NCBI GenBank assembly: GCA_024663395.1
Contig: JANFAH010000044.1
Span: 124,001 to 188,000, forward strand
DNA from: Pisolithus tinctorius
Lineage: Eukaryota; Basidiomycota; Agaricomycetes; Boletales; Pisolithaceae
Direction: 5' to 3'
DNA: 64,000 nt
Position 1 is the first letter of the stretch; each line of letters opens with the position of its first letter. The translations under genes and the position numbers were made by a program. This document shows positions 1 through 64,000 of this stretch, piece after piece. The notes below the pieces were generated by a model that was not told the origin of the DNA, did no database searches, and worked only from the letters and a program-made list of their open reading frames with translations.

Positions 1-190
1 ATTTGAGCCCCAAGGCTCCAGAGCAGACGGCTCAAGCAACGCAACAACAGTTGCAGGGGACAGGTGGGTAGATGGGGAAACCACCATCCTTCGAAGTATG
101 TTTGACGAGCTCAATGTGCCAATCAGGACGGTAGACTTGCCATTGGAGACTGGACTCCCCGAGATGGTCTGCATTCTGGATCTCGAAGAG

Positions 191-931
191 TCAGCTATGG
201 GACGAAGAAGAGCGAAAGAGGTTAAAACACACTGAAGGGCGATCAAGAGACATGTGGCCAGTCAATGGAGAGTCAGCAGGAAGACGCTCAAGGCCAGACT
301 CAGAGATGTTGAGTGTCTGGCAGGTGGGCATGGTAGGAGCTGCAGGCATGGCAGTGTCTGGGACAGAGGCAGGACAGTCGGGCGAGACAGTAGGCGTCAG
401 AGGGGAAGGAGGGTCCAAGTGACCTGGGAGCGAGGGAGAGGGTGTACGAGATGGCGCGACGGTGGACATGGAAGTGGACGTGGACAATGGGGCATCTGGA
501 AGCGTGTCAAAGGTTGGGAGGTCAAGAGTAGGGCTGGGGTCCGGTTCCTGGACGACAATGGTTGCAGGTGCGGGCTCTGCAGGGGTGTGGTCAACCAGGG
601 CAGTGGTAGGCATGGGAGCTGGTTCATCTTGGACAATGTCAGCAAGAGGAGCGTTGACCAGTAGTGCAGGAGAAGAGATGGCTTGAGGTTTGGGAGCCGT
701 AGGGGCCAGCGATGGGCCCTGTGGCGACGGGGTAGTGTCAGTGGAACGGCTGTCAAGGGAAAGAAAAAGACCACACACCATCAATGACCCCAGATGCACC
801 AACAGCACGTTTCTTGACTCTGCGTCTCCCTGTGACAGTCCCAGCAGGAGCTGGAGGATGGAGGCGGCACACGCAAGGTCATCAGCCAGGACGCCAACAT
901 TGGGAGGCAAGTTGTTAGGGTTGGACGACAT
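191..931 (-). CDS. Hypothetical Pro/Ser/Thr-rich protein, 246 aa
   Basis: A minus-strand reading frame begins with an ATG at 931 and stops at 191. Residues about 1-60 are mixed and moderately hydrophobic, with a leucine-rich stretch near residues 25-55. The rest is dominated by proline, serine, threonine and alanine and looks disordered. I recognise no domain. No convincing signal peptide or long membrane helix is visible. The frame lies in a CpG-containing stretch, unlike the decayed elements further right, so it may be younger or less methylated. Reading continues past the stop without an obvious in-frame continuation. It could be a transposon accessory protein, a low-complexity fungal protein or a chance frame in GC-rich DNA; the overlapping Arg/Gly-rich plus-strand frame looks like a shadow of it. 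Confidence 0.4.
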   Translation of the reverse strand: MSSNPNNLPPNVGVLADDLACAASILQLLLGLSQGDAESRNVLLVHLGSLMVCGLFLSLDSRSTDTTPSPQGPSLAPTAPKPQAISSPALLVNAPLADIVQDEPAPMPTTALVDHTPAEPAPATIVVQEPDPSPTLDLPTFDTLPDAPLSTSTSMSTVAPSRTPSPSLPGHLDPPSPLTPTVSPDCPASVPDTAMPAAPTMPTCQTLNISESGLERLPADSPLTGHMSLDRPSVCFNLFRSSSSHS

Positions 932-2114
932 GGAAGCGAGGGTGAGGAAGAAGAGATGAGGGAGGAAAAAAGTGGAAGGAACACGTGGGGTAGCTTAGAT
1001 AAGAAGAAGGAGGGAAACAGTGGGAAGTCGATTGAAATGGATCGATTATCACCAGAAATCAGAATCTTCGCTCAATGCAGTGGCAGTCTTACGGTCTCAG
1101 CGCACTCAAAGAGCCATGGCACTCTCGCCATATTCTAGTCTATTTTCCTTTCATGTTATGGTGCTCACTAATGTTCTACACTAGGAAAGACGATGGCCCG
1201 AATTCGATCAAGCAAACTAACTGCGAAGGGTAACAACAGGCTGTGAAGGAAACGCTAGACTATGCAATGTTCTCAGAGCTGTTGCATGGCTAGGAAGGGT
1301 CGCTACAGGAGAGGTATGCAGAGCTGGAACAAGTGAGAAGGGACACGAACCAAGTAGAAACGACACTGAAGAGAAGCTTGGCCGGGGTAGACACGCTGAT
1401 GGGTGACCCTTCTGTCTTGGTTCGAACACATTTTACAGTGAGAAACAGGTATCTCGGTGCAAGAAAAAGTGGATCGACAGAGGGCGAATGTCTGAGGTCA
1501 AGTGAGGGCTTGTATTCATACTCATCAAGGTCAAAGACAGACCTATCTTTGAAGCAGGATCGAGAGGCTACAAGTTCAAGGTGAGGTATTCTATTGTAGT
1601 TCGAATGTAAACTACATCAAAGTGTTTTGTTTTCAGCATTGGAAGAGGTGGAAAGTGGGAATGGAAGGCTCTTGAAGGTACATATGAAGAGCTGGGGATG
1701 TTAGAAACACGAGTCGAAGGCCGCTGGTGTCGTTATGCGCCACAAAGTTTGTTACTGCGCACGAGGCGCAAGTCCAGGAGCTGAGAAAAGGGGGGGGGGG
1801 CCGGAGTACCATAGGAAGGACGTGGTATAGGGTAGAAGGGGTCTCCTGAGGGCCCAGGCGTTTGTTTTTCTTGGTTTCGTTTCCACTAATGTCATCTTAA
1901 GGACGAAATGGAGTCAAGAGCACACAATGCACTCTCATAGGATTGTGAATATGTCACTGATAAGGGGTTTACAGGTATAAAATAATCTTTGGACTGGGTC
2001 ATAGTTCTACTGCCAGCTGCGTTTCGACGAGCCGTTCCTACCTCACACCGCACTCGATTTGTCACCCACTTGTTTGCACGTTCGAGGTGCTATGATCATC
2101 ACCCAGGCTAAGAG
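932..2114. other. Unassigned interval with G-run and TATA-like box
   Basis: No gene is recognisable here. The visible items are a run of eleven G at 1790-1800 preceded by a purine-rich stretch, which resembles a polypurine tract, and a TATA-like TATAAAATAA at 1976-1985. Together they could be the end of an old LTR element, but I could not find matching LTR termini or a second copy. Short plus-strand frames around 1333-1584 have no recognisable content. Confidence 0.3.
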
Positions 2115-3017
2115 TGTCATATCCATGACTCTCGGACTCGGACTCAGCCCAGTCCGGACCCCTAGCCCCTAACTCTGGTCGACTCTGGTCCTGGTCCAGC
2201 CTAGAAAACCCACTCCTGGCCCTAGATAACTCAACTCTGGCCTGCATAACTCAAGTCCGGAGTTTTACCCCTATCCCCGGTCCACTTTGGCCTCCCGGCC
2301 TTGTGCTGCTCCACCCCAGTCCTCCTAGGTCTATGTCTGGGTCACCCAGACATATCTCCAGTCTGTTTCCCTTTGTTTATACTATATTTAGTCTAGCCCA
2401 TTCATCTGACTTTGCTTACTGTACAAGTCCTGTGTCTGACCCCAGTATGCCGGTCACCTGGACTTTGGCTATTAGCCTCGGCACAGCCACTATGGCTATC
2501 CACTCTCTTGCTAATCTTCTTGCTAATAGCTTATTAACAAGTCCAGCTCTATGTTCATTATCCCGGACTGGCCTCATGTATTTAACCCCTGTACATACTT
2601 CGTAGCACCCTCAGTCAGAATATCAACTTAGTATTACCCTCAACTCCGTGTTACCCCTTGATCTACTCTATAGCTAAGGCCGAGCCTTAAGCTATCCCTG
2701 ATCCCTGTCCTGGACCTCTCCCCGGCTTGCATAAGGGTACAGCACATAAGCTGAGACCAAGGGAGGTAGATCCAGCCCCGGACCAGCTTCCCCTTGTGCA
2801 CACTCCAACACCGGTCGGTTTCCCACGCTACCGGTCTTATTCCCGCACTCCCGGCCTTAAGTCCAGTCCTCTGGACTTAGCCCCTGACCTCCGGCCTTAA
2901 CTCTGGTCCAACCGGACTTGGCCCCTGTCTCCCAGCCTTGATTCTGGCCACTCGGACTTGGCCCCTGTCATCCAGTCTTGAAGCCTGGTCACTCCAAGGG
3001 TAAACCCATACTTCACA
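2115..3017 (+). mobile_element. Solo LTR, family C, 903 bp
   Basis: The element begins TGTCATATCC and ends CATACTTCACA, and it is flanked by the identical 5-bp direct repeat AAGAG at 2110-2114 and 3018-3022. The same sequence occurs in reverse orientation at 42068-43490, where the end reads TACTTGACA, so the 3' terminus here carries one or two substitutions. No internal retroelement sequence is attached, so this is a solo LTR, the usual product of recombination between the two LTRs of a full element. It contains many short CT-rich and GGCCTTAA/GGACTTGG-like blocks. Confidence 0.85.
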
Positions 3018-3022
3018 AAGAG

Positions 3023-3564
3023 GTTGGCTCTGGGGGGTGTGGAAAATTGAGGGTGTGAGGTGATGGAGAAGGTACAGGAGAGTTGGCAGTGAGGGGTCTC
3101 AGGGACGTTGATGAGAGTGAGGGAGAGGTTTGAGGAGCGCAGTGAGGTTCGGGATCGAAGGGGCATGTTGATGGAGGAAGGAGTTGTTGAGTGCAGGGTG
3201 GAAGGTGATGTGAAGTACAGCAAGCGAGGGGAAGGCTAGGAGAGTCAGAGGGCAAGGGTACGAAGGAGAAGCTAGTGAGAATGGGTACGAAGCTGAGGAC
3301 GTCTACACAAGGAAGGGGATGACCGAGGACAGTTGGCATCTAAACCCCCCCTTGGATGTAGGGAATGCGAACCTTTTCCCTATGAGAAGTTGCACTTCGG
3401 TTGGGTCGAAGGGAAGGTTTGAGGGTGAAGGATGTAAGAGAGAGTCGAGGAGGATTCAGGCTTAGGGGTTATGGCTGAAAGGGGACTTGGTGTCGAAGCA
3501 TAGAGAGCTGACTAAGCGTGCAGGTGGTCACAGCACGTGCCACGTCACTTGACAACTATGGTAC
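3023..3564 (-). other. Low-complexity Pro/Ser-rich frame and spacer
   Basis: Minus-strand frames between about 3339 and 3018 encode a Ser/Pro/Thr-rich stretch with no recognisable domain. Reading across the family C LTR into the sequence left of 2115 keeps a frame open for a short distance, so the LTR may have landed in a low-complexity coding relic. The rest of the interval holds nothing I can identify. Confidence 0.2.
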
Positions 3565-3607
3565 ATGAGGGAGGACTACACTACACTAGCTACCACCATT
3601 TTACTCT

Positions 3608-4306
3608 GTGCTCTTGCCTTTGAGAGAACACACTTCAGCTCCCCCTTTCTTGCCAAGGCTCTTCTCTGGAGTCAAGAATTATATTTCTCGGGCGAGTTCC
3701 CTTTGCGTTCATCTAAAGTACTTACCCTGCATCCAGATCGAAGCCCCTTCAGGGTCAACCCGACTCGAGCGGGACCTACCTCTTCCAGAGTCGGAGTTCT
3801 CAGCCGTCAGAAAACACATTCTTACACCGCCAGCTCTTATTGCCTATGCGATGATACCTCTACCTATGTCACCCCTATTTCTGGAAGCTGCTGAGAGCAC
3901 TGATGCTTTGGATGAATCAGATCTACTTAAGTGGGAAAGAGAGCCTCTGTATATGTATGCCGAGCCAGATCCAACACCAGAATAACAAAGGTTTACATGC
4001 AATCTGGTGGATGTCATGCTCAGGCAATGTGCAAGGCTGTTAGGAGAAGCAGATACTCATTGAGCGAAACATCTTGAAAATGGAGACCATCAGCAGGTGT
4101 TCACTGAACTGATAGGCAATATCACAGAGAAGTTAGTGCGATGGTCAGCTGTATATGATACTATTGGGGGTCCTGGCATGTCAGATGACTGCAACATTCG
4201 AATGGCAGCATGTTGGCTGCAGTGGCAAGCTCAGGATATCTACCATATTACAAAAGAAGCGTTGGAATTGGAAAATGGCAGGGATCGTTATGCAGGTAGT
4301 TCATAG
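3608..4306 (+). pseudogene. Unrecognised coding relic next to KDZ gene
   Basis: One plus-strand frame stays readable from 3608 to 4306 with two stops (TAA near 3983 and a TGA near 4060). The first part is Leu/Pro/Ser-rich. The second part (4097-4306) has ordinary globular composition, with a Trp-containing helix-like segment ending near a possible splice donor around 4295. It ends against the 3' end of the KDZ/Ulp1 relic on the other strand, so the two are convergent and overlap by only a few bases. I recognise no family. It may be a companion gene of the KDZ element or an unrelated relic. Confidence 0.35.
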
Positions 4307-5040
4307 TTACACTGGTATGTAAAGTATAAGACATTGGAGATAACAACGAAAATCGTGCATATCCGCCTTGCACAAGTTCATAACATTGCAGCCTTGCAGA
4401 ACTGCTGTGACCTGAGCCAAAACCCAAAGTCCACAGTTGTACCCGTTTGATTGCAGAGGGCCAAGCTAGTAATTTGATAAGGGAGCCATTTTCGCATGTA
4501 TTTTTAGTACTTACTGCAATCAGGTGTGCAGACCAGCTTCCAAAATCTCTCCAAGGAATTCCGTGCCTCTTCGAGGCTATGAGGGACAGGCAAGTGATGA
4601 GATGGGCGATATCCTGTGAATCGTCAGTAAAAATGCTAGACAGACATGATGGAATACCTTGATGTTGCATTTCCAAGGTTTTTGTTCTGCAAGACTGTCA
4701 AAAAGGAGTATTTGTTTTGAAGTAAACTTGACAACACAAATGACCCAATGGCCAGCTGGGGATGGTCGATGGATGGGGAGTATCCAGATGGGTTTCTCCC
4801 AATAACACATGTGTGAGGTGTTGCACCACAAAATGTTGTCTTCAGCATGGTATCGAATGCAGGGGAGATCGTGAGTCAACAGTATTGTGCACCATGCAGT
4901 GTTCAAAGACAGAAATTCTGAGTAGAGTAGTGCAGCACAGCTGTTGATACAGCTATCATTGAGCAAACTGGTGGGGGAAGCGAGCTGTTCATAGTTGTCC
5001 AGCTCAAAGATGTACTGAGGAAAACCATCCTGTGATTGTT
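4307..5040 (-). pseudogene. Ulp1-like (C48) cysteine protease domain, C-terminal to KDZ
   Basis: The frame reads from about 5040 down to a TAA at 4307-4309. It begins with the substrate-side motif LLNDSCIN (about 4960), then the catalytic His in PAGHWVI (about 4750), the catalytic Asp in LFDSLAEQKPW (about 4700), and after a short intron the catalytic Cys in NGYNCGLWVLA (about 4435). This His-Asp-Cys order is that of Ulp1/SENP SUMO-protease folds. The intron has a GTAAGT donor near 4512. The segment follows the KDZ transposase in the same orientation, and similar Ulp1-like domains accompany KDZ transposases in basidiomycetes as I know them. Whether it is the same polypeptide or a downstream gene cannot be settled because 5040-5590 is degenerate. 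All three catalytic residues are present. Confidence 0.7.
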
Positions 5041-5589
5041 GGACATGCTGTAGGAATAGGTAAACAGATGTACCTAGAATTAGTAAATGTCAGTGATGGG
5101 TGAGATTTGTGCTCGACCCAAAAGGGAGGTCCTGTTTTGGAGAAATGAAGTGTAGTAAAAGGGTGAAAAATGCGAACTAGAAAAGCAGACTTAGCTGTGC
5201 CTGTCTAATACTCTTGCCAGTCATCCTGGCACTTTGGGTACTCCCCAAAGTAATTATTCTTACTTCAAAAACTCACTGAAATGTGAGACTAAATCACCCT
5301 ACTACTGTGGGCCTGTGACATGGATTGGTTCTTCTGGTAAACTGAACTCATGCGAACACAGCACACATGCTTAGTCAGCAACATGGCTGCTTGCCACTAA
5401 GTCCAGTGGTACAATGCAAAAAAAAAACAAAAGAAGGAAATAAAACAAATGAAAACTCTCCACCCCTGAACTCATGACCCAGACTGCTTCTCCTAGGGAA
5501 CTTGAACTCATTCCCTACAGCGCCTTGCATAAATGCTGTGGACGAGAGGCAGGTCATTGTGGACATTGATTGTATCAACCATGGGGATC
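5041..5589. other. Degenerate linker between KDZ and Ulp1 parts
   Basis: Minus-strand reading is broken here by several stops and an A-rich tract at about 5417-5445. The flanks belong to the KDZ and Ulp1 segments, so this is either a decayed linker with introns or a small insertion. I found no target-site duplication or terminal inverted repeat to prove an insertion. Confidence 0.3.
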
Positions 5590-8500
5590 TGTATAGCAAA
5601 TTAATCAGGACTTGTGTGCTCGAATGGAACTTACGAAGGGAATTTCCCAAACAAGATTCATGTTATGAGTCTTTTTCTGATCCTCATCATCGTTGGACAA
5701 ACCATCTTCATTGGCATTGGATGGTACATCTTCGAGAATGTCTGTGAATGCAGTCTGATTGGGGTCCAAAATGTGTTCTCCTGCATCAACATCAGTCAGT
5801 GGTTATGTGGAGTCTGCCTCGCTAAGGCCATCTGCAGATACATCACATTGAATAGGCAGCAGCCATCGCAGCTCAAGAGGGGCGGGGGTACCAGCAAGGG
5901 AAGTAGAAATAGCCTGGGTGCTGTGGGCTTGACTTGCATAATGAACTGTGGAGGCCAACAGTGTGGGCCACCTTTCCTGCATCTTGGCCAGTGATTCATG
6001 ATGTTGTTGAAGAACCAGAGAGTACATAGAATCTTAAAGATCTTTAGATCCTGAATATAATCAGTGGTACCTTGACTTACTTTCTGGCTGCCAAATTGCA
6101 AGCTTGATGGCACACAGCTCACTGCCAAACCATTGGCACATGTTGTCGGCCTCCATGCCAAGGCAGCGTTGTTCTTCAAGACAGCAGTCGGTCTTCAGGA
6201 CTGCTCTAATGCCCTCTCTCATGTCAGAGTCTTGCAACCACCGTGGGATTTCTCCAATAGAGGGAGTGATCCAAATGTCTTCGAAGAGGGATTGATCGTT
6301 ATGTAGTTCAGCTAATTTTGTTGGGAGTGGCGAAGGAAGGGGGATGCTGGATGACATGTCATATAGTTTTGCGAGATGTTCACAATACATGTTGAATTTT
6401 TGGATGGCCAACATGAGTGCGGGCTGACACTTTGCAATTGCTTTGCAAGTCTGCTGGTGGAGCTTCGTACCTAGAAAGAAATGATCAGCATTGCGACACC
6501 AAGTCGAAGGTTCAACAATACTACCCAAGGCTTTCTGCTTTCCCCCTACTGTGTGATTGAGTTTGTCCCACTCAAAAAAGCTCCCATTGCCCATTTCTGG
6601 ATGTTGATCTTCAAATCGTGAACCAAAAGAAGCATCTGAACAAACTCCATGTTGATGCCATTGAGCTCGGGAAACTTGTCATGGATGTTGAGGGATGCAT
6701 ATAGTAGGTCCACCTTGTTTAAAAGATGATCATGGCTGCGCTCCAAACTCTCCAGAGCTGTGAGGGTATCCTCTGTTGCATCCTTTTCAATGATTGTGTG
6801 TGCAGCTTGAAGTGCTCAGTCAGCAACCTCTAAGTCAGCCTGCAACACGAGTACAGTATCCAATTCTTTTTTCAATCGAGCTGGCACATCTAAAGGTGAA
6901 GAATGAATGATGCAGTCTAGTAGATGCGAAAATACTTACAAGCCTGTATGGAAAGCTGAGCGCTACATTGGCTAGCCCACTCATTCCACAATTCTGGGAT
7001 ATCAATTCCACAATCACCAAGAATCTGATGCACTTCACTACCTTGTTCAGCAATTCCTTTCCTCAGTCAGCATTGAATCCAGTCACCAAGATCATTTCAC
7101 ATCTCCAGCCCTATTGCAGCAGCATGATGATCGATAAGCCAGATATGGCGCTGGCACTAATTGAACGCTTTTTCAGTTCTGGGTAAACTAGAGTAATAAA
7201 ATGAACTTGCCAACAATGCTTGCTCAACACCAATGAGCTTGGTGAATCGGGACCAGAGGCATTTGGTGCCCTCTCCATCAGAAAGACTGAGTCCTGTAGT
7301 AATGCGGGGGTTATAAATGAGCTGGCATGCCCACTCATGGCCATAGGCGTGCATTGCAGTTGTTGCAAAGTGGATGCGACAAACAATTTCATTATTGAGG
7401 ATTTCAAACTGCAGGAAGTCAGTACTAGTGTATGGGGATGAGATTTGTAAATACCTTGTCTAAAGAACGTGTGAGAACGCAACCAATATCGTACAATGCA
7501 ATGACAGTTTCAGCGGCTGGCAAGTGGGAGAAGAGGTGTTCGAGAAGGGTGATGCTATACTTCTGTTGCTCACCAGGCATGTCAATATTTGCAAAGAAGA
7601 GAGGGATGTCATGACGGCATATCAACACCATAATTCCAGTGTTGTCGAAGCAGTCCATTGCAGCCTTCTGCTTGTTGCCATCAGCTGCTTCGTATGATGC
7701 TTCACATTGATCAATTGCTTCATCAGGAACTTCAACACACTGTTGTCTCAGTGGCCTCTTATGCACTTGTTCGATCCAGCATCCAACATTGTTGACTTGA
7801 ACCTTGGGAATGAAATATGTGGGGTCATAAAATGCAGGACAACTACCAGCTGAGTGCTGATGACGATGGTGAAAGTTCCCATCAAGTGCTATATGAATAT
7901 CACCACCATTGCTCAGTGGCTGTCCAAATGTGCGACCTGTGAAACACACTGGGCACCTTTGGACAAGTATGGATGCACATTGTGACAATGAGAACTGTTT
8001 GGAAGATGGTGGGATTGCAGTGAATGACAGTTGCTGAGCAGATTGCATGCAGTTGAGATGGTCAAGAACAGTTTGGCAACAACATTCGATAATACTTTCA
8101 GCACAGTGCTCAATATGCACTTGCAAGATATTGTACCACTGGACAGCATTGCCAATGCTACGACAGAACAGATCTCGAATCACTCCACCCTGTGTGCCAT
8201 ACTTGTAAGTATGAGCAGGAGGTCAGCAAACAAATGACTGACCTCTCAGGTGGTCATCTGGAACCCTCATCATTCATAATGTGTATTGAGCGCAGAGGCA
8301 AGGGCATTGATCGAGTTGCAAGAACGTTCAAACAGTGCCTGATAGAAAGCAAGTAATTCCACAGAAATGGCCAGGCGAGGTTGAGAGGGGGCAGTGGGAA
8401 AGAGTCCAGAACATAAGAGTAATTGAGGAAGCGATGTGCACACACAACTTAGAACTGTAACAGTTGCAAAACCTGAAATGAGATCAGCCTCCACAAGGAG

Positions 8501-9255
8501 ATGTGAGGATGTTACGCATGGTCAAAATATAAACAGAGTAGGGAAGAATGCTTGAGTTCACATCCTGCCTGACAACCAGAGAGTGGTTTATTGTAGGTTA
8601 TAAGTGGTTTTCCAACAGTTTCTGCCATATATTGGAGATATGGCTCAACAATCATAGGGATAACTGCCATCCAATTGTTGTACAGCCAGTCAACAGCCAC
8701 ACTTGGCATGGAATAGTCAGCAACATCTTCGGGCAACAGTTCATCACTGGAGTGCTGGATAGTATCAGTGTCATCCAGCGCATCTGGAATGGTTGGTTTG
8801 GGGGGAGGGGAGTCGATAGTAGACAATGGACCAGGAGATGACTTGTGATTCAAAAGATCACTCAACTGTTGAAGGAGATGTTGCTGTTTGGCACTTTGAC
8901 CTGGAATGATAACATTAGTCTGTGTTTTCCTCTTGTTATGCCGCTTTGTTGGACTTGAGAAATGCTGGCCCAAGCCAAAACTTGTGCTAGGCAATGAGTG
9001 GTGAGTCCCAGGATGGGGATGCATGTTTCAGAGAAAATATGAAGGCAAAAAAAACATACCATGGGACATATGAAATGTGGGAGCCATACAGAGCCAACGT
9101 TGGAGGAGGCTCCCTGAGAGCATCCCTGGTGAGTTTGTGAGATGGTAGTACAAGGGTTGAAGAGACATGAGATGGTCTAGATATGGTGGGATGAAGGTTT
9201 GGGGAAGGTGAGGTGAATGCAGGGCGAGCGTAGGGGTGGGAAGAGCGCCACCCAA
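5590..9255 (-). pseudogene. KDZ (Kyakuja-Dileera-Zisupton) transposase relic
   Basis: This is a DDE transposase of the fungal KDZ class, which excises and inserts a DNA transposon. An N-terminal frame (9024-8512, perhaps with an upstream exon from 9255) is low complexity. A segment at 8494-8270 carries the hallmark FPTAPSQPR followed by LAFYQALFERS. The core (8183-7425) has a CPVCF zinc pair, the first catalytic Asp in ALDGNF (about 7880), CRHDIPLFFANID, and the second Asp in ALYDIGCVL (about 7490). The next exon (7354-7157) has HAYGHEWACQL and the catalytic Glu in LSDGEGTKCLWSR. Helical C-terminal parts continue at 7140-6940, 6746-6546 and 6594-6061, including WITPSIGEIPRW. Exons are separated by short introns and broken by several TGA codons at arginine positions, so it is not functional as read. 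Confidence 0.85.
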
Positions 9256-9610
9256 AAATGGAAAACAGTTCTCAAAGTGATTCTCAAACCTATTATTAGT
9301 ACCGGTTGGGTGATTCCAGCACAGATGGTGGGTCTATTAGATACATTGTTTATGTCACAAAAAGTATATCTAATAGACCCTTAATCCCACTGAAAAGTGG
9401 TGCCTAAGGTGAGTTCACCCCAACCCTCAGAATTAGATTCTGATGTCACTATGCTTATGTCAGAAAATTATTTGGTCCATTGCAATGACATCAGATTTTT
9501 ACATGGTGATAATCAGTTCACAATAAGATTGTGAGTGGGAGTGTGGAGTTGTAATATGCTGGCAACATGCATTGCAATACCCTTTTCTGTTGGAACATAA
9601 AGTGCCCCTG
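9256..9610. repeat. Spacer with two short inverted repeats
   Basis: No gene is seen. A 14-bp perfect inverted repeat has arms GGGTCTATTAGATA at 9330-9343 and TATCTAATAGACCC at 9367-9380, with a 23-bp loop. A second pair has arms TCTGATGTCA at 9439-9448 and TGACATCAGA at 9486-9495. These may be remnants of a small foldback or MITE-like element, but I see no target-site duplication. Confidence 0.5.
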
Positions 9611-9788
9611 TGCGATGTTTTGGCTGCTTACATAAGCTGAAATAGCGCACATACTTGTAGTATTTGCTACTAGTATTCCCTCAGTAGTCTGTTTATATTA
9701 CAAGTATTCTACTATACTGACATCCTGTAGTAGCCTACCGGTACATTAATACTCTCAGTAGTCTGTTCACTACTGAGGTAGCCTACAG
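9611..9788 (+). repeat. Direct repeat copy 1 (paired with 10245-10440)
   Basis: The copy starts TGCGATGTTTTGGCTGCTTA and ends at GCCTACAG. The same blocks, including GGCTGCTTACATAAGC, GTCTGTTCACTACTGAGG-like and CCTGTAG..GCCTAC, recur in the same order at 10245-10440. The pair brackets about 450 bp that contain a small zinc-finger reading frame. The layout resembles a tiny LTR-type element, but the right end is not CA and no target-site duplication was found. Confidence 0.6.
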
Positions 9789-9912
9789 ATATTTCTACAT
9801 TTTCAACAGTGTCTGCTACCATCTGCCACTTGTTTCCCTTCCCACTCACTTTTCCATCCTGTATTTACTGTATCTACTCTTACAGACCACATTCTTATTG
9901 TTTACTGACACC

Positions 9913-10060
9913 ATGCCTCCTGAAAAGCAGATTGTTTTGTGCAAATTGTGTGGGAGATTGTTCAAGCCAACTGGAATAGGTCCTCATTGAAAGTTGTGCA
10001 TCAGGCATGCTTGCAAAACCAATGAAGATCTGGCTCACTTTGACTGGCTTCATCAACAAG
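9913..10060 (+). pseudogene. Small zinc-finger-like exon
   Basis: A plus-strand frame starts at an ATG at 9913 and runs to a GTAGGC donor at 10061. It encodes about 49 residues with a CKLCG pair followed by GPH and a later Cys-x2-His, in the pattern of a C2H2/BED-like finger. One TGA interrupts it at a codon that would be CGA before CpG decay. It sits between the two direct repeats. The fragment is too short to name a family; it could be the first exon of a transposon or regulatory protein. Confidence 0.35.
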
Positions 10061-10244
10061 GTAGGCAAGAATTTTATTGGTTGAGTTTGTCTGATTTATC
10101 ATGGCAGTCTATTCCTGAGTAGATGTTATTCCTGGCATCACTGACAATGGCCAAGGATCCAACATAGAGGTGAACATGGAACCTGCACCTGGTAAGTATC
10201 CTATGTTGGAGATATATTCTCCCTGGTCTTCTCACTTCTTTTGG

Positions 10245-10440
10245 TGCGATGTTTGGCTGCTTACATAAGCCATTAGAGCGCACTTACTACACAGTCATTA
10301 CACTGTACCCTCAATAGATTGTTCACTACTGAGGGTAAGATCATCATTCATTAGCAGTATTCTACTTACTGACTCCCTGTAGTTGCCTACAGGTATATCT
10401 AATATATTAGTAGATTGTTCACTACTGAGGTTGCCTACAG
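10245..10440 (+). repeat. Direct repeat copy 2 (paired with 9611-9788)
   Basis: The second copy starts TGCGATGTTTGGCTGCTTAC and ends TTGCCTACAG. It is longer than copy 1 by about 18 bp through small insertions. Divergence between the copies is appreciable, so the pair is old. Confidence 0.6.
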
Positions 10441-10585
10441 CACCCTTTTTCTATAGGTTATGAGCCCCACCTAGCACAGAAATTTTTCTCATAGGCTCAA
10501 CTCAGTACAAACAAGTCCAAAAGCAACTACTTGACTCTGCTACAACACTACCAGATACTCTATCCTCAAGGCTATTGGATAAAGC

Positions 10586-10963
10586 ATGGATGACCTACCC
10601 AAGCTTGCAGACAATGGACATAACTGGGCAACTTATGGCAGTTGCATCCTACATGCCATTGAAGATGAAGGCTTGATGGGGCTCCTACTAGGGTCTGAAA
10701 CACAACCCATACATCCAGCACAGCTGAATGGTTGAAGTGAGGCTTGGACACCTCAGACTGATGAGGAACAAGACAAAGTCATGGCATGGTGAACCGCTGA
10801 CCAGCTCTGGTGCCAGCAGAATGTGAAGGTCAATCTTCTATTGCTCTTCAGAATTTCAGACTACATATTCTCATTCATACTCCATCTAAAAACACCACTC
10901 AAGAAGTTCACCTACCTTGAGAAGCACTATGGCTCAATCCCAAGACCAGAAGCTGGAAAATGA
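10586..10963 (+). pseudogene. Copia-type gag (UBN2-like) fragment
   Basis: A frame of 126 codons starts at an ATG at 10586 and ends with a TGA at 10961-10963. The N-terminus has the pattern PKLADNGHNWATY followed by a helical segment, which resembles the start of copia-type Gag (UBN2) proteins, where a short Leu-x2-(Asp/Asn)-Gly-x-Asn-Trp motif opens the capsid region. Two internal TGA codons occur where arginine would fit (CGA before decay). No zinc knuckle or pol follows, because the family A element begins 49 bp downstream at 11013. It is a truncated gag relic, or a host gene captured from one. Confidence 0.5.
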
Positions 10964-11012
10964 CTGAGGAGGACGTGCAAAGTGATGACTTGCAAAATTG
11001 CCACTCACCCAT

Positions 11013-12007
11013 TGTGGGACATGACTTTTGGGAAGCATGTGACTAGAGGAAGGCTGAAGGGAGAATTCCCTAGGATTGTCCCAAGGGGCGCTGTGTGGAA
11101 GGAGAAGTCAAGAATAAAACTAGAAGAGGGTGGGGGAATTTGAGCGAGAGCCATGGAATTTAATTCCAGACAGATGTGGACATGTGAGGAACAGCGAGAT
11201 GGGTAAATGAAATTCTGAGAGGCTGCTATGCATCAAGAAGAGTGAATTCGAAGTGAAAGGGATACAGGATAAGGTGTGCAGGACTGGAGGACACAGGAGA
11301 CATGAAGACCACTGGGGACACTGAAGATGCTGTAGACTCTATATATGCACTTAGACTCTGGGAACTCTCAAACTCACAGAACACACACAGATAGCAACTC
11401 CAAAGGTGGGTGTATATTTCCGACATCATGGCGGAATTATATAGTACAAGGGAAGTAGGTACAAGTTGGAGTAAGGTGGGGTGGAAAAACTAAAAGACTG
11501 GAAAATAAAGGAAAGGACATCAGGCATCAGTGAATTACAGATGCATGTGAAATAGTCCAGTGGGTAGTAGACAAGAGTAAGAATGGGACAACAGTAAGGG
11601 GTATCTTCCAACAGAGTGAGGGTATGCATACAAGTGGGAGGTGGAGCTGAGTGGCACAGGAGGGCAGAGCATAGTGTACTGGCATGAAGTCCAGCTTGCA
11701 GAATTTAGGGCAACAGGGGAAACTGGAGTTTTTAGAGGCAAGTGGCACAGATGACTGGTGACATGGCTGAGTGGTGGCATGGCTACTGAATTCTGGATGA
11801 CTCTGTGCAAATGCAGAATTTCCAGATCAGCATTTTGATGACTGAGTGACATGCTGAAGGTTGGTAGAAACTCTGAAGGTGACAGGGGTTGGGAGGAAAC
11901 ATGAGGACACAAGCAGGAAAAAATTCCGAAATGGGTTTGTCATAGAGGCCTGCAGAATTTAGTGACAGATTCCTGTTCCAGCCTCAGGGAGTATATGGCT
12001 CCCTACA
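11013..12007 (-). repeat. 3' LTR of element 1 (family A, 995 bp)
   Basis: On the minus strand it begins TGTAGGGAGC at 12007 and ends GTCCCACA at 11013, the TG...CA form of an LTR. It matches the two LTRs of element 2 (30021-31039 and 40217-41234). A TATA-like TATATATG-type stretch near 11340 lies in the expected promoter zone. Confidence 0.85.
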
Positions 12008-12261
12008 CCTACTTTGAATGCTGACCATCCTTGGTCAGACTGAACTGAGATGTGACAGAGACAAGTGTGGAATATTGGCAGACATTATGTAACAATGATG
12101 GTGTGTGGTCAGAATTCTGCCTCATGCAGAGGGAAATTCCACATTGTATGAGATGGCCCTGCAGAATTTAAACATGCTCAGAAGGTGTCTCACCACTTGT
12201 CAAACTTCCACTCCCCAGCTACACCCACATCCACTACCCAAGCCCATACCCAACCTTCACC

Positions 12262-13812
12262 ATGCAAGCCTACTCAATCCATGATGCACAACCAGTTTGC
12301 AGCATGAGGGACCAGGCCATCACCTCACTGTTGGCAGCTCTAAGGCATGTTAGGGTGCTAATCAACACAGTGCCACAGCCTGAAGAGAGCTTAGAGGCGA
12401 TATACGAGTGGGTGGAGGACTGGGACCAGACTTGGGTGAGTGCACTAGAGACCCATGCAATGCAACATGCTGACTGATCCACAGGCTGGGATCTACTCAT
12501 GGTGGAAGTATGTCGATGAACAAGATCTCCATCCCAAAGGTGCACAATGCCAACCTATGCAACATGACTGAAGAATCCATGATACAGAAGAATGAGGTGA
12601 TCCTGGTGGCAATAGCAATAGTGGATCTTCAGTGGCCAGAAGGGCAGCATAGATTCAACATTGACAACCTTTTCAAGGACTACCAGGAGTGGGTAGAGGA
12701 GAGAGCACAGTTGGAGGCTGAGAGGTTGGCCAAGGCACCATCCATGCACACCTGGGGCCAAGCAGCAAGAGGTGAGGGCCAAGACTGCACACCAGAAGAC
12801 ACCAAAGGACACCCATCAAGAGGAGCTGCACATTTGACAGGGGAGGGCTCTGGTAGTGCAAGCAAGGGAAAAGGGAAGCAGAAGGTGTGTTCTATGTCCT
12901 TGACAACCCTGAGCATGAATGCTGACTTCAATGAAAATTCCACAGGCCACCAGCAAGGAGGATGAGCTGGCTGATGACATTGATGATGATGAGGGCAATG
13001 GCAAAGGTGAACCAGGTCCATCCACAAAGGGACCTCATGCAGCTGGGGACAATGAGCCATGTGAGACATGTGTCCAGGCAAACCTCACATGTGTCAGGGA
13101 GCCAGAGTTGTCCTGCAAATGGTGCAGGAAGGCAAAGTGCAAGTGCTTGCACTCTCAAGGCATAGGGAGAAAGGTGAGTACTGTACAGGTGAAATTCTGC
13201 AAGGGAACAAGTTGACACCACCTTCAGCAAAAGAACTCTGGTACCATTGGGGAGGCAGGGCCATCCCACAAATGCGTCAAATTGTTTATGACCTTGAAGG
13301 TGGCCCCAGCAGAATCTGCGACCAAACCTGCTAAGAAGCTTACTCTGAAAATTCCAGCTCGAAAACAGCAGCCTGATCTGACCCCCACATGCTCACCTTC
13401 ACCAGAACTGACCCCTTCCCCCCATGATCCTTTGCCAACCCCCCATCTCTTCTTCTGTGGGGCTACTCCAACGCTTGGGCCATCGTTCAAAGCCTCCTCA
13501 CCTCTCGTCAACAAGCCTCAAGCATCACTCCCCATTGACGAGCCGCAAATCAAGACCAAACCCTTCTTTGTGACTGTGACCAGCCTATTGAACAAACCTG
13601 GAGACATCAAAGTGCCAGTTCAAGGCAATGCTCCATTGGTTGCAGAAACTCTGGAGGTCGAAAGCCCATGCAAGCAGTTGACAGTGAATTTCATCAAATG
13701 TCTGCAAGTGCTCGAGGTGAGAGCAAAGGATGAAGAATTTGAGCTGGAGATGCTGGCAAGGTGGGTAACCCATCGGATCAAGACTGCATGGGCTAGACAG
13801 GAGGAGCTGTGA
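12262..13812 (+). pseudogene. Antisense accessory gene of element 1 with Cys cluster
   Basis: This spliced gene runs opposite to gag-pol, between the end of integrase and the 3' LTR. The exon model is 12262-12435, 12485-12884, 12946-13173 and 13228-13812, with introns of 49, 61 and 54 nt (GTGAGT...AG, GTGTGT...AG, GTGAGT...AG), all in phase 0. Exon 2 is acidic and helical (KDYQEWVEERAQLEAERLAK). Exon 3 has the cluster CETCVQANLTC then CKWCRKAKCKC, spacing C-x2-C-x6-C-x7-C-x2-C-x4-C-x-C, like Zn2Cys6-type or related zinc clusters. Exon 4 is Pro-rich and ends in a helical Arg/Glu/Lys segment. The only frame defect I see is a 2-nt loss in exon 2 relative to element 2. Its function is unknown; DNA or RNA binding is a guess from the cluster. 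Confidence 0.7.
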
Positions 13813-14100
13813 AGGTTGAAGGATGAACTCCAGGACCTGTAAACAGCATACTAGTGTCTGCAAAATTTTTGTACTCATATGTTCTGAATTTGTAAGAGTC
13901 TTTTGTGCATTGGTATTAGTACTACAGTAAGGGAAGGAAATGTAAGACTTCTGAAGGTAAAAGCATTGCAGAATTTTTTTTTTTTTTTTTTTTTTGACTC
14001 TGTTTCTTGTGAGCAGTGCAGATTTTATATATGAGATGAAATGGGTATCAATAAAGAAAGAATGAAGAAAGAAAAGAAAGGAGGTAAAGAGAAGGATGGA
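13813..14100. other. Spacer between convergent antisense gene and pol; A/T tract
   Basis: This holds the convergent 3' ends. A run of 22 T at 13974-13995 is a run of A in the pol sense. Element 2 has an A run at the same relative position (37485-37505), so the tract belongs to the family rather than to a recent insertion. Confidence 0.6.
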
Positions 14101-17100
14101 CTACTCATCTGACTTGTCCAAAGGGATGCCAGCGAGCATAGGGTCTGGGAATGAATCATCTTCAAGGCAATCCAGGTCTTGTGTGGAAGTGCCAGTCAGC
14201 TGGGTGACTTCAATATCAGTGTTATTCCATGGGAAATAGGGGTATAGGTGAAAGGCAGTGAAGCAGAATTTTGAGACAGTGCCATCTAATTCTGCAAGTA
14301 TGTATGAGCCACCTTTAGTGTGTCTGATGATGATCATAGGCCCTAGGTAGTGCGGTTTGGTTTTCCAGTTGAGTTCTAGTTCGATGCAGGAATTCCAAAT
14401 GAGGACAAGTGACCCTGGTTTGCAGTTAAAGTCTTTGATAGAACATGCAAAATGGTTGACAAAGTCCTTGGCTGAGGCAAAGCAGGATTTTAGGAACAAA
14501 TTGTGGATGTGAGCGAGGTCCTCTGGGTGTTTCTGGAGTTGGCATGCATGGTGAGCAATGAGTTCTGTGGTTGAGTAAAATTCTGCTTCAAAAGGGGATA
14601 AAAATGTTGCTTCGACCAGATCAAAAGGGAGTCTGGGTTCAACACCATGAGCCATATAGAATGGAGAAAATCTGGTTGCCTTGTGGACCGTAACCCTCTC
14701 TTCCCAAAATACCACAGGGACAACCTCTGACCACCTTGACACTTCCCCACCACAACTTTTTACCATTGCCTCTCTTACATCAAAATGCCGCCATTTGACA
14801 ACTCCATTAGCCTGCAAGTTATAAGGGGAGATGCATATGTGACGAATTCCAAAGGTCTTGGAGAGCCAGTTGAGAGCAAGGACATATGGTCCCCCATTAT
14901 CTGTGGCAATCTCCACAATGGCACCCCAATGGCACAGAATCTGTTTGAAGATGAACTTTCCAATGGACTTGCCTGTCTCTGCACGAAGCATAGCCCATTT
15001 GGGGTAACTGGTGAGCGAACAGAGGGCTTGGGTGGTGTAGCAAAAGCTGTTTGACTTTGGCATTAAGAACGTGTCCATATATGCCTTGTAGAATAGGGGT
15101 TCAGGAATGGTGATGACTGGTGGAATATGAATGCAGTCCAAATGGTGGATCTGGCACTTGTGGCATGATTTAACATACCAACAGATGTCCTGCTCTAGCA
15201 TGGGCCACCAAAAGTGAGTCAGCAAATGCATGCAGGTCAAGAAGATACCCTTGTGCCCTAGGTCATTGTGGGCCTGGCAGAGAATTCCAAGGTGTTTGTG
15301 TGGGGGTACCACTAGCTGATGCCATCCCTGGGGATCCTTCCTCCACAGTTCTCCTCCTTTCACAAAATACCAAGTCGCAAGACACACTAGGCTTTCCAAT
15401 TCCGCCTCTTCCAACCCTTCTGGCATTTTCTTTGTCTCCAAAAACTCCTTCACCACTCTCATCCTCTCCTCCCTCTGCTTCACTTTCTCTGACCTTGGAA
15501 TTTTGGGCTCAAGGACTCTGGGCATTGATTCCTCAGCAGTAAAGATTCCTAGACTCTGTGACAGGGGGAGAGATGAGTTTGACACAACACTCAGAATTTC
15601 CAAGGGGTAAGGTTGAGACTCGAAACACACTTCCCTATGATTCAAGAGCTCAACTGCAAAAGCCCCACACTCATCTATCCAATCCTCATAGTCCTCATCT
15701 CCCTCCTCATCTTCTTCTGCTCTTGGCCTCCTTGAAAGTCCATCCAGTGCTGTGTGCTTGTGTGCTGGAACATGTATGAGCTCAAAGTCAAATAGGAGAA
15801 TTCCAGCGATCCAATGATTTATGGTCACATTAGGCTGTAGGTTGGGATTGTTAATCATCCCTTTGATATATTGTGCATCCACCTTGACAACTAAATTCTG
15901 CATGCCAAAGATATGAAGTCAGATGTTGTGCAAAGCATGGAAAAGTCCAAATAGCTCTAGCTTAGCTTGGCTGTAGTGATGTTCACAATCATTGAGGGTT
16001 ATCAAGCCAAACCTAGCAGGGTAGCATTTTCCATCTTCCCCTTCCTGCATGAGGAGGTACCCAACAGTGATGTTAGAAGTGTCGACTGCTAAGATGACTT
16101 TCCTTTTGGAATTATAGTCAATAGTTCACAATGCAGGGGATGAGATGATCGCCTGGCAGAGGTACTCCATGGCTTCCCTATGTTCATCATGGAATTTGAA
16201 GGGGACATCCTTCTTGGTCAACTCAACAAGGGGACAGGCATGTTTGGTGAAGTCTTTGATGAAGATCCTGCAGTACAAGCAGAGACCTAAAAATCCATGT
16301 ACTTCAGTAATGTTTCTGCAGTAAGGCCTATCTTTAATCTTCTGGACTTTAGTTTCATCTGGAATTCTACCCTCAAATGACACCTTATGCCCAACCACTA
16401 TGATAGATGGCACAGCAATGATGCATTTCTTTGCTGACACAGTGGCTCCTGCATGGTGCAGACAGTGTAAGACTTGGTTGACATTCTGTAGGTGCTTCCA
16501 GATGAAGCATCTAATCCCAGAATTCTGTGGAATCATTTTGTAGGTCCCATCAGGATTTTGGTAGTGAGATTTGGGGCCTTTAATAGGACAGTTGTTGCTA
16601 AACGGAATGGTGACTTCCAGAATTTTGTCCTTTAAAATCCAACAGATGTCTCTGTGGAAAATTTGGATGGCATTTGTGTAGCCCATAGGAAGTTTGGTGA
16701 GTCAAAGAGTACCTATAGGAGTTTGGAAGGTAGTGAGGTCATGGTAATTGTTGTGTATGGTGTGATGATCATATCTGACCATAAGATCTAAAATTCCATA
16801 GACCAAATGGCATGTGAAGGCTTCATTGATTGAATAGATGAAGGGGGGAACAGCTGAGTCCTGGATAGAAATGGCATTTAGAGGTTGTAAGTCATGTCTT
16901 CTTGACTCTGCAGAACCATTTTGAGCAATAGGATGAAGTAGATGGTTCATAAACCCCTGTGGAGATCTTTTCTTTGATGATGTTAACAACTTCATGGAAA
17001 ATAGCAGGAGGAATGGGAATATTTTGCTTGATCCAAGGCTTGTGAGCTAGCATAGGTATCTTCAGGGGCAGGAACATGTCCTATCAAAAGGTCCCTCTTT

Positions 17101-18381
17101 CTGAAGCATCCCAAGCAAAGGCATCCTCTTGCTCCCTCACCAACCATCATACTAGGTCTAATTCTGTAGGCCAAAGGAACCTTGCTGGGTCCAGATTGAG
17201 CTCATCAGCTCTTTCCTGAGTAAACCTGGAACCTGGCATGAATGGAGGGGGATGAGTAGGTAAAACAGGCAGATCTGCGAGTGGGTCTTCAGCCTCCTGA
17301 TGCTCTACCCAGAATTCTGCTGGCATTGACATCAGTACCAGCCTCACCTTCCTTGCTACAGGTTTGTACTTTAAGACATGATAAATGGGGTTGAACTGAT
17401 AAGTAGTGTGTAAGGCAGAGATTGTCAGTGGAGAAATGGTAGTAGCAGTTGAAAACAAGAAAGGATCAGTTGGAGAAATGGAACTGGTGTCAAAGGGATC
17501 AACAGGGGGTGTACTGTTGCCTCATAAATTGTAGATAAATGCTGCAGTGGAATTTATGGCAGTGTCTGTGGGCAAAAATGTGGTAGACTTCAAAGGGTAT
17601 AAAGGTGGATCAGAAACATAAAGTGAACACATGGAGAAAGTGCAGTCCTGGTCTCCTCACAGATCATATGAGTCCTCAACCAATATTAAAAACCCTGTTC
17701 AGGTGGATTCATGTGGTGACACATTTGTTTTCACGTGAAGAAGTCTTCTTTGTCTTTGGAATTTACAAAACATGGAAGGGGTTGCAGTCTGTTGTGAGGT
17801 CATGTCGGAATTAAAACTTGTTTCCCAGAATTAGGGTCATGGATTTCTAGAGACTGTTCTCCATCAGGGAAATCATGAAGGATGCTGGAGAGTAGGCAGA
17901 AGAAGGGTCAACTGAGCAGTAAGTTGAAAGGCGTGTGATCAATGACCTGGATTTGTAGATGGGCCTTGATGTTTCCCATGTGCAAGGTGGCATTCTCTAT
18001 GACCCCAAGGGTGCTTTCTTTGGATTGGTTAGCGGCCTCCAAAGTCATGGTCATGTCAGTATGGAGAGGGGCCTCTAAGGCTTCCCACAACTCCCATCAC
18101 AAGGCCACTACCTGGCATCTGCTGTCCAGGATACATTCAACATGGAGTTTGTCCATCAAGATTCTGTCAACAGCACGTAAGGGAGCTGTAGTGAGGCCTA
18201 CACACTTCCCTTCTGTGTCTCTGACCCAGTACTGCTCATAGGATGCCCAGGCAGCTGAGGGTGTTGTGTCTGATGCAGTTTCTAAACTCCTGATCATTAT
18301 CTTCTTCGTTGCAGCCAGTTCTCTGACCTGCTTGTGAATCTCCAGGCTGACAGCTAATAGGTCTTTAGTGGAGATCTCCAT
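14101..18381 (-). pseudogene. pol relic of element 1 (PR-RT-RNaseH-IN)
   Basis: Reading right to left: a protease-like segment (about 18381-17900), where the active-site triplet reads DSR instead of DSG at 18118-18126; a linker; reverse transcriptase (about 17080-16130), where the expected YIDD box reads FSNN at 16591-16602; RNase H (about 16080-15880), with AVDTS and KLELFGL; then a long open frame (15903-14101) with the integrase HHCC finger (GHKG...CHKCQ), the catalytic Asps in AYMDTF and ATDNGG, and Lys instead of the catalytic Glu at 14794-14796. There is no chromodomain after integrase. TGA codons replace arginines at several places. It is a dead copy of an agaricomycete Ty3 lineage. 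Confidence 0.85.
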
Positions 18382-18390
18382 CTTTGCATC

Positions 18391-20935
18391 TCAGACCTGG
18401 TTTACAATCCACTTGGTTGCCACAGCCCCATTGAAGCTGCTTTGGTAATGGAATTGAGGTGCAGAATTTGTAGATGGCTTAGGCTTCTGGAGATCTGTAA
18501 GATTAGGAGCAACTGGAGCTTTTCTGGCTGCTGGGACTTCTGAAGACAAGGTGGGGTTAGCTGGAGTGGAGTTACTAACTGGGATAGGGGGTGCTGGCAT
18601 GTTGGCTGATGCTGGGACTGCTAGTATCAGCCTTTGACGATGAACCAGGACTTCTACACCATTGAAATGAGCTGTCTTCTTTTTCTTGATAGTGTTCTTC
18701 AACTCTTACCTGTGCATAAGCCCTTGCTAAGGCATGTTGGTCTTCTTCATCAGCATCCTCTTCTAGGTCTTTGTTGACTAGATAGGAAGAGGGGTGTAGG
18801 TCAACTTGGTATTCTGAGGCATCCTTGTTGCTGAAGAACATTGTGCTGATGAGATGGGGAGGAGTATCATGCCCACAGGACAAGGTTGACTGCTGGCCAG
18901 GTTGCTGAACTGAGATGAGGTTTGCCAAGGCAATGATCAAGTTGCACATGGCAAGGAAGTTATTGATCTTTTCCTTGAAATTACGACCCGCAGCTGTCCT
19001 AGGAATGTCAGAGCCATCTGGCATGAAAACTCTTCCCCCAATCAGGGAGCATTTCCCAGCTTGTATGTATTTGTGACACAGCACACACTCTGCAGTTCTG
19101 TGGCCATCTGTTCCCCTGCAGAAGAAACACTGTGGATCAAAGAAATGATGGAATTGGCCTTCTTGACCTTGTTGAGGAGGCGGGGCAGATACAGGTTGCT
19201 GAGTGACATGAACATACTCTCATTTCAAGATAGTAGGAACAGTTGGTGAGGAAGATGGAGTGGAGTTCTGGGGAAACAGTGCTGACAAATCTGGCTGAGG
19301 GAGGTTTCATTTGGCCCCACTGAGCAGGTAGTTGGCATGTTTATAGACTGTATTGAACTCCCATGGTTCGTCAATGTCATGATCTAAGTCAGAGAGTTGC
19401 AATTGCATGAGCAAGGAATTCCAAAACCTCAGAGGAAAGCCCTCAAGGAATTTCTCATTGATGTGGTCCTCAGGGAGTTTCTTCTTCTGGATGAGGCTGA
19501 GGATGCATCAGAATTCTTGGATGTATTTCCCAAGATCTTCCAGTGATCCCATCAGTTTCTGAACTTGATGGTAGAGTAAGGTTTCAAGGTTGGCTTTAGT
19601 ATAGTGACAATCTTTCACTGAGGCACCTGGATAGTAGTTCAGGAGTTCTTTGGAAAATGCATCCCAGTCATTGAAGCCATTGGTTGCAGCATCTAAGGTG
19701 GACCAAAACTCTGCCTCATTGTGGTCAGCATAATGAATGACCCAGTGGATCTTATCTTTTCCAGAAACGAGACCAGCATTGAGGCAGAGTTGTTCAATGT
19801 CTTTGAGGTAATGGGTGATATCTTCAGTATGCCCAGAAAACTTTGGGGCTTTGTTGGAACCCCTGAGCAGCATATCTTTTGTTCCAGACATTATGTGAGG
19901 TGGTGCAGGGATCTGGATCAGAATTCAGGGAGGGATAGGAGTGGGATTCAAGAGGGTTGAGGCAAGAGTATTCTGTATGGGTATTTGAGTAGAAAGGGTG
20001 ATAGCAGAATTTGCAATTAGGGAGTAGGAAGGAAGGAGGAGCTGTTCAGTGGCTAGTTCTGAATCACTGGATGGCGAGGATGTGTCATAGTCATGCCCTG
20101 ACCCCAGCCAGACTTGGCCTTGTATTCATTCAGTCTGGCCTCAGCCTCACCAAGTCCTTGTCCCCAGATAGTCTAGTGCAGTGAGCACTGCTTTGCAGTG
20201 CATGTCACTTCAGTAAAGCCCTGCCCAGTCTTGTCCCCAGTCCACCCTGTCCTGGTCTCCATTGTCTTTGTCATACCTTACTAATCCTTGTCTTACCAAT
20301 CATCTTAGCAATCTTTGTGAGATTGGCATTGCCAGTCTCCATACTATAGTTGTCTCTAGTATATAAACCCATAGATACTTGGCCTGTATTCCCTCAGTCT
20401 GAAATCAACTAAGTTACTCTGATAATCTCATCTCAGCCTTGGACTCAGACCAAGACCCACACAAGGGAATAGTGCTGTATTCTCAGTCACTAAGTCCAGT
20501 CAGTCCACCACCTGTATCTCTGCCCCTTCTCCCTGATCCCAACCCTTTGGCCTCACACCTGCTTTGGTCTCCAGTCTGGACTCAACCCAGACAACCAAAA
20601 CTTGACAGGATGATGAAGAAGTTAGTTCTGAGAGAGGCAAAAGTTCTTGACATTCAGTGGGAGGATTGAAGGGTTCATCAAAGTCAAAGCCTCCTGGAAA
20701 TGCTGGGTAAAATGCTGGCAACTCTGGGCTCTGAAAGATCTTGTCTAAACTGAGATCTGAGTCTGATGAGTGTGGCTCTGAAATATCTCTAGGATCAGCT
20801 ACTGGAATTAAGATTTCTGATGAGGAAATAGATAGTCTGTGGAAGGGCTCTAGGGGCTCTTTGAATTCGGTTCTTTGATGAGTGGGCTGTAAGGATCTCC
20901 TTTCCAGATCTACAGACCCCTCATGGTGGGCTCCA
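18391..20935 (-). pseudogene. gag relic of element 1
   Basis: The capsid region lies around 19891-19508 and matches element 2 (for example DKIHWVIHYADH and FWSTLDAAT). A nucleocapsid-type finger with spacing C-x2-C-x5-H-x4-C (CFFCRGTDGHRTAEC) is at about 19130-19080, one residue longer than the usual CCHC knuckle, followed by YIQAGKC. The C-terminal part (19084-18391) is acidic then Pro/Ala-rich. The N-terminal part (20608-20760) is separated from the capsid by the family B solo LTR. A primer-binding-site-like TGGAGCCCACC (minus strand) ends at 20935, next to the LTR. Confidence 0.8.
20083..20607 (+). mobile_element. Solo LTR, family B, 525 bp
   Basis: It starts TGTCATAGTC, ends AAAACTTGACA, and is flanked by the 5-bp repeat GGATG at 20078-20082 and 20608-20612. 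The uninterrupted site is preserved in element 2 near 31355-31395, which proves the insertion limits. A TATA box (GTATATAAAC) is at about 20359. Related copies are at 42445-42951 and 50120-50704. Confidence 0.92.
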
Positions 20936-20941
20936 AAATGT

Positions 20942-21242
20942 TGTGGGACATGACTTCTGGGAAGTGTGTGACTAGAGGAAGGCTGAAGGGAGAATTCCCT
21001 AGGATCATCCCAAGGGGTGCTGTGTGGAAGGAGAAGTCAAGAATAAAACTAGAAGAGGGTGGGGGAATTCAAGCAAGAGCCATGGAATTTAATTCTGGAC
21101 AGATGTGGACCCATGAGGAACAGCAAGATGGGTAAACAAAATTCTGAGAGGCCACTATGTGTCAAGAAGAGTGAATTCAAAGCAAAAGGGATATGGGATA
21201 AGGTGTGCAGGACTGGAGGACACAGGAGACGCAAAGACCACT
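20942..21242 (-). repeat. 5' LTR fragment of element 1 (family A)
   Basis: The LTR end TGTCCCACA (minus strand) is at 20942, and the match to 11013-11313 continues to 21242. There a family D LTR starts abruptly. The missing remainder of this LTR is not found beyond the family D fragment. Confidence 0.85.
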
Positions 21243-21681
21243 TGTTACACTTGACCAAAGTCAAGATGTAGGGAGAGCTCAAACGCAGACTAAGGGTTTC
21301 TACTGAGCAATGGCTGCAGTAACCTTCATAAACAATGAAGGATTTAGGCAACACCAGTAAGAGTGGTCCAGGTTAGGGACACTGAGGGTGAAGTTCTGAG
21401 AGAACACTGTGTATGATTGAGCAGCTCAAGTCTGGGGTTCCAGGACTTGAGCTGGCAGTCTAAATACTACATGAGGCATCTGCATGTAACAAGGTAACTA
21501 CACCATTGGTTGAACAGTGGTGACACATGTCCTAAGCATGTAGTGAGAACATAACACTAATGGTGGAAATAAGGAGCCATTGGATCAGAGAGAAGACAGC
21601 TCAAAAGGGAAATCAGTCCAATGCATCAAACACAAGGTAATCATACAGTGAAAAGGAGAAAAGTAGGGGTGAAACATAACA
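21243..21681 (-). repeat. 3' LTR of element 5 (family D, 439 bp)
   Basis: On the minus strand it starts TGTTATGTTT at 21681 and ends GTGTAACA at 21243. It aligns with the 453-bp LTRs of element 4. Confidence 0.85.
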
Positions 21682-21715
21682 TTACCCCCTTCCTAAGCAT
21701 TGAAGTCCCCAACTT

Positions 21716-23878
21716 CAACTACTCTCTGTAAGGTTCTCTGGTCATGTTGCTAATGGCAGAGTCATTGAAGTCAAAATCATCATTGTACAGGTCATTGTCC
21801 TCGCTCTTGACGAGGGTATGATCATCTACCACACTAGGGGTGGTAATTCTTTCTTGTAATGGGTGGCAAGGGCATATGGAGCAGCATTGAGCCTGGGTAT
21901 GACCAGGACGAGTGGCATGGAAAAGGGGACATTCATAAAGTCCACAATTGATGTGGATGTGTCCAAGGCAGTGACAGACATAGCACACTTGACGATAGTG
22001 TGGATTGGAGGGGGTAAGAGGACAATCAGCCTCAGCAAGTGCATTCAACATAGGGGATGGTGGCAGCTGGGCAAGGGTCTTGATGACATTTGGAGTGTAG
22101 TCAAGTTCAGCTCTAGAGATGCCAAAGGTGGTCTCAGGGTCAACTTCAGATGGAGAGTTATGAGACTCGCAGGGTTGGGAGTAGAGCCTGACAAACAGCA
22201 GGCATGAGGTCTATCAGCTCTTCTGAGAGAGTGGGAGGAGTGGGAGGATGACAGTGATGATGCCAGAGGGGAGGATGACATGGAGGAAATCAGAGGGGAG
22301 GATGACATGGAGGAAATCAGAGGAGAAGTTGTGGTCGAGGGTCTTCAAGACCCAGGAGGAGGGGGTGTGATCAATGTGGGGTATTGATGGACACTGTAGA
22401 TGAGGTCAGCACCTCCAAGGATATCAAAGAGTTGGAGGAGTAGGGGTACTTGTTCACGAGCAATCTCATTTAGGATAGTGTGTGCAGGGGACAGAAGAGG
22501 GTTCTGTCGATTTACATAGTGGGAGAGTTCCTCAAGCCAAAGGGCTTGGATGGTAGTGTGGTATACCAAATCAAGGGGGGAGTTCTCGTCGACTTCATGG
22601 TATATGGTGCCAACAATGGTGGGGTCAGCGATGAAGAGATGGTAGGAGGTGATCATCTGATTGCTGGTGGGCTGTCATTGATGATGAGCAAACAGAGTGT
22701 GATGGTGAGATGGTTCATGGGGGTAGGTGTAGTGATGAGGAGGCATTTCTAGAGTTATGTTTCTGATAGTATGAGTAGAACATTGAATGGGTGGTTTCTG
22801 AGGGGGGAAGTCTTTGGGGAAGCATATCTTATATGCAGAGAGTGTATCATCTGCATGTTCCAGGTGTGCTTCCTTTTGCCATGAGTTTTCAGAAGAAGGG
22901 TAACCCTTCCATTTAATTAAAAAGGTGTGTCTGCAGCCAGACCTTTTATGGCCAACTATTGCCTTGACTTCATATTCTTCTTCCTCATTGACCAGGTCAG
23001 GTGGTGGAGCCAGGAAGTTTGGTCCATGAATGTCATTTTCATGATAGGGTGATAAGAGGGAAGCATGGAAGACGTTGTGGATCTTCCATCATGCAGGGAT
23101 TGTGAGGCAATATGTAATTGGAGACAGGATGTCAGAGATAGTGAAGGGTCCCTCTTGTTTTGGGGTGAGTTTTCTGTTTTCATAGGAACACTTCAAGTTC
23201 TGGGCTTCTAGCCAGACTTTATCACCTTTTAGGAATGGGGTGAAGGGTCATGACAAGCGGTCTTTCATTGTTTTTCAGGCTAGATCATGTGCTGCTAGGG
23301 CTTCCTCTCTAGCCTTTCGGAGTTCCTCTAGTCTGGACTTGGTGGCAGGAAGGTGGGTTTCCATGATAAGGGACAGAAGGGGTTTTGGTTCATACCTGTA
23401 CATGAGGTAGAACAGCGATTGATGGGTGGTGGAATGGGGTCAGTGGTTGTGCACAAATTCAGCCATTGGGAGATTGTCCACCCATGAGGCAGGATCATTC
23501 TGGCAGAAGATGCGGAGGTAAGTCTTGACCTCCTGGTTTATGTGTTTGGTTTCTCCATTGGTCTGAGGGTGATATGCTGTTGACAAGGCAAGGGAATATC
23601 CCAGAGGGAAAGCAAGTTCTTTTGCAAATGTGGAGGCAAACTGGGGACCTCTATCCAATATGATCTTGTCATACAACCTGAAGTGGGAGTAGACTTTCTT
23701 GAAAAAGAGTGCTGCTATATTGGCAGCAGAGGTGGTTTTCTTTGTTGGTGTTAAAATTACCCCCTTTGTAAGCCTATGGTCTACCACAACCAAGAGGGAA
23801 TCATAACCCTTGGAAAGGGGTAAATCAGTTACCAGATTGCAAGAGATCTGTTGGAAGGGGCAGGTCAAGGTGATGGAT
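21716..23878 (-). pseudogene. pol 3' part of element 5 (IN, chromodomain, extension)
   Basis: Reading right to left: the integrase core (23868-23440) has LVVVDHRLTKG and DRGPQFAS, with HPQTNGETK carrying the catalytic Glu; then the integrase C-terminus; then a chromodomain (about 23010-22860) with EEYEVKAIVGHKRSG and IKWKGYPSSENSW. The frame continues into the extension (about 22750-21719), with a Ser/Pro-rich linker and a CCHC knuckle (CYVCHCLGHIHINC), ending in an acidic tail. One stop splits the integrase segment, and several other stops and frame changes occur. It is a relic; its value is in confirming that the extension is a family trait. Confidence 0.8.
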
Positions 23879-24080
23879 CAGGATTTACTGCTGTGTTTCC
23901 AGGAGGCCTACTATCAGTCATGGGTTCCAGCTGCAGCTCCTAACCCAATGAAAATGTGACCAGAGCTAGCATTGAGCCAGGGCCCTCTCAGTGTCAAGCA
24001 GCTGCTCTGACCATGGAACTACCTTGCATTGGATTCTCTATGGTGCTTGTAGTATTAGTGCAGATTACTACTTCAACACC
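23879..24080 (-). repeat. tRNA-like sequence, possible SINE head
   Basis: On the minus strand, GGTAGTTCCATGGTCAGAGC at about 24023-24004 resembles a tRNA D-arm with an A box. About 45 nt on, GGCTCAATGCT at 23978-23968 resembles a decayed B box (GGTTCGA-type with CG lost). The spacing fits a tRNA-derived polymerase III promoter. There is no clean cloverleaf acceptor stem and no CCA, so it is not a working tRNA gene. No poly-A tail or target duplication was found. Confidence 0.35.
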
Positions 24081-24534
24081 TTAGAGGCTGTTTTGGGACA
24101 TCCCTCTGCTTGCCAGAGGGGAGGGTGGGATGTCCCAATATAGCCTTAGAGGCTGTTGTGGGACATCCCACTGGCTGGAAAAGGGGAGGGTGGGATGTCC
24201 CAATGTAGCCTTAGAGGCTGTTGTGGGACATCCCACTGGTTGGCAGTGGGGAGGGTGGGATGTCCCAATGTAGGCTTGGAGGCTGTTGTGGGACATCCCA
24301 CTGCTTGCCAAAGGGAGGGTGGGACATCCCAACATAGCCTTAGAGGCTGTTGTGGGACATCCCTCTGCTTGCCAGAGGGAACAGTGGGATGTCCCAATGT
24401 AGCCTTAGAGGCTGTTGTGGGACATCCCACTGGTTGGAAAAGGGGAGGGTGGGATGTCCCAAAGTAGCCTCAGAGGCTACTGTGGGACATCCCAAGTCCC
24501 CTTATGAAAGTCAGTGGGATGTCCCATCCCAGCC
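24081..24534. repeat. Palindromic 65-bp tandem repeat, about 7 units
   Basis: Units begin near 24081, 24146, 24211, 24276, 24340, 24405 and 24470, with a period of 64-65 bp. Each holds TTAGAGGCTG, then GGGACATCCC, a variable GC-rich middle, and GGGATGTCCC, so each unit can fold on itself with arms of about 11-12 bp. Similarity fades after 24534 and is gone by about 24640. Isolated copies of the dyad recur at about 25067-25080. Confidence 0.9.
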
Positions 24535-25264
24535 TCAGGGGGCTATGATGGCACATCCTCCTAAGTTACCTTTGCAGACCAGCACAATGCCCCATGACAA
24601 CCTCAGAGACTCATCTGGGACATTCTGCCCTCTGCAGATGGTGTTGCAAAGGTGACCAACACCATGTTCTATGTGGGGGACTTTGAGATATTGGCTTGTC
24701 ACACAAGTGTTCAAAAACCATTTACTTCTTCTTCCTTCATACAGTACAAATTGCTTGAGGTATAGACACAGATTGATTGAATTTATTATTGCAATTTTCA
24801 TGGAAAATGTGGAGGCCCAGGTGGGTCATCCCCCTGGCAACTAGTGAGATGTTCCAATACAGCAGAATCAACATTGCAAAGATGTACATGAAAAGTACTA
24901 TTGTATACTACTATGCATGGTGGGATGGGAGGGGATGTATAGGTCAAAGGATACTTTGTGGATTAAACCTGTCAGAGGAGCAAGGGGGCTAGGATTTCTG
25001 CAGCTATTTCAATGCTAATATAAGCTGCAGTTTCAGGAGTAGGGACCCCTGCCACCCAAGGCAGTCTTGGGACATCCCAAATAATTGCATTTGAATGGAT
25101 GGCTATGTGGGAAATCCCATCTGTCCCAGGACCTAAAAATCTGCATAGCCCTGGGACATGACCAGATGTCCCTGGGCAGACCTTGGTCTGGGAGGCTATT
25201 AGGCTGGATGGTTTGGAGAAACTATTCAGCCTAAATGCTTATGAAAAATGGTTACCTGAAGTGA
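24535..25264. other. Unassigned spacer with scattered dyads
   Basis: No gene is recognised. The left part is a faded continuation of the 65-bp repeat. Single copies of GGGACATCCC-like dyads appear near 25067, 25102 and 25150. The right edge is the truncated start of the chromovirus relic. Confidence 0.4.
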
Positions 25265-28200
25265 CCTCTCCTTGGTCCCTCCTGAGTATCATGAGTTTGC
25301 CGATGTCTTTAGTAAAGACAAGGCTACTGAACTTCTGCCACACTGCTTGTTTGATCTCAAGATTGACCTTGAGGAAGGAGCTCCTCTGCCCATTGGCACA
25401 ATCTACTCTCTGTCTCTGCCAGAGCTTGAAGCTCTCCACACCTTCATTGACAAGCATCTTGGCTACAGTTTCATCAAACAGTCCACCTCTGCTCACAGTG
25501 CCCCTGTCCTCTTTGTAAAGAAGAAGGGCAGTTCACTCTGCCTCTGTGTAGACTATCGAGGACTCAACAAAATCATGAAAAAAGATCACTATCCACTGCC
25601 ACTCATCTCTGACCTACTTGACTTGACTCTCCAAGCCATGCTAAAGTCTACACCAAGATCAACCTCTGCCATGCCTATCATCTGGTCCACATCACAGATG
25701 GAGATGAATGGAAAATGGCTTTCTGCACTCGTTATGGTTCTTACAAGTGGTGGGTAATGCCATTCAGTCTAACTAATGTGCCTGTGGCCTTCCAGCAATT
25801 CATTAATAGCATCTTTGTGGACATGCTCGATGTCTGTGTTGTGGTATACCTCGATGACATCCTAATCTACTCACAGGATGTGGAGTCACACTGCAAACAT
25901 GTAAAAGAGGTACTCTGCTGCCTTCAAAAGCATGGTCTTTATGCCAAGCCAGAAAAGTGCGAGTTTCACTCCAACTCCATTGAGTACCTCAGCTACATTC
26001 TTTCTCCCTCCAGTCTCACCATGTCTGCCAAGAAGGTTCAGGCAGTCCACAACTGGCCTGAGCCATGGAAGGTGCAAGACATCCAGTCCTTCCATGGGTT
26101 TGCAAACTTCTACAGATGATTCATTAATAACTACTCTGACATCATTGTTCCACTCACTCACCTCACATGAAAGGGCACTCCTTGGAACTTTTCCAAGGAG
26201 TGCCACTCCACCTTCCTCTGCCTGAAGGATGCCTTCAGCTCTGCTCCTATTCTCACTCATTGGGTTCCTGACACTCCACTTACAGTTGAAACCGATGCCT
26301 CCAACTATGCCATTGCTGGTATTTTGTGGCTCACCTGCTCTGACAGTGAACTCTACCCAGTTGCTTTCTACTCCTGCACCATGACCATGCCAGAACTCAA
26401 CTATGATACCCATGACAAGGAGCTGTTGGCTATCTTTGAGGCCTTCTGCCATTGGTGGCATTACCTAGAAGGCTCCACCTTACCTGTTGATGTGGTGACA
26501 GACCACAAAAACCTTGAGTACTTTTCCACCTCTAAGGTTCTCACTTGTTGACAGGCCTGCTGGTTGGAGTACCTTTCCCAGTTCAACCTTTCCATCCACT
26601 TCTGACCTGGCTGCCTAGGAGCCAAACCCAATGCACTTACACAACATTGGGATGTCTACCCAAAAGGGGGGGATAGGGACTACATGCAGGTAAATCCTCA
26701 CAATCTCCACCCAATGTTTACACAGGAGCAACTTGCATCATCCCTCTGTACCACTACCCTCATGGCACCTATGTTCCATGCTGCCATGGTCTTTGATGTT
26801 GAGTGCTTGCATTGCAACATCATCTCTGCCCTACCCTCTGACCCTGTCTCTGCCAGCCATCTCCCAACTCCAACTAAGCCTCAGTGGTCCCTGGACTCTG
26901 ATGGTCTACTCTGCCTTGACAGTCGCATCTTTGTCCCTGACATTGATGATCTCTGCCTTCAAGTGCTTCAGTTCAAACATGACCATCCTCTAGCAGGCCA
27001 TTTTGGGCAAAACCACACCCTAGAGCTCATGCACAGAGGGACTACATGTGGCCCAACCTCTGCTCCAACATGAAAGAATATGTCAGATCTTGCACTACCT
27101 GTGGATGGAGCAGAACTCTGTGACACCACCCCTATGGTCTACTGAAGTGACTCCCCATCCCAGAGAGACCTTGGAACTCCATCTTCATGGACTTCATTGA
27201 ACACCTCCCCAACTCTGATGGCTACTCTGCTATCCTCATGGTAGTGGACCACCTCTTGAAGCAAGTGGTGCTCATCCCCACCCACAACTCCACCACCTCT
27301 GCTGAACTTGCTAAGCTCTTCCTTGCCCATGTCTTCTCCAAGCATGGAGTACTAGCTAATGTCACCTCCAACAGAGGTCCTGAGTTCATCTCACACTTCT
27401 TCTGCTCTCTAGGAAAGGCCCTTGATATGCATCTTCACTTCACTTTGGGTTACCACCCAGAAGGTGATGGCCAGACTGAGTGAACGAACCAGACCCTTGA
27501 GCAGTACCTTCATGTCTACTGTAACTATCAACAAGACAACTGGGCTGAGCTCTTACCCCTAGCAGAGTTCGCTTTCAACAACCCACCAAGTGCAACAACT
27601 GGAGTTTCCCCCTTCTTCACTAACAAGGGATACTATCCAAACCTGTCTGTGGTCCCTGACCAAGACTTCACCTCTCTGAGGGCTCATGACTATGTCATCA
27701 AACTCTCTGCCCTTCATGACTTCCTGTGCTCTGAAATGTCCACTGCTCAACAGCACTACCAGGGTCCAGCAGATGCCAAATGCATAACTCCACCTGAGTT
27801 CAAGGTCAGAGAACAGGCCTATGTCAAAGCCAAGTACTTCCACTCCACTCACCCTTTGGAAAAACTCTCCAAAAAGTACTTAGGTCCATTCACCATCTTG
27901 GCCAGGCCAGGTATGCACTCCATCACCCTTAAGCTCCCTGACTCTATGTGCTTGGTACATCCAGTCTTCCATGTCTCACAACTGGAAGCCACAGCAGCTA
28001 ACCCTTTCCCAAACCAACATCAGCCTCCACCTCTGCCAGTGGATGTCGATGGTGACCTTGAGTATGAGGTGTTGGAGATACTCAACTCTAAGGTGGACCA
28101 CTGCTGCCACCACTGTCAACTCTTGTACCTAGTCTGCTGGGCTGGTTATGAGAACACTGATGAAGAAACCTCTTGGTTGCTTGCAACTGAGCTAGATCAT

Positions 28201-28332
28201 GCCTCCAACATAGTCTCCACCTTCCATGAACAATATCCACACAAACCTGGCCCATGTCAACCTCCACCACAATACTCTGCCCACATAACCTTCCTCTGCA
28301 GGCCAACTCTGCCCCTTACCAAACTACCTTAA
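25265..28332 (+). pseudogene. Chromovirus pol relic (element 3)
   Basis: Reading left to right: the start of reverse transcriptase ([12 protein letters not shown]), the RT core with the catalytic box VYLDDILIYS at about 25845, RNase H (ETDASNYAIAG; NYDTHDKELLAI), the integrase finger (H-H then a C-x2-C remnant), the integrase core (VVDHLLKQ; VTSNRGPEF in place of the usual SDRG; GDGQTE), and a chromodomain (EYEVLEILNSKVD ... VCWAGYENTDEETSWL) that would bind modified histone tails and guide insertion. Gag, protease and the 5' LTR are missing. TGA codons sit at conserved arginines, for example after FYR near 26117 and before KGTPW near 26167. The YLDD box is intact, but the integrase and reading frame are damaged. 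Confidence 0.88.
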
Positions 28333-28469
28333 GTACCTTAGAGTTTTCTCTGCTTATCCATTTCACTTCTCAGAGTCACAAACAAAATCACAATTCTATT
28401 TCGTAGTAGTACAAAAAATATACAAACTAAAAACAAAGGACAAAAGAAAAAGAACAAAAGAAAACTACC
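28333..28469. other. Short spacer between pol and antisense gene
   Basis: An A-rich stretch lies near 28410-28460 between the convergent ends of the element 3 pol and its antisense gene. Nothing else is recognised. Confidence 0.4.
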
Positions 28470-29667
28470 CTACTCTTCCATTGCCTGTTCCTCTCTGCCA
28501 CCCTCCTGTCTTTCACCACCTTCCTGCTCTCCTTTGACTTCTTCCTCATTATCCCCCTCCACACCTTTGTCCACCTCCTTGGGCTTTTCCTCTGCTGCCT
28601 CTGACTGCAGCCTCCTCCATCCCCCTCCTGTGTGCTTGAACTTGGCCATCCTGGCCTCATGCATCCTCCCTCCTCCTCATCTCCACCCACTCTGCCCAGG
28701 CATGGTACAGTGCCCACTTGTTGGCTGTCTGCTCTGTGGCCTCTGCCATCCTCTCAAAGGCCAGCACAGCAGTCTTGTGCACTTTGGCCTGCAGCTGTTG
28801 CTCCCACTCCCACTCTGCCCACTGTGTGTGCACTCCTGCTCCTGAAGGACCCTTGAGCAGGGTCACTGGTTCGTCTTCCTCTCTGCCCACCTCTCACTCA
28901 TCATCCCCCTCTTCCATCTCTGTCACTCTCTCCTTCCCTTTCCCTTGCAGCCTCTTCTTCTTCTCCCCTTGGGAGCTTCCTGTGCCCACTCTTTTCCATG
29001 ATGGTCCCACCACTGCATCCTCTCTCATCCAGCTACATACCTTCTTTTTCTTGTGGCAGGGCATACAGGCCCTGGGCTTGCCTTGTCCTGGCTTGCATTT
29101 CACTGCTGTCAAGCTTGCTACACAGTGAGTGCAGGGGGGCCTCCTGGGCATGGTGACCACCACAGAGGTCCCAGGGACCCTCTGGGTAGTGTTGACATCA
29201 TACACCACTTTGCATAATCTAAGAAAATAAAACTGCAAGTCAGCTCCACCTGACTCACAGTACTCTGCCACTCACCTTTGTGCAGCCTTGTCCCACCTGG
29301 CCTGAGCCCTCTCCTCAGAGGCTCTCTGCCTCTGCCTCTTGGCCTCCTCCACCACTGCTTTCTGCCTCTGCTTCTTGACCTCTTCCTCCACTGCCTTCTT
29401 CCTCTGCACCTCCTCTTCCTCTCTCTGCCTCCACTCCACCTCCAGTCATGCCTCTTCTGCCTTTCATCGCTTGGCCTTGTGCTCCACCTTACACTCTCAC
29501 TCCTTCTCTGCCTCTTCTTGCTGACATGCCTTCTCCACTGCCTTCTTGCATTCTGTGTCCATTGAGTCATCTGTAAGGATGACTAGGTCAATGTCGGCGA
29601 CCTGGGAGTAGTCACAAGAGTGACCAGGGGTGGGCTGGGGGGTTTTGGTCTGACACTGAGAGGACAT
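28470..29667 (-). pseudogene. Antisense accessory gene of element 3
   Basis: This gene runs opposite to pol, just inside the 3' LTR. Exon 1 starts at an ATG at 29667 and runs to a GTGAGT donor near 29274. After an acidic start it encodes a very charged Glu/Lys/Arg/Gln helix, probably a coiled coil. An intron of about 56 nt ends in TTTTCTTAG at 29219. The next exon has CTHCVASLTAVKC then CMPCHKKKKVC, spacing C-x2-C-x8-C-x9-C-x2-C-x6-C, then a Lys/Gly-rich and acidic stretch. Later frames (28890-28657 and 28664-28470) are again helical and charged. Three stops in exon 1 are all TGA at arginine positions. The architecture parallels the family A antisense gene although the proteins are not obviously homologous outside the cluster. 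Confidence 0.65.
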
Positions 29668-29850
29668 GATGATGAGGGGATGGGATATGAAGGTTCATTA
29701 CCCTAACATGTGTTTTTAAGTGATACTTCAAACTCTGACAGAGCTCTGCTGTGGCTAGAGCCATTGTCCTTGAGGCATCAAAATAATTGCAAAATGATCA
29801 ACTCATGTTGATCTCATCCCATACATGTGGCCTTCAGGGGTTCAGGCCCT

Positions 29851-29862
29851 AGGGGGGGGCAC
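29851..29862 (+). other. Polypurine tract of element 3
   Basis: AGGGGGGGGCAC immediately precedes the LTR start at 29863, as expected for the plus-strand primer of a Ty3 element read on the plus strand. Confidence 0.7.
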
Positions 29863-30020
29863 TGTCATGACCATGCATCCATTATAAGTCCTTACTCACA
29901 CTGCACCCTCTTCTGCTGGTCATTCACTCACTCTGCACCAACTCCCCCCAACTTCTGTCAGTTGCAAACCATCTCCACTCCAACTGCTGTTGGACTTGTG
30001 TTGCTCTCCTGCTGGACTGG
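29863..30020 (+). repeat. 3' LTR of element 3, left part (family E)
   Basis: It starts TGTCATGACC directly after the polypurine tract. It is cut at 30020 by element 2 and resumes at 41235. The same LTR is uninterrupted as a solo copy at 38296-39009, which shows the two halves belong together. Confidence 0.88.
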
Positions 30021-31039
30021 TGTAGGGAGCTGTATACTCCCTGAGGCTGGAACAGGAGTCTGTTACTAAACTCTGCTGGCCTCCACAACAACCCCTATTG
30101 CTCTAGGCCTTTGGATGCCTTCAGAGTTCCTCACATTTGTAACCTTGTGCTTCCTCCTAACCCCTGTTGCCTTTGGAATTTCTCCCAACCTTCAGCACAT
30201 CACCCAGCCATCAATGAGCTGGTCTGGAAATTCCACATTCACGCAGAGTCATCTGGAATTCAGTAGCCATGCCACTGCTCAGCCACATCACCAGTCATCC
30301 ATGCCACTTACCTCTAAAAAACTCCAGATTCCCCTGTCGCCCTAAACTCCACAAGCTGGACTTCATGCCAGTACGCTATGCTCTGCCCTCCTGTGCTGCT
30401 CAGCTCCACCTCCCACTTGTATGCATACTCTCATTCTGTTGGAAGATACCCCTTTACCATTGTCCCACTCTTACTCTTGTCTACTACCCACCGGACTATT
30501 TCACATGCATCTGTATTTCACTGATGTCTGACATCCTACCCTTTATTTTTCTGGTCTTTTAGTTCTTCTGCCCCACCTTACTCTGACTCATACCTGCTTT
30601 CCCTGTACTATATAATTCCACTGTGATGTCAGAAATATACCACCCACCTTTAGAGTCACTATCTGTGTGTGTTCCGCGAGTTCAAGAAGCTCTCAGAGTC
30701 TAAGTGCATATATTGAGTCTACAGCATCTACAGTGTCTCCAGTGATCCTCATGTCTCTTGCATCTTCCAACCCTGCACATCTTATCCCATACCCCTCTCA
30801 CCTCAAATACACCCTTCTCATCACATAATGGCTTCCTGGAATTTCCTATACCCATCTCACTGTTCCTCACCTGTTCTCAACCCTCCAGAATTAAATTCTC
30901 TGACCATCGCACATATTCCCCACCCCTTCTAGGGTAACCCTTGACTTCTCCTTCCACACAGCACCCCTTGGGACGATCCTAGGGAATTCTCCCTATGGCC
31001 TTCCTCTTGATGCACGCTTCCCAGAAGTAGTGTCCCACA
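30021..31039 (+). repeat. 5' LTR of element 2 (1019 bp)
   Basis: It starts TGTAGGGAGC and ends TAGTGTCCCACA. A TATA-like box (ACTATATAATTCC) is at about 30605. It pairs with 40217-41234; differences between the two are largely CG versus TG or CA. Confidence 0.92.
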
Positions 31040-31045
31040 TTGTTT

Positions 31046-31062
31046 TGGAGCCCACCACGAGG
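31046..31062 (+). other. Primer-binding-site candidate
   Basis: TGGAGCCCACCACGAGG lies six bases after the 5' LTR and is conserved in element 1. It begins with TGG, as expected for pairing with a tRNA CCA end. I cannot name the tRNA from the sequence. Confidence 0.45.
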
Positions 31063-31099
31063 GGTCTGTAGATCTGGAAAGGAGATCCTTATGACCCAC

Positions 31100-33290
31100 T
31101 CATCAAAGAACCGAACTCAAAGAGCTCCTAGAGCCCTTCCACAGACTATCTATTTCCTCATCAGAAATCTTAATTCTGGTAGCTGATCCTAGAGATATTT
31201 CAGAGCCACACTTGTCAGACTCAGAGCTTGGTTTAGATGAGATCTTTCAGAGCCCAGAGTCCCCAGTGTTTTACCCAGTGTTTCCAGGAGGCTTTGACTT
31301 TGACAAACCCTTCGATCCTCCTGCTGAACGTCAAGAACTTTCACCTCTCTCAGAACTAACTTCTTTGTCGTCCTCACCATCCAGTGATTCAGAACTAGCC
31401 GCTGAACAGCTCCTCCTTCCTTCCCACTCCCTAATCGCAAATTCCACTATCACCCTTTCTACTCAAATACCCATACAGAATACTCTTGCCTCAACCCTCT
31501 TGAATTCTGCCCCTATCCCTCCTCAAATTCCAATACAGGCCCCCGCCCCACCTCGCATAATGTCTGGAGCTAGAGACATGCCACTCAGGGGCTCTAACAA
31601 AGTCCCAAAATTTTCCAGTCATACTGAAGACATCACTTGCTACCTTGAAGATGTTGAACAACTCTGCATCGAAGCTGGCCCTGACACCGGAAAAGATAAG
31701 ATCCACTGGGTCATCCATTATGCCAATCACAACAAGGCAGAATTTTGGTCCACCTTAGACGCTGCAACCGACAGCTTCAATGACTGGGACACATTTTCCA
31801 AAGAACTCCTGAACTACTATCTGGGTGCCTCAGTGAAAGATCATTGCTATACTAAAGCTGACCTCAAAACCTTACTCTACCATCAAGTTCAGAAACTGAT
31901 GGGATTGCTGGAAGATCTTGGGAAATATGTCTGGGAATTCTGACACATCCTTGGCCTCGTCCAGAAGAAGAAGAAACTCCCTGAGGACTACATCAACAAG
32001 AAATTCCTTGAGGGGTTTCCCCTGAGGTTTCAGAATTCCTTGCTCACACAATTACAACTCTCTGACTTAGATCATGACATCGACAAACCATGGGAGTTTG
32101 ATATAGTCTATAAACATGCCAACTACCTGCTCAGTGGGGCCAAATGAAACCTTCCTCAGCCAGATTTGTCAGCACTGTTTCCCCAGAATTCTGCTCCATC
32201 TTCCTCACTGACTGTTCCTACTATTTTGAAACAAGAATATGTTCATGTCACTCAGCAACCCGTTTCTGCCTTGCCTCCTCAACAAGGTCAAGAAGGCCAA
32301 TTCTGTCATTCCTTTGATCCACAGTGTTTCTTCTGTGGAGGAACAGATGGCCACAGAACTGCAGAGTGTGCACTGTGTCATGAATACATACAAGCTGGGA
32401 AATGCTCCCTGATTGGAGGAAGAGTTTTCATGCCAGATGGCTCAGACATTCCTAGGACAGCTGCGGGTCATAATTTCAAGGAAAAGATCGATAACTTCCT
32501 TGCCATGCATGAATTGATCATTGCCTCAGCAAACCTTGTCTCAGTTCAGTGACCTGGCCAGCAGTCAACCTCATCCCACAGGCATGATACTCCTCCCCAT
32601 CTCATCAGCACAATGTTCTTCAGCAACGAGGATGCCTCAGAATACCAAGTCAACCTACACCCCTCTTCCTATCTAGTTGACAAAAACCTAGAGGAGGATG
32701 CTGATGAAGAGGACCAACGTGCCTTAGCAAGGGCTTATGCACAGGTGGAAGAGTTGAAGAACACTATCAAGAAAAAGAAGACAGCTCGTTTTGATGGTGT
32801 GGAAGTCCCAGTTCATTGTCAAAGACCGGCACTAGCAGTCCCAGCATTGGTCAACACACCAGTGCCCCCTATCCCCATTGGTAATTCCACTCCAGCTAAC
32901 CCTGCCTCATCTTCAGAAGCCCCAGCAGCCAGAAAAGCACCAGTTACTCCTAATCTTACAGATCTCTGGAAGCCTAAGTCATCTACAAATTCTGCACCCC
33001 AATTCTGTTACCAAAGCAGCTTCGATGAGGCTGCAGTGACCAAGTGGATCATAAACCAGGTCTTAGACGCAAAGATGGAGATCTCCACTAAAGACCTATT
33101 AGCTGTCAGCCCAGAGATTCACAAGCAGGTCAGAGAACTGGCTGCGATGAAGAAGATAACAATTGGGAGTTTAGAAACCGCATCAGATGTGACACCCTTG
33201 GCTGCCTGGGTGTCCCACGAGCAGTACTGGGTCAGAGACACAGAAGGGAAGTGCATAGGCCTCGCTACACCCCCTTATGTGCTGTCGATG
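31100..33290 (+). pseudogene. gag of element 2
   Basis: The frame is readable from about 31100, without a clear ATG, through a Pro/Ser-rich leader and a capsid-like helical region (MSGARDMPLRGSNK at about 31560 to 31943). It is interrupted by a TGA at 31941-31943 and further stops at about 32147 and 32550. The finger CFFCGGTDGHRTAEC is at about 32326-32370 with the C-x2-C-x5-H-x4-C spacing, followed by YIQAGKC. A Pro/Ala-rich tail leads to the protease, with a frame change near 33275. It would form the virus-like particle shell and bind element RNA. Confidence 0.8.
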
Positions 33291-36200
33291 GAGTCTTGAT
33301 GGACAAACTCCATGTCGAATGTATTCTGGACAGCAGATGCCAGGTAGTGGCCTTGCAATGGGAGTTGTGGGAAGCCTTAGAGGCCCCTCTCCATACTGAC
33401 ATGACTATGACTCTGGAGGCCACTAACCAATCTAAAGAAAGAACCCTTGGGGTCATGGAGAATGCCACCTTGCACATAGGAAATGTTGAAGCCCATCTAC
33501 AGATCCAAGTCGTTGATCATGCACCTTCCAACTTACTGCTCGGTTGACCCTTCTTCTGCCTGCTTTCCAGTGTCCTTTGTGATTTCCCTGATGGAGAACA
33601 GTCTCTAGCAATCTGTGACCCTAATTCTGGGAAACAGGTTTTAATTCCAACACGACCTCACAACAGACTGCAACCCCTTCCACATTTTGTAAATTGCGAA
33701 GATGAAGAAGACTTCTTCGCACAAAAACAAATGCATCACCACCTGAATCCACCTGAACAGGGTTTTTAATATCAGTTGAGGACTTGCGCGATCTGTGAGG
33801 AGACCAGGACTGCACTTTCTCTGTGTTCACTTTATGTTTCAGATCTGCCTTTGTACCCTTTGAAGTCTACCATGTTTTTGCCCACAGACACTGCCATAAA
33901 TTCTGCTGCAGCATTTATCTATGATTTACGAGGCAACAGCATGCCCCCTGTCGATCCCTTTGACACTAGTTCTGTTTCCCTGTCTGATCCTTTCTTGTTC
34001 TTGACTGCTACTACCATTTCTCCACTGACAATCTCTGCCTTACACTCTACTTATCAGTTTGATCCTGTTTATCATGTCTTAAAGTACAAACCTGTAGTGA
34101 GGAAGGTGAGGCCAGTACTGATGTCAATGCCAGCAGAATTCCAGGTAGAGCATCAGGAGGCTGAAGACCCACTTGCAGATCTGCCTGTTTTACCTACTCA
34201 TCCCCCTCTGTTCATGCCAGGTTCCAGGTTTACCCAGGAAAGAGCTGACAAGCTTGATCTGGACCCAGCAAAGTTCCTTTGGCTTACAGAATTAGACCTA
34301 GTGCAATGGTTGGTCAGGGAGCAAGAGGATGCCTTTGCTTTGGACGCTTCGGAAAGAGGGACCTTTCGAGAGGACATGTTCCTGCCTCTGAAGATACCTA
34401 TGCTAGCCCACAAGCCTTGGGTCGAGCAAAATATTCCCGTTCCTCCTGCTATTTTCTGTGAAGTCGTTAACATCATCAAAGAAAAGATTTCTGCAGGGGT
34501 TTATGAACTGTCTACTTCATCTTACTGCTCAAAATGGTTCTGCATAGTCAAGAAGGATGGAAAATCTTTGCACCTTGTCCATGACTTACAACCTCTAAAT
34601 GCCATTTCTATCCAGGACTCAGCCATTCCCCCCTTTGTTGATTTGATCACTGAAGCCTTCGCTTGTCATTCGGTCTATGGAATTTTAGATCTTATGGTTG
34701 GATATGATCATCGCACCATACACAACAATTACTGCGACCTCACTACCTTCCAAACTCCTATTGGCACCCTTTGACTCACCAAACTTCCTATGGGCTACAC
34801 GAATGCCATCCAAATTTTCCACAGAGATGTCTGCTGGATCTTAAAGGACAAAATTCCCAAAGTCACCATTCCATTTATCAATGACTGTCCTATTAAGGGC
34901 CCCAAATCTCGCTACTAAAATCCCAATGGGACCTACAAAATGATTCCACAGAATTCCGGGATTAGAGGCTTCATCTGGGAGCACCTGCAGAATGTCAACC
35001 AAGTCATACACTGTCTGCATCATGCAGGAGCCACCATCTCGGCAAAGAAATGTGTCATTGCTGCACCATCTATCATAGTGGTTGGACATAAGGTGTCATT
35101 CAAGGGTAGAATTCCGGATGAAATTAAAGTTCAGAAGATTAAAGATTGGCCTTACTGCACAAACATTACTGAAGTGTGCAGATTTTTAGGTCTCTGCTCG
35201 TATTGCAGGATCTTCGTCAAAGACTTTGCCAAACATGCCCATCCCCTCGTCGAGCTGACCAAGAAGGATGTCCCCTTCAAATTCCATGACAAACATAGGG
35301 AAGCTGTGGAGTACCTCTGCCAGGCAATCATCTTGTCCCCTGCATTGTGAACTATCGACTATAATTCCAAAAGGAAGGTCATCTTAGCAGTCGACACTTC
35401 TAACATCACTGTTGGGTACCTCCTCATGCAGGAAGGGGAAGATGGAAAATGCTACCCTGCTAGGTTTGGCTTGATAACCCTCAATGATTGCGATGAACAT
35501 CACTACAGCCAAGCTAAGCTAGAGCTATTTGGACTTTTCTGTGCTTTGCACAATGTCCAACTTCATATCTTTGGTGTGCAGAATTTAGTTGTCAAGGTGG
35601 ATGCATGATATATCAAAGGGATGATTTACAATCCCAATCTACAGCCTAATGCCACCATAAATCGTTGGATCGCCGGAATTCTCCTATTCAACTTCAAGCT
35701 CATACATGTTCCAGCACACAAGCACACAGTGCTGGACAGACTTTCAAGGAGGCTGAGAGCAGAAGAAGATGAGGAGGGAGATGAGGACTATGAGGATTGG
35801 ATAGATGAGTGTAGGGCTTTTGCAGTCGAGCTCTTGAATCATAGGGAAGCACATTTCGAGTCTCAACCTTACCCCTTGAAAATTCTGAGCATCATGTCAG
35901 ACTCATCTCTCCCCCTGTCACAGAGTCTAGGAATCTTTACTGCCAAAGAATTGATGCCTGGAGTTCCTGAGCCCAAAATTCCGAGGTCAGAGAAAGTGAA
36001 GCAGAGGGAGGAGAGGATGAGAGTGGTGAAGGAGTTTTTGGAAATGAAGAAAATGCCCAAAGGGTTGGAAGAGGTGGAATTGGAAAGCCTAGTGCATCTT
36101 GCAACTCAGTATTTCATGAAAGGGGGAGAACTGTGGAGGAAGGATCCCCAGGGATGGCACCAGCTAGTGGTACCCCCACACAAATGCCTTGGAATTCTCC

Positions 36201-37318
36201 ACCAAGCCCACAATGACCTAGGGCACAAGGGTATCTTCTCAACTTGCATGCATTTGCTGACTCGCTTTTGGTGGCCCATGCTAGAGCAGGACATCTGTTG
36301 GTATGTTAAATCATGCCACGAGTGCCAGATCCGCCATTTGGATCGCATTCATATTCCACCAGTCATTACCATTCCCGAACCCCTATTTTACAAGGCTTAT
36401 ATGGACATGTTCTTAATGCTGAAGTCAAATGGGTTTTGCTATGTTACCCAAGCCCGCTGTTCACTCACCAGTTACCCCAAATGGGCTATGCTTCGTGCAG
36501 AGACAGGCAAGTCCATTGGAAAGTTCATCTTCAAACAGATTCTGTGCCATTGGGGTGCTGTTGCAGAGATTGTCACAGATAATGGGGGACTGTACATCCT
36601 TGCTCTTGACTGGCTCTCCAAGACCTTTGGAATTTGTCACATACACATCTCCCCTTATAACTTGCAGGCTAATGGAGTTGTCGAATGGTGGCATTTTGAT
36701 GTAAGAGAGGCAATGGTAAAAAGTTGTAGTGGGGAAGTGACAAGGTGGTCAGAAGTGGCCCCTGCAGTATTTTGGGCAGAGAGAGTTACGGTCCACAAGG
36801 CAACCAGGTTTTCTCCATTCTATATGGCTCATGGTGTTGAACCCAGACTCCCTTTTGATCTGGTCAAAGCGATGTTCTTAGCCCCTTTTGAGGCAGAATT
36901 TTACTTGACCACAGATCTCATTACTCACTGTGCTTGCCAACTCCAGAAATGCCTGGAGGACCTTGCTCACATCCATGATTTGGTCCTAAAATCCTGCTTT
37001 GCCTCAGCCAAGGATTTTGTCGACCGTTTTGCATGTTCTATCAAGGACTTTAACTTTGAACCAGGGTCACTTGTCCTCATTTGGAATTCCTGCATTGAAC
37101 TGGAACTCAACCAGAAAACCAAACCACATTACCTAGGGCCTATGGTCGTTGTCAGATGCACTAAAGGCGGCTTGTACATACTTGCGGAATTAGATGGCAC
37201 CATCTCAAAATTCTGCTTTGCTGCCTTTCGCCTATACCCCTATTTCCCACAGAATAATGCTCGTATTGAAGTCACTCCAGCTGACTGGTGCTTCCTCACA
37301 AGACCTGGATCATCTTGA
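33251..37318 (+). pseudogene. pol of element 2 (PR-RT-RNaseH-IN)
   Basis: The protease-like part has ECILDSRCQVVAL; Arg at 33335-33337 replaces the Gly of the DSG active site. Reverse transcriptase spans about 34430-35340; its catalytic box reads FIND at 34874-34885 instead of YIDD. RNase H (35370-35620) keeps Asp-Glu-Asp in AVDTS, KLELFGL and VKVDA. Integrase has HNDLGHKG ... CHECQ and a complete catalytic set: Asp in AYMDMF, Asp in VTDNGG and Glu at 36683-36685 in NGVVEWW. The protein ends without a chromodomain. TGA or TAA codons break the frame at about 33770, 34772, 34916, 35348 and 35606. Confidence 0.88.
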
Positions 37319-37678
37319 AGATGATGCGTTCCCAGACCCTATGCTTGCTGGTGTCCCTTTGGACGAGTCAGATGAGTTGTCTGTCCTTCTCTTTGTCTCC
37401 TTTCTTTTCTTTCTCCACTCTGTCTTTTATTGATACCCATTTCACCTTATATATAAAACCAGCACTGCTCACAAGAAAGAGCTACAAAAAAAAAAAAAAA
37501 AAAAATTGTTTGCAACACTTCTTCCTTCAGAAGTCTTATTTTTTCCTTCCCTTACTGTAGTACTAATACTGATGCACGAAAGACTCTTACAAATTTGGAG
37601 CATACGAGTACAAAAAAAAAAAAAATTCCACAGACTTTAGTACACTATTTACAGGTCCCAGAGATCATCCTTCAACCT
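37319..37678. other. Spacer with A tracts between convergent genes of element 2
   Basis: A run of A at about 37485-37505 and a second at 37612-37624 lie between the end of pol and the end of the antisense gene. The first corresponds to the T run at 13974-13995 of element 1 seen from the other strand. Confidence 0.5.
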
Positions 37679-39942
37679 TCACAACTCCTCCTGTCTAGCC
37701 CATGCAGTCTCGATCCAATGTGTTACCTGCCTTGCCAACATCTCCAGCAGCTGGTAGACCTGCTGCAGCTTGAATTCCTCATCCTTGGCCCTTGCCTCGA
37801 GCACTCGCAGATGCTCAATGATGTTCACCGTTGACTGCTCATGTGGGTGTTTGACCTCTGGAATTTCTGTGACTGATGGAGTGTTGCTCTGGCCTGATAC
37901 TTCAATGTCTCCAGGTTCATCCAGTAAGCTGGTCGCAGTCGCAAAAAATGGTTCAACCTTGACTTGTGGTTCATCAATGGGGAGTGACACTTGAGGTTCA
38001 TTGCCAGGGGCTGGAGAAGGCTTGAACGATGGTCCAGGTGTTGGAGTGGCCCTGCAGAAGAAGAGACGAGGACTTGGGGAAGGATTGCAAGGGGAGGGAC
38101 TTGGTTCTGGGGTAGGTGAGTGTGTGGGGGTCAGATCAGGCTGACATTTGTGAGCCAGAATTTTCAGAGTAAGCTTCTGAGCAGGCCAGGTTGCAGGTTC
38201 TGCTGGGGTTGCCTTCAAAGTCATAATCGATTTGACCCATTTGTGGGATGGGCCTGCTTCCCCAGGAGTACTGGAGTTCTTCCACTGAAGGTGGTTGTCA
38301 AGTCTGGGCCTACTCCGACCAACTCCGATGATAAACAGGGTCTAGAGGAGGGTCCAGAAGCAAGTCCGACACACAGGAACAGAACTCCGACTAGTGGAGT
38401 GTCAGCAGAGACGAAGACCACCAAAGCAAAGGCGGAGCAGAGTGAGGGCATCGGGTTTAGCTCGTGTGCTACCCCCTTGCACGATCTCAGCCCTCGTATT
38501 TCAGAGGGAGAGTACAGACAGAGAGTTGGAGATAAATCCGACAGGCAGAAGACGGAATCAGAGGGAGTAGGAACTAAGTTGATATTCGTACTGAAGAACA
38601 GTGGAGTACAGTACATGCTTTTATACTGCTACAGAGGTACAGCAATCAGAATTGGAACTGACATATGGAGACTCATAAATTTTCAAGTAAAATTTCCTGG
38701 ACGATGAATGAAGGGTAGACAGAGGACATACAAACAGGTAACACAGAACATCCAGAAAAGGAAACAGTCCAGGTGCTGGACCATGCAGTGAGCGTGCTGC
38801 GGAGTTCCTGACTGCGAAGGTAGTCACATGACCCCTCAGAGGATGGACTGCTCAGTCTGGTAGGAGAGTGACACAAGTCTGACAGCAGTCAGAGTGGAGA
38901 TGGTTCACAACCAACAGAAGTTGCGCAGAGTTGGTGCGGAGTGAGTGAATGACTGGCAGAGTAGGGCGCAGAGTGAGTAAGGGCTTAATGTGAATGCACA
39001 GTTATGACAGTGGTGTCAACTCATTCCCTTGCAGAATTTCACCTGTACAGTACTCACCTTTCTCCTGATGCCTCGAGAGCATGAGCACTTGCGCTTCGCC
39101 TTCCTGCACCATTTGCAGGACACCTCTGGCTCCCCAACACACATGAGGTTCGCCTGGGCACATGTCTCACAGGGCTTGTCATCTCCAGTCATGTGAGGTC
39201 CCATTGCCCTTGTTGTCGTCAATGTTGTTGGCAAGCTCGTCCTCTTCACTGGTAGCCTGCGGAGTTTCCATTGCAGTCAACAATCACGCTCAGGGTTGTC
39301 AGGGACGTCACATGCACCTGCTGTTTCCCTTTTCCCTTGATCGCACTGCCACAGCCCCCCCCTGCTGAGTGTGTCCCTCCTCTCGCAGTGTCCCCTTCAG
39401 TGTCCTCTGGCACATGGTCTTGGCCCTCGTCTCTTGCTGTTTGGCCCCAGGTATGCACTGACGGTGCCTTGGCAAGCCTCTCAGCCTCCAAGTGTGCTCT
39501 CTCCTTGACCTGCTCCTGGTAGTCCTTGAAGATGTCATCGATGTGGAATCTTCACTGCCCTTCTGGCCAATGAAGATCTGCTATGGCTATGACCACTGGG
39601 ATCACCTCATTCTGCTCCATCAGGGATTCTTCAGTCATGTCATGAAGGTTGGCATCACACACCTTCGGGATGGAGATCTTGTTCTCATCGATGTACTTCC
39701 ACCACAAGTAAATACCAGCCTGGAGATCTGTTAGTGTGTGGTGTTGCATGAGTATCTAGTGCACTCACCCAGGTCTGGTCCCAGTCCCCCACCCACTCAT
39801 ATATCGCCTCTAAGCTCTCTTTGGGTTGTGGCGCCATGTCGATCAGCACTCTAATGTGCCTCAGCACTGCTGACAGCGAGGTAATTGCCTGGTCCCTCAT
39901 GCTGAACACCAGTCGTGTGTCACAGATCGAGTACGCTTGCAT
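37679..39942 (-). pseudogene. Antisense accessory gene of element 2
   Basis: Exon model on the minus strand: 39942-39769, 39719-39318, 39256-39058 and 38284-37679. Introns 1 and 2 are 49 and 61 nt, exactly as in element 1; exon 1 is 174 nt in both, and exon 2 is 402 nt here against 400 in element 1. Intron 3 contains a solo LTR (38296-39009), so it is now 773 nt. The cysteine cluster reads CETCAQANLMC then CKWCRKAKRKC. Defects are a TGA in exon 2 near 39545 and a deletion of roughly 30 nt in exon 3 that shifts the frame. The last exon ends in a helical Arg/Glu/Gln-rich segment. An in-frame upstream ATG at 40056 could extend the N-terminus. Confidence 0.72.
38296..39009 (-). mobile_element. 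Solo LTR, family E, 714 bp, in intron 3
   Basis: On the minus strand it starts TGTCATAACT at 39009 and ends CAGACTTGACA at 38296. The 5-bp repeat GTGGT flanks it at 38291-38295 and 39010-39014. Element 1 keeps the empty site (13211-13224). A TATA box (GTATAAAAGC) is near 38628. It lies 8 bp from the splice acceptor of the antisense gene. Confidence 0.93.
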
Positions 39943-40216
39943 GTCGATGAGCGGATGAGACATATGGGCTTGGGCTTGGATAGTGGATAGAGGTATAGTT
40001 GGGGAGTGGCAGTTTGACAAGCAGTGAGCCACCTTCTTGGCATATTTAAATTCCACAGGGCTATCTCATACAATGTGGAATTCCCTTCTGCATGAGGCAG
40101 AATTCCAACCACGTGCCATCATTGTTATGTAAGACCTGCCAAAATTCCACACTTGTCTCTGTCATGTCCCAGTTTGGTCTGACCGAGGATGGTCAGCATT
40201 CAAAGTCCCCGGGAGG

Positions 40217-41234
40217 TGTAGGGAGCTGTATACTCCCTGAGGCTGGAACAGGAGTCTGTTACTAAACTCTGCTGGCCTCCACGACAACCCCTATTGCTCT
40301 AGGCCTTCGGACGCCTTCAGAGTTCCTCACATTTGTAACCTCATGCTTCCTCCTAACCCCTGTCACCTTTGGAATTTCTCCCAACCTTCAGCATGTCACC
40401 CAGCCATCAATGAGCTGGTCTGGAAATTCCGCATTCATGCAGAGTCATCTGGAATTCAGTAGCCATGCCACTGCTCAGCCACATCACCAGTTGTCCATGC
40501 CACTTACCTCTAAAAAACTCCAGATTCCCCTGTCGCCCTAAACTCTGCAAGCTGGACTTCGTGCCAGTACACTATGCTCTGCCCTCCTGTGCTGCTCAGT
40601 TCCACCTCCCACTTGTATGCATACTCTCATTCTGTTGGAAGATACCCCTTTACCATTGTCCCACTCTTACTCTTGTCTACTACCCACCAGACTATTTCAT
40701 GTGCATCTGTTTTTCACTGACATCTGATGTCCTACCCTTTATTTTTCCAGTCTTTTAGTTCTTCTGCCCCACCTTACTCCGACTCGTACCTGCTTTCCCT
40801 GTACTATATAATTCTGCCATGATGTTGGAAATATACCATCCACCTTTAGAGTCACTATTTGTGTGTGTTCCACAAGTTTGAGAAGCTCTCAGAGTCTAAG
40901 TGATATATTGAGTCTACAGCATCTACAGTGTCTCCAGTGATCCTCGTGTCTCTTGCATCTTCCAACCCTGCACATCTTATCCCATACCCCTCTCACCTCA
41001 AATACACCCTTCTCGTCGCATAATGGCTTCCCAGAATTTCCTATACCCATCTCACTGTTCCTCACCCATTCCCAACCCTCCAGAATTAAATTCTCTGACC
41101 ATCACACATATTCCCCACCCCTTCTAGGGTAACCCTTGACTTCTCCTTCCACACAGCACCCCTTGGGATGATCCTAGGGAATTCTCCCTATGGCCTTCCT
41201 CTTGACACATGCTTCCCAGAAGTAGTGTCCCACA
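40217..41234 (+). repeat. 3' LTR of element 2 (1018 bp)
   Basis: It starts TGTAGGGAGC at 40217 and ends TGTCCCACA at 41234 (or one base earlier if the final A belongs to the target repeat). It matches 30021-31039. Confidence 0.92.
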
Positions 41235-41818
41235 CCAGGCAGACCATTCTCTGAGGAGTCATGTGACTACCTTCAGACTTCTCCCTGACAGTGCACAGTC
41301 AGGTACTCCACCACACGTGCACCACATGGTCCAGCACCTGGACTGTTCCCTTTTTGGGATGTACTGTGTTACCTGTTTGTATGTCCTCCATCTACCCTTC
41401 ATTCATCATCCAGGAAGTTTTACTTGAAAATCTATGAGTCTCTGTATGTCAGTTCCAATTCCAATTACTGTACCTCCATAGTAGTATAAAAGCATGTATT
41501 GTACTTTGCTGTTCTTCAGTATGAATATTAACTATGTAAGTTCCTACTCCCTCTGTCTCTGTCTTCTGTCTGTCAGAGTTGCCTCCAACTTTCTGTCTGT
41601 ACTCTCCCTCCAAAATATGAGGGCTGAGATCATGCAAGGGGGTAGCACATGAGCTAAACCTGACACCCTCACTCCACTCTGCCTTTGTCTCAGCAGACTT
41701 TGCTCCTGCCAACACTCCACCAGTCAGAGTTCTGTTCTTTCATGTCAGACTTGCTTCTGATCCCTTCTCCAGACCTTGTCCTGTGTTGGAGTTGGTCGGA
41801 GTAGGCCTGGACTTGACA
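41235..41818 (+). repeat. 3' LTR of element 3, right part (family E)
   Basis: It continues the LTR interrupted at 30020 and ends GGCCTGGACTTGACA at 41818. A TATA box (GTATAAAAGC) is near 41485. The two parts add up to 742 bp, close to the 714-bp solo copy. Confidence 0.88.
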
Positions 41819-41829
41819 GATATTGCAAG

Positions 41830-42067
41830 TAGCAAGTCCTATGGAGAAGTACAGAGAACAAATATTATGCTAGGAATTCAGAAACAATGCATGGGGGAAG
41901 TACATTTGCCACAAGAACTTTGAGTTCTTCCCAGATGAACTCCCAGATTGTTCCCACTGACTCTGGCTTCACATTACCAACATCAGTATCAGAAATCCAG
42001 TACAGGATGAAATCACCATCCATACTGACCCTCAGATTCCAGTTTGGCCAGTTTCCATAAGGGAATG
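41830..42067 (+). pseudogene. Unrecognised coding relic, left part
   Basis: One frame is readable with TGA codons only, and with ordinary amino-acid composition (for example ITNISIRNPVQDEITIHTDP). It runs into the family C LTR at 42068 and resumes at 43982 in the same frame when the LTR and one GAATG copy are removed. I do not recognise the family. Confidence 0.4.
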
Positions 42068-43981
42068 TGTCAAGTATGGGTTTACCCTTGGGTGACCAGG
42101 CTTCAAGACCAGGTGACAGGGGCTAAGTCCAGGTGACCAAAGTCAAGGCTGGAAGACAGGGGCCAAGTCTGGTTGGACTGGAGTTAAGGCCAGAGGTCAG
42201 GGGTTAAGTCTGGAGGACCGGACTTAAGACCAGGAGCATGGGAATAAGACTGGTAGCATGGGAAACCAACTGGTCTTGGAGTGTGCACAAGGGGAAGCCA
42301 GTCCACAGTTGGATCTACCTCCCTTATGTGCTGTACCCTTGTGCAAGCCAGGGAGAGGTCCAGGACAGGGGCCAGGGATAGCCTAAGGCTCGGCCTTAGC
42401 TATAGAGTAGTCTTGGGGTGTAGTACAGGAGTTGAGGTTAATACTGTCATAGCCATGTCTCAACCCTGGCCGGACTCGGCCTCGGCCTTGCCAATCCCAT
42501 ATCTCCAGTTGGTCTAGCACGGTAGACACTGCTTTGCAGTGTCTGTCACTTCAGTTAAGTCCTTGCCTGGTCTTGTCCCCGGTCCACTCTGTCCCGGTCT
42601 CCATCATCTTAGTCACATCTTACTAATACTTGCCTTACCAATCATCTTAGCAATCCTTGCGAGACTGGCATTACCGGTCTCCATTCTATGGTTACTTCTG
42701 GTATATAAACTCGTAGATACTCGGCCTGTACTCCTTAGTCTGAAATCAACTAAGTTACCTCTGATAACTCTGTCTCGGCCTCGGACTCGGACTGAGACTC
42801 ACGCAAGGGAATAGTGCTGTATCCTCAGTCGCTAAGTCCAACCAGTCCACCCACCTGTACCTTTGTCTTTACCCCTAACTCTGACCCCTCGGCCTCGCGC
42901 CCGCTTCGGTCTCCGGTCCGGTCTCAACCCAGACAATCCCCGTACTTGACAAATACTCAATTGATATTCTGACTGGGGTGCTATGAAGTATGTACAGGGG
43001 TTAAATACACAAGGCCAGTCCAGGATAATGAACATAGAGCTGGACTTGTTAATAAGCTATTAGCAAGAAGATTAGCAAGAGAGTGGATAGCCACAGTGGC
43101 TGTGCCAATGTTAATAGCCCAAGTCCGGGTGACCGGCATAACCAGGGTCAGGCACAGGATTTGTACAGTAAGCAGAGTCAGACAAAAGACCAGACTAAAT
43201 ATTGTACAAACAAAGGAAAACAGACCAGAGTTATGTCCAGGTGACCCAGACATGGACCTGGGAGGACCAGGGTGGAGCAGCACAAGGCTGGATGGCTGGA
43301 ATGGACCAGAGATAGGGGTAAAAGACCGGACTTGAGTTATTCAGGCTGGGGTTGGGTTATCCAGGACTGGGTTGTGTTCTCTAGGCCAGAGTTAGGTTCT
43401 CCAGGTTGGACTAGGACTGGACTTGACCAGAGTTAGGGGCTAGGGGTCTGGACTGGGCTGGGATGGAGTCTGAGAGTCATGGATATGACAGCTATGAAGT
43501 ATGTACAGGGGTTAAATACATGAGGCCAGTCCAGGGTAACAAACATAAAGCTGGACTTGTGAACAAGCTATTAGTGAGATGATTAGCAAGATGAGGATAG
43601 CCACCATGGCTATGCTGAGGCTAATAGCCAAAGTCCAGGTGACCAGCATAACCAGAGTCAGACACAGGTTTCATACAGTAAGCAAAATTCAGAAAAGGAC
43701 TAGACTAAACATAGTACAAACATGGGAAAACAGACCAGAGTTATGTCTGGGTCACCCAGACATAGACCTGGGAGGACTGGGGTGGAGTAGTGCAAGGCCA
43801 GGAGGCCAGAATGGACTGGAGATAGGGGTAAAACACTGGACTTGAGTTATTCAGGCCAGAGTTGGGTTATCTAGGACCAGAGTTGGGTTTTCTAGGCCAG
43901 ACTAGAGCTGGAGTTGACCAGAGTTAGGGGCTAGGGGTCCAGACTGGACTGGGATTGAGACTGAGAGTCATGGATATGACA
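42068..43981 (-). mobile_element. Composite family C LTR with internal tandem duplication
   Basis: The whole block is flanked by GAATG at 42063-42067 and 43982-43986. On the minus strand it starts TGTCATATCC at 43981, runs 491 bp to CTTCATAGC at 43491, restarts TGTCATATCC at 43490, and continues as a full LTR to TACTTGACA at 42068. A family B solo LTR sits inside the second copy. It is one insertion whose first half was duplicated, either before or after landing. Confidence 0.85.
42445..42951 (+). mobile_element. Solo LTR, family B, 507 bp
   Basis: It starts TGTCATAGCC, ends CGTACTTGACA, and is flanked by AATAC at 42440-42444 and 42952-42956. The empty site is preserved in the family C LTR at about 2622-2640. 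A TATA box (GTATATAAAC) is near 42701. The 5' half keeps more CpG than the copy at 20083. Confidence 0.92.
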
Positions 43982-44190
43982 GAATGATGGAAAGGCAGCT
44001 ACAAATGCCATCCAAAAGAACTCCCACACCAACAAACACTCCATTACATGCTCCTCCCATGTTAGATCATCTTCAGGTTGAACAAGGTGGAACTGGATTT
44101 GATAGACAAGTGTCTGCCACAAAACACTGTCTAGCAGGTCAAAAGTTGAGGGAAGAGGGAAAAATGGAAAGAATTCCTGTAAAATGATGC
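43982..44190 (+). pseudogene. Unrecognised coding relic, right part
   Basis: This continues the frame from 41830-42067 after the LTR (WKGSYKCHPKELPHQQT). It contains TAG and TGA stops. An alternative frame here is also open (43984-44187), so the true frame after the junction is uncertain. Confidence 0.35.
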
Positions 44191-46689
44191 ATGAGTACAA
44201 TAAGGTTCAAGTTGATGGTGATAGTCTGTTTTGAAAAAAAAAACTTACTGGGTTCACATATCGCAGGCATGATGGTGTGCGCTGGGCCCGCAGATCGCTG
44301 TATTCAGATATCACAGGTGATATCTGGCCCAGGAATTCATCAGGGACATAAATAGAGATTTTTATGGGCTAAATCTGAGTTTGAGAGCAGTACTTCAAGA
44401 GTGAGGAAGAGGCAATGACTTACAAGATGTTCTGGTTGTTCTGGTACAGCCAGAGACTGAGTGCTTCCAGTAAAGCAAATGGTGAAACATAGTGGATTCA
44501 GCTCAAAACCCCCAGCTGTTGGTACAGTATTGACACAAATAGTTGTAGTCATTCTTCAGTGGGAGGTGACCTCGAAGCTTGCAGCTTGCAGCTTGAAGGA
44601 CAATGTGATGTTGAAGAATTTGGGAAATGTCACAATTTGATGTTCACATGACACACCATGCAATGATGTCAATGCTCGGTTCAGTGCTTATCAATTATCA
44701 AGCACACATGGACATCCTGTCTGGTGCTGGGTGCTTGGAGATGGCTGGACAAGATCTTTTCTTGTGTGGTCAACCCCCCCAACACGTGGCTCCCATTGAA
44801 TCATTCTCAATGCCTAGGTCAAGCTTGAAATCCTTGGATTTAGACCCTCAAAGTGTGTATTTTTGTGTTGTCTGCACACACAGCTGATGAAATATATAGT
44901 TTACATTGAAGTTAGCAGTACTGGGCTCATTGCATGCAAGGTATGCCCAATGAAAGCAGGTGCTCTGTGGACATTTTGGCATTGCCACCTCTCAGGTCCA
45001 ACCTGTCATGATAACAGCAAAATACACAAATGGATGGTCGCAGCAGCACAGGAAAGGATTTCCCAAGGTGCCTTTCTTCCAATGGTCTCCATGCAGGCAA
45101 GTTTGTCTGTGACCAGTCCCAGGCCTAATCTCCCACAAGATGAACTTCAATTCCAAGAACACCCAACTGTTGAAGATGTAACAATGTTGTCACATGGAGG
45201 AAGACAAAACTATGGAGCTCCCTATTCACAGTTTTTGGAGTAAATATCAAACAGATCATACAATCTCGAGCATGGACTATTTCAAGGAGATCCAGTGCTT
45301 GCTGGAGCACAGAGAATCACTGTTCACCTGTCCCATCTGTGCCTCTGCTGATGAACTTGGAGTTGAGACCAATGGTAACAACTATGACATCTCGGAGTGT
45401 GACATCTTTGCAGATGGCTTAGGAATTGAGATAGCAGGCAAGTGAAACATACTAGACATTCTACAGTCATTAACAGTTACTTTCAGAAAATTCATCAGAG
45501 GTGGAGCCAACTGCAAGATGCATGAAGGAGACTGAGGTCTCTCCCAATTCTCCAACATACCCATGGACATCGATGGCAGTGAGCTGAGACCTTACTGTGT
45601 CCCACAATTTCGCTGACTTTAGCAGGAATTTGTGACACACCTTTTGTTTAGTTCCCCCCACCTTCACTTTTCAGAACAACAAAAGAAGTCAGTTCTCAGC
45701 TGGGCCACTGCGCTTGGTGCGCCTCTGTACATACAGTCTTGGAAAAACTCAGGAACAAATCAAAGCACTGCTCAGGGACCCAAAGGAGAAGGTTACAAGT
45801 GCTTCTGGTAACATTTTTTATATGAACTCTGTCAGCAAGGCAATTGCAATGGTAGCAGCATCCAACAGTTCATAGACACATGGCTGATCTTCTGTTCATG
45901 CCAGGATTATGCAAATCCCCTCATGTGATTTTCCATGCAAGATTATCTGGAAGATGATCAAGGACAGATGTCACAAGTGCATCATGGGGAAAAGATGCTT
46001 GAAGGCCTCCCAAATAACCTTTCACCACTCACTGTGGAAACAAAAAATGGTGCAGATCCATTTATGGTCAGAAAAGGTCCCTAAACCTAGGTGAAGGCAG
46101 ACTCGGCCCAGCTGATATGGTCAGTTGGCCTATAGTCGCAAAAGGTGACCAAAATGAACCAAAATCGAAGTTGGTGTTGCTAGGAAACACAGGGTGAGCT
46201 CAGGTACAGATACACAATTCTAAGTCTGTTTATCATCGGACTAGCAGTATACAGTGTTCTGTTTTACCTTGGAATAGATGATTTATTTTTCTAATCAGAC
46301 CTGTTTTTGGAATCAAAACGAATCTGATTTGCATTGGATTTGCATGCCTAGTAGCTGTACATTGTGCATGCATGCACACCTGCCCACCTGCCCAGTAGCT
46401 ACTAATCCTTTCCTTCCCTCCTCCCCCTCCTCCTCCCCTTCCCTCCAGCACACCCAGCACACATGTATCCATCCTCAACACCACAGAGACAACCATCTGG
46501 CCCTGCAAATCACCCTGGATTCAATATGTGTAATATGAATGATAATGGGGGTATGTACAATCCCACTCAAACCTGCATATATGCAGTAACCTGAACAAAT
46601 AGAGAGCTGCAATGAGGCTTTCATGTGTCCATGACAGCTCCACACATATGGGGGTGTTCCTCCTATGACAGGAACGAGTTCAGGGGTAG
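44191..46689. other. Degenerate interval with short coding-like pieces
   Basis: Plus-strand pieces at 44627-44887, 45170-45445 and 45909-46094 have protein-like composition, for example a CPICAS pair near 45340 and CHKCIMGKRC near 45975, but none could be joined into a gene or named. A near-perfect palindrome is at 44305-44326. A CT-rich stretch is at 46400-46450. It may be the 5' part of the gene relic that follows. Confidence 0.35.
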
Positions 46690-49290
46690 GCAGGATGAAG
46701 TATGACCATGAACAATTAGCATTACTTTACCAGCTGTTCAAGAACAATTTCATGTTCTCAAATTCTACCCAGCTTCCTAGCCAGCCTTCACTCCTTGATG
46801 ACAGCAGCTCAGAATTCTCAGACTTCCATTGAGGCATCACCTTTTCCCATGGACACCCTAAGAACACTAGCTTCCATCCAACAACACTGATGTATGCAGA
46901 CTCGAGGGGGGCTCCATTGTGACAAGGGAGCTTTGAACACCATGGGAACATGCCACACTCAGAATCAGGGCCTCCCTTTGAAGAATTTCAGTCAAGCTGG
47001 CAGCAAAAGAATCAGACACCATACCAATCACAATTGATGCCACATGGATGGACCTCTACTAGTAGATCTGTGAGTTCCAGTTCACTTCGATATGGCACAC
47101 TGACTCCAGATATGGCTGGCATTCAAAACAGCAGCTCTGAGTTGAGAGTGCTTTCTGAGACTGTGGGCCAGCAATCAGTAACTATAGAAAAACTCATGAC
47201 TCACCTTCAAACCATTGAGGAAGAGGTTGCTATTCTCCATGCATGGATGGAAACACAGCAAGATGATTGTCTGGAATCAAGTAGAGGGAGGAGAGCGATG
47301 AAAGTGAGTTCGATCAAGCACTCTGCACTCAAGGTTCATCAGCTTGTTCATGAATGGAACTATGTATCATACCATTTACAGCGATACATACACCCTTTAT
47401 TTGCTGATCTTTGTGGCATTGAAAGAAGTCTTGAGTGTGGTGCAAGAGAACTGTAGGAAAAGAGAATAAATGGGAGAGTGAGGGGTAGGGTGAAATCTGA
47501 GGAGAGAGAGTAAGCCAAAAGGGGCTTCTATAGCCTGTAACTGGATCCTGGTAGTCGTCTGAAGGCTTCTGAGGCTGTCTTGGTGCAGTGAACGACCTGC
47601 TCGAACTTGTCTCTTGTCTCTGGTAACTCATCTATTTTTTTAATAATAAAAAAACTAACTACATCCAGTACTAGATAGTGCTGACTGAGCGACCAAAACG
47701 CGAAATTCTAAGTACCACTAGCAGAAAAAACACCTAGAATCAAAACTAAATAAAATGAACAAAATAAAACAATTCCCCTAGTAGGGAAATTACATTCCCT
47801 ACAGCACTTGCTCTGATGCATGTTAAGCCTTTGGACACATGTGAGCCATTCAAGCAGATCAACCAGAAGACTTGTGTGTGGCACCCAAACTTCCTTGGCC
47901 AAGTAGATGATGCCCAGAATGCCAAATTCATACAGGAGGTTGCTCAGCATATCTGGGATGATGAGACAGTATCAGAGATCACTGAATGGTGTCCCAATTG
48001 ATTCACTTATTGTGTTGTAGACTCAGCACCAGCAAACAGGCAAGGGCAAACTTCCTGACAGTGATTCACTGCAAGCATTTCACAATTCTTCATGACCAAA
48101 CATGTTGTAAAAAACTGAAGGAAAAGATACCATGTTTTTATGGATGTTTTGACAGTCAAAATCCAAAAATAATATTTCATTTTCTTTGCCTTCTCCACCA
48201 ACAAACATGAATTGATGGTAATCCCCATTAGACTAGAAGCTAATGGTCATTACCATCAATTAATGTTTATGGGTAGGACATGCAGAGAAAATGAAACATT
48301 ACTCTTGGATGTTTTGTGTGAAAACATCCCAAATAACATGGTATCTCTTCTTTCAATTTTTTTCAACATGTTTTGCCATAAAAATTTGTGAAATGCTTGC
48401 AGTGATTACAGCATGCCTATCATCAAGGAATGCATGAAGACATACTTTCAAAACCTCCATAAGTTAGCAAGTGAACAAAATGACCTGTGCAAACTGCAAA
48501 AAGCAAATGATCAGAAAACTATTACCCACTGATGCACATGATGTCAGGGAGTGGGTAACAATACTACTAGTGAAAAGAGGACTTACCACAAGGCATTAAG
48601 GTTGCAAAGACATGTTGAGCTGCCGCCAAAGCCTTTGAAAAAGATACTGAACACAAGGATGCAATGGCATTGATTGATATGGACTTTGGCACAGATATCT
48701 TGACATGCGATGAAGAAAGAGCTAATGAAATGCTTGATTGACAAAGAAGAGAGGTGGATCTTGGTAGGGAAGCAAAAGTTGGGATTGGGTACACCTGGCA
48801 ATCCATCAACACAAGTCACTTGATCTTCATGAGAAAATGCTTACCACTTGAAACTGTTCAACAGTATATTGCATTCCTTCATCATCTCACACTCAAGTCC
48901 ACAAAAAATTCAACCACAGATAGCGATGGTACAGTCGACCCTGATATAGCTGCATCTACCTTGAATGCACCCCCAAGAAAATGCAGAAAGTCTGACAAGA
49001 AAACATGGAAACAAATGTTTGATGCTCCACCTGGGATGATGTATGATCAAGGCCTGCAATTGCATAAGAAGAAACCCATCTTACCATTCAAAAATATGGT
49101 TGACAATGCTTGGCAAAGAAGTCATCCAGATGTAAAACTGCTTGATGGTGCTGACTGGCTGGATGGCTTCTACTCTCAGCTGCAAGAAGGAGACCTGTTG
49201 AAGGAGGATGCCAAATACCTCAGTGAGTTGGTAAAGTGGAAGGAGCACAAGGAACATGAGAATGATGCAGATCAGAGTGATGTAGAATAA
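46690..49290 (+). pseudogene. Unrecognised multi-exon gene relic with MITE
   Basis: Segments in order: 46690-47456 (Ser-rich start, then a helical region VGQQSVTIEKLMTHLQTIEE and HPLFADLCGI); 47816-48000 (CVWHPNFLGQVDDAQNAKF, IWDDETVSEI); a segment after an acceptor near 48020 that runs into a MITE and resumes as YSMPIIKECMKTYFQNLHK; and 48660-49290 (ALIDMDFGTDILTCDEERAN ... DAPPGMMYDQGLQLHKKKP), ending in an acidic tail and TAA. From memory, similar proteins are common as hypothetical, transposon-associated genes in agaricomycetes. It converges on the Tnp2-like gene, whose reading ends about 40 bp away, so it may be the second gene of that element. Stops are mostly TGA. Confidence 0.5.
48067..48404. 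mobile_element. MITE with long terminal inverted repeats, 338 bp
   Basis: The outer 19 bases, CACTGCAAGCATTTCACAA, are perfectly inverted at the other end. The imperfect arms extend about 165 bp each around a short loop (near 48225-48245), so nearly the whole element folds. The direct repeat ATT flanks it at 48064-48066 and 48405-48407; if the ends are shifted by five bases, an 8-bp repeat CAGTGATT is also possible. Removing the element restores the reading frame of the host gene. Confidence 0.85.
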
Positions 49291-49329
49291 GAGAGGTCAT
49301 GTACTGTAATCTGGGAATGCTGGGGTTTC

Positions 49330-52300
49330 AATGGGAATCAAGAAGGTTACTATGATTTGTGTTGTCAAATCTGTGTGAAGATGTAGATGAAATACAAACC
49401 TTTGCAAGATCAACCATTGCCCAGAGCTTGTGCCAATGGTTCCCAATAGTGATCATAGTTTGAGCAATGTGTCCTACTATCCAGTTGGGGTCGATCAATG
49501 CTGGTAGCATTTGCATGTCCCAGTCAAGGTACTCTCCAAGATACCACACCTTGATGCCAACCACAGAGTTATACATGTGGAATTTGCTAGTGCTTCGTTG
49601 AATGAAAGGAAAAAAAAACACACAACTTGTCCCATATGCTAGGGCACTCCCCATCCCATTGTTTGAACCACCACATGCATGCAAACCACAGATCTTTGTC
49701 TACCATCCCAAGCTGCTATGTGACCTGAAAAATCTCCAAGATCTCACCATGCAATTGCATGGATGGGTTAGTATTGGGTACAACAACATTAACGAGTGAT
49801 GAATGGCTGTAGCCGACTGATTTTGACACATAGTATCGCTTGCCACCCAAGATGACATAGTCAAAAAAGGTGGCCTCAGTAGTTAACAGCAAGCTGTTGG
49901 GGAGAGCTGGATGTTGACCTTGGCAATGGACTGGGGTAAGCAGAAAGTGGTTGCAAAGGGTCTTTTCAAGTAACTTGTAGGTGTCAGACAAAATTGTCTT
50001 CTTGTGACATCAGGGGCTGAGAGCATATGAGATGCCTGCTGGTTGAGGGATAATCAGCATCGAATGGATCAATAGTGTAAGGAGACACCATCCATGCTGG
50101 TGAGCTCAATCTCCTCAGTTGTCATGACTGTGCCCAGACCACCCCAGACCAGCTCTACCCCAGTCTCAACTGGTCTCATCCAACCCTTGCCCTGGTCCTG
50201 GCCTTAACCCTTCGACCCAGAAACGTGTTAGCTTGCAAGGCACTGCAAGGCAGTGCCCAGTTGAGTTGTCCCCTCAGTTAGTACCAGGCCGGTGTAACAC
50301 CTGGCCCAGCCACATGTCCTAACCCAGTTCCCAGTAATCCCTTGTTCATAGTCTTTGCTTGATAAGATTCTTTGTAACACTACTTACCAATATGTTACCA
50401 ATCATCACTGTACCAGTGCAGACCAGTCTCTGGTGCCACATTACACTTAGGTTACGTCCAGTATTTAAGCCATAGGGTATTCTGTTTAGCCTCAGTCTGA
50501 AATCAACCTAGTTCTTGTCTTAACCTGGTCTCCCTGATCCTCTGTCTTCTGTCTCTCGACTGGACTATGGCCCATGCAAGGGAATAGCACTGTGTCCTCA
50601 GTCACTAAGTCCAATAGTCCAAATCCCTTAGTACCTTATATTACCCTCTGACCCCCAACCAGACTCTGGACTGGCATTGGACTGGTGAAGACCTGGACTT
50701 AACATCAATGAGTAATGCCAGACCTGCTACTGTTCCACATTCATCATTTGAAGCCTTCAACATGATCTGTGCAGCCTGACTGGGGATTGATTCCTCTGGA
50801 TAAGAACATAGCCTAAATGTCTGAGGAATTGTATATTGTGTCATCTAACATCAATTGCAATGAACAGATACAAGTAGATACTTACCAATCTTGCAACTTC
50901 AGATATTCAGTGGAACTCCTCAAAGAAAGTTGTCTCAAGTTCACCATTTGCATGGTTATTCATCCTGAATGACTTGAGAATCTTATTCAGTCACTCAAAT
51001 AGAAAGGTCTAAAAGTCATGAAGCAGCCCAAAGTTTTGCACACAGTCACCTATATGGGTCGCATAGTGGTGATTGGGCTTGATAACACCTGTACCATATA
51101 GCTGATTGATGATTGATATGAATGAATGAATGAAGAGATGAATGGGCCAAACATACCATGATCAGCTCAGTGCCATACTTGCTGATAAGTTGTTCTGCAT
51201 GCACGATATCATCATCTGTGAGTCATTGCCTGAGGAGAATGTGGAGTGCAGAACACAGCTTAAGAAAATTATCCAGATCATTGGGGTGGAGAGAGAATTT
51301 GCCATTGTCTTCATCTGTGAAAGCAATAGCACCCGAGCTCTCTTCTTCATTTGCCTGCATAGACAAAGGGTGGGACAGCTGTTCTTTGTGGGTGGCCTTG
51401 CACTTTCTCACAAGCTATACCCTTAATCAATACCAACATAGACATTCCATATGAGATGATGTACCCTTGCCTGGGCTGCCTTGGCTTTCTTTGCTGCTGT
51501 CATTGTCGCCTTTTCCACCTGCTTGGCAGCCACAATTTGAAGCTTCTCTTGATTCTTAGCTTTGGCCACTTTGAGCTTGTCCTGAGCAATCTTCAACTTC
51601 ATAGCTTCATATGCTCCTTCACCCTGTTTCTTTGCCTCCAGAAGAGCCTTTGCATGTTCAGCCCTTTGAGTTACATGGGCTTGCTTCTCAGACTCTGCCT
51701 TCGTTATGGTCTGCACATGGGCATGGAGGGCTTCACCTCTTGCATCTTCAGGTAGGCAGGCACTCCACAGCTGTGGTATCTGTGACAATGAGTAAAGCTG
51801 CTACTTTGAGACCAAGGGATAGGCATACAACTACTGGGCCATAGACAGTTGCCAAAAGGAGCCATTGATCTGCGGTTAGTGAACCACCAGCTGGAGTTCC
51901 AATATTGGTTGGAAGCTTTCCACATGATGTTGGAACCATGAACTAATTCAAGTGTTACCAGAAGATGGTGATATTGGAATGGACATGTACATCAGCCAGC
52001 ATCTCATGGAATGTTGTAAGTTTGTGATTTGCTTGTAATATCTTGTTTTGAACCCATATGTTGTAGAAATGGGTTTTGACAAGTCCTGATCATAACATAT
52101 CAGTATGAGAGACAGAAGTAGCAGACACACCTAAAAACAAATTGTGCATTGGATCGATGACAATCTGCTTGACTAAGTCAAAATAGGGTAGCCTTGACAG
52201 CTGGGTGAAACAGGTCACAAATTCCTTGATGAAGTTCTTGTGGGCTGTAGGAGTTGGCAAGGATCAATATTCCTCACCAAGCATACGTTGCTCAATATTG

Positions 52301-53629
52301 GTACATTGTGGAAAGGCTTTGAAAGTGGTTCAACAATGAAATGCCCTCTCAGATGTACAGGAATGCAAACCAGCTCACCTCCTTTTTCAAATGCCCTCAG
52401 GGTGTCTTTATTCTCAGCCTTGATCCAACAGGCAGTGCAGAAGTTTGTGTGTGAGTGCGATCCAAACCCACTGATCTTGTGTGCTGTGGGCTTGTCACAT
52501 ATGACTGCAACCAATATGACATGCACCCATTGTCCTTGAGGACACAATTCGGTGGGGACAATGATGCCATCTTTCCACAGTCAAAGTAGGTCAGATACAA
52601 TTGGGCATAGGTAGCGCTGAAGTTGGTCAGGGTTTTGTTCCTTTGGACCGGGTACTAGGCCTGTGCAGAGGAGGTTTGAGGTTTGATACCTGACATACTT
52701 CAGCACAGTGACATGTCTTAAGCAAAGCAACATACCTGTACTCTGGTGGTAGATTGCATATGGAGAATGAGATTGGGCATGATGAATGTGATGGCACCAT
52801 ATTACTGCAAATATAAGAGAACCTATGGCATGTCAGTATGAACATGCAAAAAGACAAACGATAATTGACATACCAGTCCAATCCAAGGTTAATGCCAATC
52901 CAAAGCTCACCATCAGGCCCTCTGTGTTCACCTGGCCCAATGTTGGAGAAGAAAAGTCAACCATCAGGTCCCTTTAACTGAGTGTGACACATGTCACTGT
53001 CAAATATATCTGTGTATACTCCAGGGCAGTGAGGCTTGAGGCACCATTGATCAAGAGTTGCTTCTAGCCCTGGGATTGTGAGAAGCGATGCAATCTGCTC
53101 AGATATTGGTAGATATGGGTACTTAACAACTGGTTTTCTGTCTGCATGCACATTGCCACATCTTGTTTCATGCAGGAGGAAAAGGCCAGATTTGCAAGTC
53201 ATACAGGTCTCCTGCACATGTTGTGATCCAGCTGGTGGATACACATTGTGGCAAACCAGACAGACAGGTAGTAGCTTTATGGGCTTGTTGACACCTAGCA
53301 TGTTGTTAACTGATTGAAGAGTGATATATGGGGAGGTCATGGCAGGTGTGAGAGCGAAAAGGATGAGGGATAAAATTGACAAGAGTGCATTGCAGGCGAC
53401 TCAAGGGAGGTGGTATTGGAGATGGAGCCAAGAAATGATGGCATAGATGGTGACGATATGTGGTGGCAGGGTAGAAACATCACAAGCATTTGGCTCGAGG
53501 TTAGAGGGAATCTGAAAGGGGTCAGGATTATCCTCATCATCTGTGGCAATAACTGGGACACCCATGTCTGTGATGTCTTCGAAGATTTCCTGCAAATGGT
53601 CATCACCATCAGTGACATCATCCAGAAAG
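49330..53629 (-). pseudogene. Tnp2-like (CACTA/EnSpm) transposase relic
   Basis: Reading right to left: an acidic leader (53629-53400), LPPHIVTIYAIISWLHLQ (about 53440), a region with C-x2-C pairs (CLVCHNVYPP; CMTCKSGLFL), YPYLPISEQIASLL, DIFDSDMC (about 52990), PSHSSCPISFSICNLP (about 52780), CDKPTAHKISGF, the family hallmark VIDPMHNLFLG (about 52150), VKTHFYNIW, GGSLTADQWLLLATVYGP (about 51860), a long charged helix (51788-51423) and NDLDNFLKLCSAL (about 51270). After the solo LTR it continues to about 49330 with FFDYVILGGKRYYV. It is a DDE-type transposase of the CACTA group. Short introns and many TGA stops are present. Terminal inverted repeats of the element were not found. Confidence 0.8.
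50120..50704 (+). mobile_element. Solo LTR, divergent family B, 585 bp
   Basis: It starts TGTCATGACT and ends GACTTAACA. The flanks are TCAGT at 50115-50119 and TCAAT at 50705-50709, a 5-bp duplication with one transition. Removing it joins the Tnp2-like reading frame. Blocks shared with family B include GTCTGAAATCAAC and CAAGGGAATAG. Confidence 0.82.
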
Positions 53630-54082
53630 TGTTACATTTTGCCCCTACTTTTCCTTTATCATTGTACATTTACTTTGTGTTTGATCTGTTGGACAAGTTT
53701 TCCTTTTCGAGCTGTCTTCTTCCTGATCTGATGGCTCTCTATTTCCACCACTAGCATTATTTGCTCATTACATGCTTAGGACATGTGTCATCATTGTTCA
53801 ACCAATGGCGTAGTTACCTTGTTACATGCAGATGCCTCATGGTCCATTCTCTTGTAGTATTTAGACTTCCAGCTCAAGTCCTGGAATCCCAGACTTGAGC
53901 TGCTCAATTATATGCAGCATTCTCTCAGAACTTTGCCCTCAGTGTCCCTAACCAGGACCACTCTCACTGGCATTGATCAAATCCTTTGTCGTTTAACAAA
54001 GGTTACTGCAGCCATTGCTCAGTAGAAACCCTTAGTCTGCGTTTGAGCTCTCCCTACATCTTGACTTCAGTCGAGCATAACA
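53630..54082 (+). repeat. 5' LTR of element 4 (453 bp)
   Basis: It starts TGTTACATTT and ends GAGCATAACA. It is the same length as the 3' LTR, with about 21 base differences, most at former CpG sites. Confidence 0.93.
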
Positions 54083-54163
54083 AAAGCTCAAGTCTGTCAG
54101 CCTTTGGCTGAATCGGTCACTGTTTAGTGCACCACCACAAACCCTTGAAACAATTGATGTTGG

Positions 54164-55285
54164 GTGCTGTTGCAACCCACCCATGAAGAATCATCATCAG
54201 ACAAAGAACAGGAGAGTACCATCACCAATAACTCCTCCAACGAACCAGAACAACTGGATAGAGGATTTACCTCTGGTATCCTCTTGAACCTCTTTAACCA
54301 GTCTCTTGCATCACTTGGTACTCCCATTCCACCAGTACCACCCCCCACACTTCCTACTCCCCCACCCCCACCCCAGAATACAATGTCCGGTTCATTGTCA
54401 AAGGCTACTGTTGGCAATCCCGCAGTTAAAGCCACTGAATTAAAGATCGGTGCTCCATCTGACTTTGATGGAGACCAGAAAAATGCCATGAGTTGGCTGT
54501 ACTCAGTACAGACCTATCTCTTGGTAAATGAAGAAATTTACAACACTGACACCAAACAGGTCATCTATGCCTTGTCATATATGAAGAAAGGTGTCGCCCA
54601 TTCATGGGCAGCCACCTTCCAGAAAACTTCTCTGGAAAAGAACCCCCCAAGTTTCAGCACTTTTGCCGATTTTACAAAGGATTTCAAAAATTCCTTTACT
54701 TCCGCTGACACCACTGGTACTGCAATCACCAAACTGTGTACCATGAAACAAAAAGAATCAGTTGAACAGTACATCACTGATTTCTGAACAGCTGCTGCTG
54801 ACTCTACCATCACGGAAGATGTTGCATTAATTGAGTTCTTCTCACAAGGACTCAAACCCTTCATTGTGAATTGAATCCATATGATGGAAGCCACTCCCAC
54901 AAAAATAACTGAGTGGTACACCCAAGCACAAAAGTTTGACACCAAATGGAGGAAGGTAAACAAGTTCTCTGGGAGAAAGGAAAAGAAAACATTCTACCCC
55001 AGGAACAACCTTGCCAAAGAAAAAGATCCAAATGCTATGGACATAGATGGAGTGAGACTCTCCAAAGAAGAAAGAGACTGTCACATCAAAGAAGGAAGAT
55101 GTTTCGGTTGTGGAAACAAAGGACACCTCTCCCAAGAATGTCCTGATAAAGGGAAAACTCCCCAAAAGAAAGTGAAGAAAATCTGCAAATTTGTGGAGGT
55201 TGAAGAAAGTGACAATGAAGAAAAAGTCGCTGGTCCATCCATTGCCTTGGTAAACATTGCCAGAGCACTTGGAAAGGATTTTTAG
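54164..55285 (+). pseudogene. gag of element 4
   Basis: The frame starts near 54164 (an ATG at 54383 before SGSLSKATVG is an alternative). A Pro-rich linker precedes a capsid-like region (FDGDQKNAMSWLYSVQTYL ... FADFTKDFKNSF). Stops at 54785 and 54872 are TGA at arginine positions. The nucleocapsid knuckle CFGCGNKGHLSQEC (C-x2-C-x4-H-x4-C) is at about 55101-55142, followed by a Lys-rich segment. It ends at a TAG at about 55283. Confidence 0.85.
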
Positions 55286-56304
55286 AAGGGAACTCTGAGT
55301 TGATGCCAGATGTTCCCAAAACAATGGACAGTTCTCTTTCTGTTGCACCTGTACTTGTATCTTCTACACCAGAACATACTATGCAGATTCCCATTTCCCT
55401 CTATGCATCAGAAAGAGCCAACAAAGTCATCAACACCACCACTCTAGTTGACTCTGGAGCAGAAATATCATGCATCGATTGGGCTTTCATGCAAAAGCAC
55501 CGAATTCCCACCCAATGACTTGCTGAACCCATCCTTGCCAAAAATGCTGATGGGACCCAGAATTCCAAAGGATGAATCCTCTTCTCCACCACCCTCTATT
55601 TCAAAATTGAAGGACTTGTTCATCAATCCTTTTTCCATGTCATCAATTGTGGAATGGAGAATGTATTCCTGGGTCTCCCCTGGCTACAAGAAAACAACCC
55701 TGTTGTTGATTGGAGAATGGGCACACTGTCCATTAATGAAAAGACTGACAGGTCTAAAGAATTAAGATGCAACATCTCTTCTGTTGCAGTTGAAGAATCC
55801 ACAGTGAATCTTGTACCCCCAACTGAAAAGAAAGGGATAAACAAGTTCATGGACTATGAAGAACCCAAAGATGAGACCATCCGTGCACACTTTGTGATGT
55901 TGGTTGGAAAACTAGTCAAAGAAGCTAAGAGAGTCAATCCTGGTAACAGTCTTCTTCGAAAGATCACTACAGCCACAGAATTGGCCCAAGAGGAACACAA
56001 GAAGAAACCAAAAGCTGTCCTCCCTGAGGATTATAAAGATTTTGCCTCAGTTTTCAAGAAACCCTCCGACAGAGTTTTACCACCATTGCAACCTTATGAC
56101 CATGCCATCAACCTTGTTGAGGACTTTGTCCCTAAAGTGGCAAAAGCATACCTGCTCTCCCCCTCTGAAAGAGAGTCTGCAGAGAAATTCATTGAAGAGA
56201 ACCTCTGAGAAGGAAAAATCTGCCCCTTGAAATCTCCCCAAGCTGCCCCCTTCTTCTTTGTTGGAAAGAAAGATGGCTCCATTTGCCCCTGCCAAGACTA
56301 CTGA

Positions 56305-58092
56305 TGTGAGTCAAAGTGAGGTTCAGTGGTGGAAACCAACCAAAACCAACACAAAAGACAAAAAAGAGTGAGAGGTGGTGTGCCTATGTGGTACCTGGAT
56401 GGTAGAACCTTTGATTTGGGAGGGATTTATGCGAGCTACAACACTCAAAGATGAATGCTGAGGGTTGGGGGTGCTCCTGACGAAGAGGGAGCAAGAATGC
56501 GATAGATTGTGATGGGGTAGACTGCTGTCAGCCTACAGATGGATGGATGATGACTTAATTCAACGTCCTAAGCTGCACTGAGCTCAGGGAGGGCTTGGAG
56601 CGAAGTATATTGATGATAGACAATGATAAGTGAAGTAGATGATAGCTAGACCCTTAATAAAGTCTCAACTATCGAAGCTGATGAATGATTTACTGAGTGA
56701 TGATAAAATGCAAGCAAGAGGGGCTCCCTGACGTCTCCTTTTTTTTTTTTAGCTATCTAAGTACAGTGATTATATACAGTACAGGGGTGTTGCCTATGGA
56801 AAACAAGGTGCAAACACTTGGTAAGTGATTGGTAACTGATGAGTAAGGAATGTAAGCAGTGGGTAATCGTCTTAGAAAGCATTGGTGAGCATTGGTAAGG
56901 ATAGGTAAGCCAAAAAGCGAAGAATCAGTAAGCAAGGCCAAAAGACTGGTAAGTATTGGCAATAAGTGAGTCAAACACAGTCAGGATGTCAAAGTATGAG
57001 TCAAGTAAAGTCAGAAACTGGGAAAGCGCACTGGAATCGCATTAGGGGGAGGCTGTGCATGTCACATCTTGAAGAGATCTCCTTTAGGCCAAAGTAGGAT
57101 GACAGAGAGGCAGTGCCAATCTGATACCGATACAGTACATCCAAAAGTGGACAGGGTGAGTCAGATGTCAACAGGGGTCAAGCTTTGGGGGTCTGTGGGG
57201 TGACAGGAGCATAGGGGATCACAACTTTCCCCCCCAAACCATCCTCTCAGTGAAGCAAATAAAAACTTCATGAATGAGGCTCTGTTGGAAGAGAGGATGA
57301 AGGGGGAGTGTCTTCTGCTGTATCATACTTGTCATGGATGCAATCAGGGAGAGTAGAGAACAGTAGATTATACTGTAGCTGTCGCAATTTTGGGAGAATG
57401 ATGGACAAGACTGGTATGAAGACATTGCAGGGAGCAGGGAGGAAGGATCCATATGCTTCTTGGACTGGAGAGACTGAAACAACCACATAAGACCTTTCCA
57501 AGTGAATGACAGACCTGAGGCAACCGAAGAATGTCCTCCTAGAGGTCATACTGACAAAAAGAATGCACTGTCCAAGCTGGATGGGCTGAGAGGGGGCAGA
57601 TGAGGATGGGATGTACCAGGACACTTCAGGACAGAAGCTGGTAGGAACTCCTGGTAGATATACATAGCCATGGTCCCTAGCAAAGGGGACAAGTGAAATG
57701 ATTGATGTGGAGGCAGCCATATCAGAAGAATTAGTGAAATGAGCATCTTTTGGAGGGAGTGCTGTAGAAACGTGTGGAGTGCACAAATCCTTTCCAATTT
57801 TGGAAGGTAGGATCGCGTGGCTGAGCACTACAAGCGAGTGTGGGAATGGTTTCGGTATCTGCAGAACTGGTGGAGATATGTCAAAAACCGGAATGCCATA
57901 CACAGGTGCTTAAGAATTTTGACCAGCACTTAACTTGCTTTCTCCTTTTTCTTTGGCATTGATGACTCATTCTTGTGCAAGGTATGACTGCCGACATCTC
58001 TGGCTGTCCTTCTTCGCATGAGAGCTATGGTCTTCATCTCCATTCATCTGCTGCATCCATGTCCACCTCACCAAACACCTTTGGTGTGTGAC
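56305..58092 (-). mobile_element. 1.8-kb insertion in RT: LTR-element fragment
   Basis: The left flank ends ACTGA (56300-56304) and the right flank begins ACCGA (58093-58097), a 5-bp duplication with one C-to-T change at a CpG. On the minus strand the piece 57223-56305 starts TGTGATCCCC and ends TTGACTCACA and is preceded by a purine tract (about 57238-57224), so it looks like a 3' LTR of about 919 bp with a TATA-like box near 56770. Upstream is a coding fragment. No matching 5' LTR is present, so the copy is probably internally deleted. Confidence 0.65.
57268..57903 (-). CDS. Unrecognised 211-aa frame inside the 1.8-kb insertion
   Basis: The frame reads MYGIPVFDISPP to a stop at 57268. Its composition is rich in Ser, Pro, Leu and Ile. 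An in-frame readable stretch upstream (to about 58060) adds a Lys/Arg/Gln-rich part with two TGA stops at likely arginine codons. It ends about 30 bp before the purine tract, the position of the 3'-most coding part of an LTR element. I recognise no domain. Confidence 0.4.
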   Translation of the reverse strand: MYGIPVFDISPPVLQIPKPFPHSLVVLSHAILPSKIGKDLCTPHVSTALPPKDAHFTNSSDMAASTSIISLVPFARDHGYVYLPGVPTSFCPEVSWYIPSSSAPSQPIQLGQCILFVSMTSRRTFFGCLRSVIHLERSYVVVSVSPVQEAYGSFLPAPCNVFIPVLSIILPKLRQLQYNLLFSTLPDCIHDKYDTAEDTPPSSSLPTEPHS

Positions 58093-60774
58093 ACCGATAT
58101 CTGAACAAAAATACTGTGAAGGATGCATACCCCCTTCCCCTTATTTCAGATCTTGTCAATAAACTCAAGGGGGCATCTATCTTCACAAAAATGGATGTAA
58201 GTTTGGGCTACAACAATGTCCGCATCAAAGAGGGAGACCAGTGGAAAGCTGCATTCATCATGCACAAAGGACTCTTCAAACTGACAGTCATGTTCTTTGG
58301 ACTGTGTAACTCCCCTGCTACTTTCCAGCAATTCATGAATGACTCCTTCCAAGACATGATTGCTGAAGGATGGCTGGTTGTCTACATGGATGACCTCCTC
58401 ATCTTCTCCACTGACTCTGAGGAACACAAACGACAAACTTGTCATGTTCTCAAATGAATGAGGGAACTCTTGCTCCCTCTAAAACTGGAAAAATGCCACT
58501 TTGATCTGACTGAAGTTGAATACCTTGGAATGATGATTAAAGAAAACACTGTTGCCATGGATCCTGTCAAAGTCCAAGGAATTGCTGAATGCCCTGTCCC
58601 AAAGAAGGTCAAGGATGTGTGATCCTTCCTAGGATTCGCAAACTTCTATAGGAGATTCATCCCCTATTACTCTGACATTGCCCAACCCTTGATCGACCTT
58701 ACCAAGAAAACAACTACTTGGGAATGGTTGAAGAAATGCCAAACTGCCTTTGATCTCTTGAAACGGATCTTCATGGCACAACCAACTCTCTGAATGCCCA
58801 ATTCTTCTCATCCATTTGCGATAATGACTGATGTGTCCAAGTATGCAACAGGAGGTGTTCTCCTCCAAGAAAACTCACATGGCCAGTGGCAACCCTGTGC
58901 CTTCATCTCCCAATCGTTTAACCTGGCAGAAAGAAATTATGACATCTATGACAGAGAACTACTCAGAGTTATTCAAGGATTGAAATCCTGGAGGCACTAC
59001 CTCCAGGGATCCCCATTTCCGGTCAAGGTCTTCACCAACCATGAAAACTTAACCTACTTTAAAGCACCCCAGAACCTGAACTGCCAACAGGCTCATTGGC
59101 TTCTTGATCTCACAGACTTTGATCTGCAACTCGAACACGTCCTGGGCAAAGACCTAGCAGCTCCTGATGCCCTTTCCTGATGCCCCGACCATATCCCAGA
59201 TAATGACAAGGATAATAAAGGAGTTACTCTCCTCCCACAGACCTTGTTTGTAAACCTCATTGACACCACCCTCACACAAAAGGTTGCTTCCTCTTCCATG
59301 ACAGACCCTGTGGTTCAGACAGCACTCCAAGCCATAGAGAATGTGGACATGCCCCTTCCTTTTAAATCTCATCTTTTGGACTGGAGATTTGATAATGGGA
59401 TACTACTCTATAAAGACCACATCTATATCCCTGATAATCCCACCCTCCAATGAACCATTGTGTCTAACCACCATGACCATCCCTCTGCTGGACACCCCAG
59501 TATTCTGAAAACTTGACAACTTGTTTCCTCTGAGTTCTGGTGGCCTGGACTCGCATCCTTCGTCCAAAAGTACATTGAAGGCTGTGCTACTTGCCAGCAA
59601 AACAAGACAAACACTCACCTGATGACACTGCCCCTTATGCCCATCCCCTTGACCTTGACCCATCCCTTCCAACAGGTCTCCTGTGACCTGGTTACCAACC
59701 TTCCCCTTTCCAAGGGTTACAATTCCCTCTTGGTCATGGTAGACCATGGGCTTACAAAGGGGGTAATTTTAACACCCACTAAGAAAACTGCATCTGCTGC
59801 CAATATTGCAGCACTCTTTTTCAAGAAAGTCTACTCCCATTTTGGGTTGTATGACAAAATCATATCTGATCGAGGCCCCCAGTTTGCCTCCATGTTTGCA
59901 AAAGAACTCACTTCCCTTCTGGGATATTCCCTTGCCCTCTCTACTGCATATCATCCTCAAACTGATGGGGAAACTGAATGTGTTAACCAAGAGGTCGAAA
60001 TGTACCTCAGAATCTTCTGTCAGAATGACCCTACCTCATGGGGATAATCTTCCAATGGCAGAATTTGCACATAATCACCAACCACATTCAGTCACCCATC
60101 AGTCACCATTCTACCTCATGTACAGGTATGAACCGAAACCACTTCCATCTCTTATCACAGAAACCCACCTCCCCACTGCCAAGTCTAGACTCAAAGAGCT
60201 TTGAAGGGCCAGGGAAGAAGCCCTTGCAGCCCATGACCTAGCCTGAAACGTAATGAAAGACTGCTTGTCACGACCCTTCTCCCCGTTTCAAAAAGGAGAT
60301 AAGGTTTGGCTAGAAGCATGGAACCTAAAATGTTCCCATGAAAACAGAAAACTTGCTCCAAAACAAGAAGGACCCTTCACCATCTCCAACATCCTATCTC
60401 TGATCACCTACCACCTCATGATTCCCACACGATGGAAGATTCATAATGTCTTCCATGCTTCTCTCTTATCATCCTATCACGAAAACAATGTCCACAGACT
60501 GAACTTCCTGACCCCACCACCTGACCTGGTCAACGAGGAAGAAGAATATGAAGTTGAGGCAATAGTCAGCCATAAAAGATCTGGCCATGGACATGCCTTC
60601 TTAATCAAATGGAAAGGCTATCCTTCTTCTGAAAACTCATGGCAAAAAGAGTCACACCTTGAACATGTGGACAATACACTCTCTGCATATAAAAAGAGAT
60701 TCCCCAAGGACTTTCCCCCTCAGAAACCACACACTCAACAGTCCTCTTGTACCATCAGAAACATAACCTTCGAA

Positions 60775-61785
60775 ATGCCTCCTCATCGTTACACCTATCC
60801 TCATGAACCCTCTTGCTGTCACACTCTGTTTGCTCATCATCAACGACAGCCTGCTAATGATCAAATGATCGCCTCATACCACCTTTTCATCGCTGACCCT
60901 GCCATTGTCGGCACTGTCTATCACGAGGTGGATGAAAACTCCCCTCTAGATCTTGTGTATCATGCCACCATCCAAGCCCTTCGGCTTGAAGAACTTTCCT
61001 GTTACATCAACTGACAGAACCCTCTTCTGTCCCCTGCTCAAACTATCCTGAACAAAATCACTTATGAGCAGGTTCCTCTGCTCCTCCGACTTTTTGACAT
61101 CCTTGGAGGCGCTGACCTCATCTATAATGTCCATCAATACCCAACATTGATTGCACCCCCTCCCCCTGGGTCTCGAAGACCCTCAACTGCAACTTCCCCT
61201 CCAGTGTCCTCCATGTTGTCCTCTCCCCCAGCATCATCACCATCCTCCTGCTCCTCCCATTCATCCCACTCTCTCAGAAGAGCCAATAGACCTTGTACCT
61301 GTTGCTTATCAGGCCCTAACCCCCAACCATGTGAGTCTCATGACTCCCTGTCTGAAGTTGACCCTGAGACTGCCTTTGGTGTCTCCAGAGCAGAGCTTGA
61401 CTACACCCTAAATGTCATCAAAACTCTCGCCCAGTTACCACCATCTCCTGTTTTAAACACACTCACCATAGCTGATCGTCCTCTCACCCCTTCTGATCCA
61501 CACTACCAACAAACATGCTATGTCTGCCGATGTCTCAGGCACATTTGTGTCAATTGTGGGCTCTACAAATGCCCCCTTTGCCATACCACTTGCCCTGGGC
61601 ATACTCAGGCTCAATGCCCGTCTATACACCCTTGTCCCCCTTTGGAAGAAAGAATTGCCACCCCTGGAGTAGTGGATGATCAAACTCTTGCTGGGAGCGA
61701 AAGTGACAATCTGTACGACAACAACTTTGATTTTGATGACTCTGCCATCAGCAATATGACTGGAGAACCTTATGGAGAGTAGTTG
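60775..61785 (+). pseudogene. C-terminal extension after chromodomain of family D pol
   Basis: The extension follows the chromodomain in the same frame, interrupted by one TGA near 61013 at an arginine position. The first 130 residues are helical (EVDENSPLDLVYHATIQAL; RLFDILGGADLIY). A Pro/Ser-rich linker follows, then a zinc knuckle CYVCRCLRHICVNC (C-x2-C-x4-H-x4-C) with a second CPLC...GH...C group right after it, and an acidic tail (DNLYDNNFDFDDSAISNMTG). Element 5 has the same extension. It may be part of Pol or translated as a separate product from the ATG at 60775; the position is that of env in other elements, but no signal peptide or membrane helix is seen. Confidence 0.75.
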
Positions 61786-61806
61786 AAGTCAGCAACTTCA
61801 ATGCTT

Positions 61807-61819
61807 AGAAAGGGGGTAA
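61807..61819 (+). other. Polypurine tract of element 4
   Basis: AGAAAGGGGGTAA lies just before the 3' LTR start at 61820 and is conserved in element 5 on the other strand. Confidence 0.75.
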
Positions 61820-62272
61820 TGTTATGTTTTGCCCCTACTTTTCCTTTATCATTGCATGTTTACTTTGTGTTTGATCTGTTGGACAAGTTTTCCTTTTCAA
61901 GCCATCTTCTTCCTGATCTGATGGCTCTCTATTTCCACCACTAGCATTACTCGCTCGTTACATGCTTAGGACATGTGTCATCATTGTTCAACCAATGGCA
62001 TAGTTACCTTGTTACATGTGGATGCCTCATGGTCCATTCTCTTGTAGTATTTAGACTGCCAGCTCAAGTCCTGGAATCCCAGACTTGAGCTGCTCAATTA
62101 TATGCAGCATTCTCTCAGAACTTTGCCCTCAGTGTCCCTAACCAGGACCACTCTCACTGGCATTGATCAAATCCTTTGTCATTTAACAAAGGTTACTGCA
62201 GCCATTGCTCAGTAGAAACCCTTAGTCTGCATTTGAGCTCTCCCTATGTCTTGACTTCAGTCGAGTGTAACA
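61820..62272 (+). repeat. 3' LTR of element 4 (453 bp)
   Basis: It starts TGTTATGTTT and ends GAGTGTAACA, directly followed by the target repeat GAAAG. Confidence 0.93.
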
Positions 62273-62277
62273 GAAAG

Positions 62278-62640
62278 TGAGTGCCATCCTCTCGATGAGA
62301 TTGTTCGAGGCAAATCTCCTCAAGAAGATGTTCCATCTCAGAATGTATCTGCTGCATCTCTGGGTTCACCTGCAGCTGGGGAGCCTCATACACATTGAGC
62401 AGGGCAGCTGCAGCTGCAGGGGCTTGGTCACATCTGGGAAAACTGTCATCTGCTCCAAGCCGAGTATCTGCATGGTGGAAATTAGGGCCGTCAATATCCT
62501 GATCTATGGATGTATTGTAGTGCCAGTCTGTGATCTCTTGCTGGAGGGCAGAAGGCAGGTTGGGTGTTCTCAGGCAGTCCTGTAGGAGAATGTGAAGTGT
62601 TAATAAGAGATTTACTAGCCTCTTGTTATAGACATACTGG
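62278..62640 (-). pseudogene. N-terminal part of the Tnp2-like transposase
   Basis: A minus-strand frame from about 62600 to 62278 is acidic and Gln/Glu-rich (NPEMQQIHSEMEHLLEEI). It joins the Tnp2-like frame at 53629 when element 4 and one GAAAG copy are removed. The true start codon is further right and was not identified. Confidence 0.65.
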
Positions 62641-64000
62641 ATGACCTTTGATGGTTACTCCTACATTTTCTGCATGCGATGGCATGTACTTGGGTTGTTG
62701 ATTGTGGAGGCATGCTTGCAACTTGAGTGTCTCAGCTAGTAGGTTGGCTCACTGGTGGTTGTGGACAAGGTGCTCAGGGAGGAGATGTCCATTGCAAGCT
62801 TGGGAGTTGCAATAGCACCTAGAAAATCATGCCATCTTGACGAGTGCAATATGTGTAGGTGTGGTTGAGGCATGTTAGAGGTGTGGTAGGTGTCCTTGAG
62901 GCCCACATTAAGATCAAAGTCACATGTTCACAAACTGCACAAGAAGACATCATGTTACAGGGAATAATACATTACAGAATGAATTTCAGGGCTGACTATA
63001 GCTCAGATGAGCGGGCTGCCTTGCCTGCGAGGCCCAATGAACTCTCCATGTCTTAACTTGGCAAGCTAGGTAGCAATAATCAATTAGTTTTTGAGCATAT
63101 TTTCAAGAGTGATGCTGATAGTGTACAGAATTCATGAGAACCATTGTTTGTGGCTCTTCCTCTGACTCTGTTTCATTGGGATCAGATGACAGCACTCATT
63201 CCAAAGTTGGGCGAGGTGGAGTTGGCTGGATGACATCTTCATTGAATATTTCAAGGGTCTACAGTAAAAAACATGTTAGGATACTCGTCACAGGCACTAT
63301 TATAGCTATTACTTACAATAGGACCTGGTTCCCTTTGTTTGAATGACATACACATAGCCTTTACATTGCATGAAATAGTGACTTCAACCACAGTACTGGG
63401 CACAGACATCTGGGTCATCATTGGTGGTTACGGACTTAGAGAGAAAAACAGAAAAAAGCAGCAATGTACGTAGGTTAGAAGGCTGAACTCTGTTTTGGGC
63501 ATAAAACAGAAAGCAGACATTAGCCTTTGTGGAGAAGCCAAGTGTGGAGGAGGTTGGAATGTACACCATAGGCAAAGTTGGCCTATTGTCAGATTATGGG
63601 AGACATTACAAAGCAGGGTCTGCTTGTTGTCTGCCTATGTTTGGTCAACACTTGAGAAACCCTAAGGTCCAAATTACATCTGAATATGTCATCTGGTAGC
63701 TACAGGTCAGAATTTCCCAGCCAATCAGATTCACCTTTCATCTGCACAGTTTTTTGTTTCCACAGTGACTGTGCATTACTGTTGGCATAAATATTTTCTT
63801 CATTAATGAGCTCCTCCAATGCTCAATGAAGGACTACTTTATTCCAAAGAAGTTCTTCCAGGCAAAGCTCAGTGGTGCACCTGAGGCTGAAGTTTCAGCT
63901 GCAGGACACAGTGTCTCACAAACAGAGGTAAGCTTATCTTGTACATTCAAGTCATGTTTTAAATTATACATTGTAGGAAGGATATGCCATTGATGCAGAA
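62641..64000. other. Unassigned right end; possible exon at 63830
   Basis: The left part may contain further N-terminal exons of the Tnp2-like gene on the minus strand, but none is convincing. On the plus strand a short frame with an ATG near 63830 reads MKDYFIPKKFFQAKLSG and runs to a GTAAGC donor near 63930; it looks like a first coding exon whose gene continues past the window. I recognise no family. Confidence 0.3.

What the first reader, a model, noticed from the sequence alone, without database searches (positions are those of the whole stretch)
12262..13812. Spliced gene antisense to gag-pol carried inside a Ty3/gypsy element, conserved in both family A copies
Seen: both family A elements carry, between the end of pol and the 3' LTR, a gene on the opposite strand. 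Exon 1 is 174 nt in both; introns 1 and 2 are 49 and 61 nt in both; exon 2 is 402 nt in element 2 (37679-39942) and 400 in element 1; in element 1 all three introns are phase 0 and the exons join in frame. A cysteine cluster (CETC...CKWCRKAK) is kept. Inference: because the element's genomic RNA is read on the other strand, these introns are invisible to splicing of that RNA and survive retrotransposition, which would let an LTR element carry an intron-containing gene. Antisense accessory ORFs are known in some plant Ty3 elements; I am not aware of this spliced cysteine-cluster type being described for fungi.
Basis: partly seen in the sequence, partly recalled or inferred. Interest (0 to 1): 0.85.

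Follow-up and report, generated by a model that had tools for sequence, protein, structure and literature searches.

The report
Spliced antisense gene in fungal retrotransposons
A family of jumping elements in a tree-symbiotic fungus carries an extra four-exon gene on its reverse strand that looks like a zinc-binding nuclear protein, shared by at least three element families in this genome; because the element copies itself through RNA of the other strand, the gene can keep its introns.

Summary
The genome is very probably Pisolithus tinctorius (ectomycorrhizal basidiomycete): one copy's spliced product equals GenBank model M404DRAFT_20576 residue for residue. The Ty3 elements carry, between integrase and 3' LTR and antisense to gag-pol, a four-exon gene. 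GT-AG holds in 33-34 of 34 copies per intron; 11 of 40 aligned rows (10 distinct) encode an uninterrupted 467-481 aa protein. Among those ten, dN/dS is 0.16-0.29 in all 36 of 45 pairs with dS >= 0.1. Of 52 integrase copies, 46 have the gene on the opposite strand within 2.6 kb. A second family (roughly 40-60% protein identity) and a far more divergent third one (106 of 150 scored integrases) share position, introns, a C-x2-C-x6-C-x7-C-x2-C-x6-C cluster and C-terminal part. A palindrome, CTGACCG-N4-CGGTCAG, lies between LTR edge and gene. Antisense genes at this place are known (Grande, Retand, Botrytis brtn, HTLV HBZ), so this is a new variant: multi-intron, zinc-cluster-like. Transcription, splicing and function are inferred; closest working analogue: an HBZ-like nuclear regulator.

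The parts
11013..12007 (-). 3' LTR of element 1 (element reads on the minus strand)
   Evidence: 84.5% identity to the LTR of the young copy L050 over its full 983 bp
20942..21251 (-). 5' LTR remnant of element 1 (310 bp, truncated)
   Evidence: matches LTR positions 674-983
14101..20886 (-). gag-protease, RT-RNase H and integrase region of element 1 (decayed)
   Evidence: blastn with the genes of L050, 87-89%; domain order from Pfam hits in L050
12262..12435 (+). antisense gene, exon 1, element 1
   Evidence: 174 nt in 31 of 34 copies; ATG shared in most rows
12436..12484 (+). intron 1
   Evidence: 48-51 nt; GT-AG in 33 of 34 copies
12485..12884 (+). exon 2 (400 nt, lacks 2 nt: frameshift in this copy)
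   Evidence: 402 nt in 31 of 34 copies
12885..12945 (+). intron 2
   Evidence: 60-61 nt; GT-AG in 33 of 34
12946..13173 (+). exon 3 with the six-cysteine cluster
   Evidence: length a multiple of 3 in 34 of 34; cysteines invariant in 18 of 18 sequences of two families chosen for the alignment; full spacing in 30 of 40 spliced readings
13174..13227 (+). intron 3
   Evidence: 53-55 nt; GT-AG in 34 of 34
13228..13842 (+). exon 4 (Pro/Ser-rich, C-terminal helix), up to the stop position used by the open copies (13840-13842); the TGA at 13810-13812 is decay
   Evidence: helix 429-466 in the AlphaFold model, block pLDDT 77-93 over 421-467
12021..12038 (.). palindrome CTGACC(G/A)-N4-(C/T)(G/A)GTCAG between LTR edge and antisense ATG, element 1
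30021..31039 (+). 5' LTR of element 2
31095..37377 (+). gag-protease, RT-RNase H and integrase region of element 2
   Evidence: 88-89% to L050 genes
37649..39942 (-). antisense gene of element 2, broken by a stop in exon 2, losses in exon 3 and an insertion in intron 3
   Evidence: inserted stretch 38296-38814 matches 41296-41818 in inverted orientation
40179..40196 (.). same palindrome, element 2
40217..41234 (+). 3' LTR of element 2

Best explanation
A multi-copy Ty3 lineage carries, between integrase and 3' LTR and on the strand opposite gag-pol, its own four-exon accessory gene. Shown by sequence: orientation and position, three introns at kept positions, uninterrupted products in some copies, purifying selection, presence beside most scored integrases of three families. 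Inferred from anatomy: transcription starts at or just inside the 3' LTR, the RNA is spliced by the host, and the protein (helical N-terminus, acidic stretch, six-cysteine zinc cluster, basic GRKRK-type stretch, Pro/Ser-rich linker, C-terminal coiled-coil-like helix) acts in the nucleus as a DNA-binding regulator of the element, in the manner of HTLV HBZ or Grande GENE23. The conserved palindrome with everted CCG-N4-CGG half-sites between the LTR edge and the antisense start is its most likely binding site. Introns persist because the RNA that is reverse transcribed is the other strand, on which they are not introns.
For: At least 40 copies in the genome. GT-AG in 33, 33 and 34 of 34 copies; exon 3 length a multiple of 3 in 34 of 34 and exon 4 in one frame class in 28 of 34. 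11 of 40 rows open throughout, all 11 with the full cysteine spacing; 30 of 40 rows keep it overall. dN/dS 0.16-0.29 in 36 of 36 pairs with dS >= 0.1; with CpG-touching codons left out, 36 of the 39 pairs that still have 10 or more changes give 0.10-0.24. Readings of the opposite strand carry 3-16 stops in all 11 open rows. One product identical to a GenBank model. Antisense gene beside 46 of 52 integrase copies; 10 of 12 family-2 loci show integrase on the opposite strand; 106 of 150 family-3 integrases, with 2 of 3 fetched family-3 copies open and dN/dS 0.08-0.19, two of three pairs near saturation. Profile match of families 1+2 to 3 over the cluster, probability 89%, E 2e-6. Palindrome: 212 genome hits against 0 for the reversed control; 80 of 100 listed sites have a listed gene match downstream on the same strand, 0 on the other.
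Against: No RNA, promoter or binding data. Pfam Zn_clus stays below its cut-off of 21 bits in all seven whole proteins scanned and in 7 of 8 exon-3 pieces; one piece just reaches it (21.1). After LAC9 (E 0.16) the next PDB sequence matches are XIAP RING domains (E 0.52-1.0), so another zinc fold is not excluded. The AlphaFold models are weak (pTM 0.30 and 0.33) and give no PDB fold match. The palindrome adjoins the polypurine tract and could be an RNA or priming element instead; within family 1 it is no more conserved than its flanks (0.92 against 0.94 and 0.90). Among the closest copies dN/dS rises to 0.40-0.73 (five pairs), and to 2.43 for one pair with 2 synonymous changes, as expected of dead insertions. 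One unspliced sense-strand reading reaches 318 codons (L037), though not in the other open rows.
Confidence: 0.6

Rival explanations
1. The gene is a functional accessory gene, but its product works in replication or transport (nucleic-acid chaperone, nuclear import of the pre-integration complex, packaging) and not in transcriptional control.
For: Basic stretches next to the cysteine cluster and a C-terminal helix fit nucleic-acid binding in general; nothing here shows sequence-specific binding.
Against: Cluster spacing is that of Zn2Cys6 factors, the best PDB sequence hit is the Zn2Cys6 factor LAC9 (weak, E 0.16), and a CCG-N4-CGG palindrome lies ahead of the gene's start.
Confidence: 0.2
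2. The protein counteracts host silencing (methylation or RNAi), as VANC proteins do for Arabidopsis VANDAL transposons (recalled, no call).
For: Old copies are stripped of CpG (CpG observed/expected 0.0-1.12 over the coding region), which fits heavy methylation of the family and gives such a protein a purpose.
Against: No homology or motif points to it; CpG decay is general for transposons in such genomes (recalled).
Confidence: 0.15
3. Antisense RNA, not the protein, matters (dsRNA or interference with gag-pol), and the open frame is a by-product.
For: Antisense transcripts without coding role are known in some retrotransposons (passages of PMC7264820).
Against: dN/dS 0.16-0.29, frame-keeping indels, invariant cysteines between families.
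Confidence: 0.03
4. A host gene captured recently as a passenger, without use to the element.
For: Some zinc-cluster hits were not tied to an integrase in the listings (44 of 150 for family 3; 20 of 100 palindrome sites without a listed gene), so free-standing relatives cannot be excluded; the listings are capped.
Against: Shared by three element families at the same place with the same exon layout and under purifying selection.
Confidence: 0.02

Closest known systems
Boty brtn (Botrytis cinerea; Zhao et al. 2011, title and citing passages only)
   Same: Antisense gene in a fungal Ty3 element
   Different: Whether brtn has introns or a cysteine cluster could not be read (paper not held); that element has a chromodomain according to PMC4227169 (passage)
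Grande gene23 and Retand TRP28 antisense ORFs of plant Ty3 elements (PMC7264820, PMC11963269, passages)
   Same: Antisense ORF between pol and 3' LTR; GENE23 is nuclear with its own promoter; TRP28 is predicted to bind DNA
   Different: The word intron does not occur in the main text of either paper; other protein domains
HTLV-1 HBZ
   Same: Antisense gene at the 3' end of a retroelement with nuclear product (passage); spliced (recalled)
   Different: bZIP protein in an infectious retrovirus (recalled); here four fungal exons and a zinc cluster
Fungal Zn2Cys6 transcription factors (GAL4/LAC9 type)
   Same: C-x2-C-x6-C-x7-C-x2-C-x6-C spacing; nearby basic residues; a helix that could dimerise
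   Different: The basic half is second, not first: the halves match LAC9 and the Pfam profile (family 2: residues 48-61 to profile 2-15; family 1: residues 36-55 to profile 16-33) in swapped order; mostly below the Pfam cut-off

Membership tests
Ty3 (Metaviridae) LTR retrotransposon | LTRs, gag with protease, RT, RNase H, then integrase | tested here: met
   Paired LTRs of 983 bp, 98.2% alike in L050/L051; Asp protease, RT_RNaseH and Integrase_H2C2 above cut-off in that order, RVT_1 E 1.7e-5 but 25.0 against a cut-off of 29.6 bits
Ty3 (Metaviridae) LTR retrotransposon | Short target-site duplication | tested here: inconclusive
   None seen by eye at L050/L051 or at element 2
Antisense accessory ORF (aORF-3R) of LTR elements | Antisense to gag-pol between pol and 3' LTR | tested here: met
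Antisense accessory ORF (aORF-3R) of LTR elements | Present in most copies of the family | tested here: met
   46 of 52 integrase copies; 106 of 150 in family 3; capped lists, some assembly duplicates included
Antisense accessory ORF (aORF-3R) of LTR elements | Transcribed from an antisense promoter | not testable with these tools
   no RNA data
Fungal Zn2Cys6 binuclear cluster | Six cysteines with CX2CX6CX5-12CX2CX6-8C spacing (consensus recalled) | tested here: met
   invariant in 18 of 18 aligned exon-3 sequences of families 1 and 2 and in 3 of 3 family-3 copies
Fungal Zn2Cys6 binuclear cluster | Score above the Pfam Zn_clus cut-off (21 bits) | tested here: inconclusive
   0 of 7 whole proteins, best 14.8; 1 of 8 exon-3 pieces, L055 at 21.1, other family-2 pieces 19.6-20.3, family-1 pieces 13.6 or less; UniRef names six of the 76 listed proteins Zn(2)-C6 fungal-type
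Fungal Zn2Cys6 binuclear cluster | Basic, DNA-contacting residues in the first half of the cluster (recalled for GAL4) | tested here: not met
   basic half is second; halves align in swapped order
HBZ-like spliced antisense regulator | Spliced antisense mRNA | not testable with these tools
   splice sites conserved, no RNA

The most novel reading that the evidence does not exclude
Ty3 elements of this fungal lineage have long carried a multi-intron, self-regulating zinc-cluster gene on the reverse strand: the protein dimerises, binds the CCG-N4-CGG palindrome at the 3' LTR edge and sets the balance between its own antisense transcription and gag-pol, an independently evolved counterpart of HBZ that also shows introns can be kept through many retrotransposition cycles.
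Probability: 0.3. Interest if true: 0.8.

Novelty: new variant of a known kind. Interest (0 to 1): 0.62.

Why it matters
A gene in sense orientation would lose its introns when a retrotransposon copies itself through spliced RNA. Here three introns persist through many copies and between families, so reverse-strand carriage is a natural route by which an LTR element keeps an intron-containing gene. The proteins are listed in public databases as hypothetical or Zn(2)-C6 host proteins, so gene counts for this symbiont include transposon genes, and similar hidden genes may sit in other fungi. A six-cysteine protein with a nearby palindrome gives a directly testable case for what antisense retroelement genes do, which the reviews seen call unknown for plant and fungal elements.

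Tried and rejected
Rejected: (a) host gene with an element inserted beside it, because the gene recurs at the same place in about 40 scored copies and three families; (b) a sense-strand env-like gene, because sense readings of the 11 open rows carry 3-16 stops and their longest stretch varies from row to row, up to 318 codons in L037; (c) non-coding antisense RNA, because of dN/dS. Rows dropped before counts: L039 (split match) was left out of the alignment; L041-L047 are the same places as L002-L008, which were not aligned again; L011/L012 and L043/L044 have identical coding sequences, probable assembly duplicates; one search also left out E2, L040, L044, L011, L046 and L010 from the splice and length counts and used seven chosen pairs for intron/exon divergence; one search left out E2, L044, L011, L043 and L036. 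Exon-3 alignment A3 took 13 of 16 printed family-1 rows (without L019 and L035, near-repeats, and L043, which has a stop and has lost the first cysteine) and 5 of the 9 family-2 rows in which the cluster pattern was found (without L054 and L057, which have stops, and L061, L062); 3 of 12 family-2 loci gave no pattern match. Coordinate lists typed for searches came from capped tables (40 or 150 scored copies; one search lists 100 of 212 sites), and the gene lists for searches are selections from those tables, so misses may be list limits.

Full report
What was checked. The window is contig 44, 124001-188000, of a 92.5 Mb assembly in 221 contigs. A protein spliced from native copy L025 is identical over 467 residues to GenBank model M404DRAFT_20576 of Pisolithus tinctorius Marx 270, so the genome is very probably that species or one very near it (Boletales).

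The copies. I aligned 40 rows: the two window elements and 38 others, of which L011 repeats L012 and L044 repeats L043 in coding sequence. The ATG, the splice sites and, in most rows, a CTAAC/CTGAC motif before the acceptor are shared. In 34 rows GT-AG is kept in 33, 33 and 34 for introns 1-3; intron lengths are 48-51, 60-61 and 53-55. Exon 3 is a multiple of three in 34 of 34; exon 2 is 402 in 31 of 34; exon 1 is 174 in 31 of 34; exon 4 is in the common frame class in 28 of 34. Eleven rows, ten distinct, are open from ATG to a shared stop position, TAA in 8 and TAG in 3, all with the six-cysteine spacing. Element 1 of the window lacks 2 nt in exon 2 and stops at codon 87; element 2 stops at codon 114, has a 199-nt exon 3 and an insertion in intron 3. 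The CpG observed/expected ratio runs from 0.0 to 1.12, and open rows lie at 0.49-1.10, which fits stops made by CpG-to-TpG decay; I did not count stops by cause.

Selection. In the ten distinct open copies, 36 of 45 pairs have dS of at least 0.1 and all 36 have dN/dS 0.16-0.29; the other nine give 0.18-0.26 (three), 0.40-0.73 (five) and 2.43 (one pair with two synonymous changes). Third positions carry most change, for example 28, 22, 73 for L012-L034. Leaving out codons that touch CpG keeps the result: of 39 pairs with ten or more remaining changes, 36 give 0.10-0.24 and the three L031 pairs 0.39-0.43. Intron and exon divergence are similar in total over seven chosen pairs (0.111 and 0.109), so the argument rests on codon position and frame, not on overall conservation.

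The element. Young copy L050/L051 has 983 bp LTRs that are 98.2% alike, a gag-protease frame, and an RT-RNase H frame and an integrase frame separated by one stop; Pfam finds the protease, RNase H and Integrase_H2C2 domains above cut-off and RVT_1 below it. No target-site duplication was seen by eye. Of 52 distinct integrase places from two capped searches, 46 have the antisense gene on the opposite strand within 2.6 kb, mostly 251-334 bp away; a few of the places are probable assembly duplicates.

Other families. Family 2 (P0037-P0056, about 40-60% identity) keeps the exon layout and the cluster; 10 of 12 fetched loci have integrase on the opposite strand within the fetched DNA, L061 and L062 do not; the cluster pattern was found in 9 of the 12. 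A search with the family-2 cluster led to family 3. At L064 the integrase C-terminus is 64% identical to family 1 and lies on the opposite strand. Family 3 has exons of 204, 246-267, 226 and 269-272 nt and the cluster in exon 3; L065 and L066 are open, L064 has one stop. In L065 the assigned intron 3 is 31 nt, short for an intron, so that boundary is uncertain; in L066 intron 3 is 342 nt, with extra sequence that L064 lacks. Of 150 scored family-3 integrases, 106 have the cluster exon on the opposite strand downstream, 100 of these at 1.16-1.25 kb; two same-strand cases were seen. Family 1+2 and family 3 profiles match only over the cluster (47 columns, probability 89%, E 2e-6); common descent of the rest is inferred from layout.

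The protein. 467-481 aa in the open family-1 copies and 314-322 in family 3: N-terminal helices, acidic stretch, cluster C-x2-C-x6-C-x7-C-x2-C-x6-C, basic stretch, Pro/Ser-rich part (family 1), C-terminal helix 429-466 with block pLDDT 77-93. The cluster stretch is modelled at pLDDT 78-84 in the full-length model but at 64-68 in the fragment model; neither gives a PDB fold match. The best PDB sequence match of the exon-3 profile is LAC9, E 0.16, with the two half-motifs in swapped order; next come XIAP RING domains at E 0.52-1.0. Zn_clus matches 17 of 18 exon-3 pieces at E up to 10; scored singly, 1 of 8 pieces reaches the cut-off (L055, 21.1 against 21), the other family-2 pieces lie at 19.6-20.3 and family-1 pieces at 13.6 or less, again with the second half of the cluster on the first half of the profile in family 2 and the reverse in family 1. 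So it resembles a zinc-cluster protein with swapped halves; I do not file it as a Zn2Cys6 member.

The palindrome. CTGACCG-TCC(T/C)-CGGTCAG lies between LTR edge and ATG in the copies of all three families whose upstream DNA I read. Between families the 19 bases from the G before it are 18-19 of 19 identical while the 40 bases after it are 8-18 of 40 in ungapped comparison; the 22 bases before it are also alike between families 1 and 2 (19-20 of 22) and show a one-base shift against family 3. The pattern ATGCTGACCRTCCYYRGTCAG occurs 212 times in the genome against 0 for the reversed control. Of the 100 listed, 80 have a listed antisense-gene match within 3.5 kb downstream on the same strand, 0 on the other. 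In the window it occurs without mismatch only at the two 3' LTR edges. Within family 1 its 14 positions outside CpG are invariant in 35 rows, but so are most neighbours. Everted CCG-N4-CGG sites are bound by the Zn2Cys6 factor Leu3 (recalled). Its closeness to the polypurine tract also allows a hairpin or priming role.

Mechanism and limits. Shown: anatomy, introns, selection, spread. Inferred: antisense promoter, splicing in cells, zinc and DNA binding, regulation of the element. Intron retention follows from strand logic: the RNA that is reverse transcribed is the reverse complement of the gene, so host splicing has no reason to remove these introns from it.

Literature. [quoted passage not shown] the first cites Boty in Botrytis and Sclerotinia and calls for a look for antisense and spliced transcripts; neither main text contains the word intron. 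PMC8365987 and PMC4227169 mention brtn (passages). PMC12477816 (passages) describes an opposite-strand accessory gene in an algal DNA transposon. Searches listed no paper whose title or abstract start names a multi-intron antisense zinc-cluster gene in a fungal LTR element; most subscription papers are not in that library.

Noticed in passing
genome-wide; window 12021-12038 and 40179-40196: Palindrome CTGACCG-N4-CGGTCAG beside the 3' LTR edge in three Ty3 families, 212 exact pattern hits in the genome against 0 for the control.
   Followed up: partly
G000 contigs C32, C24, C29, C19 and others: Family 3 has many integrase matches lying in open frames of about 1209 aa, which suggests a recently active Ty3 lineage with the antisense gene.
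   Followed up: no
window 38296-38814: Inserted stretch inside intron 3 of the antisense gene of element 2; it matches 41296-41818 in inverted orientation.
   Followed up: no
window 24054-24559: Tandem repeat with a period of 64-65 nt.
   Followed up: no
window 13974-13995 and the same place in L050: A run of 22 A (longer in L050) on the element's sense strand between the end of pol and the antisense gene.
   Followed up: no
public proteins P0001-P0076: Transposon antisense genes are deposited as hypothetical or Zn(2)-C6 fungal-type proteins of Pisolithus; some predictions (e.g. P0012) carry an unrelated N-terminus.
   Followed up: partly
family-1 copies: Strong CpG loss in many copies (CpG observed/expected down to 0.0), a sign of methylation-driven decay.
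   Followed up: partly
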